From assembly GCA_026027325.1 (NCBI GenBank), contig JAMSLZ010000002.1, positions 1,302,001 to 1,366,000 on the forward strand: 64,000 nucleotides of DNA. The letters run 5' to 3'. Shown here piece after piece: positions 1 to 64,000 of the stretch. The notes under the pieces are model-generated. The model made no database searches, had not been told where the DNA came from, and saw nothing but the letters and a program-made list of their open reading frames with translations. Source of the stretch: Actinomucor elegans. Lineage: Eukaryota; Mucoromycota; Mucoromycetes; Mucorales; Mucoraceae. The translations under genes and the position numbers were made by a program. The number at the start of each line of letters is the position of its first letter. Position 1 is the first letter of the stretch.

Positions 1-340
1 ATAACCGAACGAATATTGGTTCTTTTATACTTTACAGTACCTTATATCATTGCTTGGTATATTCGGATCATTTCGGATCAACAATAATGGATTTACAGCA
101 CCATTGTTATGTTATATTACGTTTGGCGCCGGTGAGGAAAAAACTGTTCACGTGTATGCCCTATATTCAATCAGCTGTGTAACATTCTGTATTACCCTGA
201 CATATCAATGAATATATTGGCATGATAGCACTTTACTTAAGCATTCTAATGATAGTTTTTCATAGCCGTATATCCATTTGGGGTCGAAAGCCCTATAAAA
301 ATATGTAAAAATACAAAACACGTGAACAGTTTTTTCACCC

Positions 341-1162
341 TGTTGTAAACGCTCATGATTATATTAATAAGAGAATACTGTACAGATAGAAAATCGTATA
401 GATATCCTTATATATAGCTGCAGAAGTGTATAAAGCATTATTACCAAGAACCAGAATGTAAATGACTGTATTTGTGTTGTGTTTGCACAGTGAAATAATA
501 AAGAAGACTAAAAAGAGTACTTTTTGAGACTGTGCTTTATTAACAAAGATGAATATAAAGATGAAGATCCTATAACTATGTCTAAACTAAACCTATTTAT
601 ACTAATCGTCTATCTAAGTGTGGTGAAGAGGATTTAAGAAGATGTTATGTTATAGGTCTATGTTCTAGATATATATCCATCTGAGACATGAATCTTAAAC
701 ATATCAACTCATAAGTGCTTCCGTAAAGATGAGATTGATAATGAATAAGTTATTATTCATACAATAGTCTCTATTCTATAACAATTTGATTATGTTAAAA
801 TATCTTTATTTATATATCACTCTGAGCAAGTAGACGCTAATTGATAAATATACTATCTCTCACACCAAATATTACATTCAATACTATTACCTTTGAATAT
901 ATTGATCCCGACACTCCTCGCCGCTAATCTTGGTCCGCTCATTTGGTTATTATCCCTGGTCTTCTTTATACGCAGTCCAACCTTGTTCCTGGCAAATCGT
1001 AATATGAATTTAGAATCAAGTACCGATCGAGAAAAAGTATATAAGAGATGCGTTTTATCACCTTTTGACCAGTTGATCAATTCTTGATCTATAATAAAAA
1101 ACTATCCACAGTTTTAAAAGTATTTCTATCTTCCAAAATCTTTATCTACCACCTTTACAACA
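341..1162 (+). repeat. Solo LTR, family LTR2, interrupted by LTR1
   Basis: It begins TGTTGTAAACGC and ends TTTACAACA. The 5-bp duplication CACCC flanks it at 336-340 and 1163-1167, inside the terminal repeat of the Tc1-B copy. Without the nested LTR1 it is about 508 bp. A diverged relative lies at 45225-45725 and shares the start, a stretch near the LTR1 insertion point, and the end. No internal retrotransposon sequence remains, so this is a solo LTR. Confidence 0.85.
475..783 (-). repeat. Solo LTR, family LTR1 (309 bp)
   Basis: It starts TGTTGTGTTTGCAC and ends CTATTCTATAACA, with 5-bp duplication ATTTG at 470-474 and 784-788. Copies of the same length are at 29065-29373 and 47180-47488, and a fourth is split around 38236-42262. 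No internal region of this family occurs in the window, so the encoding retrotransposon is unknown. Confidence 0.93.
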
Positions 1163-1171
1163 CACCCACTG

Positions 1172-1283
1172 TATATCCATCTGAGACATGAATCTTAAAC
1201 ATATCAACTCATAAGTACTTCCGTAAAGATGAGATTGATAATGAATAAGTTATTATTCATACAATAATCTCTATTCTATAACA
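1172..1283 (-). repeat. LTR1 fragment
   Basis: This matches the last ~110 bp of LTR1 (minus orientation) and begins at the TA where the Tc1-B copy inserted. The other half of this LTR should lie left of the window. The bases after it read CCCACTGTA, which resembles another Tc1-B terminus, so the LTR may itself sit in an older copy. 1284-1377 holds nothing recognised. Confidence 0.7.
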
Positions 1284-2521
1284 CCCACTGTAAATACAAG
1301 CTAGAAAAACTAGTTCTAGAAAGAATTAATCACATTTAAGTTGAATAAACTATAACCAAGTTATAATCGACTTACTACAGTGGTGGAAATAACTGGTGCA
1401 CAAAACTTTATTCGGGGATATCTTCATGGAAAATGACGCTAACCTTTTCAAATAACTTTATAACTATTCACAAAATTGATTATAATATTCCTATAAGCTT
1501 TTTTTAAGTTTGTTTATTTACGTCACTCCAACGTCATAGCTGATAATTAAATTTTTAAGTTATGCGAAAATATGAAAGTTTCCGATAATAGCGATGTAGT
1601 CGAAATATTACATATTATTGCTTCATTTTTTCCGTAGTTATGATAATTTATGACGTTAATGATGTCAAAGCTATAAAAACAACCACATTATTTCAATGCT
1701 TTTTTACCATTTTATCAACCTCTTTAAAAGACTTTATTAATTTGAAGATGCCCTATCAAATTCCTTCTGACAAGCTAAACTCCGTCAAAGCACTCATTTT
1801 GCAAGGCGCTGCCACTAATGAGGCTGTCCAACGAACTGGAGTTTCTAAATGGACAATTAATCGGATGAAAGCACAGTTGAACCCTGATTACGAGCAACCT
1901 CGTGGTGAAAGACCTTCTCCCCTAAGTAATACTACTAAGATAGTTCTTCGATGTAAAGTCCGGTGTGGTAGCTTACGCTCTTCGCGAGATGCTCGACGAT
2001 GGTTGTTGAGCTTAGGTTATTTTATTGACGAGCGACAAGTACGAAATCTGATGAGACAGCTTAATTTTTAGTTTCATTTATTAAAAAAAAGGGTGATTAC
2101 CAAACGAGGTCTCAGATTTAATTTATACTAATAATACATAATATTTTATTTTACACTTCATAGGGAAATGCTTAACATTTTTTGTTTTTTAAGCTTTTAA
2201 TATGACCAATAAATATATCAAAAAGTATTTAAATAATTACTATTACTAATTTCTAAAATAATTCTTTTTTTCATATTTTTATCATAAATTCTACTTTTTC
2301 CTTTATTTTCAATATTTTATTTTGTTTTTCTATTAAAACTATTTAATTTTATATATCAAGTAATAGATAATAAAATATTAATTAAAAATATATAATAACA
2401 ATAAAATTATATTTAAAATGTTTCTCATATGATGAATATAATGAAAATTTATTAGAAATAGATATTGTGAAGGAAGAAATAAAAAACTTAGAAAATAAAA
2501 ATTTAATTTAGATAATAATTA

Positions 2522-2887
2522 TCAGCATGATATAAATGTTAAAATTAATGGAATATATATTGAAAAATTTAATTTAGAAAATATATTTAAATTATAATTT
2601 AAGTTTTTCATGATGGGTGCGATTTCATCAAGTATCATATTATTCTTATTATCTAATGTTTTTCTTTTTATACCTTTGTTTTTATCTTTATTATATGTCT
2701 TAAATTCATATACTTTTCTTAATCTTTTATTTGAACCATTTTTTTTCATGTAGATTTCATAACACCCATCTTTTTGCTTTATTTTGTATTCTGCTAAATC
2801 ATATTTTTTCATATCTTTTATAATTATACTTCGTTTAATATTGTATTTATATTTATCATCTACAATAATATTAAATATTTCATCCAT
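2522..2887 (-). CDS. Small unknown ORF in Merlin-1
   Basis: This 121-residue, lysine- and asparagine-rich ORF lies downstream of the Merlin transposase on the same strand. No domain is recognised. It matches no other ORF in the window by eye, although Merlin-2 also carries a second gene in the same relative place. The hydrophobic C-terminus (IPLILTFIS) may be a readthrough artefact, and the DNA between 2400 and 2520 looks like further decayed coding sequence. It may be a degenerate accessory gene or chance. Confidence 0.4.
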   Translation of the reverse strand: MDEIFNIIVDDKYKYNIKRSIIIKDMKKYDLAEYKIKQKDGCYEIYMKKNGSNKRLRKVYEFKTYNKDKNKGIKRKTLDNKNNMILDEIAPIMKNLNYNLNIFSKLNFSIYIPLILTFISC

Positions 2888-3157
2888 TTCTTTTTTATAT
2901 TATTACTTTTTCAATTTTTTTATTTTTTTATAATAGATATATTTAATCCCACTCATAATGTAATACCCAATTGTCTCTGATCTATTACATAATCATTGTG
3001 TCTTAAATAGGCTAGTTTACTGACTTAGTCAGGTCCTTGTAATAAGAATAATGAATATCAAATATGCATTTCACATTTATAACTATCAATATATTTTCTA
3101 TCATATTTTTAATAAATATAAAAATTCAATTTTTTGCATTTTTTATGTAAATTAAAA

Positions 3158-4039
3158 TTAATCCTTTAAAAACTTTTTCCATACGTTATACTCTCTATTT
3201 TTCTTACGCCATTGATATTCTTTTAAATACAATACTATATCTTTTTTATTTCTATTTCGTGGTATTATACTTTGCTTTAAGCCATTCCATGTGCCTTCAA
3301 TTGTATTTGTATGCACACCTGTATTTGGATCTTTAAAATGCTTTGAATGATTTACAGTTAAATGTTTGTATCCTATATTTTTCAAGTTATTATACCCTTT
3401 CCATAAATCCGTATATATTGTTGTACCTTTTTTTACATATCTTTTTATAATTAAATCAATATTATCAACATTTCTTTCTTCAATGGGTAATAAAAACATT
3501 TTTTTGTTTTCATTTTTTATTTTATTTTTTAGCATACTTCTTTCGATACCACCAATTACCCAAGCACCTTCTACCTTATGCCCCTTATTATATTTTCTTT
3601 TTGCAATTTTACTTTCATCGATTTCTACAATTTTATTTCTACCTCCAATTTTAATATTTCTGTTACCTAACAATTGTTTATTTTTCAAGTATTTTCTGAA
3701 TATTTTATTGTATGATGACACTGTATTTTTGCTAATTTGCAAACTTGATGCTATAAAGGAAGAAGGTGCTTTTCCAAGAAAAAGATATAATATGTGTAAT
3801 TGAGTATTTAAAGGTAAAGTTAAATTATTAAAAATTGTTCCTTTCAATGGTGATATTGCTTTCCTACATTTATAATATCTACAAACATATAATTTTTTAT
3901 TTAAGTTTAATTTAGTTTCATGTTCACATTTATTACACTTTATATGTTTATTAACGTAATCATTACTAATTAAATATAATAGTGCTTCTTTTTCATCGTC
4001 GAATATTTTTTTTAAAGATTTATATGGTTCTATAAACAT
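3158..4039 (-). CDS. Merlin / IS1016-family DDE transposase
   Basis: This 293-residue protein starts at MFIEPYKSL; upstream in-frame codons belong to the terminal repeat, and the relative at 38470 starts at the equivalent Met. An N-terminal zinc ribbon is visible (CNKC, then CRYYKC). The DDE core follows: Asp in VEIDESKIAKRKYNKGHK, Asp in TIYTDLWKGY, and Glu in NTIEGTWNGLKQ. Length and motifs fit IS1595/IS1016-like transposases, which cut and paste their element through the terminal repeats. The frame has no stop, so it may be functional. It has no homology to its Tc1 surroundings. Confidence 0.92.
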   Translation of the reverse strand: MFIEPYKSLKKIFDDEKEALLYLISNDYVNKHIKCNKCEHETKLNLNKKLYVCRYYKCRKAISPLKGTIFNNLTLPLNTQLHILYLFLGKAPSSFIASSLQISKNTVSSYNKIFRKYLKNKQLLGNRNIKIGGRNKIVEIDESKIAKRKYNKGHKVEGAWVIGGIERSMLKNKIKNENKKMFLLPIEERNVDNIDLIIKRYVKKGTTIYTDLWKGYNNLKNIGYKHLTVNHSKHFKDPNTGVHTNTIEGTWNGLKQSIIPRNRNKKDIVLYLKEYQWRKKNREYNVWKKFLKD

Positions 4040-4676
4040 CTGCAATTTTATTAAATCCTTTTTATTTTTAATTTTAATTTGTAAAAAAAATTCAATTTTT
4101 TCATATAACAATAAAATTTGTGGTAGTAGGAGTTTCAATATGGACCTGAGAGTTCCTTTGGGATACATCCAAAAAAAAGACCATTTTACAAGCAAAATCA
4201 CCCCATGGATCGGTTAAAATGGGAAAAACAACACCGTGACTGGACAGTAGACGACTGGAAGAAGGTTATATTCTCTGATGAAACCAAAATAAACACGTGA
4301 GTGTCCGACATAAATGGTCGTTTTTTCTTAATAGCTGAAACTAAATTAAGCTGTCTCATTAGATTTCGTAGTTGTCGCTTGCCAATAAAACAGCCTAAGC
4401 TCAACAATCATCATCGAGCATCTCGCAAAGAGCGTAAGCTACCACATCGGACTTTGAACCGAAGAACTATCTTAGCAGTATTGCTTATGGGAGAAGGTCT
4501 TCTACAGGGAGGTCACTCGTAATCAGGGTTCAACTGTGCTTTCATTCGATTGATTGTCCATTTGGAAACTCCAGTTTGCTAGGCAGCTTCATTAGTGACT
4601 GCGCCTTAAAAAATGAGTGCTCTAATGGAGTTTAAAACTTGTCAGAAGGAATTTGATAGGGCATCTTCAAATATAT

Positions 4677-5078
4677 GAGCTACATTACATATCATTAATA
4701 ATTAATATATATATTATAATTATTTTCATATTATTAAATTAAAATTATATAGCTTTCTTTATTTATCAAGTTGTAAGTTGCTAAAAAACTTACGGCGTGC
4801 TTTTTAATCAATTTTAAAAGAAAAAAATTGTCGCACAACAGGGTTTCGATCTGGTGTGAAATATTATGAAAAAAAAAAGTTTAATTGTATTGAAAAGTAA
4901 TATAAAAGTTTAATCTTTATAAGTTTTGCATAATTATTGCAATTTCTTATTTTTACGTTAATTACCAAACTTTCAAAAATTACAATAAAAAAGTGTTAAA
5001 CAAAAAAAAATATAATTACAAAAAACACTATTTAATTTAAAAACTAATTTTTATTTTTTTTTATTTTTAACGTTGCTC
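4677..5078 (+). repeat. Left 402-bp terminal module of composite 1
   Basis: This is an AT-rich noncoding module with its own short inverted ends (GAGCTACATTA...TAACGTTGCTC). It appears identical, in direct orientation, to 6714-7115. The last base is followed directly by TTA, the reverse complement of the transposase stop codon. It looks like a nonautonomous (MITE-like) unit used as an element end. Confidence 0.85.
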
Positions 5079-6530
5079 TTAGACATTGATAGAATCCCAA
5101 TAATTCTTTAGAATATCTTTTGTTTGAAAGTCACTTTCTTTAATCCAACTGTTTACTTGTTTTTTATAATTTCTCCATTTTACCTCATATTCATATTCAT
5201 TATTTATTTTTCTATGTTGTATTATATATTGTATCTCATATACATTTTTATCAGTACTAGTATTATTATCATCATTATCAATTTGCATTTTATTTTTAGT
5301 TAAGCTGATTTTAAAATTATTATCAGATAAAAGTTTATTTAGAAGATCATCCTGTAAACTTTTCATATTCATTATATTTTCTTTTTTATATACCGCCTTT
5401 ATTGATTTAGTTTCGATATTAAAATCCTTAATAGTATCAAAAAAATCAAAATCTTTTTCCATCCATAGTTTATAATAAGATTTTTCTTCTATATTATTAT
5501 TTTCTACAAAGTTTTTGATATTAAATAAAACTAATGCTAATTTAATCTGAATGTTATATGTTTTTTCTTTTGTAATTCTTGCATTGGCTTTGTAGCTAAA
5601 TCTTTTGAATATATTTGAAAATTTTGCAAAAAAAGTTTCAATGGTACTTCTATATGATCCTAATTGTTTATTAAAATTTAATTCATCAACATCTAAATCA
5701 ATATTTTTTTCTTTTTTTATTGGAAAACAAAAGTTATTTTCTGTAATATGTAATCCTACATTATTATATTTTTTTAAAATTTCATCTAATACATTTTCAT
5801 ACAATCCATCATAGCATAAACAATCTGTTAGTTTAAAAAATTTCATTAAATTTATATTATTAATAAACATATTATCGTCATTATTAAATTTACACGGTAA
5901 TGATTCTGAAACATAGATGATATATCCTGCTGAATCTATAATAAATTGGGTGTTTAATGCATTTTTCTTTAATTTATAAGAATATAAATCTTTTTTATTT
6001 AAATCAATATCTTCAATTACTATTCTATTATGTCTTCCATCTAAAAGTAATGTACAATGTTCAAAATTTTTAGGATTGTATAATTTACTATATAATAATC
6101 TAGTAATGCTGTTGCTAAAACAATAAAACATCGTATTATTAACCCAATTTTCTAAAAAATCTATATTATCAATAAAAACAGATTTATAAATTCTATAAAA
6201 AGAATCATTCTCATCATAAATTTTCATATCATTAATGGAACAACCATCTACTAATAATTTTAAAATCAAAATTCCTTTTTCTACATTATATACTGGTGAT
6301 GGCATTTTAATTTTACTACAAATTTCTGTTAAAAATACAAATATAGGAATTGCACCTAATAGTTCATATAATTCTTTTTTTATATTTTGAATGTTAATAA
6401 AATTTCCTATTTTACTTCTATGATATTGTTTTTCAATATTAGATTTATATGTATTATCTAAAAATTTCCAATAATTTGTTTTAATCTCTTCATATTCATT
6501 TTCTAATAGTTCCTCTATTTCAATTGTCAT
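5079..6530 (-). CDS. Chromodomain-fused DDE transposase (Harbinger-like), 483 aa
   Basis: The catalytic core reads LLLDGRHNR (Asp about 164), then FIIDSAGYIIYVSESLPC, YDGLYEN (Asp about 241) and GSYRSTIETFF (Glu about 298). That DD(56)E layout resembles PIF/Harbinger or DDE_Tnp_4 enzymes. The C-terminus (about 431-480) is a chromodomain: YEIQYIIQHR, EVKWRNY and SWIKESDF. The three aromatic-cage positions (Tyr, Trp, Tyr), which bind methyl-lysine in HP1-type domains, are kept. The chromodomain probably steers insertion to methylated histone H3 chromatin, as proposed for chromoviruses. The TAA stop is the very triplet at the module junction. No stops interrupt it. A homologue is at 22282-23685. 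Confidence 0.85.
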   Translation of the reverse strand: MTIEIEELLENEYEEIKTNYWKFLDNTYKSNIEKQYHRSKIGNFINIQNIKKELYELLGAIPIFVFLTEICSKIKMPSPVYNVEKGILILKLLVDGCSINDMKIYDENDSFYRIYKSVFIDNIDFLENWVNNTMFYCFSNSITRLLYSKLYNPKNFEHCTLLLDGRHNRIVIEDIDLNKKDLYSYKLKKNALNTQFIIDSAGYIIYVSESLPCKFNNDDNMFINNINLMKFFKLTDCLCYDGLYENVLDEILKKYNNVGLHITENNFCFPIKKEKNIDLDVDELNFNKQLGSYRSTIETFFAKFSNIFKRFSYKANARITKEKTYNIQIKLALVLFNIKNFVENNNIEEKSYYKLWMEKDFDFFDTIKDFNIETKSIKAVYKKENIMNMKSLQDDLLNKLLSDNNFKISLTKNKMQIDNDDNNTSTDKNVYEIQYIIQHRKINNEYEYEVKWRNYKKQVNSWIKESDFQTKDILKNYWDSINV

Positions 6531-6713
6531 AAGATGTTCTTATTTTTATTTATATAATAATTCAATTTTTTAGAAAAAAGTAATTGAGTTTGAATTAATG
6601 TTACAGAAATGATTATAATTATAATTATTTTAATATTAAACATTCAAACATTTGGCAAAAAAAAAATAAAAATTGATACTATGAATCAAAAACAAAGAGC
6701 AATTTTTATATAA

Positions 6714-7115
6714 GAGCTACATTACATATCATTAATAATTAATATATATATTATAATTATTTTCATATTATTAAATTAAAATTATATAGCTTTCTTTATT
6801 TATCAAGTTGTAAGTTGCTAAAAAACTTACGGCGTGCTTTTTAATCAATTTTAAAAGAAAAAAATTGTCGCACAACAGGGTTTCGATCTGGTGTGAAATA
6901 TTATGAAAAAAAAAAGTTTAATTGTATTGAAAAGTAATATAAAAGTTTAATCTTTATAAGTTTTGCATAATTATTGCAATTTCTTATTTTTACGTTAATT
7001 ACCAAACTTTCAAAAATTACAATAAAAAAGTGTTAAACAAAAAAAAATATAATTACAAAAAACACTATTTAATTTAAAAACTAATTTTTATTTTTTTTTA
7101 TTTTTAACGTTGCTC
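6714..7115 (+). repeat. Right 402-bp terminal module of composite 1
   Basis: This appears identical to 4677-5078 and lies in the same direction. It is preceded by TAA (6711-6713) and followed by the outer duplication TAT. The stretch 6531-6713, between the transposase start and this module, is AT-rich leader and presumably holds the promoter; no motif was identified. Confidence 0.85.
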
Positions 7116-7639
7116 TATGAAGTCCCTTAAAGAGGTTGATAAAATGGTAAAAAAGGATCGAAATAATGTCGTTCTTTTTATAGCTTTGACATCACTAACG
7201 TCATAAATTATCATAATCATGGAAAAAATGAAGCTATAATATGTAGAATTTCGACTACATTGCTATTGTCGGAAACTTTGATATTTTTACCTAACTTAAA
7301 AATCTAATTATCAGTTATGACGTTGAAATGACGTAAACAAACAAACTTAAAGGCTTATAGGGGTATCACAATCAAATTTGTAAATAGCTATAAAGTTGTT
7401 TGAAAAGGTTAGCATCATTTTTCATGAAGATATCCCCGAATAAAGTTTTGTGCACCAGTTATTTCCACCACTGTACCTGCTTTTATCTTAATTTTACCGC
7501 AGTATATACAAAGACCTCGGATGCAGAATTATATTGTTTGTACAAGGCAGTTGTTGAGATATATTTGTTAATGGAGTACATTATGATGATGATTATGTTT
7601 TAAGACGGAACTTATTATGTGCAAGATCTTAGTTCAGCA

Positions 7640-7717
7640 CACTCTTTATTATTCTAAGACACATTTGATATTTATACTCATTAAAAAGTTTGCACACAAT
7701 GACCGTGTGTACCTGAC
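7640..7717 (-). repeat. LTR5 fragment
   Basis: It matches the last half of the LTR at 48875-49028 (CTCTTTATTATTCTAAG through GTGTACCTGACA) with several changes. It is a decayed remnant left of the LTR3 insertion. 7476-7639 holds nothing recognised. Confidence 0.6.
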
Positions 7718-7722
7718 ATCTA

Positions 7723-8586
7723 TGTTATATCGAATATAATAAAGACTGTAAAAATAACCAGACTGATAAAACGAATTGATTTATTAAAGCATTAAAATGA
7801 TGAGCTATTTATACAAAATTGAAGTTCGGAGGATTTAACTTGATATTATAGACGATTGAGTTAGTCAAAGACTGCGCTCATGGAGTTAACAAGGATTTAT
7901 AGTAATCCTGTTATATCCGGTGCTAAAGACGAAGGATATAATAATAAAAGAATAGACAGTAAATGGAATCAGCTATCCTGATAGTAAAAGTTATTCTAAT
8001 GTTTATTCACAATTCAAAATCAAGTCTTCTTTATATACATTTCATCAGAGCTTAATAGTATAGCATTCAATCTATCAGCACGCATGGCCGTACAACGGAG
8101 TCCAATCCCAGCAGCCACTAACAAGCCTTTCAACCACGCATTGTTGTAATTGTATAACCCACGCGTTATTCGATATTCAGGTCTTATCTTGAGATACACT
8201 CGATACTACTCGATAGTATTGATGCCGCGTGTTTCTTGTAAGGATTATTGGCTAATAGTTCTAAGGATGACACATAGCTTGTATTTATGCAGGCCTCGTT
8301 AATCTGATTGGGTTATCAGATAGAGTCCGTGTATGACATAAATGAACAGTTGATTCCTTACTATTATGTCGATACAAGATAGTAGGTGGAATACAACAAA
8401 TCCATTCTAGTACGACTTTATATTCGGTGATATATAGTTTATGAAGGTTAGTTTCACTAAGCATTGATTTCCATATATATCTCTTAACCGACGTTACAAA
8501 GCTGTCAAAGCACAAGCTGAGTATAAGCATTGTCGAACATTGACCTGATTGGTGACGGACACTGAACAAGTCATGTATTTACAACA
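7723..8586 (+). repeat. Solo LTR, family LTR3, interrupted by LTR4
   Basis: It begins TGTTATATCGAATATAATAAAG and ends TTTACAACA. The 5-bp duplication ATCTA is at 7718-7722; its partner is reconstituted across the LTR5 insertion point (base 8587 plus 8746-8749). Other copies are 35151-35497 and 37729-38092. LTR4 is nested at 7909-8398. Confidence 0.85.
7909..8398 (-). repeat. Solo LTR, family LTR4 (the Ty3-1 LTR)
   Basis: This is the reverse complement of the Ty3-1 LTRs at 15400 and 24466, about 490 bp, running TGTTATATCCGGTGC...GGAATACAACA. The 5-bp duplication AATCC is at 7904-7908 and 8399-8403, inside LTR3. It shows that the Ty3-1 family transposed after the LTR3 insertion. Confidence 0.92.
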
Positions 8587-8587
8587 A

Positions 8588-8741
8588 TGTCGTGTGCAGA
8601 GTTATATATTTTTAAAGTAGATTGAAGTAAGTTTATACAAAAGATTATATATGGGATAAAAGGATGTCTTTTATTGTTTTCCATTTCATTTGATATTTAT
8701 AATTGATTGAAGGTAACACACAAGTCTGTGTGTTCCTGACA
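8588..8741 (-). repeat. Solo LTR, family LTR5 (154 bp)
   Basis: It begins TGTCGTGTGCAGAG and ends GTGTTCCTGACA. It is the reverse complement of the Ty3-2 LTR, with a 4-bp duplication ACAA (8584-8587 and 8742-8745). It lies 66 bp beyond the 3' end of the tRNA-Thr gene, in the same transcriptional orientation as the tRNA. Confidence 0.9.
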
Positions 8742-8745
8742 ACAA

Positions 8746-8778
8746 TCTACACTAAAATATACATCTCTGTTCACGACA
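8746..8778 (+). repeat. Old LTR5 end fragment
   Basis: ACTAAAATATACATCTCTG...CACGACA resembles the 3' terminus of LTR5 (...AACTCTGCACACGACA). A near-identical fragment sits at 49029-49057 beside the other minus-strand tRNA. It ends 29 bp from the tRNA. Confidence 0.5.
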
Positions 8779-8807
8779 AAATAAAAACATCAATTGATGT
8801 AAAAATT

Positions 8808-8879
8808 GCCTCCTACTGGAATCGAACCAGTGACCTTCTGCTTACTAGGCAGACGCTCTGCCAACTGAGCCAAGAAGGC
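8808..8879 (-). tRNA. tRNA-Thr (anticodon AGT)
   Basis: The reverse strand folds as a 72-nt cloverleaf without CCA. The acceptor stem pairs GCCTTCT with AGGAGGC (one wobble). The D-arm includes TGGCTCAGTTGGCAGAGC, and the T-arm includes GGTTCGATTCC. The anticodon stem pairs TCTGC with GCAGA around loop CTAGTAA, giving anticodon AGT (8844-8846) for Thr. No intron is seen. Confidence 0.95.
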
Positions 8880-9406
8880 GCTCTTCTTTTGTCAATTACG
8901 GTGGTTGAGAGAGATAGCCTTTTTTGAAGCAATAGCTACACTACAAATAATTTGATTCTCAGCTACGAATTAAGAACAAAGACTGTACAGAATTCTTCCA
9001 AGTTCTTCTCTGCTAATTTTTCTTTTAGTATTATATATTGTTTTTTATTAGTAACTAATGCTTTTTTTTATATTTATATCATTAGAAACAATATATAATT
9101 ATATTTATTGTTTAAAAAAGCAACTTTTTATAACAAAATATATTGTTTTAATGATTGTCAATATTTCATACCTAATTTTTTTCTAAGTTATTTCATATAC
9201 CGACATACCTCCTCCAATAAAAACGGTATATATTATCAAGTATTTACTTGAACTTTTTTTTCGAATTTTTGCAAGTCTTTCAACCCCAGAAGACCAATCA
9301 GTGTTTGAGATCAAGGTAGGTAATTGATTAGACGTTCTAGTAAATAAATATGTTTTTAATAAGATAATTCTTTTATTCATAAATACTTGAAGAATATATA
9401 TATATA
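8880..9406. other. Intergenic, AT-rich, nothing recognised
   Basis: No supported gene was found. A 65-codon minus-strand ORF at 9183-9380 has no recognisable features. The region ends in a TA run at 9396-9406, into which element D1 inserted. Confidence 0.6.
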
Positions 9407-11038
9407 CAGTGACTTACAATACTGTCCGCATGTTTTGCAATTTTAACTTCACATTATCATTCCTCACTCGATAATGGCTGCAAAAATGTAAAAATAATAT
9501 TATTTGAAAGCCCAATAAAATCACTACAATAGGTTGAAATCTCAGATCATATGACTTTCCTAATATAGAGTATTAATCGTTTAAAAAAAGGAACATCATG
9601 CGGACAGTATTGTGAGCAGGGGTTCACAAAATTTGTTTATTGATAAATCTGCTTTAATAATCGGTCCAGCGGCCTTTCGCTTTGATGACAGCTTCACAGC
9701 GTAAAGGCATACTATCAATAACATTCAAACATTCTTCTTTGGTAATTTTGTGGTACCATACGTCTGTAACACGTTCAAAAAGCTCTTGCATGCCAGAAGG
9801 CGGAGTATCATAGTCATTTAGTCGTCTTTTGACTAAGGCCCACATATGCTCGATTGGATTAAGATCAGGAGATTGAGATGGCCAGTCCATTACTACGTAT
9901 TTTTGTTTTTTGAGGTAGTCTTTGACCGTACCAGAAGTATGTTTAGGGTCGTTATCCTGTTGAAAGATGATCTGATTGGTTCTTAATCCTGTTTCTTGGC
10001 AGACCAACTTTACCGTTTTCCTCAGTTCGTCACGCAGAATCGTCCCATAAAGCTCCTTGTCCATTATGGAATCGATCTTACACATCCATCCAACTCCAAT
10101 GCAAGATATGCAACTCCAAATCATGATGCTTCCTCCACCATGCTTTTTTGTTTGCTTTATGTGGCGGTCTTGTAGTGGCTCATTGTCTCGAATCCAAGCC
10201 CAAGTACGACCATCAGAGCAGAAGCGGTTTATCTTAGTCTCATCAGACCAAATAACCCTTCTCCAATCGGCTATCGTATAGTCCTCATACTTTTTTGCCC
10301 AAGCTAATCGCTCACGTATGTTTTTGGCATTGAGGTTTGGCTTCGTTTCCTTTTCCATGGATCCTAAGCCTTCGGCCTTGAGTGCCCTACGCACGGTCTG
10401 CGGTGAAACAGATAAACCAAAGTCAAATGACAATTGTTTTTGAATACTTATTACGTTTCCCTGGCCTCCTCTTGTAATCTGTCGCACGCAATATCTTTTA
10501 TCCGCTTCTTTAAGCTTTAAAGGTTTACCTCCTTTTGGCTTCTTTCGATTAGGTAAGTGTTCCGCGGCGACTTTATTGACTGTCGTGCGCCCAACATTGG
10601 TGCGATAGGCAACCTGGCGAATGGAATAGCTTGCTTGGAGGCCACCAATGATATTTTGTCGTGTGGCTTCAGATATGGGTCTCATCACTTATGAAATAAA
10701 TTAAGAATGTATAATAAGATTGTGATTTAATGAATTAATGAGAGTATGCGCGATGAAAGATAACTTTGTTTTTGAGTCAATTTCCATCATGTTCAACTTA
10801 TGGGTTGAATTTCGCATCTAAAAATTGACTCACAATACTGTCCGCATGATGTTCCTTTTTTTAAACGATTAATACTCTATATTAGGAAAGTCATATGATC
10901 TGAGGTTTCAATTAATTGTAATGATTTTGTTGGGCTTTCAAATGATATTATTTTTACATTTTTGCAGCCATTATCGAGCGAGTAATGATAATGTGAAGCT
11001 AAAATTGCAAAACATGCGGACAGTATTGTAAGTCACTG
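9407..11038 (-). mobile_element. Tc1-D1, intact Tc1-like element
   Basis: It is 1,632 bp with TA on both sides (9405-9406 and 11039-11040), inserted in a TA-repeat. Terminal inverted repeats of about 210 bp start CAGTGACTTACAATACTG. Each repeat contains the motif ACAATACTGTCCGCATG at the outer end and its reverse complement at the inner end (about 9594-9616 and 10828-10850). It encodes one uninterrupted transposase and is probably autonomous. A decayed relative (D2) is at 44856-46981. Confidence 0.95.
9654..10688 (-). CDS. Tc1-like DD34E transposase, 344 aa
   Basis: The N-terminus carries a helix-turn-helix (about 1-50, with YSIRQVAYRTNVGRTTVNKV) and a second one (about 60-110, including SPQTVRRALKAEGLG). 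The catalytic Asp residues are in VIWSDETKINRF (149) and FQQDNDPKHTS (245). The Glu is in DLNPIEHMW (280), giving exactly 34 residues between the second Asp and the Glu, as in Tc1. The GGGS loop and WTDY tail are typical. Length equals the family norm and there is no stop or frameshift. It cuts and pastes its element at TA sites. Confidence 0.96.
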   Translation of the reverse strand: MMRPISEATRQNIIGGLQASYSIRQVAYRTNVGRTTVNKVAAEHLPNRKKPKGGKPLKLKEADKRYCVRQITRGGQGNVISIQKQLSFDFGLSVSPQTVRRALKAEGLGSMEKETKPNLNAKNIRERLAWAKKYEDYTIADWRRVIWSDETKINRFCSDGRTWAWIRDNEPLQDRHIKQTKKHGGGSIMIWSCISCIGVGWMCKIDSIMDKELYGTILRDELRKTVKLVCQETGLRTNQIIFQQDNDPKHTSGTVKDYLKKQKYVVMDWPSQSPDLNPIEHMWALVKRRLNDYDTPPSGMQELFERVTDVWYHKITKEECLNVIDSMPLRCEAVIKAKGRWTDY

Positions 11039-11389
11039 TATATATATATTATTTTTAAGTGCTGCGGATTTATACACAAGATGAGTTGATTAATAAACTG
11101 AAAATATAAAGTGATAGACTCTGTATTGCTACGCATCGAATTATACCAGAAGTGTAAAGACTGATGATAAGAGATCTATCTTGCTGTGCACTTTTTCATG
11201 GAAATTATATCTAATGAAGACTTGTAATTATGAAATTACGAATGGATATACAATCATTATAATACGTGTTCTGAGAAAAATATCAGCATTTAAGTGTAAG
11301 CATACAATTATATTTTATTCTTCTATCATATGCTGACACTGTTTCGTGATGGAATGCCAAATTACTAAACAGATCTCTACATAGTGGGC

Positions 11390-14300
11390 CAATTAAACCA
11401 AGCTAGAATCCAGTTCAATGCCCAACAAAAAAGTCCACCCATTCAAGAAGAAGATAGTAAGTATTTTGAATTAATTAGATACATATATATGTACTTGTAC
11501 TCATTTTGATCCATAACAGCAGCCGATTACAGCGAATATTTTGACATGTACGACGATGAATTTGATGCTGGGACGAGTGAGCAAGAATGATCACCAGAGG
11601 AATTTCCAGGAGAATTACCGGAAGAGTTTTACAATGCATGTAAGTCTAGCTATCGTAATGAGCATCCACCTTCTTGTATACTTACCTATAACTGCTTCAG
11701 CTGATTTTTTCCCTAGATCTCCTCTTTCTTTTGTCTTGTATATTATGGTCGTTATGCTTCAAGTCAATAACTATCTAACCGTTGAATGCGCTGAAATGAT
11801 CATGGTTTTCCTTAATGTTACTCTCAATCTCGTTGGTGATCCATACCGCTTCCCAAAAAAAATCGTTACGTTGACAAGAAGAGATAAGTTCCAACAGCTT
11901 TTCTGTGATGGTATCACCAATTATACCGTATGTCCTGAATGCCATACATTATATCCTCCTACATCCTCTACGCAGCATTGTAACCGTATTTCGAAAATTT
12001 ACTCAGATAGAACAACAACTGTCTGCAATGAAGCCCTATTTGAACCATCCTTATCTAATTGCCTTGTTCCAAGAAAGGTGTATCCGTTCAATTCTCTTAT
12101 TTCAACCCTTAGAAAGATGTTCAAGCGTCCAGGCTTTGTCCAAAATATATCCAAATGGCGTTCTCGTATACCAATGAACGGCTATCTATGATGGATCCGT
12201 CTTTAAACAATTCAAATTGGGTGCAAGATCTCCTATATTTACCTCCGAGTCTGTCTTCAATTTGATGCTTACATTGAACGTAGATTGGTACACTGTTGAT
12301 AAGACTTCTGGTGGTTCAGCTGGTAGCATCTATTTAACTATCCAAAACCTTCCAAAAGACAGTGGTCGCGATCTTAAGGAGAACATGATACTTGTAGGTA
12401 TTATTCCAGGCCCTACAGAACCTCACACAACAGAATTAAATCATTATTTGGATCCTCTCGTTGATGAACTTTTGGTGTTAATGAATGGTGTTTCAATGGA
12501 TGTGTGCATGCCAGATGGAGAATTACAGCCGCAAAATGTCAAAGCTGCTCTTTCAATGGTATGCTGCGATTTGCCTGCTGCTAAAAAAACCTCTGGTTTT
12601 GTCTCGTTTAATGCGGTCTGCGGTTGTCATCGCTGTAAAAACAAGTTTGGCAATCTGCGTGGTGAAAACAAGAGAGATTGGTCTGGTTGGAACGATGATG
12701 ACTGGATCCCAAGAACTATGCAAGAAAATAAAGTAGAAGCAAATGCTTGGAAGTTGAAAAGCGACGCTGGTCAATCTGTGAAAGCGTTAGAAGATGAAAA
12801 TGGCACACGCTATAGTTCTCTTCATCGCTTACCATATTTTGATGCGCCTGGATTTACAGTTATCGAGCCGATGCACAACCTCTATCTCGGCACTGTCAAA
12901 CACTTGATGGGTTTATGGCTTTCCCGAGATACCAGAAACAGTTGGGTGAATGCTTCAACAGCTAAACCATTGATTGACAAATACGACCTCAAAAAAATGC
13001 AGGAATTTCTTCTAATCAAGAAACATCGTTTCAACGAACGTTGTGATGGTCGTTCATTAGTCAAAAAGATCACAATTGGTACTGGTTTCTCGTACTTGAA
13101 AGCTGCTGAATGGAAGGCTTGGAGTGTGCTTGCTCGTTTAGTCTTAAAACAGGTGTTGGATACAGCTAAATTCGAAAACTTCATGCTTTTTGCTGACGCC
13201 TTGCGTATCTTGGAAGCTAATGTTATCAGTTTGGCTGACATTGATGCATGCCATATCAAATTGCGAGAATTCTGTATTGGCTTTGAGCATTTATATGGTA
13301 AGCGGAATGTGCAGTCAAATATGCATTTCCACTTACATCTCGCCGAATGCATGCGGATGTATGGTCCCATTTCGTGTTTTTGGGCGTTCAACTTTGAACG
13401 TTACAATATGTATGTGAAAAGAATACGCACAAACCACAAAAAAGGTTTTGAAAAAACGTTCATGGTTCAAATGCTTCGAACTATCCATGCCAATGACTAT
13501 TTCAATCAATTTTCCAGAATAAAAACGTAGACTTAAAAAATCTGTTTTTTTTTCGAGCGACCAATAAACACAAAGTCATCAGTTAGTTTTGAATTTAAAA
13601 TAAAATTTTGTTCCTTTCTTACTTTTACATTATAAAATGAACAACAATCAAGAAATCAAGAGACTATTCTTACACATTAACAACGCAACTGAAGATAATA
13701 CTCACAAATTTATAGCAGTAGAACCGTCGATCGATTTATTTCAGTGTATGAAATACTCTGAATTGCCAAAGAGTGGAGATGAACGTTGTGGTGGTTTCGA
13801 ATCGTTGCCGCAGTTCAGCTTGGAATCTATTAGCTGGTCACGTAGTCCCATTACCAGCTTAAACAAGACAGTCGAAAAAGGACAGACAATGGATGAATAT
13901 AGTTGCCTTGTCGAATACTACCGCGATCTTTACGGGTTTTTGTTAAAACGAGACGATGACATGATCGAAGACAATGAACTCGTAGTCAAGAACTTCATCA
14001 AAAAGTTCAAGCGCATTCAAATTCTTGGATATATATACTATTCAGAAGAATTTGCCGAAGGCCAGAATACATATTTCTGTGCTTATCACTACAACAGCGA
14101 TGGCGTGTTGGACCTTCGACCTGGACAGATTCAATTCTTTTTCCAACATACCCAAGAAGTCGAGAGTGCTGATGAAAATGAAGGAAATGGATTATTGGAT
14201 CATATGTTTGCGTTTGTACGATGGTTCAAATATCCAAATCCTGAGACAGAAGACCTGTCAGCATATAATGGCCACCACGCATCCTGCTGGCAAAATAGTT

Positions 14301-14422
14301 TTGAAGATATTTCTCAAGACTGTATATTGCCAGTACACAGACTGTATTCGGGTATTGATATAACGATTGAGTATTTGACTAACATCAATATTGTTCTTTT
14401 TCTGCCTCGAAAGATTTGCTAA
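11390..14422 (+). pseudogene. Plavaka-type (CACTA superfamily) transposase gene, decayed
   Basis: Spliced coding blocks read as a Plavaka transposase. An N-terminal part has CPECHTLYPPTSSTQHC. The core (12200-13520) has YLTIQNLPKD, ILVGIIPGPTEPHTTELNHYLDPLVDELL, CCDLPAAKKTSGF, GCHRCKNKFG, SGWNDDDWIPRT, and RYSSLHRLPYFDAPG with VIEPMHNLYLGTVKHLMGLW. The C-terminal part (13637-14422) has ILPVHRLYSG and LPRK. Short introns are likely near 11458-11520, 11643-11697 and 13520-13636. An in-frame TGA near 11589 and a one-base frameshift near 12180-12190 (before AIYDGSVFKQFKLG) break it. The companion gene converges from the right. Confidence 0.8.
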
Positions 14423-15399
14423 TAAACTAGAGAATGTAATGGTTACTTGATGATGGATTTATGAGTAAAAGATGCCAAGAAAAAGCTATTGATTTGTTTG
14501 CAAGTATATTAAAATTTTTATTAATGTATTGACTGATATTATTGCTTGTAGCTAGGATGAATACTCCATTCTGGAAGTCGTTCGAAAATCTTTTGACTTA
14601 ATGAACCTTCAGTATGACGGAAAACCTGGCGAGGTTTACTCTCTGATTCAGATTTGCGATCAGCGATGTATAGTTGATCACAGAGATCATAAAAGTCATT
14701 TCAGCCTAGACATACATTGTAAGGGAGTTGAGTATTTATCAAATGGTTTATGGTTTACACATATTTTACCTTTTTAGATCTCCAATGAGGACGATAGCGT
14801 TTGATGATTTTTCTGCCATCATCATCTACAGCATTTTCTTCATCAGACATACAAGCTGCTTTTAACAAAAGCTCGCATTCCTCGAGATTAAAGCCTTTGG
14901 CCATAAGATGATTAGAATGGGATCTTGCGGCATTCTCGCGGTTTCTTTGAAGCTATCATCATTACCATAAGATTAGACTTCAATCACAAATGAAAATACG
15001 ATGGTTCAGCTTACCCGGTCCTTTCTAGATTTATATGTATTGGCCAATTTTTTTGCTGCTTTTTCCTCTTCAGACAATCCTACCTGTTCTTTCATTTTAT
15101 GCTTAGCATAGTCAAGTCTCTTTTGGTAGTAGTCTTGAGAGTACTTTTTTAATTCTTCTTTCGTCCAAGTACTTTTTTCAGTAACTTTTCTGACATAGAG
15201 GTCTTCTTGTACTTCTTTCAGCAAGGTCATCAAAAAGCGAAGATTACCTTCATCACCTTTTAAAGACCCATTGACATTCCATTTAAAATTGAATTCATTG
15301 CTTACTCTTGCTTCAATGGAGTAAAGAATTTTCTATTAAATAAAAATTAGTATGGCCATAATGCAATATATTTCACAATGGGATATACTTTACTCCAAG

Positions 15400-15902
15400 T
15401 GTTGTATTCCACCTACTATTTTGCATCGACATAATAGTAAGGAATCAACTGTTCATTTATGTCATACACGGACTCTATCTGATAACCCAATCAGATTAAC
15501 GAGGCCTGCATAAATACAAGCGATGTGTCATCCTTAGAACTATTAGCCAATAATCCTTACAAGAAACACGCGGCATCATACTATCGAGTAGTATCGAGTG
15601 TATCTCAAGATAAGACCTGAATATCGAATAACGCGTGGGTTATACAATTACAACAATGCGTGGTTGAAAGGCTTATTAGTGGCTGCTGGGATTGGACTCC
15701 GTTGTACGGCCATGCGTGCTGATAGATATTGAATGCTACACTATTAAGCTCTGATGAAATGTATATAAAGAAGACTTGATTTTGAATTGTGAATAAACAT
15801 TAGAATAACTTTTACTATCAGGATAGCTGATTCCATTTACTGTCTATTCTTTTATTATTGTATTTTAAATTATATCCTTCGTCTTTAGCACCGGATATAA
15901 CA
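15400..15902 (+). repeat. Ty3-1 5' LTR (LTR4)
   Basis: It runs TGTTGTATTCC...GGATATAACA, 503 bp. A TATATAAAG box about 135 bp before its end probably directs transcription. It matches 24466-24968 almost completely. Confidence 0.95.
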
Positions 15903-15947
15903 TTTTTTTGAATCAAGCTTTTTCCAACAATTACAATCTTATTACCA

Positions 15948-18900
15948 ATGTCTTCTCCTGCTGCCTCCATTCACTCTGGTGAACCTACTGTTTCTGTTGC
16001 TCAAGCCAACTTACCTAGTCTTGATACATCCATGGAAGAATCTTCTGGTTCTGCTGCTTCTTTTGTTGATCGACAAGTACAAGCTGAAGAATCTCTCCGT
16101 AGTATGCAAGATACTATCAACCAACTCACTATTGAGTTAACCATTCTTGCTGCTCGTCTCTCGTCTCCTTTGTCTGGTGATAATCTCGATGATTTCCAGG
16201 CTGAATACTTACAAAAGGATAGTGTTCTCAAGGCTGTCATTGCTACCAAAGCCCTCATTGAGAAATCCAATGCTGACTCTGTCAAATATGCTCGCGCTGT
16301 TGTTGATCCCAAGGCACCCATCAAGGTTTCTAGTGTGTGTCCCAACAACATGCCTTATCTTCAATGGGTTGGTGAAGTTCATGAGCCTAGTGCTCATATT
16401 TTTATCGATGCTGCTGCTTGTTTGACACGTTTTCAAAACGTAATGTATGCTCATCGTTTGGACTTCGACACCAACTATGAACGATTAGTGTTGTCTCAAA
16501 TGTCGCAAGCTCAACTTACCTGGTATGAAGTTGAGTTCCACCAGAACGCTCGTGCCGCTGGTATTGCTTCTCCTACGTGGCTCATGTTCAAGAATGAGTT
16601 CCTCTCTCGGTTTGGTACAACCGTTGATGAAGATCGTGCTGCCTGTGCTCGCTCTCTTGTTGACATCAAGTTAGCCAAAGGTGAATCTCTTTTTGCTTTC
16701 ATTGATCGCTTCAATGATCTCCGTCGTCGTGCTGTTGACCAGTGCTTACCTGCCTCCATTCTTGTGGATAAGTTTTTACACGCCTTGCCCACTGAATTTG
16801 CTGACAAGGTCATTACTTCGCGTCTTTCCTTACCAAAGGATCAAAAGTCGAATGTGGATGTAGTGATGCGTCTTGCTCGTGAACTGTACAATGACTTGTA
16901 CAAAGAGAAAGGTCTTCCTGGTGTCTCTGCTTCTGTTTCTTCTGCTTCTGGTTCTTCTTCGCGTGTGTCAAACATACCTTCTGCTGCCAACTATGTGCAC
17001 CGTGAAAGTGACAAGTCTCGTCACGCTGTTCCTTCTTCTCTTGGTGTTGCCTCTTCTGCCATGTCTATTGGTAAGGTTGCCAAACGTTCTTCTTCTACTG
17101 CTTCCACTGGGAAATATTGTTCTTTTCACAAAGTCAATACCCATGATACTGCCAATTGTAAGGCTATCTCTCGTGCGTCATCTGTTATTGCTAACCAGCA
17201 ACCTCTTGCTGCTGCTTCCGGTTCTTTGCCTTCTTCAAGTCAAGTTCCCATTAACAATCGTACTTGTCATTCGTTTGGAGCTCCTGGTTGGACACGCCAG
17301 CATCGTTGCAATACTGCTGTGCGTAACGATCCCAATCAAGGACCAACTCATCGTTTTGGGATGATGAGTATTGCAGGTGCTGCTTCTCGTGCCTTTGGTT
17401 CTTCTGGTGCTATTGCATCATCTTCTGCTTCGTTGGCTCCGGCCTCGAACCTATCGACAGTTGCTCCCGCAGTAACTCCATTCAATTCCGAAGTTAGCTC
17501 TTCATCTTCTGCTGTTCCTGTTCAGGAACACATGAATATCGATGAACACGCAGCCGTCCAGGCACAACTTTGTAAGTCAAACATATTTTCAAATTTACCC
17601 AAACAAAGATCTAATGCGATTCTTTTACCTATTGTTGTGCAGAACATTCGCGTCTACGCATACTTGGATACAGGCTGTACGTTCAGCATATGTTCTCCTC
17701 GCTTCTTTCGTTCTCTTGGTGTTGGCTTTACGCCTTCATCTGGTACGGTTCAGCTTGGTCATGTTAACACGCAACAACCTAGGATTGGTTATACTTCTTT
17801 GAACATTTTGTACAATAAAATACAATTGAAGCATAAATTTGAATTGTTTGATTTCTATACAGAGGACGATAGTGCGCCTATTTTATTTGGTCTTGACATT
17901 ATGCCTCTTCTTAACATCGCTATCACTGGGTTGGTATCAACTTGGGATGATCATACTGGTCCTGCATTGCCATCACCAATCGATCCTGAAGATATCAAAC
18001 CTAATAATAGTCCTTTTGGTACTGCTGATGAACGCCAATTGATGCAATCTAAACTTAAACCACTGTTAGCTGCAAACGCTAATATCGATTTGAAGAATAC
18101 CTACTGCAATTTGCCTGGCGCAATAGTACAATTGGAAACGCAACCCGGTAAAGTAGCTTACCGTAAGCCATACCCAATTCCTATTGCCTACAAGCAATCC
18201 GTATTAGATCAAATTGAAACTTGGAAAAATGAAGGTGTAATAGAAATTGCACAAAGTCACACCGGCTTTAATTCTCCCCTTCTATGTGTTAGTAAGAAAA
18301 ATGCTGATGGTATCTATTCGTTTAAGAAGCCTAGAGTAGTAGCTGACGTTCGTGAGTTAAACTCGATTCTTATTAGTACGGATAAGTACAATATACCTCT
18401 CATTTCGGACATCCATGAACGCTTAAGTAATGCCAAAATCATTACTAGTATCGATATCCATTCTTGCTTCACTAGCTTCCTCGTTGACCCTGCTCACAAA
18501 AGCAAGTTAAACTTTATGTGTCCTTTTACTAACTTGCAATATACTTTTCGCAAAGTATGTTTCGGTGTCTCCTTTATCGCTAATTTGGTACAAAGGACCT
18601 TAACTAACTTGTTCAGTGACCTTCCTTACGTAACGATCTATATCGATGACATTTGCATCAGTACCAATGATTCTCTAGCACATCATACTGATTGTGTAGC
18701 CGAAGTTATCCGTCGCCTCACAAACGCAAATCTTCAACTTTCTCCAGAAAAGATTGTACTTGCTCAGAAAAGTATTCACATTTTGGGTTGGTCAATTGTA
18801 GATGGTAAATTGATGCCTGATCCAAGAAAAGTATCAAATGTACACACCTGGCCTCTTCCTCAGACGGGTAAAGACATTATGCGATACTTGGGTTACTTCA

Positions 18901-20867
18901 ATTACTTTCGTTCTGCGATTCCTGGATACAGTCGTTTAGCAGCTCCACTTGATGAGTTACGCAGTAGTAAATCACTTGCAGCTATATGGTCTGACAAACA
19001 CACGCAAGCTTTTCGCAACTTGCAAGCAGCCTTGTCGTCTGCTCTCGTGTTATCTCCTCCTGACTTTCGTTACCGTTTCCATGTCGCAACTGACGCGTCT
19101 AAAACTGGTATTGGTGGAGTCATTTACTATATCAAAAATGATACGGTTCATTATGTGACTATGGCTTCTCGCAAGCTATCTACCTCCGAAATGAATTACA
19201 GTACAACAAAACGAGAATTACTTGCTATTGTCTACATGTTGACTAAGTATCATAAATGGTTATTCGGTATTAAATTCACTTTGCATACTGATCATAAAAG
19301 CCTTATCTTTTTACATGATCAAAGCACCCCCAACACCTTGATGCTGACTTGGTGGGACACTATTTTTTCTTTTACGTTCGATGTTGTTCATATTCCTGGA
19401 ATTAAGAACATCATTCCCGATACTCTTAGTCGACTGTTTTCTGATGACGAATCCAACAGTCTGGAGGAGGGTGGAAATATTGTTAACCATCAAAACATAT
19501 TTGAGAACCATAAGAAAAGATATAATACCACGCGTTCTGAACGTAAACTGCAAATACGGTATCCTACAGATAAAAACAAGTCACGCAAAAGAATACTATC
19601 TGCTAGAAACGGGACTGAAAATAAAACAAAAGGAAATTACGCCTTTTCATCTTTCCCAACAGTTTCTACAAACTACGATGATAATACCAATACATCATCC
19701 AACCACATTGACTCATCCAATACTACATCGTTCGATAGTTACAATAAGACACCTCTTATTTCTCGCGCAATGCAATATGCTGATTATATGACACCACCTG
19801 AAAAGGATCGCGTTTCTATTATTATGAAAGCACACTTGCTTGGCCATTTTGGCGTAAATGCAATTGAGAAAACTATTCACAATGATTACAAATTACATTG
19901 GACTAATTTGCGACAAGACATTCAAAGAGTTATCAATGATTGTGAAGCTTGCCAAGCACATGGCATCTATCGAGTTGGTTATCACCCTCCTAGAAGCGTG
20001 TTGCCTGACGGTGTCTTCGATCATATCTGTATAGATCTCGGTGATTTCAATACTACATCATCTCGTGGTAATAACTTTATGTTAGTTGTAGTAGATTACT
20101 TTAGTCGATTTACAATTCTACGTGCACTCCCTGACAAGAGTAGTTACAGTGTAGCAAAAGAATTACTTCACATATGCTGTCAGTTCGGATTCCCTCGGAT
20201 CATCACGCATGACAATGGTATGGAATTTGTGAATGAAGTGGTTAAACAATTTATACAAATGAGTGGCATGGATAGACGGCTTAGCTTGCCCTATACTCCT
20301 ACTGGAAACAGTGTAGTAGAAAGCTATGTTGGCATCTGTAAACGTAGTATCATCAAAGCGTTAACTGCTAATGCTGTTGAACCTGAATCTTGGGATTTGT
20401 ATTTAGACGTGATCCAATACTCTGTCAATTGTCAGTATTCGCGATTGCATAAATCTCGTCCTTTTGCGGTTATGTTCAATAGACAGCCTAATGACTTTAT
20501 CGACTACACGGATGTAAAACCTACCATCAATATCGAGAAATCTGATAGTAAACTCATTGATAAGAAGCTGAAATATGTCAAAGATGTCATTATTCCTTCT
20601 ATTGCTAAACGCATTAAAGAGACACAATTAAACGATCATTTAAAATTCCAAAAGAATAACAAGATCATTGAAACAAAGTACCCTCTTAATTCTAAAGTTA
20701 TGATCGTGAACGTACTCAAATCATCTAAACTGCAACCCAGATGGTTAGGTCCTTTTATCATTAAAGGCTACGGAGAACATGTTTGTGCATTTAAGCATAA
20801 AAATTTAACAATTTACATAGATTTCATGAATTATATAAATGTTAGGGTTAATTTTAAAATCACGTGA
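15948..20867 (+). CDS. Ty3-1 Gag-Pol polyprotein, 3' end displaced by an insertion
   Basis: A single frame encodes Gag, then a Cys/His motif (about 390-404, YCSFHKVNTHDTANC), an aspartic protease (LDTGC, about 573) and reverse transcriptase (YIDDICIS, about 898). RNase H follows (ATDASKTGIGG, about 1045). The integrase has a zinc domain (HLLGHFG...CEACQ, about 1295-1336) and catalytic residues in CIDLGDFN, THDNGMEF and VVESYVG. The GPF module PRWLGPFIIKGY follows. From 20772 the frame runs into the inserted composite element (GEHVCAFKH...) and stops at 20867. The true C-terminus continues at 23839. The polyprotein would copy and integrate the element. Confidence 0.95.
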   Translation: MSSPAASIHSGEPTVSVAQANLPSLDTSMEESSGSAASFVDRQVQAEESLRSMQDTINQLTIELTILAARLSSPLSGDNLDDFQAEYLQKDSVLKAVIATKALIEKSNADSVKYARAVVDPKAPIKVSSVCPNNMPYLQWVGEVHEPSAHIFIDAAACLTRFQNVMYAHRLDFDTNYERLVLSQMSQAQLTWYEVEFHQNARAAGIASPTWLMFKNEFLSRFGTTVDEDRAACARSLVDIKLAKGESLFAFIDRFNDLRRRAVDQCLPASILVDKFLHALPTEFADKVITSRLSLPKDQKSNVDVVMRLARELYNDLYKEKGLPGVSASVSSASGSSSRVSNIPSAANYVHRESDKSRHAVPSSLGVASSAMSIGKVAKRSSSTASTGKYCSFHKVNTHDTANCKAISRASSVIANQQPLAAASGSLPSSSQVPINNRTCHSFGAPGWTRQHRCNTAVRNDPNQGPTHRFGMMSIAGAASRAFGSSGAIASSSASLAPASNLSTVAPAVTPFNSEVSSSSSAVPVQEHMNIDEHAAVQAQLCKSNIFSNLPKQRSNAILLPIVVQNIRVYAYLDTGCTFSICSPRFFRSLGVGFTPSSGTVQLGHVNTQQPRIGYTSLNILYNKIQLKHKFELFDFYTEDDSAPILFGLDIMPLLNIAITGLVSTWDDHTGPALPSPIDPEDIKPNNSPFGTADERQLMQSKLKPLLAANANIDLKNTYCNLPGAIVQLETQPGKVAYRKPYPIPIAYKQSVLDQIETWKNEGVIEIAQSHTGFNSPLLCVSKKNADGIYSFKKPRVVADVRELNSILISTDKYNIPLISDIHERLSNAKIITSIDIHSCFTSFLVDPAHKSKLNFMCPFTNLQYTFRKVCFGVSFIANLVQRTLTNLFSDLPYVTIYIDDICISTNDSLAHHTDCVAEVIRRLTNANLQLSPEKIVLAQKSIHILGWSIVDGKLMPDPRKVSNVHTWPLPQTGKDIMRYLGYFNYFRSAIPGYSRLAAPLDELRSSKSLAAIWSDKHTQAFRNLQAALSSALVLSPPDFRYRFHVATDASKTGIGGVIYYIKNDTVHYVTMASRKLSTSEMNYSTTKRELLAIVYMLTKYHKWLFGIKFTLHTDHKSLIFLHDQSTPNTLMLTWWDTIFSFTFDVVHIPGIKNIIPDTLSRLFSDDESNSLEEGGNIVNHQNIFENHKKRYNTTRSERKLQIRYPTDKNKSRKRILSARNGTENKTKGNYAFSSFPTVSTNYDDNTNTSSNHIDSSNTTSFDSYNKTPLISRAMQYADYMTPPEKDRVSIIMKAHLLGHFGVNAIEKTIHNDYKLHWTNLRQDIQRVINDCEACQAHGIYRVGYHPPRSVLPDGVFDHICIDLGDFNTTSSRGNNFMLVVVDYFSRFTILRALPDKSSYSVAKELLHICCQFGFPRIITHDNGMEFVNEVVKQFIQMSGMDRRLSLPYTPTGNSVVESYVGICKRSIIKALTANAVEPESWDLYLDVIQYSVNCQYSRLHKSRPFAVMFNRQPNDFIDYTDVKPTINIEKSDSKLIDKKLKYVKDVIIPSIAKRIKETQLNDHLKFQKNNKIIETKYPLNSKVMIVNVLKSSKLQPRWLGPFIIKGYGEHVCAFKHKNLTIYIDFMNYINVRVNFKIT

Positions 20868-21989
20868 TTGTTAAAATGCCCCTAAATTTATGAATTTCAT
20901 TTTTTTCAGCTTTTTTTTAGAATACCAAGACATTTTTAGAAATCACATGATATGATAGCTATAAAACATACTATATAACAACAATGTCATCCAATTAATA
21001 TATGTATAAAAACTAGATTACTCTTATATTTCCAATTTTAATTTATTTAACATAAATTGAAAAACATACATTAAAATAAATATGCCTGTAATAACATTAA
21101 CAGAATATGATAAAAATGCTTTTTTAATAGAGAAATTTAAGGATGACAAATACAATGTATTGTATAATGGTCATAATTTCATAATTGATACAAAGATTGC
21201 ATTTGAAGATAGTCAATTATGGATTGAAAAAAAACCATATAAAATAAAGATAGATTTAGACATTACTAGTAATGAACATATTGATTTTGAAAGTTTTATA
21301 AATGTTTTAATAAATGAAATAAATATGTATTGTAGAAGAAATAAAATTATGAATGTAGAATTATTAAATCCTTTAATAGAATCGAATTCAAAAGAAAATA
21401 CAAAAATTATGTATTTGGTATTAACTAATATATCCAAATTTAAAATATAGAAAATAATCAAAATTTAAGTATTGATGATATTAAAAATAAATGTTTTTCT
21501 ATTTATCCATCATTATTTTCACCATCTATAAATATTAGTAATGGTAAGATATATATAAATTTTACAATTAAAACAGGTTTTATTAAAATAAATAACGAGA
21601 TAAAAGATGAGGATATAAATTATGATGATGCTATTAATATATTTAATAAATTAAATATTAAATAAAGTCAATATATATTTTAATATAAATAATTTTTTGA
21701 ATCCTTTTATTTAATTAATAATAAAATACGAGACTCTTAATATAATACATCCCTATCCATTAAACATATAATGATAGTAAAATGAATTAGTATGTTTTAT
21801 AGCTATCATATCATGTGATTTCTAAAAATGTCTTGGTATTCTAAAAAAAAGCTGAAAAAAATGAAATTCATAAATTTAGGGGCATTTTAACAATCACGTG
21901 ATTTTAAAATTAACCCTAACATTTATATAATTCATGAAATCTATGTAAATTGTTAAATTTTTATGCTTAAATGCACAAACATGTTCTCC
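20772..21989 (+). mobile_element. Module L of composite 2, 1,218 bp with 202-bp inverted repeats
   Basis: The repeats at 20772-20973 and 21788-21989 are inverted copies beginning GGAGAACATGTTTGTGCATT and look identical or nearly so. They contain TCACGTGATT. The interior encodes the unknown ORF at 21082. The module contains no transposase, so it would depend on the enzyme of module R. Confidence 0.85.
21082..21666 (+). pseudogene. Unknown ORF in module L (122 aa plus a frameshifted tail)
   Basis: It starts MPVITLTEYDKNAFLIEKF and is open for 122 codons to a TAG at 21448-21450. Just before this stop, another frame continues with NIENNQNLSIDDIKNKCFS and reads to a stop at about 21666. One frameshift therefore joins them into an ancestral protein of about 190 residues. 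It is rich in Ile, Asn and Lys with predicted alternating strands and helices. No family was recognised. It sits between the long inverted repeats of module L, and its role as an accessory protein of the composite is inferred from position only. Confidence 0.55.
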
Positions 21990-22029
21990 TTAATAAGTAT
22001 TACAGTAAATTTGACTGTTATTATTATAA
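21990..22029. repeat. 40-bp near-palindromic spacer between modules
   Basis: It starts TTAATAAG and ends TTATTATAA. Large parts of its two halves are reverse complements, for example AACAGT/ACTGTT-type blocks around a central AAATTT. It could be a junction hairpin or the stub of a deleted core, since composite 1 has its gene in the corresponding place. Confidence 0.55.
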
Positions 22030-23835
22030 GGAAAATATACATGCTATTCATATACCTATGTATCTTTAAAAAATATTCGTAAAATTTATAATCATATATA
22101 TATATATAAAACAAAAAAAAATTACAAAATCTTTTTTATTTTTTAAGTCATGTGACATCATGATACGTATCCCTTAAGTTTAAAGGTTATCTAACCCAGC
22201 ATGATATTCATCAATTATTTCTCTATCATTAAATGCTAAAATGAAATAAAAATTGAAAAAAACATATATAAAAAACATAAAATGGATAAACTTATATACG
22301 AAGAATTAAATAAAATAAAACATAGTTACTGGAATTTTTTAGATGAGGAATGGAAAATAAAAGAAGATGAGTATAAACATAGAACAGAACTAAAAGATGT
22401 AAAAAATATTGAAGAAATTAAGGTTGAATTACAAAACAAATTAGGCATAATACCTATATTTTTCTTTTTAAATAATATATTTGTAAATTATAAATATAAA
22501 ACTCCATATAGAGATATTGAAAAAGGATTACTAATAATATATCACTTAATTACAGGTAAAAGCATAAGAGAAATGAATGATTACATACCCTATTCATCAT
22601 TTCATGAAATATATAAAAGTTTCTGGGATGTAAACTTAAATGAGCTACATAAAACATGTAATAAACTATTAGAAAATATGTTTAGCACAATTTTATTAAG
22701 AATATATTATGCTAATAGACTTAATCCTGAGCATTTTAAGCATGTTACTTTACTTTTGGATGGACATGATAGTAGAGTTAACTATACAGATTTGAAAATT
22801 AAAAGTAAAGATATGTATTCATATAAATTTAAAAAATCAGGATTTAGAACCCAAGTAATAATTGATGTTAATGAAATAGCTATTTATGTATCAGATAGTT
22901 TACCATGTAAAAAATATAATGATGGTAAAATGTTTTTAGCAATGAAACTAGAAAATAAATTAAATGAAAATGATTGTATAGCAGTTGATGGAGGTTATAA
23001 TTTATTTATAGAAGACTTCTTAGAGAATTGTAGTAAATATGGAAATGATAAAATCAATAACGATAATTTTATATTTCCATTTAGAAAAAAAAAAGGAATT
23101 AAGTTAAGTGATAATGAAATTGAATTCAATAATACTTTTGGAAGTTTTAGAAGCATCATTGAAAATAAATTTGGACGATTAGGTGATAAATTCCAAAGAT
23201 TTGATAATAGTAATAAAGTTCTTAAAATTGATAATATAAGAATATATAATTTACAGTTAAAAATGGCATTATTATTAAGTAACATCCAAAAATTTGTTGA
23301 GCTTCAAAATATTCCAATTAAAGATTATTATGGATTATGGATACAAGATAAATTTAATTATCCAAGTAACAAAAATCATAATGAAGATGCATTTACTGAA
23401 ACTTTTGAATATTGTAGAGTCATTAATATGAGAAATAAACAAAACTCATTTATTAATGATATGCTAAATAAAAGTGAAATGATAATTGACGAAAATATAG
23501 AATACATAGAAAATGATTCATATGAAATAGAAAAAATATTAAATCATAGAAAATATAAAAAAAGAACAAAATATTTTATTAAATGGAAAAATTATGATGA
23601 TAGCTACAATAGTTGGATATGGGAAGACGCATTTAATGATAGAGAAATAATTGATGAATATCATGCTGGGTTAGATAACCTTTAAACTTAAGGGATACGT
23701 ATCATGATGTCACATGACTTAAAAAATAAAAAAGATTTTGTAATTTTTTTTTGTTTTATATATATATATATGATTATAAATTTTACGAATATTTTTTAAA
23801 GATACATAGGTATATGAATAGCATGTATATTTTCC
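22030..23835 (+). mobile_element. Module R of composite 2, 1,806 bp with 207-bp inverted repeats
   Basis: The repeats 22030-22236 and 23629-23835 appear to be perfect inverted copies beginning GGAAAATATACATGC, including equal-length A-runs and TA-runs. The right repeat begins exactly at codon 450 of the transposase and so contains the last 18 codons and the stop. The left repeat carries the same 57 bases in reverse, in front of the gene. Confidence 0.9.
22282..23685 (+). CDS. Chromodomain-fused DDE transposase (Harbinger-like), 467 aa
   Basis: The catalytic core has LLLDGHDSR (Asp 160), TQVIIDVNEIAIYVSDSLPC, AVDGGYNL (Asp 236) and GSFRSIIENKFGRL (Glu 294), that is DD(57)E as in the homologue at 5079. 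A C-terminal chromodomain spans about 414-463 with YEIEKILNHR, FIKWKNY and SWIWEDAF. The aromatic-cage Tyr, Trp and Tyr are present. The N-terminal 150 residues show no known DNA-binding domain. The frame is intact. The enzyme probably moves both modules, and the chromodomain probably reads a histone mark; both statements are inference from family knowledge. The last 18 residues are encoded inside the terminal repeat. Confidence 0.87.
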   Translation: MDKLIYEELNKIKHSYWNFLDEEWKIKEDEYKHRTELKDVKNIEEIKVELQNKLGIIPIFFFLNNIFVNYKYKTPYRDIEKGLLIIYHLITGKSIREMNDYIPYSSFHEIYKSFWDVNLNELHKTCNKLLENMFSTILLRIYYANRLNPEHFKHVTLLLDGHDSRVNYTDLKIKSKDMYSYKFKKSGFRTQVIIDVNEIAIYVSDSLPCKKYNDGKMFLAMKLENKLNENDCIAVDGGYNLFIEDFLENCSKYGNDKINNDNFIFPFRKKKGIKLSDNEIEFNNTFGSFRSIIENKFGRLGDKFQRFDNSNKVLKIDNIRIYNLQLKMALLLSNIQKFVELQNIPIKDYYGLWIQDKFNYPSNKNHNEDAFTETFEYCRVINMRNKQNSFINDMLNKSEMIIDENIEYIENDSYEIEKILNHRKYKKRTKYFIKWKNYDDSYNSWIWEDAFNDREIIDEYHAGLDNL

Positions 23836-23838
23836 TAC

Positions 23839-24252
23839 ACCAAGCATGGTAGTTACATTTTAGAAGATCTCACTGGCTCTTTATTATCTCGTGATGTACC
23901 TACGCATCAGATAAGACTGATTCAATCAGGAGATCAACGATCTGAAAGCGAACTTAACGAGAAACATTATGAGGTACAAGCAATTGTAAACCATCGACTC
24001 TTGCCAGACGGTGAATACGAGTATTACGTGCATTGGGTTGGATACGATGACCAAGAAAAATACAATACTTGGCAGACGGTTGATACCTTCGATTCGAAGA
24101 AACCTATTCAAGACTATTGGACACGTCGTCAAGCAACCATTGCAAGCACAACAGGTAGATCCCTGCCTAATACTATCAACAAGCGAAGAATACCTGCTCG
24201 TAATAAACACAGCAGATCGTTTGTACCTAAAGCATATAATACAAGATCTTGA
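23839..24252 (+). CDS. Displaced C-terminus of Ty3-1 Pol with chromodomain
   Basis: The Ty3-1 frame resumes with TKHGSYILEDLTGSLLSRDV right after the duplicated TAC. It then encodes a chromodomain: HYEVQAIVNHRLL, YYVHWVGYDDQEKYNTW and FDSKKPIQDYWTRR. It ends at a TGA at 24252. The same tail is uninterrupted in the related fragment at 35498-37107. Such integrase-linked chromodomains are known to guide chromovirus integration to heterochromatin. Stranded here, it lacks a start of its own. Confidence 0.9.
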   Translation, partial: TKHGSYILEDLTGSLLSRDVPTHQIRLIQSGDQRSESELNEKHYEVQAIVNHRLLPDGEYEYYVHWVGYDDQEKYNTWQTVDTFDSKKPIQDYWTRRQATIASTTGRSLPNTINKRRIPARNKHSRSFVPKAYNTRS

Positions 24253-24465
24253 GTTGCTTAATTGCACTCTGCAAGTGTAATTGTCTTTTCCCTTATGTTA
24301 CTTTTTTCCTATAATGGTTTTTTACAAGGTTTTTTATGACAGTTTACATTACACACGATCTTACATCTAACACAATGCTTACATCCTATCCTTTCGTTCT
24401 TATGATTATTACATCTTTAATACAAAGATACTTCTAAGGTGATGACCTCATCTGGAAGGGGGCAA

Positions 24466-24968
24466 TGTTGTATTCCACCTACTATTTTGCATCGACATAA
24501 TAGTAAGGAATCAACTGTTCATTTATGTCATACACGGACTCTATCTGATAACCCAATCAGATTAACGAGGCCTGCATAAATACAAGCGATGTGTCATCCT
24601 TAGAACTATTAGCCAATAATCCTTACAAGAAACACGCGGCATCATACTATCGAGTAGTATCGAGTGTATCTCAAGATAAGACCTGAATATCGAATAACGC
24701 GTGGGTTATACAATTACAACAATGCGTGGTTGAAAGGCTTATTAGTGGCTGCTGGGATTGGACTCCGTTGTACGGCCATGCGTGCTGATAGATATTGAAT
24801 GCTACACTATTAAGCTCTGATGAAATGTATATAAAGAAGACTTGATTTTGAATTGTGAATAAACATTAGAATAACTTTTACTATCAGGATAGCTGATTCC
24901 ATTTACTGTCTATTCTTTTATTATTGTATTTTAAATTATATCCTTCGTCTTTAGCACCAGATATAACA
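24466..24968 (+). repeat. Ty3-1 3' LTR (LTR4)
   Basis: It is 503 bp and nearly identical to the 5' LTR. The flank after it (CCAAGCGTTCTAGC) is exon 1 of the Plavaka companion gene on the minus strand. 24253-24465 is 3' untranslated sequence ending in the polypurine tract. Confidence 0.95.
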
Positions 24969-25285
24969 CCAAGCGTTCTAGCTTCGGATCTACTGCCTTG
25001 GAAGATGGGTCTGCGACGACTACTGGATGACTTTATCTTGCTGACGTGCTGATCCTTTTCTGCTTGAAGAACAGCGAGTTGCTGTGCAAGCTGTTCAGTA
25101 GCATTCAAGTGCATTTTCATTTGCTCATTAGACTGCTTCACCTCCTTCTCGAGTGCAGCAATCCTCTCTTGAAGAGCCATAACATCAGTAGCAGAAGAGA
25201 CCTGGTTTTTGCGTTTAGGAATGAAAGAGCCTCTACCAGCAGAGGCAGCAGTTTGGACTGTAGGAATACCGTTGTTATAAGACAT

Positions 25286-25465
25286 GTTGATCGGATAAAG
25301 AAGTTTGTAAACAAGGAAAATCAGGAATACTACACTTCTTGGTATTATATAGTGTTGACAGCTTTGTTTTATTGGCTCCTAATGAGATGAACTACGGTTT
25401 CGCAGCTTTATTTCATTGGTACCTGAGCAGACAGCTGCGGTTTCGCAGCATTGTTTAATTGGTTA
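25286..25465. repeat. Short repeats beside the Plavaka companion gene
   Basis: Three diverged repeats of about 45 bp combine GGTTTCGCAGC and a TTTxATTGGTxCCTGA-like block, near 25362, 25395 and 25435. Repeated subterminal motifs are typical of CACTA-superfamily ends, where the transposase or helper binds. They may mark the right end of the Plavaka element, but no terminal CACTA was located. Confidence 0.45.
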
Positions 25466-26539
25466 CTGATTCTGCAAACAAAGCTAGCAGCTTACAAATG
25501 AAAAAAATTTTTTTTTAGTGCTCTTCCTTTCTTTTGCCTCCTTTGGTATACATTCAGTACTTATATATGCTGGTTCGTAGTTCTTTGAGTATGCTTACTA
25601 ACTTTATGTGTTCCAATTCTTCTTGTATATCTATATCAACGTATGTTTCGAATCGCTGCAATTTATTTCTTTGATATTCATTACTCGGCATTACTAATAT
25701 TTTTACTGCGCGAAAAAATCAATAGTTAGATTTCCATTACTAAAGGTAATTGAAGCAATGTACTTTATAGATCAGAAGCACTAATGTTCTCTCATTATAA
25801 AAGAGTTGAGAGATGAGTATATTAAGGTATGAACATGATCTCAAGTCTTAAATCATTTCAAGTTTCTGATCTCATTCTTTTAGGTTATTATAATCTAGTG
25901 CTCATGTTTCTTGTCCAATATACTGATGCATTCAAATTTGATCAATATTATATCTTGAGGTATGCTAACAGATATATTTGTTTATTATTGTTTATCTAAA
26001 GTATAATTTTTAGATTATTGAATACTATTCTTCTATGATTACTAGTTTTTACGTTACAAATGTAAGTTAAAAACAGAAACTGATATTTACTACAAGTTCT
26101 TTTTGCTGATTTAACTTTTCATTAGGTGGTATTTAGGCAGTTTCTGGACTATGGTTCTCAATCAATATAAAAATGATTAATTTTTAAAGGTAAACAGCTA
26201 TTTGATATTATTATTTTTTAAAATCATCTATTAACACTTTACAATTTAGACATGGTAAACAGCTGCTACTGCCATCTCTGCGATTACTCTTTTCTATTCT
26301 CTATAAATGTAATATCAAATCTGGTAACTAGAAGCGATCAACAAGTATGTCAATCCAAATCTGCAAGTTGTAAAAACTATTTGAATGCCTGCATTGCAAT
26401 AGATCAACGTTTGTAGTCAATTGTATTAGCTGTGTGTAGGACTGGAATTTACTGAGCGATGGTTGGATTTGGTCATTTTTGTAAGTCTATATTATTATAA
26501 AAACGATAGTAATGGTTATATATGATTGGGATTTGATGA
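25466..26539. other. AT-rich region without recognised genes
   Basis: No convincing ORF, RNA gene or element end was found. It may be old transposon sequence. Confidence 0.5.
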
Positions 26540-26890
26540 ATAAAAACGATTTAATAAAAACCAATTAAAAGAACATAAACTGATTTATAATAGTGTAAAT
26601 GAACCAATTAGCTGTAGAGTAAGCAGTATAATAAATAATATGAGCCAATTGAATCTACAATAAAAACAATATAAACCAATTGAATGTAAAGTAAAAGCCA
26701 GTAGGGCCAATTAAATGTAGAGTGAACGGCGTAGTAGATTAATGTGAACCAATTGGATGTATAGTAAAAACCAAAATAAGCCAATCAATAGTATAGTAAA
26801 TTAAAAATGAACAAATAAAAAGCATAGTTAAAACCAATACAAGCCAATTGAAAGCGTGATATATAAGTAATTTCAACCAATAGGCAAGCA
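26540..26890. repeat. Degenerate array of CCAATT-containing units
   Basis: About nine copies of a motif close to AACCAATTGAATGTAGAGTA recur every 32-60 bp. Each has CCAAT followed by an AT-rich stretch and often TAGTAAA. No ORF spans it. It could be a subterminal binding array of a CACTA-type element or a decayed tandem repeat. Confidence 0.55.
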
Positions 26891-26931
26891 GAGAACCCGA
26901 GAATTAAGAACACAAGTCGCCTGCTAAAACT

Positions 26932-27060
26932 GTGTTTAGAAAATGTTCTTAATTTGCGAAACATTTAGGAACATTCAGAATGCTGTTCATATATTTACCC
27001 TAAATTCAGAACTCTGAAAATTGTTCATAACATCCCCGAATTAAGAACATTTTCTGAACA
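26932..27060. repeat. Inverted repeat (hairpin) of about 24 bp arms
   Basis: TAGAAAATGTTCTTAATT at the left is repeated in reverse complement at 27036-27060 (AATTAAGAACATTTTCTGAA), about 130 bp end to end. It may be a small MITE remnant. No duplication was found. The flanks from 27061 to 28002 contain no gene I recognise. Confidence 0.45.
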
Positions 27061-28006
27061 ATGTTTTGGATATATTATTTGCAGTGGAGAGAGCAAATAC
27101 CAATTTTTATCACGAATTTCCGTATTTCACCAGTTTATTCACAAATTACTACGAGAACCAAGGCGACTGAAAAACCTACTTCGTATAATTGAACCAGAAT
27201 ACAACTTGAAATAACCACGTATATCTTTAGGCTAGATGTTCCTTTTAGCTAAGAATTATTTTTACTTTTGTCTTTCGATAATTTAAATAAACCGGACAGT
27301 CAATAAACTAGAGCACGTGACGAGCTGAGATTAGTATTATCCAATAAGAGAAGAGTATAACGATGTAGTTTAGAATAATGATATTTTTATTAGTTGTTGT
27401 CTTCTTTTTAAATTAATACACAGTATATATATATTATTTTTAATTCTATCTGGAAGGTGCTAGAAGTTATGATTGCCAAGTATGGTATAGTTTATGTCGT
27501 TTTGTTCTAGAAAGTGCCAAAGGGCTAAAGCGACGCTTAGTTCGAGGCATTGTTCGGACCAAGGGAATTGCTCTCGAACTTTCGCTGACACTTTTGTCAG
27601 TTCTGTATCTTGTAATGGATGTCTGTAGAATCAGTTCTCTGTAGTACAGACTACTTAATAAGGTAGTTATATTATGTAATATAGTAGGAGAGTGCTTTAG
27701 ATATAGAGTAAATAATAGTTAAAGGGTTTATGATTTTTATTTAATAGAAGGGAGCATATATTTATACTATTCTAAAGTGAAGCTGATTCTGATTCTAAAT
27801 ATAACATTGAGGATCTGGAATCTTCTTGAATGTCTTGGCCATCCCGCGATGGTAATTTTTCGAAATCTCTAGAAATGTCTACAACATACTGTAGAGCTTA
27901 TTTCTTTTAGAGCTTCTTCCAGAAGGTACTATCGGACTGAACTTACGCTTGATCCGGGGTGCGGCTTGAACCTCTGGAATACCTTTCGTTCTGAACCCGA
28001 CAGATT

Positions 28007-28463
28007 TGTAAAAGCCAATATTAGTCAACTCTCAGTGGTTACTAATATATTTCCAAATATAGACAATTATAACCAAAAGTAGAAACTGAGTTATAATTGA
28101 TCCAATCAAAATAAGTATGAGTTTTAAGTGAAGAATTAATGATGTTTATTCAATGATGCTTTTGGGTATTTATATTCTTTTTCTATTGTATATACAAAGA
28201 CATATGATCCAGTTAAATGGGTAATAATAATATATCATGACAATTATATACAAAGTGAGGTGACTTGCTTATGTGATTATATCTGCTTCTTTCTTTTGAT
28301 ATTTCGTCTGGTGATTGAAGTATTCGGCGTAAATCGCCTCTTCTTGGATTGTTTCTTACGTAACTGTATTTCAAGCTCGACCGGAACATCTTTCATTAGT
28401 TCATCCATTGAAGAGGTAATACCAGAAGTTACTTGCTGAGGATTAATCACCGGAAGCTTGACA
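28007..28463 (-). repeat. Solo LTR, family LTR6 (457 bp)
   Basis: It runs TGTAAAAGCCAATATT...GGAAGCTTGACA with the 4-bp duplication GATT (28003-28006 and 28464-28467). It is the same length as the Ty3-4 LTRs and lacks the MITE found at 49374, so it serves as an empty-site reference. The minus strand carries the 61-codon tail of the Ty3-4 Pol frame. 28468-29059 holds nothing recognised. Confidence 0.93.
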
Positions 28464-29064
28464 GATTGTTATGCGTTGAATTTACTGTTACGCTGTTCTC
28501 GCTCGTTCAGAACTACATCGCTTTTACTCTCGCCGGAAAACGCAAATACAATTTTACAAATCTGTGATAATGTGGGGTTTTGTTCTTATGTTTACCTTGA
28601 ATAACTTGAAGATAAAAGAGTAAACAATATATATAAACAATATGATACTAGACTGAAAGATATATCAATTGAGTATATAGAACAAATGTGTAATTAAGTA
28701 AATAGGTGTAAGCTTCAAAAGACAGTGAAGGATGTATATAAAAGAAAAAATGTAAAAGAAAAATTACTTCTTGTTGTTGTTTTATTATCGTCTTAATTAT
28801 GTCTTCTCTTATAGTATTTCAAAAAAATGATGATTCTTCCATAATGCCAGTCTGGACCATCGAAAATCTGTCAGATCTGATTTCTTGACTGAGATTAAAA
28901 TCATCATGCAAACTGTTGAAAGTAAACATAACTAAGATAAATTGGATATCTAGAGATGTTCCCTCGAAAAATAAATCTATAAAAATAATTATAAACTATC
29001 CAAAAGATCAGGGAACGGGAAAAAGAAAGAAAAATAACACAAAAATTACTAATGACCGTATAAT

Positions 29065-29373
29065 TGTTATAGAATAGAGACTATTGTATGAATAATAACT
29101 TATTCATTATCAATCTCATCTTTACGGAAGCACTTATGAGTTGATATGTTTAAGATTCATGTCTCAGATGGATATATATCTAGAACATAGACCTATAACA
29201 TAACATCTTCTTAAATCCTCTTCACCACACTTAGATAGACGATTAGTATAAATAGGTTTAGTTTAGACATAGTTATAGGATCTTCATCTTTATATTCATC
29301 TTTGTTAATAAAGCACAGTCTCAAAAAGTACTCTTTTTAGTCTTCTTTATTATTTCACTGTGCAAACACAACA
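29065..29373 (+). repeat. Solo LTR, family LTR1 (309 bp)
   Basis: It runs TGTTATAGAATAGAG...GTGCAAACACAACA with duplication ATAAT at 29060-29064 and 29374-29378. It is the clearest copy of this family. 29379-29655 is intergenic without recognised genes. Confidence 0.94.
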
Positions 29374-29655
29374 ATAATAAAGAATATCAAGACTTGAATC
29401 AAAGAAAAAGAATGTCGGGGCTTGAACAATGACCACCCAAAAAGAAAAACCGAGTTGATTGGCCCAGACAAAAACGCGAATAAGTTGAGCTAAGATTAAC
29501 CAAACGACTTCAAACAAATAGGGACGCTTCTTCCACTTATTCTTCAAATTTTATTAGATTCTTGACACCACTTAATAATACAGATCATCACCAAACCCAA
29601 AAAATAGTGAGTGAAATGCGACATCATTCAATCCAGACACGCAACACTGTAGCGT

Positions 29656-29727
29656 GCCTTTATAGCTCAGTGGTAGAGCGCTTGTCTTGTAAACAAGAGG
29701 TCCGTTGTTCAATCCAGCGTGGAGGCA
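29656..29727 (+). tRNA. tRNA-Thr (anticodon TGT)
   Basis: A 72-nt cloverleaf without CCA is seen. Acceptor GCCTTTA pairs with TGGAGGC (two wobble pairs) and discriminator A follows. The D-arm includes GCTCAGTGGTAGAGC. The anticodon stem CTTGT/ACAAG encloses CTTGTAA, giving anticodon TGT (29688-29690). The T-loop is TTCAATC. No intron is seen. Confidence 0.95.
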
Positions 29728-29800
29728 TATTTTTTTCTTTCTTATTGCATTTCAGTGGTGTTTGTAGTTTTGAGTTTATCGCTACTATTGATTTGTAGGC

Positions 29801-29955
29801 TGTCAGGAACACACAGACTTGTGTGTTACCTTCAATCAATTATAAATATCAAATGAAATGGAAAACAATAAAAGACATCCTTTTTATCCCATATATAATC
29901 TTTTGTATAAACCTACTTCAATCTACTTTAAAAATATATAACTCTGCACACGACA
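29801..29955 (+). repeat. Ty3-2 5' LTR (LTR5)
   Basis: It runs TGTCAGGAACACACAGAC...GCACACGACA, 155 bp. This is very short for a Ty3 LTR. Solo or partial relatives lie at 8588-8741, 48875-49028 and 7640-7717. Confidence 0.93.
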
Positions 29956-29957
29956 TT

Positions 29958-29973
29958 TGGTAGCATCAGAACC
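29958..29973 (+). promoter_or_regulatory. Probable minus-strand primer binding site of Ty3-2
   Basis: TGGTAGCATCAGAACC starts two bases after the LTR. The same TTTGGTAGCAxCAGA follows the 5' LTR of Ty3-3 and Ty3-4. The first seven bases fit the GCTACCA 3' end of initiator tRNA-Met, a common fungal primer, but the remainder does not allow the tRNA to be named. Confidence 0.65.
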
Positions 29974-30013
29974 AATTGATTGTTTATTTTTATTCGGAAT
30001 TATTGCATCGTGA

Positions 30014-33000
30014 ATGAATAATTCGACAGAAGAACTCAAGGATTTAAAGAACCAGTTTGAAATTGAAGAAAGAGTCGTATCGTTATTAAAGTTGGAAATA
30101 GACATAAAGTACTTTACTGAGAAACTAAGAAGAACAAAAACAGACCAGTTTACAACAGAAGAAAGACTCACATCAACCAAGAAAAGACAAGAATATTGGA
30201 ATTAATTAGCTAATTCCTTTGCAACAAAATATTTTGGAAAAGACAACATAAACATTGAAAATAACATGCCCCGTAATCAAGATGAAGGCACGTCAGCTGC
30301 TGGTACTTCCAACAGCGACATATTAAAGCTTGCAGAAATCTTAAAGGAGGTTATCCTCACTAAGCAACAAAACAAGAACGATGATTTCGACTTTGTTGAG
30401 AAACCTCGAAAATATGATGGATCCAGAGACCCCCACATTATTGAAGCTTGGATTCAGTCCATTGAAGACTATGCTGATTTAAAAAACCTAGATCATCAAA
30501 AGTCAGCTAAATTAGGTGTTACTCTACTGGTAGGTGCTGCAAAAGTCTGGTACCAGAATCTACGTCTGCTGAATTCTGCTCCTGTCCACTGGTTGGAGCT
30601 CAAGACCGAATTACGGGCCTATTTTAAGCCTGAAAATTCAACTTCTGTGGCAAGAGACAAGATGCGTAACCTACGTCAAACTGCTTCGATTGCACAGTAT
30701 GTACAAGAATTCATGACAATCAAGCTTAGCATTCCTAGAATGACTGATGAGGAAGCTGTGGACAAATTTATTGCTGGTCTGAAAGACTCAGCTGCTCGTA
30801 TTCATATCAAGGATACCATTTTCATGGAATCTCCTGTCCTGATGGACGCTATTAGAGTGGCACATAATTACGAAGGGAATCGTCTGGAGGGCGTTCTTAC
30901 GTCTCGTGGTTCCTTTGCAGTTGAATATGATCAACAAATAGATGATCCTATGGATTTGTCCATTGCGGAGTGTCGGGAGCTCTTTATTATGATGAAATCC
31001 TGGAATGCCTCTCGTGGTCGTGATCGTGGTACCAATAGTTTTCGTGGTGGTGCTCGTGGTGGTTCCAACCATGGTTTTCGTAGTCGGAGTGGGGGCCAAC
31101 AAAAGCGTGGTGGTAATCGTGCCAACATCCAATGTCACAATTGTGAGGGATTTGGACACTACCAAAGAGAATGCGCCTCTGGGAAACGCTCTCAATTGAA
31201 TTATGTTGAAGAGGGGGAGAAATACAATGAGTGTGTTGATGATAATGCTGAAGATGAGGATGTTGATCATTCTGCTTACCTGTATTGTGTCTTGCCTACT
31301 TCTAAATCATATGTCGAACCTTTGAAGATGGATGATAGCTTGATTCAGAAGGATCTAGATTTCGTTTTGACGGCTGGTAAAGTGGATACTAAATTACCAT
31401 TATACAATGCTTTGGTGAATGGTTATCCGTGCTCTGTTTTGATCGATTCTGGTGCTTCGGCTAATTACATTAGTCCTACTTTATTGTCTGCTGTCACTCA
31501 AGTGAGATCGGTCAAAGGCCAAGCAGTTGAAACTGCGAATGGCCATCAATCTGTTATCTCATCTATTGCTACTTTCTCTCTACGACTTGGTGATTATCAG
31601 GATGATATGGAAGCTTATGTATTTGACACAAAATTTGATCTGATTTTGGGTAACTCATGGTTACGTCAGGTACAGCCTATTCCAGATTGGTTTCATAGTT
31701 CTTGGTCAATTAAGCTTTCCAACGGTGCTGTTGCTGAGATTAAGCCTATTAAGAAGGAGCTGATAACGGAGAATGCTTTGCATTTGCATGATAGTAATAT
31801 GCATTCTTCTGGGGATGGTGTTATGGAATCTTCTGCCGATGATTATGAGTTTGGTTCTGATTATAGTATAATCAATAGTGATACTGGTGTGAGATCTAAG
31901 GGTATTGAAGAAGTGGATGATTGTGATTTTGTGATTACGGCCAGACAATTTGAAAAGCTGTTGAAGAAACAACAAGTGGAAGAGTGTTTTCTGGTGTCTG
32001 CCAAGGAATTGCATAATTTGTTGGATTTGAACAGTGTGGATGTGGTGTTGTCAGATCAAGAGAAGGAGAATCAAGCTTGGTGTGATGAGTTTACTAAGGC
32101 ATATCCTGATGTTTTTAAGGGTTCTCTGGATACTTTGCCTCCTGTAAGACGCACTGATGGTGAAATGATTGAGCTAGAGCCGGGTACTAAGCCTATTTCT
32201 CGAGCTCCCTATCGGATGTCTCCATTGGAATTAAAAGAATTGCGAAAGCAATTGGATGAATTACTCGGTAAAGGTTTTATTGAACCTTGTGTATCTGAAT
32301 GGGGTAGTCCTGTCTTGTTTGTCAAGAAGTCCAATGGTTCACTACGAATGGTTTGTGATTACCGTGCTTTGAATGCAAAAACTATTGCTCAGCGGGTGCC
32401 TTTGCCGCGTATTGATGAATGTCTAGAACAACTGCATGGTGTTACTTTCATGAGTTCTATCGATCTTACCAGTAGTTTTTGGCAACAAAGATTAACTCCC
32501 TCTGATTCACTGAAAAGTGCTATAAATACCAGATATGGGCAATTTTCTTGGTCAGTTATGGCCATGGGATTAAAGAATTCTGGGGCCCGTTGGATGTTTT
32601 TGATGAATGATGTCTTGAAGGAGTTTATTGATGACTTTGTCATATGCTATATTGATGACTGTCTGATCTATACTAAAGGAGATAATATAGAATTGCACAA
32701 GAAGCATTTGCATGCGGTGTTCAAGAAATTGCAAGAAGCTGGTTTGGTGGTATCTCGGGAAAAATGCAAGTTTAACCGTAAGGAAATCACATTCTTAGGT
32801 CATGACATTGTTGCTGGTCAAGGCACAAAACCCTCTAAACAGAAAGTGGATGCTATTGCTTCGTGGCCTGTTCCAAAGTCGGTGCAAGATGTTCGTAAAT
32901 TCATGGGTCTCTGTCAATACTATGCTACGTATATGCCAAACTTTGCTGATGTTGCTGCTTGTATCACTGATTTAACTAAAGGTGTTGGCCCAAAGAATCG

Positions 33001-34882
33001 CCCTATTGAGTGGTCAAATGCTTGTCAAGTGGCATTTGATACCATTAAAGCATTGATCTCGTCTGCTCCTGTCTTGTTGATGCCTGATATGTCGCGTCCT
33101 TTTCGCATTGAATGTGATGCTAGTGATTATGCTGTTGGTGCTGTCTTGTTGCAACAAGATCCTAGTTTTGATGATGATTGGAAACCGGTTGCCTTTATTT
33201 CCAAGAAACTGTCTAGTGCCGAAAGAAACTACCCCACTCAAGAACGTGAATTGTTGGCTATTCTGTTTGCCTGCAAAACCTGGCGTTGTTTTGTGGAAGG
33301 GTCTCGTTATGAAGTTTTTACTGATCATCGTCCTTTGCAGTATTACAAATCTTCTAGTAAGGTGTCTCCTCGTTTGGTTCGTTGGATGCAAGATCTTGAG
33401 ATGTATCAACCTACCTTAGTATATAAAAAAGGTGTTGATAATGTTGTGCCTGATCTTTTAAGTCGTCGTGAAGGTCCTGATTGTAATCCTGATCCTTTGT
33501 CAATGGAACCTGAATTTTTATATGAAATATCTTCTGCTATTCTCAACAAGGTGTTACAACCTGCTGATACCTCGTTATTGACTGATCCTTGTCAAGATTG
33601 GCCGATATTTTTCAAGAAAAAGAAGGAAGACTGGCCGGATAAGTGGCGGGCTCAATTAGAGAAGGAGATGACCAACTTTGAAGTCATTGATAATGTAGTT
33701 TGGCGTTTGAATCCCAAGCCTGCTGGTAAAGAGGTATCTAAGCTGAAGTTTATTACTTTCTCTCGTCGTGCAGATCTGATTGAAGACTTTCATCGTGGTT
33801 TTGGTCATTCTGGTCAACTTACTGTATATCATTTGATGAAGCAACGTGTCTGGTGGCCTTCTATGCGTAAGGATATAAACTATTGGTTGAAAACCTGTCC
33901 CGAATGTCAACTGCACTCGCGTAATGAAAAGAAGGTTCATCATGCTCCGATGAAACCATTAGAGGTTCCTGCACCGTTTGCTCGTTGGCATATTGATTTT
34001 ATTGGTGAATTGCCGACTACTAGTAATGGTAATTGTTGGATAATCATGGCTGTTGATTATGCTACAAACTGGCCTATTGCTCGTGCCCTCAAGTCTGCTA
34101 CGGCTAATGAAATTGTCAAGTTCCTATATGAAGAAATTGTCATGAAATTTGGTTGTCCGATTGAAATTGTCAGTGATCGAGGTGCTAATCTTCTCAGCAA
34201 GATATTGAAGCAATATATGCACAAGATTAGGTCAAAGCATATGTTTACCTCTGCATTTCACCCAAGAACAAATTCAAAATGTGAAAGATTGAATCAGACG
34301 TTCAAACATATGCTGACAAAATATGTAAAAGGCTTGGTTCATTCTTGGGATGAATATGTTGACTCTGCTCTGTTCTCTTGTCGTATTCGTAAGCATGCTA
34401 CCACGGGTTACAGTCCCTTTTATTTGGTATATGGCCAAGAGCCCGTATTGCCGGGTGATTCTCGTCGTCCTTTCATGGATCCGTTGACTGAAGAGGATCC
34501 TGAGTTGATTGCTGAAGATGTACTTGCTCGAATGCGCGATCTGAAAGAAAAGAGATTTGAAGCCAAGGAACAGATGATACTACAAGCTCGAAAAGATAAA
34601 GAACGTTGGGATGCTACTATCAAGAGTAAAAAGACTCAAACTTTTGCTGTTGATGATTATGTCATGCTCAGACATGAATCAAAGAAAGGTTTGGAATTCA
34701 ACTGGATGGGTCCTTATAAGGTTTTGAAAACCAATTTGGATTACAACATTTATCAGATTCAAGAAATTGAAGGAAAAGTTTACAATTCTTGGGTCCATAC
34801 TGATCGCCTGCATTCGGTTCATTATGATGGTGCTAAACCTCAGAAGTCTTGGTATATTCCTCGTATTGCTAGAGCAAAATAG
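30014..34882 (+). CDS. Ty3-2 Gag-Pol polyprotein with an in-frame stop in the leader
   Basis: A 63-codon leader (MNNSTEELKDLKNQFEIEER...) ends in TAA at 30203-30205. The same frame continues to the long ORF at 30266 (1,538 aa, MPRNQDEGTS). In the long ORF, Gag ends with a CCHC knuckle (CHNCEGFGHYQREC, about 290). Then come protease (LIDSGAS, about 392), reverse transcriptase (CYIDDCLIY, about 794) and RNase H (IECDASDYAVG, about 947). The integrase has HRGFGHSG...CPECQ, WHIDFIGE, VSDRGAN and TNSKCERLN. A GPY module near the C-terminus (MGPYKVL) ends the protein. The copy at 48800 has sense codons where this one has the stop. Apart from that it looks functional. Confidence 0.93.
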
Positions 34883-34930
34883 TAGATTTTTTTTTTTCAC
34901 TACCTGTACTTTTTTTTGGGAGGAAGGTAG

Positions 34931-35085
34931 TGTCAGGAACACACAGACTTGTGTGTTACCTTCAATCAATTATAAATATCAAATGAAATGGAAAACAATA
35001 AAAGACATCCTTTTTATCCCATATATAATCTTTTGTATAAACCTACTTCAATCTACTTTAAAAATATATAACTCTGCACACGACA
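34931..35085 (+). repeat. Ty3-2 3' LTR (LTR5)
   Basis: It is 155 bp and matches the 5' LTR over its length. It follows the polypurine tract directly. Confidence 0.93.
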
Positions 35086-35150
35086 GGCTAACTATTATAA
35101 ATTGCCTTTTCTTGCGATTTTTTTGTAATTTGAAATAATCGTGTAGTAAA

Positions 35151-35497
35151 TGTTATATCGAATATAATAAAGACTGTAAAACGAATTAATTTATTAAAGC
35201 ATTAAAATGATGAGCTAATTTATACAAAATTGAAGTTCGGATTTAACTTGATATTATAGACGATTGAGTTAGTCAAAGACTGCACTCATGGAGTTAACAA
35301 GGATTTATAGTAATCCATTCTAGTACGACTTTATATTCGGTGATAGATAGTTTATGAAGGTTAGTTGCACTAAGCATTGATTTCCATATATAACTCTTAA
35401 CCGACGTTACAAAGCTGTCAAAGCACAAGCTGAGTATAAGCATTGTCGAACATTGACCTGATTGGTGACGGACACTGAACAAGTCATGTTTACAACA
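35151..35497 (+). repeat. LTR3 copy without matching duplication
   Basis: It runs TGTTATATCGAATATAA...CATGTTTACAACA. The flanks GTAAA and TAGGT do not match. On the right it abuts a Ty3-1-type pol gene truncated in its last codons. This suggests a deletion or recombination after insertion. Confidence 0.85.
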
Positions 35498-37107
35498 TAG
35501 GTATTCTTCGCTTGTTGATAGTATTAGGCAGGGATCTACCTGTTGTGCTTGCAATGGTTGCTTGACGACGTGTCCAATAGTCTTGAATAGGTTTCTTCGA
35601 ATCGAAGGTATCAACCGTCTGCCAAGTATTGTATTTTTCTTGGTCATCGTATCCAACCCAATGCACGTAATACTCGTATTCACCGTCTGGCAAGAGTCGA
35701 TGGTTTACAATTGCTTGTACCTCATAATGTTTCTCGTTAAGTTCGTTTTCAGATCGTTGATCTCCTGATTGAATCAGTCTTATCTGATGCGTAGGTACAT
35801 CACGAGATAATAAAGAGCCAGTGAGATCTTCTAAAATGTAACTACCATGCTTGGTGTAGCCTTTAATGATAAAAGGACCTAACCATCTGGGTTGCAGTTT
35901 AGATGATTTGAGTACGTTCACGATCATAACTTTAGAATTAAGAGGGTACTTTGTTTCAACGATCTTGTTATTCTTTTGGAATTTTAAATGATCGTTTAAT
36001 TGTGTCTCTTTAATGCGTTGTTTAGCAATAGAAGGAATAATGACATCTTTGACATATTTCAGCTTCTTATCAATGAGTTTACTATCAGATTTCTCGATAT
36101 TGATGGTAGGTTTTACATCCGTGTATTCGATAAAGTCATTAGGCTGTCTATTGAACATAACCGCAAAAGGACGAGATTTATGCAATCGCGAATACTGACA
36201 ATTGACAGAGTATTGGATCACGTCTAAATACAAATCCCAAGATTCAGGTTCAACAGCATTAGCAGTTAACGCTTTGATGATACTACGTTTACAGATGCCA
36301 ACATAGCTTTCTACTACACTGTTTCCAGTAGGAGTATAGGGCAAGCTAAGCCGTCTATCCATGCCACTCATTTGTATAAATTGTTTAACCACTTCATTCA
36401 CAAATTCCATACCATTGTCATGCGTGATGATCCGAGGGAATCCGAACTGACAACATATGTGAAGTAATTCTTTTGCTACACTGTAACTACTCTTGTCAGG
36501 GAGTGCACGTAGAATTGTAAATCGACTAAAGTAATCTACTACAACTAACATAAAGTTATTACCACGAGATGATGTAGTATTGAAATCACCGAGATCTATA
36601 CAGATATGATCGAAGACACCGTCAGGCAACACGCTTCTAGGAGGGTGATAACCAACTCGATAGATACCATGTGCTTGGCAAGCTTCACAATCATTGATAA
36701 CTCTTTGAATGTCTTGTCGCAAATTAGTCCAATGTAATTTGTAATCATTGTGAATAGTTTTCTCAATTGCATTTACGCCAAAATGGCCAAGCAAGTGTGC
36801 TTTCATAATAATAGAAACGCGATCCTTTTCAGGTGGTGTCATATAATCAGCATATTGCATTGCGCGAGAAATAAGAGGTGTCTTATTGTAACTATCGAAC
36901 GATGTAGTATTGGATGAGTCAATGTGGTTGGATGATGTATTGGTATTATCATCGTAGTTTGTAGAAACTGTTGGGAAAGATGAAAAGGCGTAATTTCCTT
37001 TTGTTTTATTTTCAGTCCCCTTTCTAGCAGATAGTATTCTTTTGCGTGACTTGTTTTTATCTGTAGGATACCGTATTTGCAGTTTACGTTCAGAACGCGT
37101 GGTATTA
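35498..37107 (-). pseudogene. Ty3-1-family pol fragment (integrase and chromodomain)
   Basis: The minus strand encodes, nearly identically to Ty3-1, the region from TTRSERKLQIRY through the integrase zinc domain, catalytic residues (CIDLGDFN, THDNGMEF, VVESYVG), GPF module and chromodomain (HYEVQAIVNHRLL). It ends at KRRIP, where LTR3 starts. Tc1-B inserted at its other end. Because it is uninterrupted at the GYTKHG junction, it gives the empty site for composite 2. Both ends of the parent element are gone. Confidence 0.93.
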
Positions 37108-37728
37108 CAGTGGGTGAAAAAACTGTTCACGTGTTTTGTATTTTTACATATTCTTATTGGCCTCTCGGCCCCAAATGGATGTACGGTTATGAAAAAGCTA
37201 TCATTAGAATGCTGAAGTAAAGCCCTATTATACCAATGTATTCATTAATATATCAGGACATTACAGTATGTTACACAGCCGATTGAATATAGGGTATGCA
37301 CGTAAACAGTTTTTTCCTCACCCGCGCCAAACGTAATATAACATAACAATGGTGCTATAAATCCATTATGGTTGATCCGAAATGATCCGAAATAATCCGA
37401 ATTTACCGAACAATGACGTAAGATAATGTAAAGTATAAAAGAACCAGTATTAGTTTGGTTATATGTCATTTTCCAGACCTTACAGTTATACTCTTCATTA
37501 TACATCAGATATGACTCATTCTCTATCTATCGACACCCAAATGGACATGAAAGCTCTTTTTATCAAAGGAATACCCTATTCAGTGATTGCAAAAAGGTTT
37601 GGTGTCTCTGCTGGGGTTGTATCTAAGTACAACAAGAAATGGTTTCCCGATGGTCAACGTGCTACTGGTGATAGACCAGCTATTGTGGACGAAACAAGCA
37701 AGGCCCTAGTTAGACGAAAGATACTATA

Positions 37729-38092
37729 TGTTGTAAACATGACTTGTTCAGTGTCCGTCACCAATCAGGTCAATGTTCGACAATGCTTATACTCAGCTTG
37801 TGCTTTGACAGCTTTGTAACGTCGGTTAAGAGTTATATATGGAAATCAATGCTTAGTGCAACTAACCTTCATAAACTATCTATCACCGAATATAAAGTCG
37901 TACTAGAATGGATTACTATAAATCCTTGTTAACTCCATGAGTGCAGTCTTTGACTAACTCAATCGTCTATAATATCAAGTTAAATCCGAACTTCAATTTT
38001 GTATAAATAGCTCATCATTTTAATGCTTTAATAAATCAATTCGTTTTATCAGTCTGGTTATTTTTACAGTCTTTATTATATTCGATATAACA
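37729..38092 (-). repeat. Solo LTR, family LTR3 (364 bp)
   Basis: It runs TGTTGTAAACATGACTTG...TTCGATATAACA with duplication CTATA at 37724-37728 and 38093-38097, inside the Tc1-B transposase. Confidence 0.94.
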
Positions 38093-38961
38093 CTATACGG
38101 TAGGCTTTTGACGGCCCAAGATGCCTACAAAGAGCTTTTGTTATTTGGTTACTATTTGTCATACAAAACAGCCACAAATATTTTGAAACCAATGGGATTC
38201 CATGCAGAAATAAAGAAAAAGAAGCCATTCATCAGTGTTATAGAATAGAGACTATTGTATGAATAATAACTTATTCATTATCAATCTCATCTTTACGGAA
38301 GCACTTATGAGTTGATATGTTTAAGATTCATGTCTCAGATGGATATATAGGATGTATCTGCATATAGGTCTCAGGTTATATTTAAACTCCGAATTATTAA
38401 AATTGTTTTTCATCAAAATTGAATTTTCATAATTTATTAAATTAAATACCCAAGATATTATTATCTATTATGTTTATAGAATCTTATAAAAGTTTGAAGC
38501 ATATATTCGATAATGAAGATGATGCATTGGAATATTTAATTAAAAATAATTATGTGAATAAGATTGAAAAATGTAATGAATGTGGACATGATATGAAATT
38601 AAATTTGAAAAAAAAATTGTATGTTTGTAAATATTATAAATGTAGAAAAGCTATATCACCATTGAAAGGAACAATATTTAGTAAATTAAGATTACCGTTA
38701 AATATCCAGTTACACATATTGTATTTATTTTTAGGAAAAGCACCCTCATCTTTTATATCCTCAAGTTTACAAATTGATAAAAATACAGTAAGTAGATATA
38801 ATAAAATTTTCAGAAAATACATTAAGAATAAACAACTTATTAAACCAAGTAATAAAATAGGTGGAAGAAATGAAATTGTAGAAATTGATGAAACTAAAAT
38901 TGCAAAAAGAAAATATAACAAGGGCCATAAAGTTGAAGGTGCTTGGGTTATTGGTGGAATA

Positions 38962-40671
38962 CACTATTTTCAGAAATTATTCGTTCACAAAAAATAAAAA
39001 ATTTCGTTCACAAAAAATAAAAAGTATCGCTCATAAAAAATAAAAAACATCAATCACAAAAAATAAAAAATATCACTCATTAAAAATTTAAAAATTCGTT
39101 TATTCTTAAGTGAGCAAAATAAGCGAAATACTAAATTGGATTGCGGTTCAAGCAATCTTCAAATTTTGACAATGAGTATTGACAAAAGCCTCGAAGATCA
39201 CTGATGAGGACTTTGTTACAGGCTTCTCGAATCCTTGATGTCATAGTTTCTTCTTCTAAAAGCTGTTCTCTTTTGACTTTACTCTTAGCGACAGACCAAA
39301 ACTGTTCAATGGGATTTAACTCGGGTGAATAGGGGGGAAGATAAACGCAACGATACCCACGACCTTCAATATACTTTCGTATATCTGTGTGCTTATGGAT
39401 GGGTGCATTGTCCATCACAAGATAGTTTTCTTTGAACTCAGGATGGCGATCCATAACATCCAGGGTTTTTGCAATAAAGTTAAAATAGTGGCCTGTGACG
39501 GTACCACCTTTGGTGGTTTCGTTAGCTATTATAGAAGAGTTTCCAGCCGTTTTCCTTTTCTTGGAAGAAGATTGGACCTTGGGGCGTCTTACTTTAACAT
39601 TAACGACACCAAATGGGCTGATAGCCCCAAGTATGGTCGTCGTTTTCGCTCTTGTTTTTGGAACAACAACTACAGCTCTTTCTCCCTTTTTTGACCACGC
39701 TACGGAACGCTTCATATTGATGTGAAAGGCAGCTTCATCTATGAAAACACAGTTGCTCATGAAATCCATATCAGTTTCCTGCCAAAATTTCACCCAGATG
39801 TACCGATCTTCAATCTTTTCAGGGCTATTCCTTTCAATTGCATGAAAATGGGCTCGTTTAAGGCTAATACTGCACTTCTCAGTAACAAAGTTGTAGAGTG
39901 CCGTTTTCTTGATCTGAAGGTTGGAGAATTGATTCATAAGGTTTTCCATCATTTCATCCAAAACTAAAGAAGGCTTCTCGTCGATTAAATTGGTTAAGAA
40001 CTCTTTATGTTCTAATCCCAAAATAGGAGGTCTACCAACTGGTCTGCCACTACCAGATTTTCTCTCTTCAAAGTCATCGTCACCAGCTTGGTTTGCTTTT
40101 TTCATCCAGCTTTGAGCTGCGCTCTGAGGTACTTTTAGCTCTGCAGCTGCAGAGCGAATACTCTTATTTTTTTCATGTACTAGATAAAAAAAATAGTTTT
40201 TGACCTCGGCTTTGTGCGATCTATAGGTTCTGGTTTTTTTATTATTCGCTTCATCCTCTACTTTAGTTTCATATGGTTGCTGTTCGACCTCTTGCTTTAC
40301 TTTCACCGGTTTTTCAGGCGGTTTGAGGTCCAGATAGCTGTCGTAGTTCGTAATGTCTTCCAGAGGATACTCAATTTCGTCTACTTCCATATCTACAACT
40401 GAAACTTCTACACCATCTTCATCAGTAAGATTTCCTTTACCATCTTCAAACAAAACTCTGTTCATTTTAGATTTAAATACTAATTAATAAAATACAAAAT
40501 CTGAAGATGAGCGAAATTTTTTTCTTATAATGATTAGTATTTAAAATTTTAAATGAGCGATACTTTTTATTTTTTGTGATCGATATTTTTTATTTTTTGT
40601 GAACGATACTTTTTATTTTTTGTGAACGAAATTTTTTATTTTTTGTGAACGAATAATTTCTGAAAATAGTG
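38962..40671 (-). mobile_element. Element E, DD34E Tc1/IS630-like transposon with repeat-array ends
   Basis: It is 1,710 bp with TA at 38960-38961 and 40672-40673. The ends are CACTATTTTCAGAAATTATTC and its reverse complement. Each end then carries about five diverged tandem copies of a motif like CGTTCACAAAAAATAAAAA, probably transposase binding sites. It encodes one intact transposase. It is the youngest layer of this nest. Confidence 0.93.
39131..40465 (-). CDS. DD34E (DDE_3/IS630-like) transposase, 444 aa
   Basis: The acidic N-terminus (1-75) is followed by a helix-turn-helix (about 84-122, NKSIRSAAAELKVPQSAAQ) and an AT-hook-like GRPVGRPP (about 140-147). Catalytic Asp is in FIDEAAFHIN (243), Asp in LVMDNAPIHK (352) and Glu in PYSPELNPIEQFW (387), exactly 34 residues after the second Asp. 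There is no stop or frameshift. It differs from the Tc1 families A-D in length, the AT-hook and the acidic leader. Confidence 0.94.
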   Translation of the reverse strand: MNRVLFEDGKGNLTDEDGVEVSVVDMEVDEIEYPLEDITNYDSYLDLKPPEKPVKVKQEVEQQPYETKVEDEANNKKTRTYRSHKAEVKNYFFYLVHEKNKSIRSAAAELKVPQSAAQSWMKKANQAGDDDFEERKSGSGRPVGRPPILGLEHKEFLTNLIDEKPSLVLDEMMENLMNQFSNLQIKKTALYNFVTEKCSISLKRAHFHAIERNSPEKIEDRYIWVKFWQETDMDFMSNCVFIDEAAFHINMKRSVAWSKKGERAVVVVPKTRAKTTTILGAISPFGVVNVKVRRPKVQSSSKKRKTAGNSSIIANETTKGGTVTGHYFNFIAKTLDVMDRHPEFKENYLVMDNAPIHKHTDIRKYIEGRGYRCVYLPPYSPELNPIEQFWSVAKSKVKREQLLEEETMTSRIREACNKVLISDLRGFCQYSLSKFEDCLNRNPI

Positions 40672-41087
40672 TACAAAGAAGTAGATTAAAGAATAAGGTT
40701 ACAAATGAAAATAAAAAAGTATTTTTAGAACCTATTGAAGAAAGAAATATAGAGAATATTAATCAAATAATTAGTAAGTATATTAAGAAAGGTACAACTA
40801 TATACACAGATTGTTGGAAAGGTTATAATGATTTAAATAAAATTGGGTATAAACATAAAACAGTAAATCATAAAAAACATTTTAAAGATCCTATAACAGG
40901 AATTCATACAAATACCATAGAAGGAACATGGAATGGATTAAAACAAAGTATTATACCTAGAAATAGAAACAAGAAAGACATAATTCTATATCTCAGGGAA
41001 TATCAATGGAGAAAAAAAATAGAGAATATAATATTTGGAAAAACTTTTTGAAAGATTAAAAATTGAATTTCATTATATAATAAAAAT

Positions 41088-42026
41088 ATGAGTAGAGTAA
41101 GACCAAATAAAAAATTAAAATACATTAAAATTAACAAGAAGGATTATTATTATCTCATTAAAAAGATTTCATTTTTAACAAAAAATAATAAAATATTAAC
41201 AGATGAAAATAATAATTATAAAAAAATAAATGAAGAATTAAAAAATCAATTAAATAATATTAATAGAAATACATTAAAATTAGAAAGTAAAAAATGCTAT
41301 AATGATAAATGCAATGAAGTTGGTAATTGGTTAGTTAATAATAATTTATATTGCTTAAATCATTTTAAAGTTATAGAATATCATGAACAAAATAATAAAA
41401 TAGATAAAGAAGTAATCGAAGAAGATATATATGATGAATTTTTAGAAAGTAATAATAATAAAAATAAAAGCTATGAAGATGAAATATTAGAAAGTGATTT
41501 AGAAGATATAGAAGATGAGTTATATGAGGAAAATAATAGTATTAGCAGCGGTAATGATATTGAAGAATATGATGATAATAGTTCTATAACCAGTAATACA
41601 AGTAATTATAGTACCACTACAAACAGTAATAATAATAAAAAACAAAGAAAAGATTATATTAAAATAAATAATAATGAAGAAAACTTAAAGGTAATAAATA
41701 GATTAAAAAAGAACAATTTGAATTTACTTAAATGTAAAGATGATGTTAATTTGCTTAATGATGTAATTGTTAATAATAGAAATACATTAAAATTGTTTAA
41801 TGATTTATATACAAAAATTAAAAATAATCAAATAAATAGTGATAATATTTATGAAATGTATGATAAAAACAAATCAAGGTTTTTAAAAAATTTAGAAATA
41901 AGTTTCAAAATATGTAGTAATGAAAAAATAATTAATAGTAATTTAGTTTTTCCTTTATATACATTTAATAGTATAAAGAAGACTTCAATTGATAGTTTTA
42001 TAAAATTAATTGAAGAAATGGTATAA
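41088..42026 (+). CDS. Merlin-2 accessory protein, unknown, 312 aa
   Basis: This follows the transposase by about 30 bp within the Merlin-2 boundaries. The basic N-terminus (MSRVRPNKKLKYIK) precedes a coiled-coil-like stretch (about 25-65). A possible zinc-binding set follows (CYNDKCNEVGNWLVNNNLYC then LNH; C-x4-C-x14-C-x2-H). Then come an acidic, Ser/Asn-rich linker (about 100-185) and a helical C-terminus. No known family is recognised. The intact frame suggests selection until recently. A DNA-binding helper is possible but unproven. Confidence 0.7.
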   Translation: MSRVRPNKKLKYIKINKKDYYYLIKKISFLTKNNKILTDENNNYKKINEELKNQLNNINRNTLKLESKKCYNDKCNEVGNWLVNNNLYCLNHFKVIEYHEQNNKIDKEVIEEDIYDEFLESNNNKNKSYEDEILESDLEDIEDELYEENNSISSGNDIEEYDDNSSITSNTSNYSTTTNSNNNKKQRKDYIKINNNEENLKVINRLKKNNLNLLKCKDDVNLLNDVIVNNRNTLKLFNDLYTKIKNNQINSDNIYEMYDKNKSRFLKNLEISFKICSNEKIINSNLVFPLYTFNSIKKTSIDSFIKLIEEMV

Positions 42027-42934
42027 AAAATTATATGAGAGTTAGATGCATAATGACCCGGATATATATCTAGAACATAGACCTATAACATAACATCTTC
42101 TTAAATCCTCTTCACCACACTTAGATAGACGATTAGTATAAATAGGTTTAGTTTAGACATAGTTATAGGATCTTCATCTATATATTCATCTTTGTTAATA
42201 AAGCACAGTCTCAAAAAGTACTCTTTTTAGTCTTCTTTATTATTCACTGTGCAAACACAACAATCAGCCATAAAAATCGTTTAAAGCGATATAACTGGCC
42301 CAAAAAGCATCAGCATTGGGCTGTAGACGATTGGAAACGTGTAGTTTGGTCAGATGAAACGAAAATAGACGTTTGGGGTTCCGATGGATGCAAGTACTAC
42401 TGGTCTAGGCCCGGCGACTCATTAAAACCCCATCATATCGACGTTACAGTTAAGCATGGGAATGGCAGCCTTATGATGCGGGGCTGCATGACCTACTGGG
42501 GGCCTGGATATGCTTGCCAAATTTACGATGGAGCAATGAATGCCGAAGATTACCAAGGTACAGTGACTCGCAAAACTGTTCAAATGTTTGACATTTTTTT
42601 ATAAATCGTATTCAAAATCAAACTTTTCTATCGCTGATTTTGATGTCACTTATATTGTTGTAAAGAGCAAATCGTGTAGATTACATTCAAAAAACTTTGG
42701 TCAAATATTTCCATTTATGGAATAGTTATTGTGACTTCAATTTGATTTATACATTTGAACAGTTTTGCATGCACAAGCTAAAATGGAAAAATCGTTGAAC
42801 CACAAGTTGGCTTTTATTCCAAGGTCTCTTATATTTAACATATGTCTTGGCTAACATATGAAGAAGATTTTACTACAATTATACGCTCACATTATATATC
42901 AACTTTTCCAATTTAAGTCTAAATATTGTTGGAC

Positions 42935-44442
42935 ATGCGCGCTATATCAACCGATCAACGTAACCAAATCATATCTCTTCTAAATTCCGGTCAAAGTGAT
43001 TCGTAAAGTATCTGAAAAGGTTGGAGTTAGCATCGGTACTGTATTCAACATCAGTAGATTAGAATGTTCTGGAAGAAAACTGTGCAAAAGTGGTAGACCC
43101 GAGGCCCTGTCTGGTGCTGATAAACGATATTGTGTACGTTTGATTACTAAAGGCAGAATGGATAACGCTGTTAAAGTCAAGAAACAGCTTCAAATTGATC
43201 ATGGAATCCATGTTAGCGCTGATACTATTCGTAGAGCTCTCCGTAAGGAGGGTTTGGGAGCTATTGAAAAGAAGAAGAAGCCTATGCTAAGTGTAAAAAA
43301 TGCCAGAAAAAGGCTCGCATGGTGTAAAGCTCATCGTTATTGGACAATTGATGACTGGAAACGTGTGGTATGGTCAGATGAGACCAAAGTAAATCGCTTC
43401 AATTCGGATGGACGCACTTGGGCCTGGATTCGGGATGGTCAAACGTTGCAACCGCGACATATTAATGCTACGGTAAAACATCTGGAGGAGGTAGTATTAT
43501 GCTTTGGAGTGCGATTACATACGCTGGTGTTGGATGGATGTGCAAAATTGAAGGCCACATGGATAAAACACTATATAAGGAGATCTTAGAAGACGAACAG
43601 AGACAAACGATCGATTTTGCATGCGAAAATTTGGGTCTCCGGCGTGACCAAATCATATTCCAGCAGGACAACGACCCCAAACACACTTCAAATCTCGTAA
43701 AAGACTACCTTAAAGAACAGGAGTACCAAGTCATGGACTGGCCACCACAGTCACCAGACCTCAATCCTATCGAGAATATGTGGAGGTTATTGAAACTGCG
43801 CTTAAATGAGTATGAAGCACCTGCAAAAGGTATGAACGACCTGTTCGAAAGATCGAAGGAAGTTTGGTATGACATCATTAAGAAGGAGGAGTGCCAAAAG
43901 GTTATAGAAAGCATGCCAGAGCGTATTCAACAGTGTATCAAGGCTGTCGTATACACGCTTATATTCACAGGCTATACATACGACATGTCTCAATTAAAGC
44001 TATATCTAACTGCGTAACTGATTGACCCGTCAAACAGGTTTCACCAATCAAGCAATCACGCATAATCAATTAAGCTTCTAGATCGATTCATCATCACTTG
44101 TCATTAACATTACTCATCAGTAATAATACAAGAACCAATACAAGAACAGTACGTTTACTTGTATAAACTAATTCTACCGTAACTTGCAAGTAATCGGCTA
44201 AACATGAATTATTGTTTCATTCATTCATTCTCAGCAGTACCTGTCAATCGGTTAAACATAAGACCTTTAACTAATATAAATACACCTACATTTTATGATC
44301 GAAATAAACAATGAATAACTATCTTATTACCAATCAGTAATCTGATTACTTATACAAGTCTTATTATTATTATTACGTGAATCTTTGGTCTTTAGCTACT
44401 TCGGATTCAACAAAGGCAAAAGGTTACTGGACAAAGTATTAA
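42935..44442 (+). pseudogene. Tc1-C transposase, frameshifted and LTR-interrupted
   Basis: The start MRAISTDQRNQIISLLNSGQ is followed by a frameshift near 42995. The body (IRKVSEKVGVSIGTVFNIS..., first Asp in VVWSDETKVNRF) follows. A second frameshift near 43475 precedes IMLWSAITYAGVGWMCKIEG, QQDNDPKHTSN (Asp) and DLNPIENMW (Glu). The last codons (KAKGYWTKY) lie beyond the LTR8 insertion. All catalytic residues remain, but the frame is broken. Confidence 0.92.
43945..44412 (+). repeat. Solo LTR, family LTR8 (468 bp)
   Basis: It runs TGTCGTATACACGC...CTTCGGATTCAACA with duplication AAGGC at 43940-43944 and 44413-44417, inside the end of the Tc1-C transposase. It is the only copy in the window; its internal element is unknown. 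Confidence 0.9.
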
Positions 44443-45209
44443 ATGCCGTTTAAACACTGATATTTGTCATATTTGATATCCGTGCAAAACTGTTCAAATG
44501 ATATTCTGATTTTCTGTGTCCGATTAAATTCCTTAAAATAGCAATTTATTAATAAATTTTTTTTGAATACATTCCTGACTCTTTTCTCTTTCGAATGATA
44601 TTAATTATATGGTATGTTGATAATGAAGAACTTCAGGTTTGAACCCGATATTTAAAAAAGTATCAAACATTTGAACAGTTTTGCGAGTCACTGTAGATAC
44701 TCACGGGCTTCTAACGCCCAAGTTAACCTACACAAGACTCAAGCTCTTTCTCTTTCTAGCAAGCCTATTCTAAACTCGTCTCTCTGGAGCTCTCCACTGC
44801 TATCTCATAGTATAGATCAATGGCATGATTGCACAGCTGCTGGTCCTCTTATATTCAGTGACTTACAATACTGTCCGCATGTTTTGCAATTTTAGCTTCA
44901 CATTATCATTACTCGCTCGATAATGGCTGCAAAAATATAAGAATAATATCATTTGAAAGCCCAACAAAATCACTACAATTCCTTCAAACCCCAAATCATA
45001 TGACTTTTTTAATATAGAGTACTAATCGTTTACAAAAAGGAACATCATGCGGACAGTATTGTGAGTCAATTTTTAGATGCGAAATTCAACCCATAAGTTG
45101 AACATGATGGAAACTAATTCAAAAACAAAGTTATCTTTCATCGCGCATACTCTCATTAATTCATTAAATCACAATCTTATTATACATTCTTAATTTTATT
45201 TCATAAGTG

Positions 45210-46734
45210 ATGAGATCCATATCTTGTTGTAAACGCTCATGATTATATCAGTAAAGAAGAGGTTGTATAGGCTTTGGTAGCCATATGCCCACCTTTATGA
45301 ATAGCTTGAAGATGTAACTCATTATTACCCGAATCCAGAATATGAACAACTGTGTAATTATTACGCTTTATTATAAAACAAGAAATAGCAGTAAAAGACA
45401 AATTCCTAATCGAGTGTTATGCCGAGATATAAATGCTTACCTTTATTTACAGTCCGATATGGTACCGCAGTATGTCGGCCATCATCATCATCTTGGAATA
45501 TCAGCAAGTCACTATGAGCCGCGCAGTCAACAAGCTACTAGCTTACGTATACCCATAATATCATTAGTCAACCGCAGCAAGCTGAAAAGTATAAAAGGAC
45601 GAGCTCTTAGCTGATTAGAAAAAGATCATTCGAAATTTAATTTTGAAATAAAAAGACTTACCACAGTTTTGATATTATTCTTCTGTTCTTTTATTATAAT
45701 CCTCTTTCTATCCACGTACACAACAAAATATCATTGGCGATCTCCAAGCAGGCTATTCCATTCGCCAGGTTGCCTATCGCACCAATGTTGGGCGCACGAC
45801 AGTCAATAAAGTCGCCGCGGAACACTTACCTAATCGAAAGAAGCCAAAAGGAGGTAAACCTTTAAAGCTTAAAGAAGCGGATAAAAGATATTGCGTGCGA
45901 CAGATTACAAGAGGAGGCCAGGGAAACGCAATAAGTGTTCAAAAACAATTGTCATTTGACTTTGGTTTATCTGTTTCACCGCAGACCGTGCGTAGGGCAC
46001 TCAAGGCCGAAGGCTTAGGATCTATGGAAGAGGAAACGAAGCCAAACCTCAATGCCAAAAACATACGTGAGCGATTTAGCTTGGGCAAAAAAGTATGATC
46101 TGAGGACTATACGATAGCCGATTGGAGAAGGGTTATTTGGTCTGATGAGACTAAGATAAACCGCTTCTGCTCTGATGGTCGTACTTGGGCTTGGATTCGA
46201 GACAATGAGCCACTACAAGATCGCCTCATAAAGCAAACAAAAAAGCATGGTGGAGGAAGCATCATGATTTGGAGTTGCATATCTTGCATTGGAGTTGGAT
46301 GGACGTGTAAGATCGATTCCATAATGGACAAGGAGGTTTATGGGACAATTCTGCGTGATGAACTGAGGAAAACGGTAAAGCTGGTCAGCCAAGAAACACG
46401 ATTAAGAACCAATCAGATCATCTTTCAACAGGATGACGACCCAAAACATACTTCTGGTATGGTCAAAGACTACCTCAAAAAACAAAAATTCGTAGTAATG
46501 GACTGGCCATCTCAACCTCCTGATCTTAATTCAATTGAGCATATGTGGGCCTTAGTCAAAAGACGACTAAATTACTATGATACTCCGCCTTCTGACATGC
46601 AAGAGCTTTTTGAACGTGCTACAGACGTATGGTACCACAAAATTACCAAAGAAGAATGTTTGAATGTTATTGATAGTATGCCTTTACGCTGTGACGCTGC
46701 CATTAAAGCGAAAGGCCGCTGGACCGATTATTAA
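45210..46734 (+). pseudogene. Tc1-D2 transposase, broken
   Basis: After the first codons the gene is split by LTR2. From 45726 it resembles D1 (SIRQVAYRTNVGRTTVNKVA...). A one-base insertion near 46070 (RERFSLGKKV) shifts the frame, which recovers in TIADW. Changes at key places include DDDPKH for DNDPKH and LNSIE for LNPIE. It is not expected to be active. Confidence 0.9.
45225..45725 (+). repeat. Solo LTR, family LTR2 (diverged copy)
   Basis: It runs TGTTGTAAACGCTCATG...CGTACACAACA, related to 341-1162. The exact right boundary is uncertain because the D2 sequence after it resembles the LTR end. No clean duplication was found. Confidence 0.7.
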
Positions 46735-47179
46735 AGCAGATTTATCAATAAACAAATTTTGTGAACCCCTACTCACAATACTGTCCGCATGATGTTCCTT
46801 TTTGTAAACGATTAGTACTCTATATTAAAAAAGTCATATGATTTGGGGTTTGAAGGAATTGTAGTGATTTTGTTGGGCTTTCAAATGATATTATTCTTAT
46901 ATTTTTGCAGCCATTATCGAGCGAGTAATGATAATGTGAAGCTAAAATTGCAAAACATGCGGACAGTATTGTAAGTCACTGTACCTAGGATTTCCGCTAT
47001 ATTCATCAACCAAACAAAGAGACTCGTACCTCAATGCTCTTTTAGATAAAATACGAGATGCATGCAATATTCATTCTCAAAGGTCTTTGTCTATCCGTGG
47101 ACGAGTCACCATTCTCAACACGCTCATCTTATCCAAGTTATGGCATGTAATACGTGTTACTTCCGTTCCTCTGTCATTC

Positions 47180-47488
47180 TGTTGTGTTTGCACAGTGAAA
47201 TAATAAAGAAGACTAAAAAGAGTACTTTTTGAGACTGTGCTTTATTAACAAAGATGAATATAAAGATGAAGATCCTATAACTATGTCTAAACTAAACCTA
47301 TTTATACTAATCGTCTATCTAAGTGTGGTGAAGAGGATTTAAGAAGATGTTATGTTATAGGTCTATGTTCTAGATATATATCCATCTGAGACATGAATCT
47401 TAAACATATCAACTCGTAAGTGCTTCCGTAAAGATGAGATTGATAATGAATAAGTTATTATTCATACAATAGTCTCTATTCTATAACA
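47180..47488 (-). repeat. LTR1 copy joining LINE and Ty3 sequences
   Basis: It is 309 bp, TGTTGTGTTTGCAC...CTATAACA. The flanks CATTC and GGGCA do not match: the left is LINE and the right is a truncated Ty3 gag. It probably marks a recombination between two LTR1 copies. Confidence 0.9.
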
Positions 47489-48800
47489 GGGCAAGACACA
47501 ATACAAATAAGAGGAAGGATCAATCTTTTTATTTTCAGTATCATCAGCTCCATAATAAATATCTTCATGATCATCTGCTTCAATATAGTTCAATTGTGAG
47601 CGCTTCTCAGATGGACAATCTCTTTGGTAATGTCCAAATCCTTCACAGTTGTAGCATCGGATTTCTATACGTGAAGAATTATTAAAACCCCCACCTCTAG
47701 CACCCCGATTCTGATGGCCACCACGACCTCCACGACTACCACGACCATGAAAACCACCACGAGGAGAACCGCCACGAGGAGAGCCACTACGACTATGAAA
47801 ACCACCACGGCCACGAAAGCTGCCCCCAGAGCTGAACGACTTCATCATGTTGAACAATTCTTTACGTTCGGCAACTGATAAATCCATAGGATCATCCACC
47901 TGGTATTCCGATACCGCAGATGAACTACGAAAAACAGGAACAGCATTCAAACGATTGCCCTCATAAGTATGTGCCGCCCGAATGGCGTCAGACAACACTG
48001 GCTCCTCCATAAAGATGCTATCTTTGATGTATATACGAGCATTAGGGTCTTTCAAACCCGCCAAAAACTTGTCAACCGCTTCTTCATCAGTCATCTTTGG
48101 AATGCTGAGTTTAATAGTCATAAACTCTTGCACATATTGTGCGATAGTAGATGATTGTCGAAGGTTGCGTATCTTGTCTCTTGCAACCGAGATCGAGTTC
48201 TCTGGCTTGAAGTAATGCTCGTAACTCCGTTTTAAAATGTAGCCAATCTTCAGGAGCATTATTCAATAAACGTAAATTATGATACCAGACCTTAGCCGCA
48301 CCCGATAATAAGGTCACACCTAATTTAGCTGTCTTTGTAGATGTAAACTCCTTGAGTGCTGAATAATCATCAATGGACTGGATCCATGATTCAATGATAT
48401 GGGGATCCCTGGATCCATCATACTTTCTAGGTTTTTCAATAAACTCGAGTTCATCATCTTTGTTTGATTTAGAAAGGATAACTTCTTTCAATATTTCAGC
48501 GATCTTCAAAATATTACTATTATCTGTCGTTGAGACCCCTTCTTGTGTAGACATGTTGTTAATAATATTTGTTCCAAAAAACTTCGTTGCAAATTTGTGA
48601 GCTACTGTTTTCCAATGTTCTTCTCTTTGTATAGTTGATTTTAATCTTTCTTCTTCAGTAAACTGACCAGTTGATGTCTTTCTTAATTTGCTGTTATAAT
48701 AATCAATGTCGTCTTGATATTTGAGTAGCTTTACGGTCCTTTCTTCTATTTCAAATTGGTTCTTTAATTTCTTGAGTTCTTCTTCAGATAAGTATTCCAT
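47489..48800 (-). pseudogene. Ty3-3 gag, frameshifted and truncated
   Basis: It starts MEYLSEEELKKLKNQFEIEE and reads without a stop into the Gag core (EKPRKYDGSRDPHIIESWIQ). This shows that the leader and Gag were once one frame, unlike in Ty3-2. A frameshift near 48200-48220 precedes HYFKPENSISVARDK. An RGG-rich stretch (FRGRGGFHSRSGSPRGG...) and the knuckle CYNCEGFGHYQRDC follow. It ends at YLYCVLPC, where LTR1 begins. Confidence 0.92.
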
Positions 48801-48874
48801 TCACTCAATAATATATATATATATAAATATATTTTAACTATAATAAACGATCAATTGGTTCTGATGCTACCAAA

Positions 48875-49028
48875 TGTCGTGTGCCGAGATATATGTTTTA
48901 TAGTCGATTCCAATAAACGTGTACAATAGATTATATATGAGATAAAAGATACTCTTTATTATTCTAAGATGCAATTGATATTTATACTAATTAAAAAGGT
49001 TACACATCAAGATCGTGTGTACCTGACA
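48875..49028 (-). repeat. Ty3-3 5' LTR (LTR5)
   Basis: It is 154 bp, TGTCGTGTGCCGAG...GTGTACCTGACA. An older LTR5 end fragment follows at 49029-49057. Confidence 0.88.
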
Positions 49029-49099
49029 CACTAAAATATACATCTCTGCTCACGACAGCAGTTATATCCACCACACATCCGGAAGTAAGCAAAAAATAT

Positions 49100-49181
49100 C
49101 GTCGCCTGCAGGATTTGAACCTGCGCACGCAGAGCGTATATGATTTCTAGTCATACTCCTTAACCACTCGGACAAAGCGAC
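49100..49181 (-). tRNA. tRNA-Ser (anticodon AGA)
   Basis: The reverse strand folds as an 82-nt class II tRNA without CCA. Acceptor GTCGCTT pairs with AGGCGAC and discriminator G follows. The D-arm includes GTCCGAGTGGTTAAGG. The anticodon stem TATGA/TCATA encloses CTAGAAA, giving anticodon AGA (49146-49148). A long variable arm and T-loop GGTTCAAATCC follow. No intron is seen. Confidence 0.95.
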
Positions 49182-49192
49182 AGAGTTGTTTT

Positions 49193-49873
49193 TGTAAAAG
49201 CCAATATTAGTCAACTCTCAGTGGTTACTAATATATTTCCAAATATAGACAATTATAACCAAAAGTAGAAACTGAGTTATAATTGATCCAATCAAAATAA
49301 GTATGAGTTTTAAGTGAAGAATTAATGATGTTTATTCAATGATGCTTTTGGGTATTTATATTCTTTTTCTATTGAGAAATGTCTATGATTAAAATAGAAA
49401 ATAAATCACTTTAAAAAAATAATAATTATAGAAATTAATGATTTATTATAAGTTAGAAATTTTTTATAAATTAATATAATAATATAGAAAATATGTCTAT
49501 TATAATGATTAGCAAGCGATTATGTCATTATATTCCTTATCTGTAATATATTTATTATAAAATTTTCATATTTAATCTAATAGAGACATATCTCATTGTA
49601 TATACAAAGACATATGATCCAGTTAAATGGGTAATAATAATATATCATGACAATTATATACAAAGTGAGGTGACTTGCTTATGTGATTATATCTGCTTCT
49701 TTCTTTTGATATTTCGTCTGGTGATTGAAGTATTCGGCGTAAATCGCCTCTTCTTGGATTGTTTCTTACGTAACTGTATTTCAAGCTCGACCGGAACATC
49801 TTTCATTAGTTCATCCATTGAAGAGGTAATACCAGAAGTTACTTGCTGAGGATTAATCACCGGAAGCTTGACA
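49193..49873 (-). repeat. Ty3-4 3' LTR (LTR6) with a MITE insertion
   Basis: It is 457 bp once the 221-bp MITE and its 3-bp duplication are subtracted. It matches 62204-62660 and the solo copy at 28007. The last 61 codons of Pol lie inside it. Confidence 0.93.
49374..49594. mobile_element. 221-bp MITE (PIF/Harbinger-type)
   Basis: The duplication ATT (49371-49373 and 49595-49597) flanks it. The ends GAGAAATGTCT and, reversed, GAGATATGTCT form an inverted repeat. Empty sites exist in the LTR6 copies at 28007 and 62204. It is noncoding and nonautonomous. Its ends differ from the GAGCTACATTA modules of composite 1 but start with the same GAG. Confidence 0.85.
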
Positions 49874-52800
49874 TTACCCCCTTCGTGGCTTTGTGATCGT
49901 CCTCGAACACCTTTGGGTACATCAGCTGAAACCATTGGATTATCTTCTTGAGCAATAATCGAAGGAGTAGAAAGAATAGCACTTGTCTTGGGATAAGTCA
50001 TTTCAGACCCGTCTTTGATCGCTGGATCATTCATCAGAGCATCTTGATAACTATTTTCTTCCATAGGCACTGCTGGAACTTGTTCAACCAACTTAGGAGT
50101 AGCAAAAGAATTATCTGGCGAGAACATCACATCATCATCATCATTGTCACTAGGTAATATAATAGGATCAACATTATCATTATGCGTATCAATATGATTT
50201 GTAGGATAAAACACATCACCAATAGACATTTTTTTTGAAGCGCCATTACTATCATGATCAGTAGTATTGGGTTTTTGAGCAACAATATCTTGCATATCAG
50301 TAGACCAAACTCGACGCGCCGCAGTTGGATCATACCATGGCTCCTCAGGACGTTCCCCTTTAGCTGCTTTTAGTCGATCAGCATGTACCAAGGACTTCAA
50401 TGGTTCACCTGCGAGTGTTTGTAATTTATATGTGCCATAATCAGGATGGGTGGCCACTACAATATAAGGCCCTTTGAATGTTGGTTCCAGACCATAACGT
50501 CCCTCGTGCGTTAGCATGACCATATCACCAATTTCGAAACTGACTTTTTTGATAGCTTTATCCCATCGAATCTTGTCTTTTTCAGCCATGGCCTTCAGCT
50601 TGAACTCTGCCGCAGCGCGATGTTGACCTAAATCCGCCAATTCTCTAGAAGTAATATCTGCAACAGTACGAGGATCATCAAAAGTTGTGGAATCAATATA
50701 AGGTTGCAATGTATCACCTGGTAATCGAGGCTCGCGTCCATATGTCAGATAAAAAGGCGAGAAACCTGTGGTTGAATGTATCCTAACCCGACAAGCCCAT
50801 AGAGCAGCATTAATGAAATCATCCCATCGATGAAGTGCACCATTTGTATATTTTCGTAACATTTGTTTAATAACACCATTAAAACGCTCAGCTTTACCAT
50901 TTGTACCACTATGGCGAAAATATTGTGTGCTACCCATAATATTATGTGGTAAAACGACGATTTTATTATCATTTACCTACTAATACTATAGATTTACCTA
51001 CTAATAATAATCTGCGAACCAATGAAATTAGAGCAATTATTTTCTATGGCTGCGCAATTAACAGTGCTTTGCTCATTTATTAGTGGTTACTCCTAATATT
51101 AGTGGAAAGCAGACAATAATGTTATGGGTTTAGTCAATATTATAACATAAATTGACAATAAGAAAGAAAAGCCTGAACTCCATTTTATTTGCAAACAATT
51201 TTTATGTATTCTTGTCTTTTGCCGATGAAAGCCAAATCTTGCAAACTTCTTATAAATGAGTACATGAAATTCTGATGCTTGTACGCAACAACATAATCCT
51301 CGTTTATTTTATTTACTAAAATGAACTCTGCTTTTCGTTTCAACGATCTTTTATGTAAATTCCTAGAAACGTTTAATTTCAACGTTTGTCAAAAATAATG
51401 TTGAACAATTGTCTTTCAAATGCGTTTATTATTCGTTGAAAAGTCTCTTATACAGGTCAGGTTGCAAAAAATTCTCTTGTAAATTACTCTTTTGGAAACA
51501 AGAACGAATCGCTAGTTCCATTTAATAAGCTGAGCACTTTCATTGCCGTGATTTAGCCTTTGGCTAATAGCTGTGTATTTAAAATGCTGAATGACATTAA
51601 GAATGAGCTGCCATTAAGTGTCTAATTTACTCAATTTTATGTTTAGTAAAATTATAGAATAAAGAAAGAAAGAAAGAAAAAAAGAAAATACATTGCGTTA
51701 AAAAAAAAAGAAATACATTGCGTAAAAAAAAAGAAATATATTGCGTAAAAAAAGAGATAAATTATTGTGTAAAAAAAAAAATAGGTCAAGTAGCGATTAT
51801 TAATTGCCAGTAATCTTAGTCATTATTGCTAGGCGGTTATTTAACTAGATGATTTATTGTCAAAATCATATATCCACTTCTCAAACTACAAAAAAACGCG
51901 TTCGTTTTTGGACTTTCGAGTAATTGATGATTATGATAGAATTCTTAATGACGATCGAAAGCTTCAAAAACATGCACGTTTTTTTAGGTGCTAGAAAACT
52001 ACAATCGATGAACATTTTTGCTGTCTGTTGGAAAATTAATCCGCATTGCTTGATAATAAACTAATTTTACTATAAAGATAAACAAGAGCATTAATCATAT
52101 TTTACATTTGGTTTTAAAGATTAACTGGAGCAACTAAATAGTCAATTAACATTATTGAATGATGAATATAGAACTGTATAACTTGGGTTATCCTGGTTCT
52201 ATATTTCTGATATTATGAAATAATTTCTTAAACATCAGGGAAATGGGTTAAATTTTTGATTAAGAAATGTTTTTACATTCTGTTGCAAGATTGCTAATAC
52301 CTTTCTCTCGAATTAATAACATGATATATAAAAACGAGTTAAATTATCTATAGTTTATATCTACTACAGAAAGTGTAAATACCTATTTTACTTTTGCTAT
52401 ATTATGATGAAGTCCTTTTGGAGGGAAGCTTTATATTATTTTCGGTGGTTTAAATACATAATCAATTCAGAGAACAATTTTATTTCAAAATAAAACGCTT
52501 TTTGCTCTTGTCTTCATGCTATTTACAAACGACTTAATATGCCAGCATTTTGCTCTAGATCTTGTTTAAATATATGATGAGAGATGATCTTGAACTCTTT
52601 CTCATTAGATTCACTTGAACGCACAAGACCTACACTGGCAACAATATCTTCAAACCGACAGACAGCGTAACTGTGTGCACCGCTACTGTGCAGCTCAACC
52701 AAAGCAATAGTCTTGTCATATTTGGTAGTTGCATTCTTTTTCGCTAAATCAACCAAAGCCAAATACTGTGGTCTACCATTGAATGAATGCTCGAAAAAGA

Positions 52801-55800
52801 AAACGATAGAACCAATGAACCAGCTTTCACGAATGGAATTATTTCGACTATTAACAAAGGTTGGTTAATCAAAGAGGTTTTTGTTCTTGAGCTAATTACT
52901 TACTTCAAGTAGCTGGCAGTGATCATCACGTAATTGTTTCCTCGACGATATTCATTTATATGGCTTTTATACATGGTAGACGTATATACATTGCCATATG
53001 CCCAGGCACGACCAGCGATGGAAATACTATTCAACGAATCAATTTCAGCAATATTTACACCATTTGCTTCAGTACGGCGATAGTAATGCAATAGCGCCTT
53101 CAAAAAAGTTTGAGTGGAGACACCAAAGGGAAGAGTATCCACTGAAATATTACTAAAGGGAGCCCATAATTGTGGATCACTAGCATCACCAGAAGGGTTA
53201 TTCCTGAAAGTGGATTCGCTGTATTTTCGAGGAGTGATCAGGTCAAGCTCAGTATGAACATCCCAAGTCTGGCTGTTTATATGATTACGCGTTATGAGTC
53301 TTTCCAAGATATTACCAGCGTTTGCGCCAGCATCAACCTTTGACTTGATGAGCTTTTTGTATTTTCCGATGCTTCTTTCCATTGATCGGGCGGAATATGC
53401 TCTCAACACACCTTGTTGTTTGATCATATAGACTATATGCGAAAGGTAGTGTTGAACAGGCTTGAATACACCGGAATGAATACGCTTTGCCTTGATTTCT
53501 GCCAACAAAAATTCTTGCCATTCTTTGATATATCTTTGGAAAGTATGTAAGTAAACTAGATTTATGAGTACAAAAAAAATATATTTACCTTTCCATCAGA
53601 ATAAGGTCTTCAATAGAAAGTTCCCATTTAAGAGCCAATGCGACAGCTTTTGTCAGATGAATCAATGGTTTCTTAGCGGATTCTTGAATCAATTCAGGAA
53701 CGAACAAGGTGGGAATCATATATAAGAAAATATCAATCCAGTCAACAGCACGTTTGCCACCACTCTTGATAATTGGATCTTCCCATTTGGATGAAAAGGA
53801 TGTCGGTACAGTGGCTCTAGAAGCTTCAACAAGTTTACCAATTTTGATGAGCGATAATTTTGGAATATAGAAAGTATACGGCCATTCATCAGCAGACTTC
53901 AATCGGGCATCACTCAATTCATCTTCATTGGGCTTATATCGAGTTTTTCTTGCTGCATTGTACTCTTTACCCATGTCGACTGTCAGCATATTGAATACGT
54001 GTTGAGCGATACCTTGTCCGAGAAGATGCATTTCGTCTAAACCAAAAAAAGTAGCGCCAGTAAAACTGGGAAGTATTGCAAATGGTGTTGCAGACTTGAT
54101 ACTGTAGCTCTATGAGGTAAAAAGAAAAAGAAATGTTAAAAACTTGTAAAGATTAATGCTGATTATAGTACTTACATTCGCTGCATCTGGGGAAATGAAA
54201 TCGTTTCTGCTTCTGATCTCATTGTCGATCGTTAAAAAACAATTATGATAATCATGACGTTCAGCTTGGACACGACAAATACGGCAACCAAACGTAGCCA
54301 TATGACCAATATGATTTGCAAGCTCAGCTGCAGCAGGAAGATCACCAGTAGCCATCACCAAGTTGACTTTAGCTTGACAAACAATTACACCATCCTTTTG
54401 TACAAGCATGCCTTTGGTAGACAGAGCATGAAACTCATCAATAATAGGCTTTAAAAAGGTATGCATGTACTTTGGGTAGTTTGGACCTGGCAAGATCGCC
54501 AATTGAAGCATGTATTCGTCTTGGTAGCGGTATTCTGGGGGAATGTTCATATTCAAGAGATGGATGATTGTTAACTTGTCCCCTTTATGATTCTTGCTAG
54601 TACAGAAACCATCGACAAAAAGAACCATTGCGACATCATCTTCACCGGAAAACAGAATGCTATTATCCTTAAAGTACTTGTATGCTGCACCATCAAAGTA
54701 ATCTTTATATTCACCGTCAGTTGATTTATAGTTGTAGCGGTATTTCATCAAGTCTCTTGTCTTTGCATTCGCAAGCATTTGAGCGACTTGTTCACCAATA
54801 GGAAGCATCTTCATAGAGCGACGAGGTTTACCATGATCATCAAAGCGATTTTCTTTACAAGCAGGGTTTTTACATTGAATAGTCTCTATATCTTCCTTTT
54901 CAAACAGCATGCAACCATTGACGCAGACATCATGAAAATGACATTGAATATTGGTTTTTGCTTTAAGAGTACGATCCAAGGTATCAGGGAACATGAGAGT
55001 GGATGGTAGGTAACCTATATATAATGGGAATAAAAGCTGATAAGTACTTTTTTTTTAACTCTATTTGAATAGATACATACCCAATCCATCGGTTTTACGG
55101 CTCTCTTCATTGTTTTTGATTATGGTACGCATTAGATAGACAAGTTCTCTTTGAGCCTCTCGAGGAATACCATACGTGTCGCAAATATCTCTCAATTGGA
55201 TGCTATTTAATTCCGTATTGGTGAAAAGGTTTTGATCCGAGGATTTGACGTTGTAAGCAATTGGAGTAGGCTCTATTTCAAACAAGGTATATTGTTAAAT
55301 TAAAAGCTTTAGTAATATATCTGTTAACTCACCTTGGACAGGAATGCTAGCTTCTTGCGTTTGGACGACCCTTTGTTTTCTATGATCACGATTATGGCTA
55401 TAGTGATTACTCCTAGCTTTAACAGTTTTGAATGGCCTCAAACAAGTAGCGCAAGTATATTTATATGGTGTAGCAGAAGAGGAAACTTTGCCCATTTAAA
55501 GATAAGTAAAAACAAGTAAATATATCGAATTAATGAATAGCGGTTTTGTTGTTTAGAAAAAGCAGGTCTTAAATACGTTTGCTTGGTCTACAATTGACAG
55601 AGTTCTCAATGGTAATTCATTGTTTTAGGCTGTTGAATCCTTTGAACTAATCAGCTTTTCATATTACTCAGCCTTCCAGATTATTCAGATATCGAATACA
55701 TTTTAATGGATCCTTATGATTTCTAATCAAGCTAATTCCTTTCCAAGTCAGTCATACCTGTCAGTAAGCTTACTTTCCAGAAAGCTCTTTGGACATTAGT

Positions 55801-58800
55801 AAGGATTACTAATGGATAAATGGTAAAGTACGCTTATAAAACAGTTAAATAGCTCAAATCATTCAATCACTTTTCTTTATAATATATTTACTTTATAGCT
55901 ATGTCAAACAACAACAACAATAATTGGAGCGTCTACTTTGAGAAGATTGAACAAGAAATCTTAATCAACCGTCGTTTAATTCAAGATTTGATCCAAATAT
56001 TAGCACCTCTATTTCCTCGAGAAGCTTCGAGGGTTTCATCTAACGAAGAAATTGAACAAGCACTTGACGATGGTACAATCATATCTGAAGCATGTTACTA
56101 CATTCAGTTTTATTAACCTCTTAGCTTGTCATATATAGCTGAACGAGAAGCAATTGCAAATGCTTTGAATCCTAATTTACGTAGTAAACGGTCAATCCCA
56201 AAAGTGCTAGAAGAAGCAAAAGTGCGTTATCAACAAAAGGCAACCAAGACAAATGTCACCCCTTCTGCACCATTAAGGTTATATGCCCTCTTGAAACACC
56301 TCAAGTATATAAAAGGCCAACAAAATGAACTGACCGATGATGATGTTCAACCGCAATACAATACGTTGAAATACTTGGCAAGAGATGTCTTGAAAGACAT
56401 GGAAAGGGCAAATATAAATATTGTTGGTAAAACTTGGAGTGAAATTGGCGAAGAGGATACCAGCATTCAAGAACGTTATGCTTTGCTTTTAGAGAAACGT
56501 GCTTTAGATGTGGGCTTGCATCTGCATCTCTGTGTAGAGATGTGGGCTGCCAAGTTACTTTTATCTGAAGCACTCAAAAACAAGAAGACTGTACGTACCA
56601 GAAGTAATTCTGCTGAAGAAGGTGAAAGTCAACAAAATCAAGAATCTGTTGAAGACAATGAGATTGAATCGTTCTTCAGGTTAGATGCTTTTTTATTTCT
56701 GTTTTTATATCTTTATTAATATGCTTGTTATGCAAATAGTGTGGATAATCAGCATATCCTTGTTGATCGTCTAGCTACTTCTGTTGCTCCAGTTGGTCTT
56801 GCATCTCCAATTGCTAGCTTGTTGGATCTACATTCTGCTCGCTCATCAACGAAAAGAAAAGCCATTACGGTTCAACCTGACGTTGGTGAAGATGAGGAGG
56901 CTGGATCTGACAATCGTTCCAAAGAAGCGGATTCCAATAAGCGTAAACCACGCTCTAAGAAAAATACAAAAAAAACGAAATAAATATAGACGTTTTTTTA
57001 TTGGTTTAAGTAGCTGACGTAGCATTTTTCTGCGGCTTTTCAGTATTAAGAAAAACTTTTTTACACCAATCTTGAGTTTCTTTCTTTTTTTTCGTTTGCT
57101 AAATTGGCACATTAAACGTAAGGTTTCTTGACATTTGTCACTCTTATTGCGCACAACACTTTAACTGAAGCTTCTGTATAATAGGAATTAACCTCAATGT
57201 CAGCTTGTAATTGTGTTTTTTTTTCCAAGCTTTCGAATATTTCCCTCGTTCTTAATGTCGTAATTATCTATAAATACGTCGTCATTCATACTGCTTATAT
57301 TCTTATACTGACTTGTATTCTTAAATACTTATACCACTTCAGTAATACTTATAGCCAGTAATGCCATATAGCTTTTGAACCTTTACTATTAGTTTTAAAG
57401 CTAATAACCATTAAGTAAGTGCAATGATTACTAATCCATTAATTTCTTTGTATATTAATCTAATACTGTTATAATAGATTTAGTTGTGTATATATACAAG
57501 ACGAAGACTATTAAAACTGTAGCCCAGTGAATTATAATTGATTGTGTCTGATATAGTGTTGGTAAGTCTGTAGCAATAGCGAGTTTCATTCAAGAATCTA
57601 ATCATTACTTACTTTAGGAAAAGATGATTAAAATATGCTATTATACAAGCGTGGGCCATTCTTCTAAAGGTTAGTTCAAATATACTCTTAAAATATTGTT
57701 TCATCAACGATAACTGACATTATTTATACAGTTATTTGCTTAATTCATTTACCTGTTACTTGCCAGTGGGACATAAATTCTTTTATACTTGTATGACAAT
57801 AAGGTAAGTTAAATACTGTTCGTGTGTGATAGAAAGCTGGTTATTGTATATTCAGCTATTGAAGGCTAGTGTGTATTAGAGTAATATCTGTTGAAGTTAT
57901 ATATTATATAAATAAAAAAAATAGCAATTAAATTATTATCTGAATAACCAAAATGACTATAATATTATTAGTAGTGTATTGTGAATATATGATAGAAAAC
58001 TAATAATAATATTGATTATAAATCATCAATATGGAGGGATTAATCCATACTATTATTGACTGGAAACCACTACTATTATACAATTTACCCATAATAATAT
58101 TGAAGGAAAACCCTTAATATTATAGTATTTACCCATAATATTATCGAATAAGAGTCACTAATATTATCAACCGCCGAAAAAACACTGCCTAGAAATTGAC
58201 AATAATTATTAGCAGAACTATAGTCGATTTTACCCCTAATATTATCAACTTTTGGGCAAAAAACCGACAATATTTTCGCCATAGTGTACGCGGGTGATAG
58301 GCCGACGTAAGCTTGTGGTTGACACCAACTCGTTTCAAATATTCAGTGACTAAACCACTAGTGAAATTGGCACCACGATCCGTTACAATTTCTGAAGGTA
58401 CCCCAAAGTTCATCACGATTTCTTCATAAATAAAATCAGCAACAGCTTCCTTGGAAGCTATAGGCATAGCACGAGCAACTGGCCAGTTTGTAGCATAATC
58501 TACACCAACGAGAAGCCATCGATTTCCTTTCACTGTCATAGGCAAATCTAAAAAGTCCAAATGCCATCTATCAAATGCAGAGGGTACTTTCAACGGATGC
58601 ATTTCATCTTTGTGTGCTGTACCTTTTCGACTATTAAGTTGACATGAAGGGCACGAGGCCAACCATTGTTTCACCTCAGAGCGCATATAGGGCCACCAGA
58701 AACGCGGAACCAAGAACTTCATCATACTCTTGAATCCAGCATGACCAAAAGCTTCATGATACCTGGATATAGTTTCAGCACGATCTTGAAACCGTAGGAA

Positions 58801-61275
58801 AGGCACCTTCTTGACGTCCCCCTTGGCATTTATGATAACTTTACGATAGATACGATTGAGGGCAATATCGAAGTGTTTGGATTCTTTTTCTAACATCTGC
58901 TTTACCTTTGTGGATTTGACATGATGCTTATTTTCAGGTAGTAGAAATATCGGCCAGTCAGAACGTAAAGTGGCAGGCATAGTATCCCAGGCAGCAAATA
59001 GATACTCAGGTTCAAATGACTCAGACGCAGGAGGCACATTTGGAGAGTCGTAATTTAGTCTTGATAGAGTATCGGCTACTTGCATCTTGTTACCAGGCTT
59101 CCACAGAATTTCAGGTGAATACAATTCCAATTCATTAATGTATCTGACTAATCTGTTAGGCGGTTTCTCTTTAGTCCTAAAATATTGTAATGGAAGATGG
59201 TCTGAGTAAACTTTATAACCTTTTGGACAACCCTCAATAAAACATCGCCAAGTACGCAATGCGTGAAGGATACCCAATAACTCTCTTTCTTGTGCAGGAT
59301 ACTTTCGTTCAGGTTCGGAGAATTTCTTTGACTCAAAGCTAACAGGATGCCATAGCTTATTCGGGTCATTACCCGGTTGCAATAATACTGCACCACAAGC
59401 ACGATCAGAAGCGTCCACCTCAATAGCAAAAGGTTTGTTCATATCTACTACTTGAAGAACAGGGCTCGACGAGATCAACCGTTTCAATGTATCAAAACTT
59501 GCTTGACATTCAGTTGTCCAGATAATTGGTCTTTTCTTGATACCCGTACCACGCGTAAGGTCTGTTAATGGAGCTGCAACTTGAGCATAACCTTTGATTA
59601 GTCGTTTATAGAACTGTGTGAAGCCAATGAAACGTCGCACATCTTGAACATTTTGCATGCGAGGCCAATTCTGTATCACCTTGATCTTGGCAGGGTCAGC
59701 AGATATTCCTTGTTCAGATATTTTATAGCCAACAAATATTAGTTCCTTTTTGCCAAAAGTACATTTCTTTTTGTTTACGACCAGTCCCTCTTGTTGTAAC
59801 TTTTCCAATACTTGCCGCACATGTCGCTTATGTTCTTCAAATGTCTTGCTATAAATCAAAATGTCATCTAGATACACCAAACATGTCTTGTCAATGTAGT
59901 CAGCTAGAACCTTGTTCATAAGAGACATGAATGCCGGTGGACTATTAGACAGACCCATACTGAGAACCAACCACGCGTATTTTCCATATCTTGTGTTGAA
60001 TGCAGTCTTATCAATATCTTCTGGAGCAATGCGAACTTGGAAGTAGCCACTACGTAAATCTAAAGAAGTAAAATATCGAGCACCACTCAGTCGTTCCAAG
60101 CATTCATCAATTCTCGGTAATGGTGAAGTGTCTTTAATCGTGACCTTGTTTAGCATACGATAATCGATGCACATACGAAGTTTTGGAGGCTGATCCTCTT
60201 CACCAGGAGTAGGCTTTTTGCGAACAAACAATACAGGCGCTCCCCATGGAGACTGACTTGGTCTAATTAAACCTAATTCAAGTAGTTCTTTGAGTTGCTT
60301 TTGCAATTCATCAAGTTCAAGAGGGCTCATCTTATAAGGGGGTCTAGATACTGGACGTGCATCCCCTGTATTTATGACATGATGTATACCACGATCCGGA
60401 GGCAAACCATTCAGCTTTTCTTTGAACACATCAGCAAACTCCTGAACCAAACCGTCCCAGTAATCATCATCTTGTATGGTTGGATCGCGGATAGATCCTT
60501 GCTCTTCTCCTTCCATAGGTTTGATGTAAAACAGAAAACTATCAGCACCTTTCTTGATGAACCTTGCGGCTTGTTTATGTGATATCAGATAGTTCAAACT
60601 AGGTGTGGAAGAAGAAGAGTGTAAGTGTTTTAAGGATGGTTTACAAGGTTTAAGTCTAATACTGCCCTTTTTTAAGTACCACGAATCCGTAGACCAATCC
60701 GGCAAAGGTTGTGCCTGTTTAAGCCATGAGCGACCCAAAATCAAATCAAACTTGGTAGGAAACACATAAGCTGTGACCTTGTCTTGAAAGCCATTTAGAT
60801 TAAGTTGCATGTTAATCTTGTGTTTGATTTGTGCGATATCACCACCCGCAGTCTCTACTTGACGATCTTGCACCGGTATAAGTTGATTTGGATCCAAATG
60901 ATTAATGACATGAGGCGAGACATAATTTTCACTTGCACCCGAGTCGATCAATACTTGAATAGCTTGTCCATCAAATTGTACTGAATAGAGGGGAAGCGTC
61001 GTGGCAATTGAATTCAATTCAGTCAAATATTGAAGATCCTGCGGTAATGTGTTGGGATATACAATTGGTAATAATTCAGTCACCACGTTTTGTGATTTAA
61101 AATGCTGTACGTTGGTAACAGTTATTGGTGTTGGTTGTAGAATTGGATAAGTTGAAGTGTTTAGTTGATCATTGCATGAATAATGGTCAAAATCAATTAA
61201 GTCTTTATTTTCAGGAATATTATTATCATTAGATTGATTATTGCTACGTGGTTGAGTATCCTGGCCCTCAACCAC
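49687..61275 (-). CDS. Ty3-4 Pol, split by the CACTA element
   Basis: Part 1 (58290-61275) encodes protease (LIDSGASENYVS), reverse transcriptase (YLDDILIYSKT), RNase H (IEVDASDRACG) and integrase (HEAFGHAG...CPSCQ, WHLDFLDLP, VTDRGANF, SAYHPR). Part 2 (49687-50903) continues TNGKAERFNGVIKQML, the GPY-like EPTFKGPYIVV and a long hydrophilic tail (RRNIKRKKQI). The CACTA insertion falls between Arg and Thr of HPRTNG with a TAC duplication. The frame is open on both sides. Pol is one base back (-1) from Gag. There is no chromodomain. Confidence 0.92.
51655..51785 (+). repeat. Short tandem repeat in the CACTA left arm
   Basis: About four copies of a unit like AAAGAAATACATTGCGTAAA follow an AAAG microsatellite. 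Copies vary in A-run length. It is noncoding. The rest of 51011-52500 is AT-rich with no recognised feature. Confidence 0.7.
52523..55495 (-). CDS. CACTA transposase (Tnp2/Transposase_21 family), six exons, 881 aa
   Basis: Exons, all with GT-AG introns of 55-80 bp and matching phases, are 55333-55495, 55081-55272, 54176-55014, 53589-54109, 52904-53533 and 52523-52823. Exon 1 encodes a C2H2 finger (CATCLRPFKTVKARSNHYSH). Exon 3 encodes CHFHDVCVNGC with CKNPAC, MVLFVDGFCTSKNHKG, LAILPGPNYPKYMHTFLKPI, ATGDLPAAAELANHIGHMA and FGCRICRV, the Tnp2 signature. Exon 4 has GLDEMHLLGQGIAQHV. The spliced frame totals 2,646 nt with no stop. It would bind the CACTA ends and transpose the element in the nucleus. 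It diverges from the plus-strand gene at 55901. Confidence 0.9.
55496..55900. promoter_or_regulatory. Divergent intergenic region of the CACTA element
   Basis: This 405-bp stretch separates the two CACTA genes and must contain both promoters. No exact motif was assigned. Confidence 0.55.
55901..56983 (+). CDS. CACTA second gene, three exons, 325 aa
   Basis: Exons 55901-56093, 56139-56679 and 56740-56983 join in phase to 978 nt. The first donor is GTTACT, which is unusual, so that junction is less certain. The protein starts MSNNNNNNWSVYFEKIEQEI. It has a helical middle (AEREAIANALNPNLRSKRSI..., DVGLHLHLCVEMWAAKLLL) and a basic, probably nuclear tail (KRKPRSKKNTKKTK). No known domain is recognised. 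By analogy with TnpA of En/Spm it may bind subterminal repeats, but no homology to TnpA was seen. Confidence 0.8.
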
Positions 61276-61277
61276 GT

Positions 61278-62165
61278 TTACTGAAAATCCCGCTTGTTGC
61301 GATGTTCCTCATCAAGACGTCGTATATCAGCCAAGCGTTGACGACAGTTACGTTTGATATGACCAGTACGTTGACAGTAGTAACACTGCTGCTTGTTATT
61401 GGCATTGTTATTATAGCGTCGATTGCTGTTACCATTATTGTAGTGTCTGCTGTTGCTTCTGCGTTGATCAATGACGTCGATATCCATGGGATCATCATGT
61501 AATGCTTGTTGTTGTTGAGGACTATTGCGACGAGTACCATAACTGTAACCTATTTCCTGTTGGGCACTTTCAAAAGAGAGCGCATCATGAATAGCTCCCT
61601 TGAGCGTATCAGCATCGAACTGTCTTATGTGTGCACGCATTTGCTTATCCGCCAAACCACGAATGAATTTATCTGAGGCTTCTTCATCTGTCATTCTAGG
61701 AATAGCCAACTTGATATCCATAAATTCATTAATATAATCCACCAGCGAGCCAGTTTGTCGTAAAACAGCAATTTTATCGCGAGCAATCCTGGTAACATTG
61801 TCCGGACGGAAGAATTCAGTGAGGGTAGCTTTCAGTTCGACCCACGTATCTGGAGCTTCGCCCATAGTTTCCAATGTTCGATACCAAACATCAGCGCGAT
61901 CCCGCAAAAGAGTCACAGCGAAAATACATTTCCTAGTGTCATCCCATTCATAAAAGTCACCATAACGTTCCACCGACTTGATCCATCCGTCAATGAGTAG
62001 AGCATCCCTAGCACCCGTATAGATATCAGGTTCCTTAATCCTTGCGGTTTGTCTGGCTCCATGTTCTTTGAGCGCCGCCGTAAAATCCTTGATAAAAGAG
62101 TTCATGTTTGCATTATTTGCATCTTGCGTTGCAAATTTCGAAGTTGTAGATTCACCAGCCATCAT
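61278..62165 (-). CDS. Ty3-4 Gag, 295 aa
   Basis: The capsid-like retrotransposon Gag region (about 40-200) includes DALLIDGWIKSVERYGDFYE, RIARDKIAVLRQTGSLVDYI and AIPRMTDEEASDKFIRGL. It is followed by an Asn/Arg-rich linker and a CCHC knuckle (CYYCQRTGHIKRNC, about 263-276). The frame stops at TAA, and Pol continues in the -1 frame, open across the stop. The start is the first Met of MMAGESTTSKF, 39 bases after the LTR. It assembles particles and binds RNA. Confidence 0.93.
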   Translation of the reverse strand: MMAGESTTSKFATQDANNANMNSFIKDFTAALKEHGARQTARIKEPDIYTGARDALLIDGWIKSVERYGDFYEWDDTRKCIFAVTLLRDRADVWYRTLETMGEAPDTWVELKATLTEFFRPDNVTRIARDKIAVLRQTGSLVDYINEFMDIKLAIPRMTDEEASDKFIRGLADKQMRAHIRQFDADTLKGAIHDALSFESAQQEIGYSYGTRRNSPQQQQALHDDPMDIDVIDQRRSNSRHYNNGNSNRRYNNNANNKQQCYYCQRTGHIKRNCRQRLADIRRLDEEHRNKRDFQ

Positions 62166-62203
62166 ATAAAAGTCTTGTTTCGTGCGTATCTGGTGCTACC
62201 AAA

Positions 62204-62660
62204 TGTAAAAGCCAATATTAGTCAACTCTCAGTGGTTACTAATATATTTCCAAATATAGACAATTATAACCAAAAGTAGAAACTGAGTTATAATTGATCC
62301 AATCAAAATAAGTATGAGTTTTAAGTGAAGAATTAATGATGTTTATTCAATGATGCTTTTGGGTATTTATATTCTTTTTCTATTGTATATACAAAGACAT
62401 ATGATCCAGTTAAATGGGTAATAATAATATATCATGACAATTATATACAAAGTGAGGTGACTTGCTTATGTGATTATATCTGCTTCTTTCTTTTGATATT
62501 TCGTCTGGTGATTGAAGTATTCGGCGTAAATCGCCTCTTCTTGGATTGTTTCTTACGTAACTGTATTTCAAGCTCGACCGGAACATCTTTCATTAGTTCA
62601 TCCATTGAAGAGGTAATACCAGAAGTTACTTGCTGAGGATTAATCACCGGAAGCTTGACA
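62204..62660 (-). repeat. Ty3-4 5' LTR (LTR6, 457 bp)
   Basis: It runs TGTAAAAGCCAATATT...GGAAGCTTGACA on the plus strand and lacks the MITE present in the 3' copy. The primer site lies at 62182-62202. Confidence 0.94.
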
Positions 62661-62664
62661 TTTT

Positions 62665-63074
62665 TGTCAGTCTTGCAGATGGCAAAGATGTTTACTTTTT
62701 AATAATAGAAAATCACGTGTTTTGAAATCACGCAGCCAATAGAATAATTGAATGTAACTTGAGGTAAGTACAGGACTTGGAAATATTTTATAAGATAAGA
62801 GATAATGTTTATTTTGATGTGTTCTAAAAGCTATTTATACTATTTTGAATGTTATATGTTTGTTATAAATCATATGTTAAATTATACAATATATGACGAT
62901 AAAAATGCTTAATAATATATATATCATTGTGAATAGCGTGATAAACTTTATATGTCTTTTCGTCTCCTGACATTTTGTAAAATCGGTTTGAAATGCCTTT
63001 TCCTCTTTTGTGCCTTTTGGAGTCGTACTTCTAAATGCAGCGGAACGTCTTGCATTAATTCGTCTGGCGCGACA
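62665..63074 (-). repeat. Ty3-5 3' LTR (LTR7, about 410 bp)
   Basis: Its inner end is fixed by the polypurine tract (GGAAGGGGGTAA) followed by TGTCGCGCCAGACG on the minus strand. Its outer end, TGTCAGTCTTGCAG, begins right after the TTTT duplication of Ty3-4. Its inner part encodes the last 41 codons of Ty3-5 Pol. Confidence 0.8.
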
Positions 63075-64000
63075 TTACCCCCTTCCAAGCTTTGTGTTCG
63101 TCCCTGAACACTTGGGAAGCTGACCATTGGACTAGAGTGAGGACCCATGATTAGTTGATTCGGCATTTCATCTATATTTTTCGAGAATGTCGTAGGAGCA
63201 GACATAGACTTTGATACATCAGACAACTTGACGTCACTAGGAGACTTCACTTCACACTGAGATAACTTGGGAGCAGACATAGCCATTGGTGCCACACTTG
63301 AATCCGAATATGCTTGTGATAATAAACTAGGTGGATAATTGCTAAGTGGTAAATCTTCCACATCAGTCACACCAGTCAATTCGGATTCAGCCCCATCTTC
63401 TTCAGTCGATTTCGTAATTTCAACAGGTTCTTTAACCATTAGTTCTTCAATGGGGTCAACATGATCATCAGGGATTACAACAGGAACCTTTGAATTTGCA
63501 CTATCCTCGACAGTATTTGTTTGTACACCACCTGTAGACACTGGCGTCATTTCCTTCATGATTGTATTATATTCTCGACGCGCCGAAGTGGGATCATACC
63601 AAGGTTCGGTAGGTCGTTCACCACGAGCAGGTTTAAGACGATCGACATGTACTAATGACTTTAATGGCTCACCGGACAACGTTTGCAGCTTGTAAGTATC
63701 GAAATCAGTATACCTTTCAACTATAATAAAAGGGCCTTTAAATCTAGGTTCTAAGCCAAAACGTCCTTCATGAGTCAACATCACCATGTCACCAGTTTCG
63801 AAACTTAGTTTCTTAATAGCAGCATCCCATTTCTTTTTATCTTTTTCAGCCATGGCCTTCAACTTGAATTCCGCAGCAGCTCGATGTTGACCAAGCTTCT
63901 CCAGTTCGCGAGACGTATAATCAGCCACTGTGCGTGGATCTTTGAAAGTTTCAGTATCAATATATGGCTGAAGTGCATCACCAGGGAGACGCGGTTCTCG
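62948..64000 (-). CDS. Ty3-5 Pol, C-terminal part, runs off the window
   Basis: It is homologous to the end of Ty3-4 Pol and open to the window edge (REPRLPGDALQPYIDTETFK near the edge). It includes FETGDMVMLTHEGRFGLEPR, FKGPFIIVERY and KSLVHVDRLKPARGERPTEP. A Ser/Glu-rich tail follows, with a basic end (VRRRKDI). There is no chromodomain. The stop lies inside the 3' LTR. The remainder should lie beyond 64000. Confidence 0.92.
   Translation of the reverse strand, partial: REPRLPGDALQPYIDTETFKDPRTVADYTSRELEKLGQHRAAAEFKLKAMAEKDKKKWDAAIKKLSFETGDMVMLTHEGRFGLEPRFKGPFIIVERYTDFDTYKLQTLSGEPLKSLVHVDRLKPARGERPTEPWYDPTSARREYNTIMKEMTPVSTGGVQTNTVEDSANSKVPVVIPDDHVDPIEELMVKEPVEITKSTEEDGAESELTGVTDVEDLPLSNYPPSLLSQAYSDSSVAPMAMSAPKLSQCEVKSPSDVKLSDVSKSMSAPTTFSKNIDEMPNQLIMGPHSSPMVSFPSVQGRTQSLEGGNVAPDELMQDVPLHLEVRLQKAQKRKRHFKPILQNVRRRKDI

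Follow-up and report, generated by a model that had tools for sequence, protein, structure and literature searches.

A probable heteromeric compound DNA transposon of a Harbinger-like clan in the fungus Actinomucor elegans

Introduction

A 64,000-nucleotide stretch of the genome of the mucoralean fungus Actinomucor elegans (assembly GCA_026027325.1, contig JAMSLZ010000002.1, positions 1,302,001 to 1,366,000; hereafter the window) raises the question of whether two different DNA modules, each enclosed in its own long inverted repeats and each carrying its own gene, can be transposed as a single unit. Each module looks able to move alone, and the arrangement is hence unusual. Compound transposons, among them Tn10 and Tn5, are best known from bacteria. 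An earlier examination of the window (the sequence-only reading) proposed that two inverted-repeat modules, joined by a near-palindrome, had inserted in one event as a bipartite element mobilised by a chromodomain transposase. We examined the structure and coding content of this element, its copies throughout one 36.5-Mb assembly of 27 contigs, and its relationship to other transposon families in the same genome and to transposons described elsewhere.

Results

Module L (20772..21989, plus strand) measures 1,218 bp in the window copy and 1,219 bp wherever else L is free of an insertion (10 copies). It is bounded by a perfect 202-bp inverted repeat, with the outer arm at 20772..20973 (plus strand; outermost end GGAGAACATG) and the inner arm at 21788..21989 (minus strand), next to which stands TTA. 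Module R (22030..23835, plus strand; 1,806 bp) is bounded by a perfect 207-bp inverted repeat, with the inner arm, preceded by TAA, at 22030..22236 (plus strand) and the outer arm at 23629..23835 (minus strand; outermost end, read inwards, GGAAAATATACATG). The modules are joined by an imperfectly palindromic 40-bp spacer (21990..22029), the palindromicity of which was equalled in only 5 of 2000 shuffles, and L, spacer and R together form a composite of 3,064 bp. The triplet TAC stands immediately to the left (20769..20771) and right (23836..23838) of the pair and is repeated only there; with TTA and TAA at the inner junctions, neither module shows a duplication of its own. When the two flanks were aligned separately, unjoined, to the relative within the window, the left 200-bp flank matched positions 36058-35856 on the minus strand (98.0%) and the right 200-bp flank matched 35858-35659 on the minus strand (99.5%); because these matches overlap by 3 bp on the relative, they define an empty site with a single TAC (35856..35858, minus strand). 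The sequence-only reading had described the long inverted repeats, the near-palindromic joint, the placement of TAC outside the pair, the TTA and TAA junctions and the uninterrupted relative in these same terms, and all of them held.

The window is otherwise rich in repeats (3158-13530, 39131-40465 and 58189-63853), with frames that match IS1595-like, Tc1/mariner-like (DDE_3) and tnp2-like transposases as well as retrotransposon gag and pol. A second chromodomain DDE_Tnp_4 element lies at approximately 4677-7115, with an open reading frame at 5079-6530 on the minus strand; its terminal direct repeats match each other over 409 bp (99.8%), and inspection by eye gave TAT as its duplication.

The transposase gene of module R (22282..23685, plus strand) encodes 467 amino acids, and its final 57 bp fall within the outer arm of R. 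The label "chromodomain transposase" given to it earlier proved apt, as the protein carries a DDE_Tnp_4 domain (residues 174-334, 22801..23283, plus strand; E 1.2e-9, 38.4 bits, cut-off 24.8) and a C-terminal Chromo domain (residues 414-461, 23521..23664, plus strand; E 1.3e-10, 41.5 bits, cut-off 25.1), both above the curated Pfam cut-offs. These two were the sole Pfam matches at E values up to 1, and no Kolobok transposase was among them. Residues D160, D236 and E294 are invariant among 14 aligned relatives and are presumably the catalytic residues. The best PDB matches of the chromodomain were HP1-type chromodomains (E 2.4e-6), and among named transposases the nearest to that of R comes from Mucor hiemalis (58% identity); no relatives turned up when viral contigs were scanned with an alignment of the transposases. 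A tree built from 20 transposases places the bipartite element beside P0003-P0005 (support 100/99), inside a wider group of nine that includes two other families of this genome, C and D (97/97). Because the end of the gene, with part of the chromodomain, falls inside the outer R arm, the arms themselves suggest that the outer one is the original and the inner one its copy.

Module L was said to hold an unknown gene, and it does encode a 194-aa protein with no domain above threshold. In the window copy (21082..21450, plus strand) a one-base deletion breaks the frame and leaves 122 aa; the 194-aa frame is open throughout in 11 of the 14 copies found in the assembly. A frame of 194 codons compares with a longest frame of 127 in 5000 simulated cores, and the gene ends short of the L arms. 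A protein database contains a 194-aa relative that differs at one residue; no other relative was found among 169 short-word candidates scored, a search in which distant relatives could be missed. Nothing exceeded threshold in Pfam, NCBIfam, PHROGs (where the protein had no match) or PDB, sequence profiles gave no Myb/SANT domain above cut-off, and a scan of viral contigs with the L protein found no relatives. Two sub-threshold candidates, ribosomal protein S19 (E 0.23 in Pfam, 0.055 in NCBIfam) and one PDB chain (E 0.79), are not believed.

The composite of L, spacer and R is present in 14 copies in the assembly: seven align end to end in a single alignment, three of the same orientation are interrupted by other insertions, and four have inverted cores, one of these being interrupted as well. 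A perfect 3-bp duplication stands outside the pair in all 14 (TAC in the window, followed for L001-L013 by AGA, ATA, AAT, ATT, ATA, ATT, GTA, ATT, ATT, GTA, AGT, ATT and TAA). The inner junctions are constant and the spacer is identical in every composite, and, with as many as 3 mismatches allowed, no other occurrence of the spacer was found in the assembly. Exact searches gave 28 occurrences of the terminal 25 bp of L and likewise 28 of the terminal 26 bp of R, always inside the 14 composites; allowing up to 3 mismatches revealed neither end outside them in the one assembly searched, from which it follows that the assembly yielded no solo module. The 300-bp flanks of the 14 sites are mutually unrelated apart from one 54-bp match. 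Outer duplications, a constant spacer and the absence of solo ends together identify the pair as the mobile unit. Insertion of the two modules as one unit, as first proposed, is thus borne out at 14 of 14 sites that repeat both the outer duplications and the inner junctions; the finding that would have spoken against it, namely modules present solely as independent insertions, did not emerge, there being 0 solo ends at up to 3 mismatches.

Four of the composites carry insertions. Those in L007 and L011 have ends GGGTGATTACC...GGATACATCC, belong to another type of DNA transposon and are flanked by 8-bp duplications read by eye (GAGTAATC and GAACATAT). In L008 and L009 the interrupting elements come from families H and G, and their duplications, also read by eye, are CTA and AAA.

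The copies differ little from one another. Alignments of 11 L modules and 13 R modules, from which copies with an insertion in the module concerned were left out, showed one base substitution, the remaining differences being one- or two-base indels; sequencing error may account for some of the short indels. Of the 14 copies, 9 retain a full-length transposase frame. Judged by the similarity of its copies, the composite family is young and recently active. Relative to the spacer, both cores are forward in 10 copies and both are inverted in four (L010-L013), with no copy showing a single inversion, and in either isomer the L and R genes have a common direction. This association between the orientations of the two cores has p = 0.001 if copies are assumed to be independent; however, copies inherit their orientation state, so that one double-inverted founder may explain the 10:4:0 distribution. 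Attempts to order the isomers by shared mutations failed, as the differences are almost all short indels.

The outermost ends of the composite resemble the ends of related families, and its two outer 9-mers, GGAGAACAT and GGAAAATAT, are identical at seven of their nine bases, an agreement reached by 125 of 20000 shuffled pairs for a length that was picked after inspection. Comparison of the whole arms of L and R gave a local score of 52, where simulations averaged 53 and 169 of 300 scored as high; a gapped comparison of the first 30 bases gave 12, where the simulated average was 13.4 and 1467 of 2000 scored as high. Both comparisons are at chance level, and no homology of the L arms to the R arms was found.

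At least 94 genomic matches came from a search with the transposase, in which 91 of 435 candidates were scored. Related families also make 3-bp duplications, which were seen at all examined loci of families C (2/2), D (2/2), G (3/3), H (5/5), K (2/2), N (3/3) and F (4/4, two of which share flanks) and at three of five loci of family B, where one of the other two is nested and one is without its left end. Terminal direct repeats of about 220-320 bp occur in six of the eight families compared (C, F, G, H, K and N). In these six families (L014-L016, L018-L020 and L028-L040) each repeat is itself bounded by short inverted ends, and in family G direct repeats also appear as lone units (40 of 101 candidates scored). 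In family B (L021-L024, L026) the terminal unit is 282 bp long and has inverted ends of 67-69 bp. L021, L026 and the nested L024 carry this unit inverted, whereas it is direct in L022 and L023; the occurrence of this unit in both orientations makes inversion of a core between perfect inverted arms plausible. Of 20 family B units sampled from 40 listed (65 candidates), 14 adjoin an interior, two do neither, and four stand alone with a 3-bp duplication (L043, L045, L047 and L058). Self-comparison of the examined related loci, in which the frames listed were those of the transposase, revealed no second bipartite family.

Discussion

The reading that we favour, and regard as very probable, is that the locus holds a fixed heteromeric compound DNA transposon of the Harbinger-like clan, which moves as one 3.06-kb unit by means of its outermost ends. 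Under this reading, the R transposase would bring together the outermost ends of L and of R, cut at both and insert the whole with a 3-bp stagger. The L and R genes would be driven from the arms, so that a core could work in either orientation, and the two isomers would have arisen by recombination between perfect inverted arms in a founder and then bred true. As a guess, the L protein helps as an accessory factor, in end binding or import, rather than being inert cargo; searches of Pfam, NCBIfam, PHROGs and PDB gave this role no support. A lead in its favour, by analogy, is that PIF/Harbinger elements are described as needing both ORF1 and TPase (PMC2836001).

Some observations count against this reading. 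The arms of L and R are unrelated, so that recognition of both by one transposase is putative. Moreover, solo modules would be expected, given that each module has two perfect ends, and none was found. A requirement for unlike ends, the youth of the family or the loss of solos would each suffice to account for their absence. The composite thus raises a directly testable question, namely why no module, although each has two perfect ends, was found by itself.

How the pair arose is less settled than how it moves. Joint mobility of two transposons, as the sequence-only reading had it, stands; the joining of two transposons as the origin of the pair is open to an alternative, in which one ordinary two-gene transposon, consisting of end L, the L gene, the transposase gene and end R, had each of its ends copied inward in inverted form. 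Such an element would have the same mobility as joined modules and would differ in origin. The position of the last 57 bp of the transposase gene, together with part of the chromodomain, in the outer R arm favours this origin, as do the failure to find L and R apart, the unlike ends of seven of the eight families compared (B excepted) and the normally two-gene constitution of PIF/Harbinger, with ORF1 and TPase (PMC2836001). Yet the inner copies end exactly at the terminal base and are flanked by TTA and TAA, like two separate insertions; a lone module with a gene entering its own repeat could equally predate a fusion; and the L gene stays outside the L arms. We consider inward copying possible but less likely than not.

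A further proposal would add to the favoured reading a rule of end choice, by which the transposition complex accepts only one L end together with one R end, the L protein perhaps reading one kind of end and the transposase the other. Modules would then be immobile alone, and the double inversion would result from an exchange of outer and inner end pairs in one event. The lack of solo modules in the assembly fits such a rule, and so do the 10:4 ratio of isomers with 0 single inversions (p = 0.001 if copies are independent) and the family B unit, which has ends alike and does occur alone with a 3-bp duplication (4 of 20 sampled). Copies are not independent, however, and one double-inverted founder yields the same counts, while in a family this young, with 14 copies, history may explain the lack of solos; we regard the rule as unlikely. 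If it were true, the two modules would be kept together as one obligate mobile unit, in which outer and inner end pairs exchange and both cores invert at once.

Two other readings have next to no probability. Chance neighbours, whether two independent insertions or a module nested in an older element, could have left the inner TTA and TAA as remnants of 3-bp duplications and may describe the birth of the first pair, but for the present copies this is refuted by the identical 40-bp spacer and outer duplications at all 14 sites. Segmental duplication of one pair, which near-identical copies, some on shared contigs, might suggest, is refuted by 300-bp flanks that are unrelated bar one 54-bp match and by a separate 3-bp duplication at every site.

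In its comparison with known systems, the compound transposon favoured here shares features with several and coincides with none of them. We take a DDE_Tnp_4-type transposase to be the link to PIF/Harbinger elements, the duplications of which are of the TWA type. The kinship proposed earlier holds for the transposase, which has a DDE_Tnp_4 domain above cut-off and invariant D160, D236 and E294, and for the 3-bp duplication (14 of 14); it does not extend to the TWA target, as TAA alone among the 14 duplications conforms, and no Myb-like second protein was recognised. The composite resembles PIF/Harbinger in its type of transposase, its 3-bp duplication and its two genes per unit (PMC2836001), and differs in that each gene is enclosed in its own inverted repeats of about 200 bp, duplications go beyond TWA and the second gene is not recognisably Myb-like.

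Like bacterial compound transposons, in which two insertion-sequence-like modules move as a unit by their outer ends (PMC9587614), the composite joins two modules into one mobile unit. It has a duplication confined to the outside of the pair and constant inner junctions at 14 sites, and its transposase is predicted to act on the outer ends. In the bacterial elements of the Tn10 and Tn5 type, modules are alike and able to move alone, whereas here the modules are unrelated, only a 40-bp spacer lies between them and no end was found outside composites at up to 3 mismatches in one assembly. In maize Ac/Ds macrotransposons, termini of neighbouring elements are used together and the intervening DNA moves too (PMC3260210, PMC4270019); the joint use of ends of two adjoining elements is the likeness, but those are hAT elements of one family, and ours is a pair that stays fixed across 14 sites and has repeats of unrelated sequence.

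A eukaryotic parallel is KolobokP (Kojima and Bao 2022, PMC9587614), the long terminal direct repeats of which, in its authors' account, set its composite-like plan apart from all other DNA transposons. As described there, it too is composite-like, with repeated units that have their own inverted ends, a transposase and a second small protein, and it moves as a whole with a small duplication. KolobokP belongs, in the same account, to the Kolobok superfamily of animals and has two like direct repeats around one interior, with solo repeats and multimers common. The composite has instead two modules that differ from each other and carry one gene apiece, two kinds of inverted arm without relation to one another, a transposase with DDE_Tnp_4 and Chromo in place of a Kolobok transposase, and no solo found. 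A matching arrangement was not found in the literature searched, mostly by title and with few subscription journals, which leaves its absence there unproven. The six direct-repeat families of this genome, by analogy, can be read as a KolobokP-like plan within a Harbinger-like fungal clan and may merit a report of their own; since these related families share a genome with the composite, a single organism would suffice for studying how composite transposons originate. Beside them, the bipartite element would represent a different plan in the same clan, in which modules with unrelated ends are kept together as a unit that appears to have been recently active.
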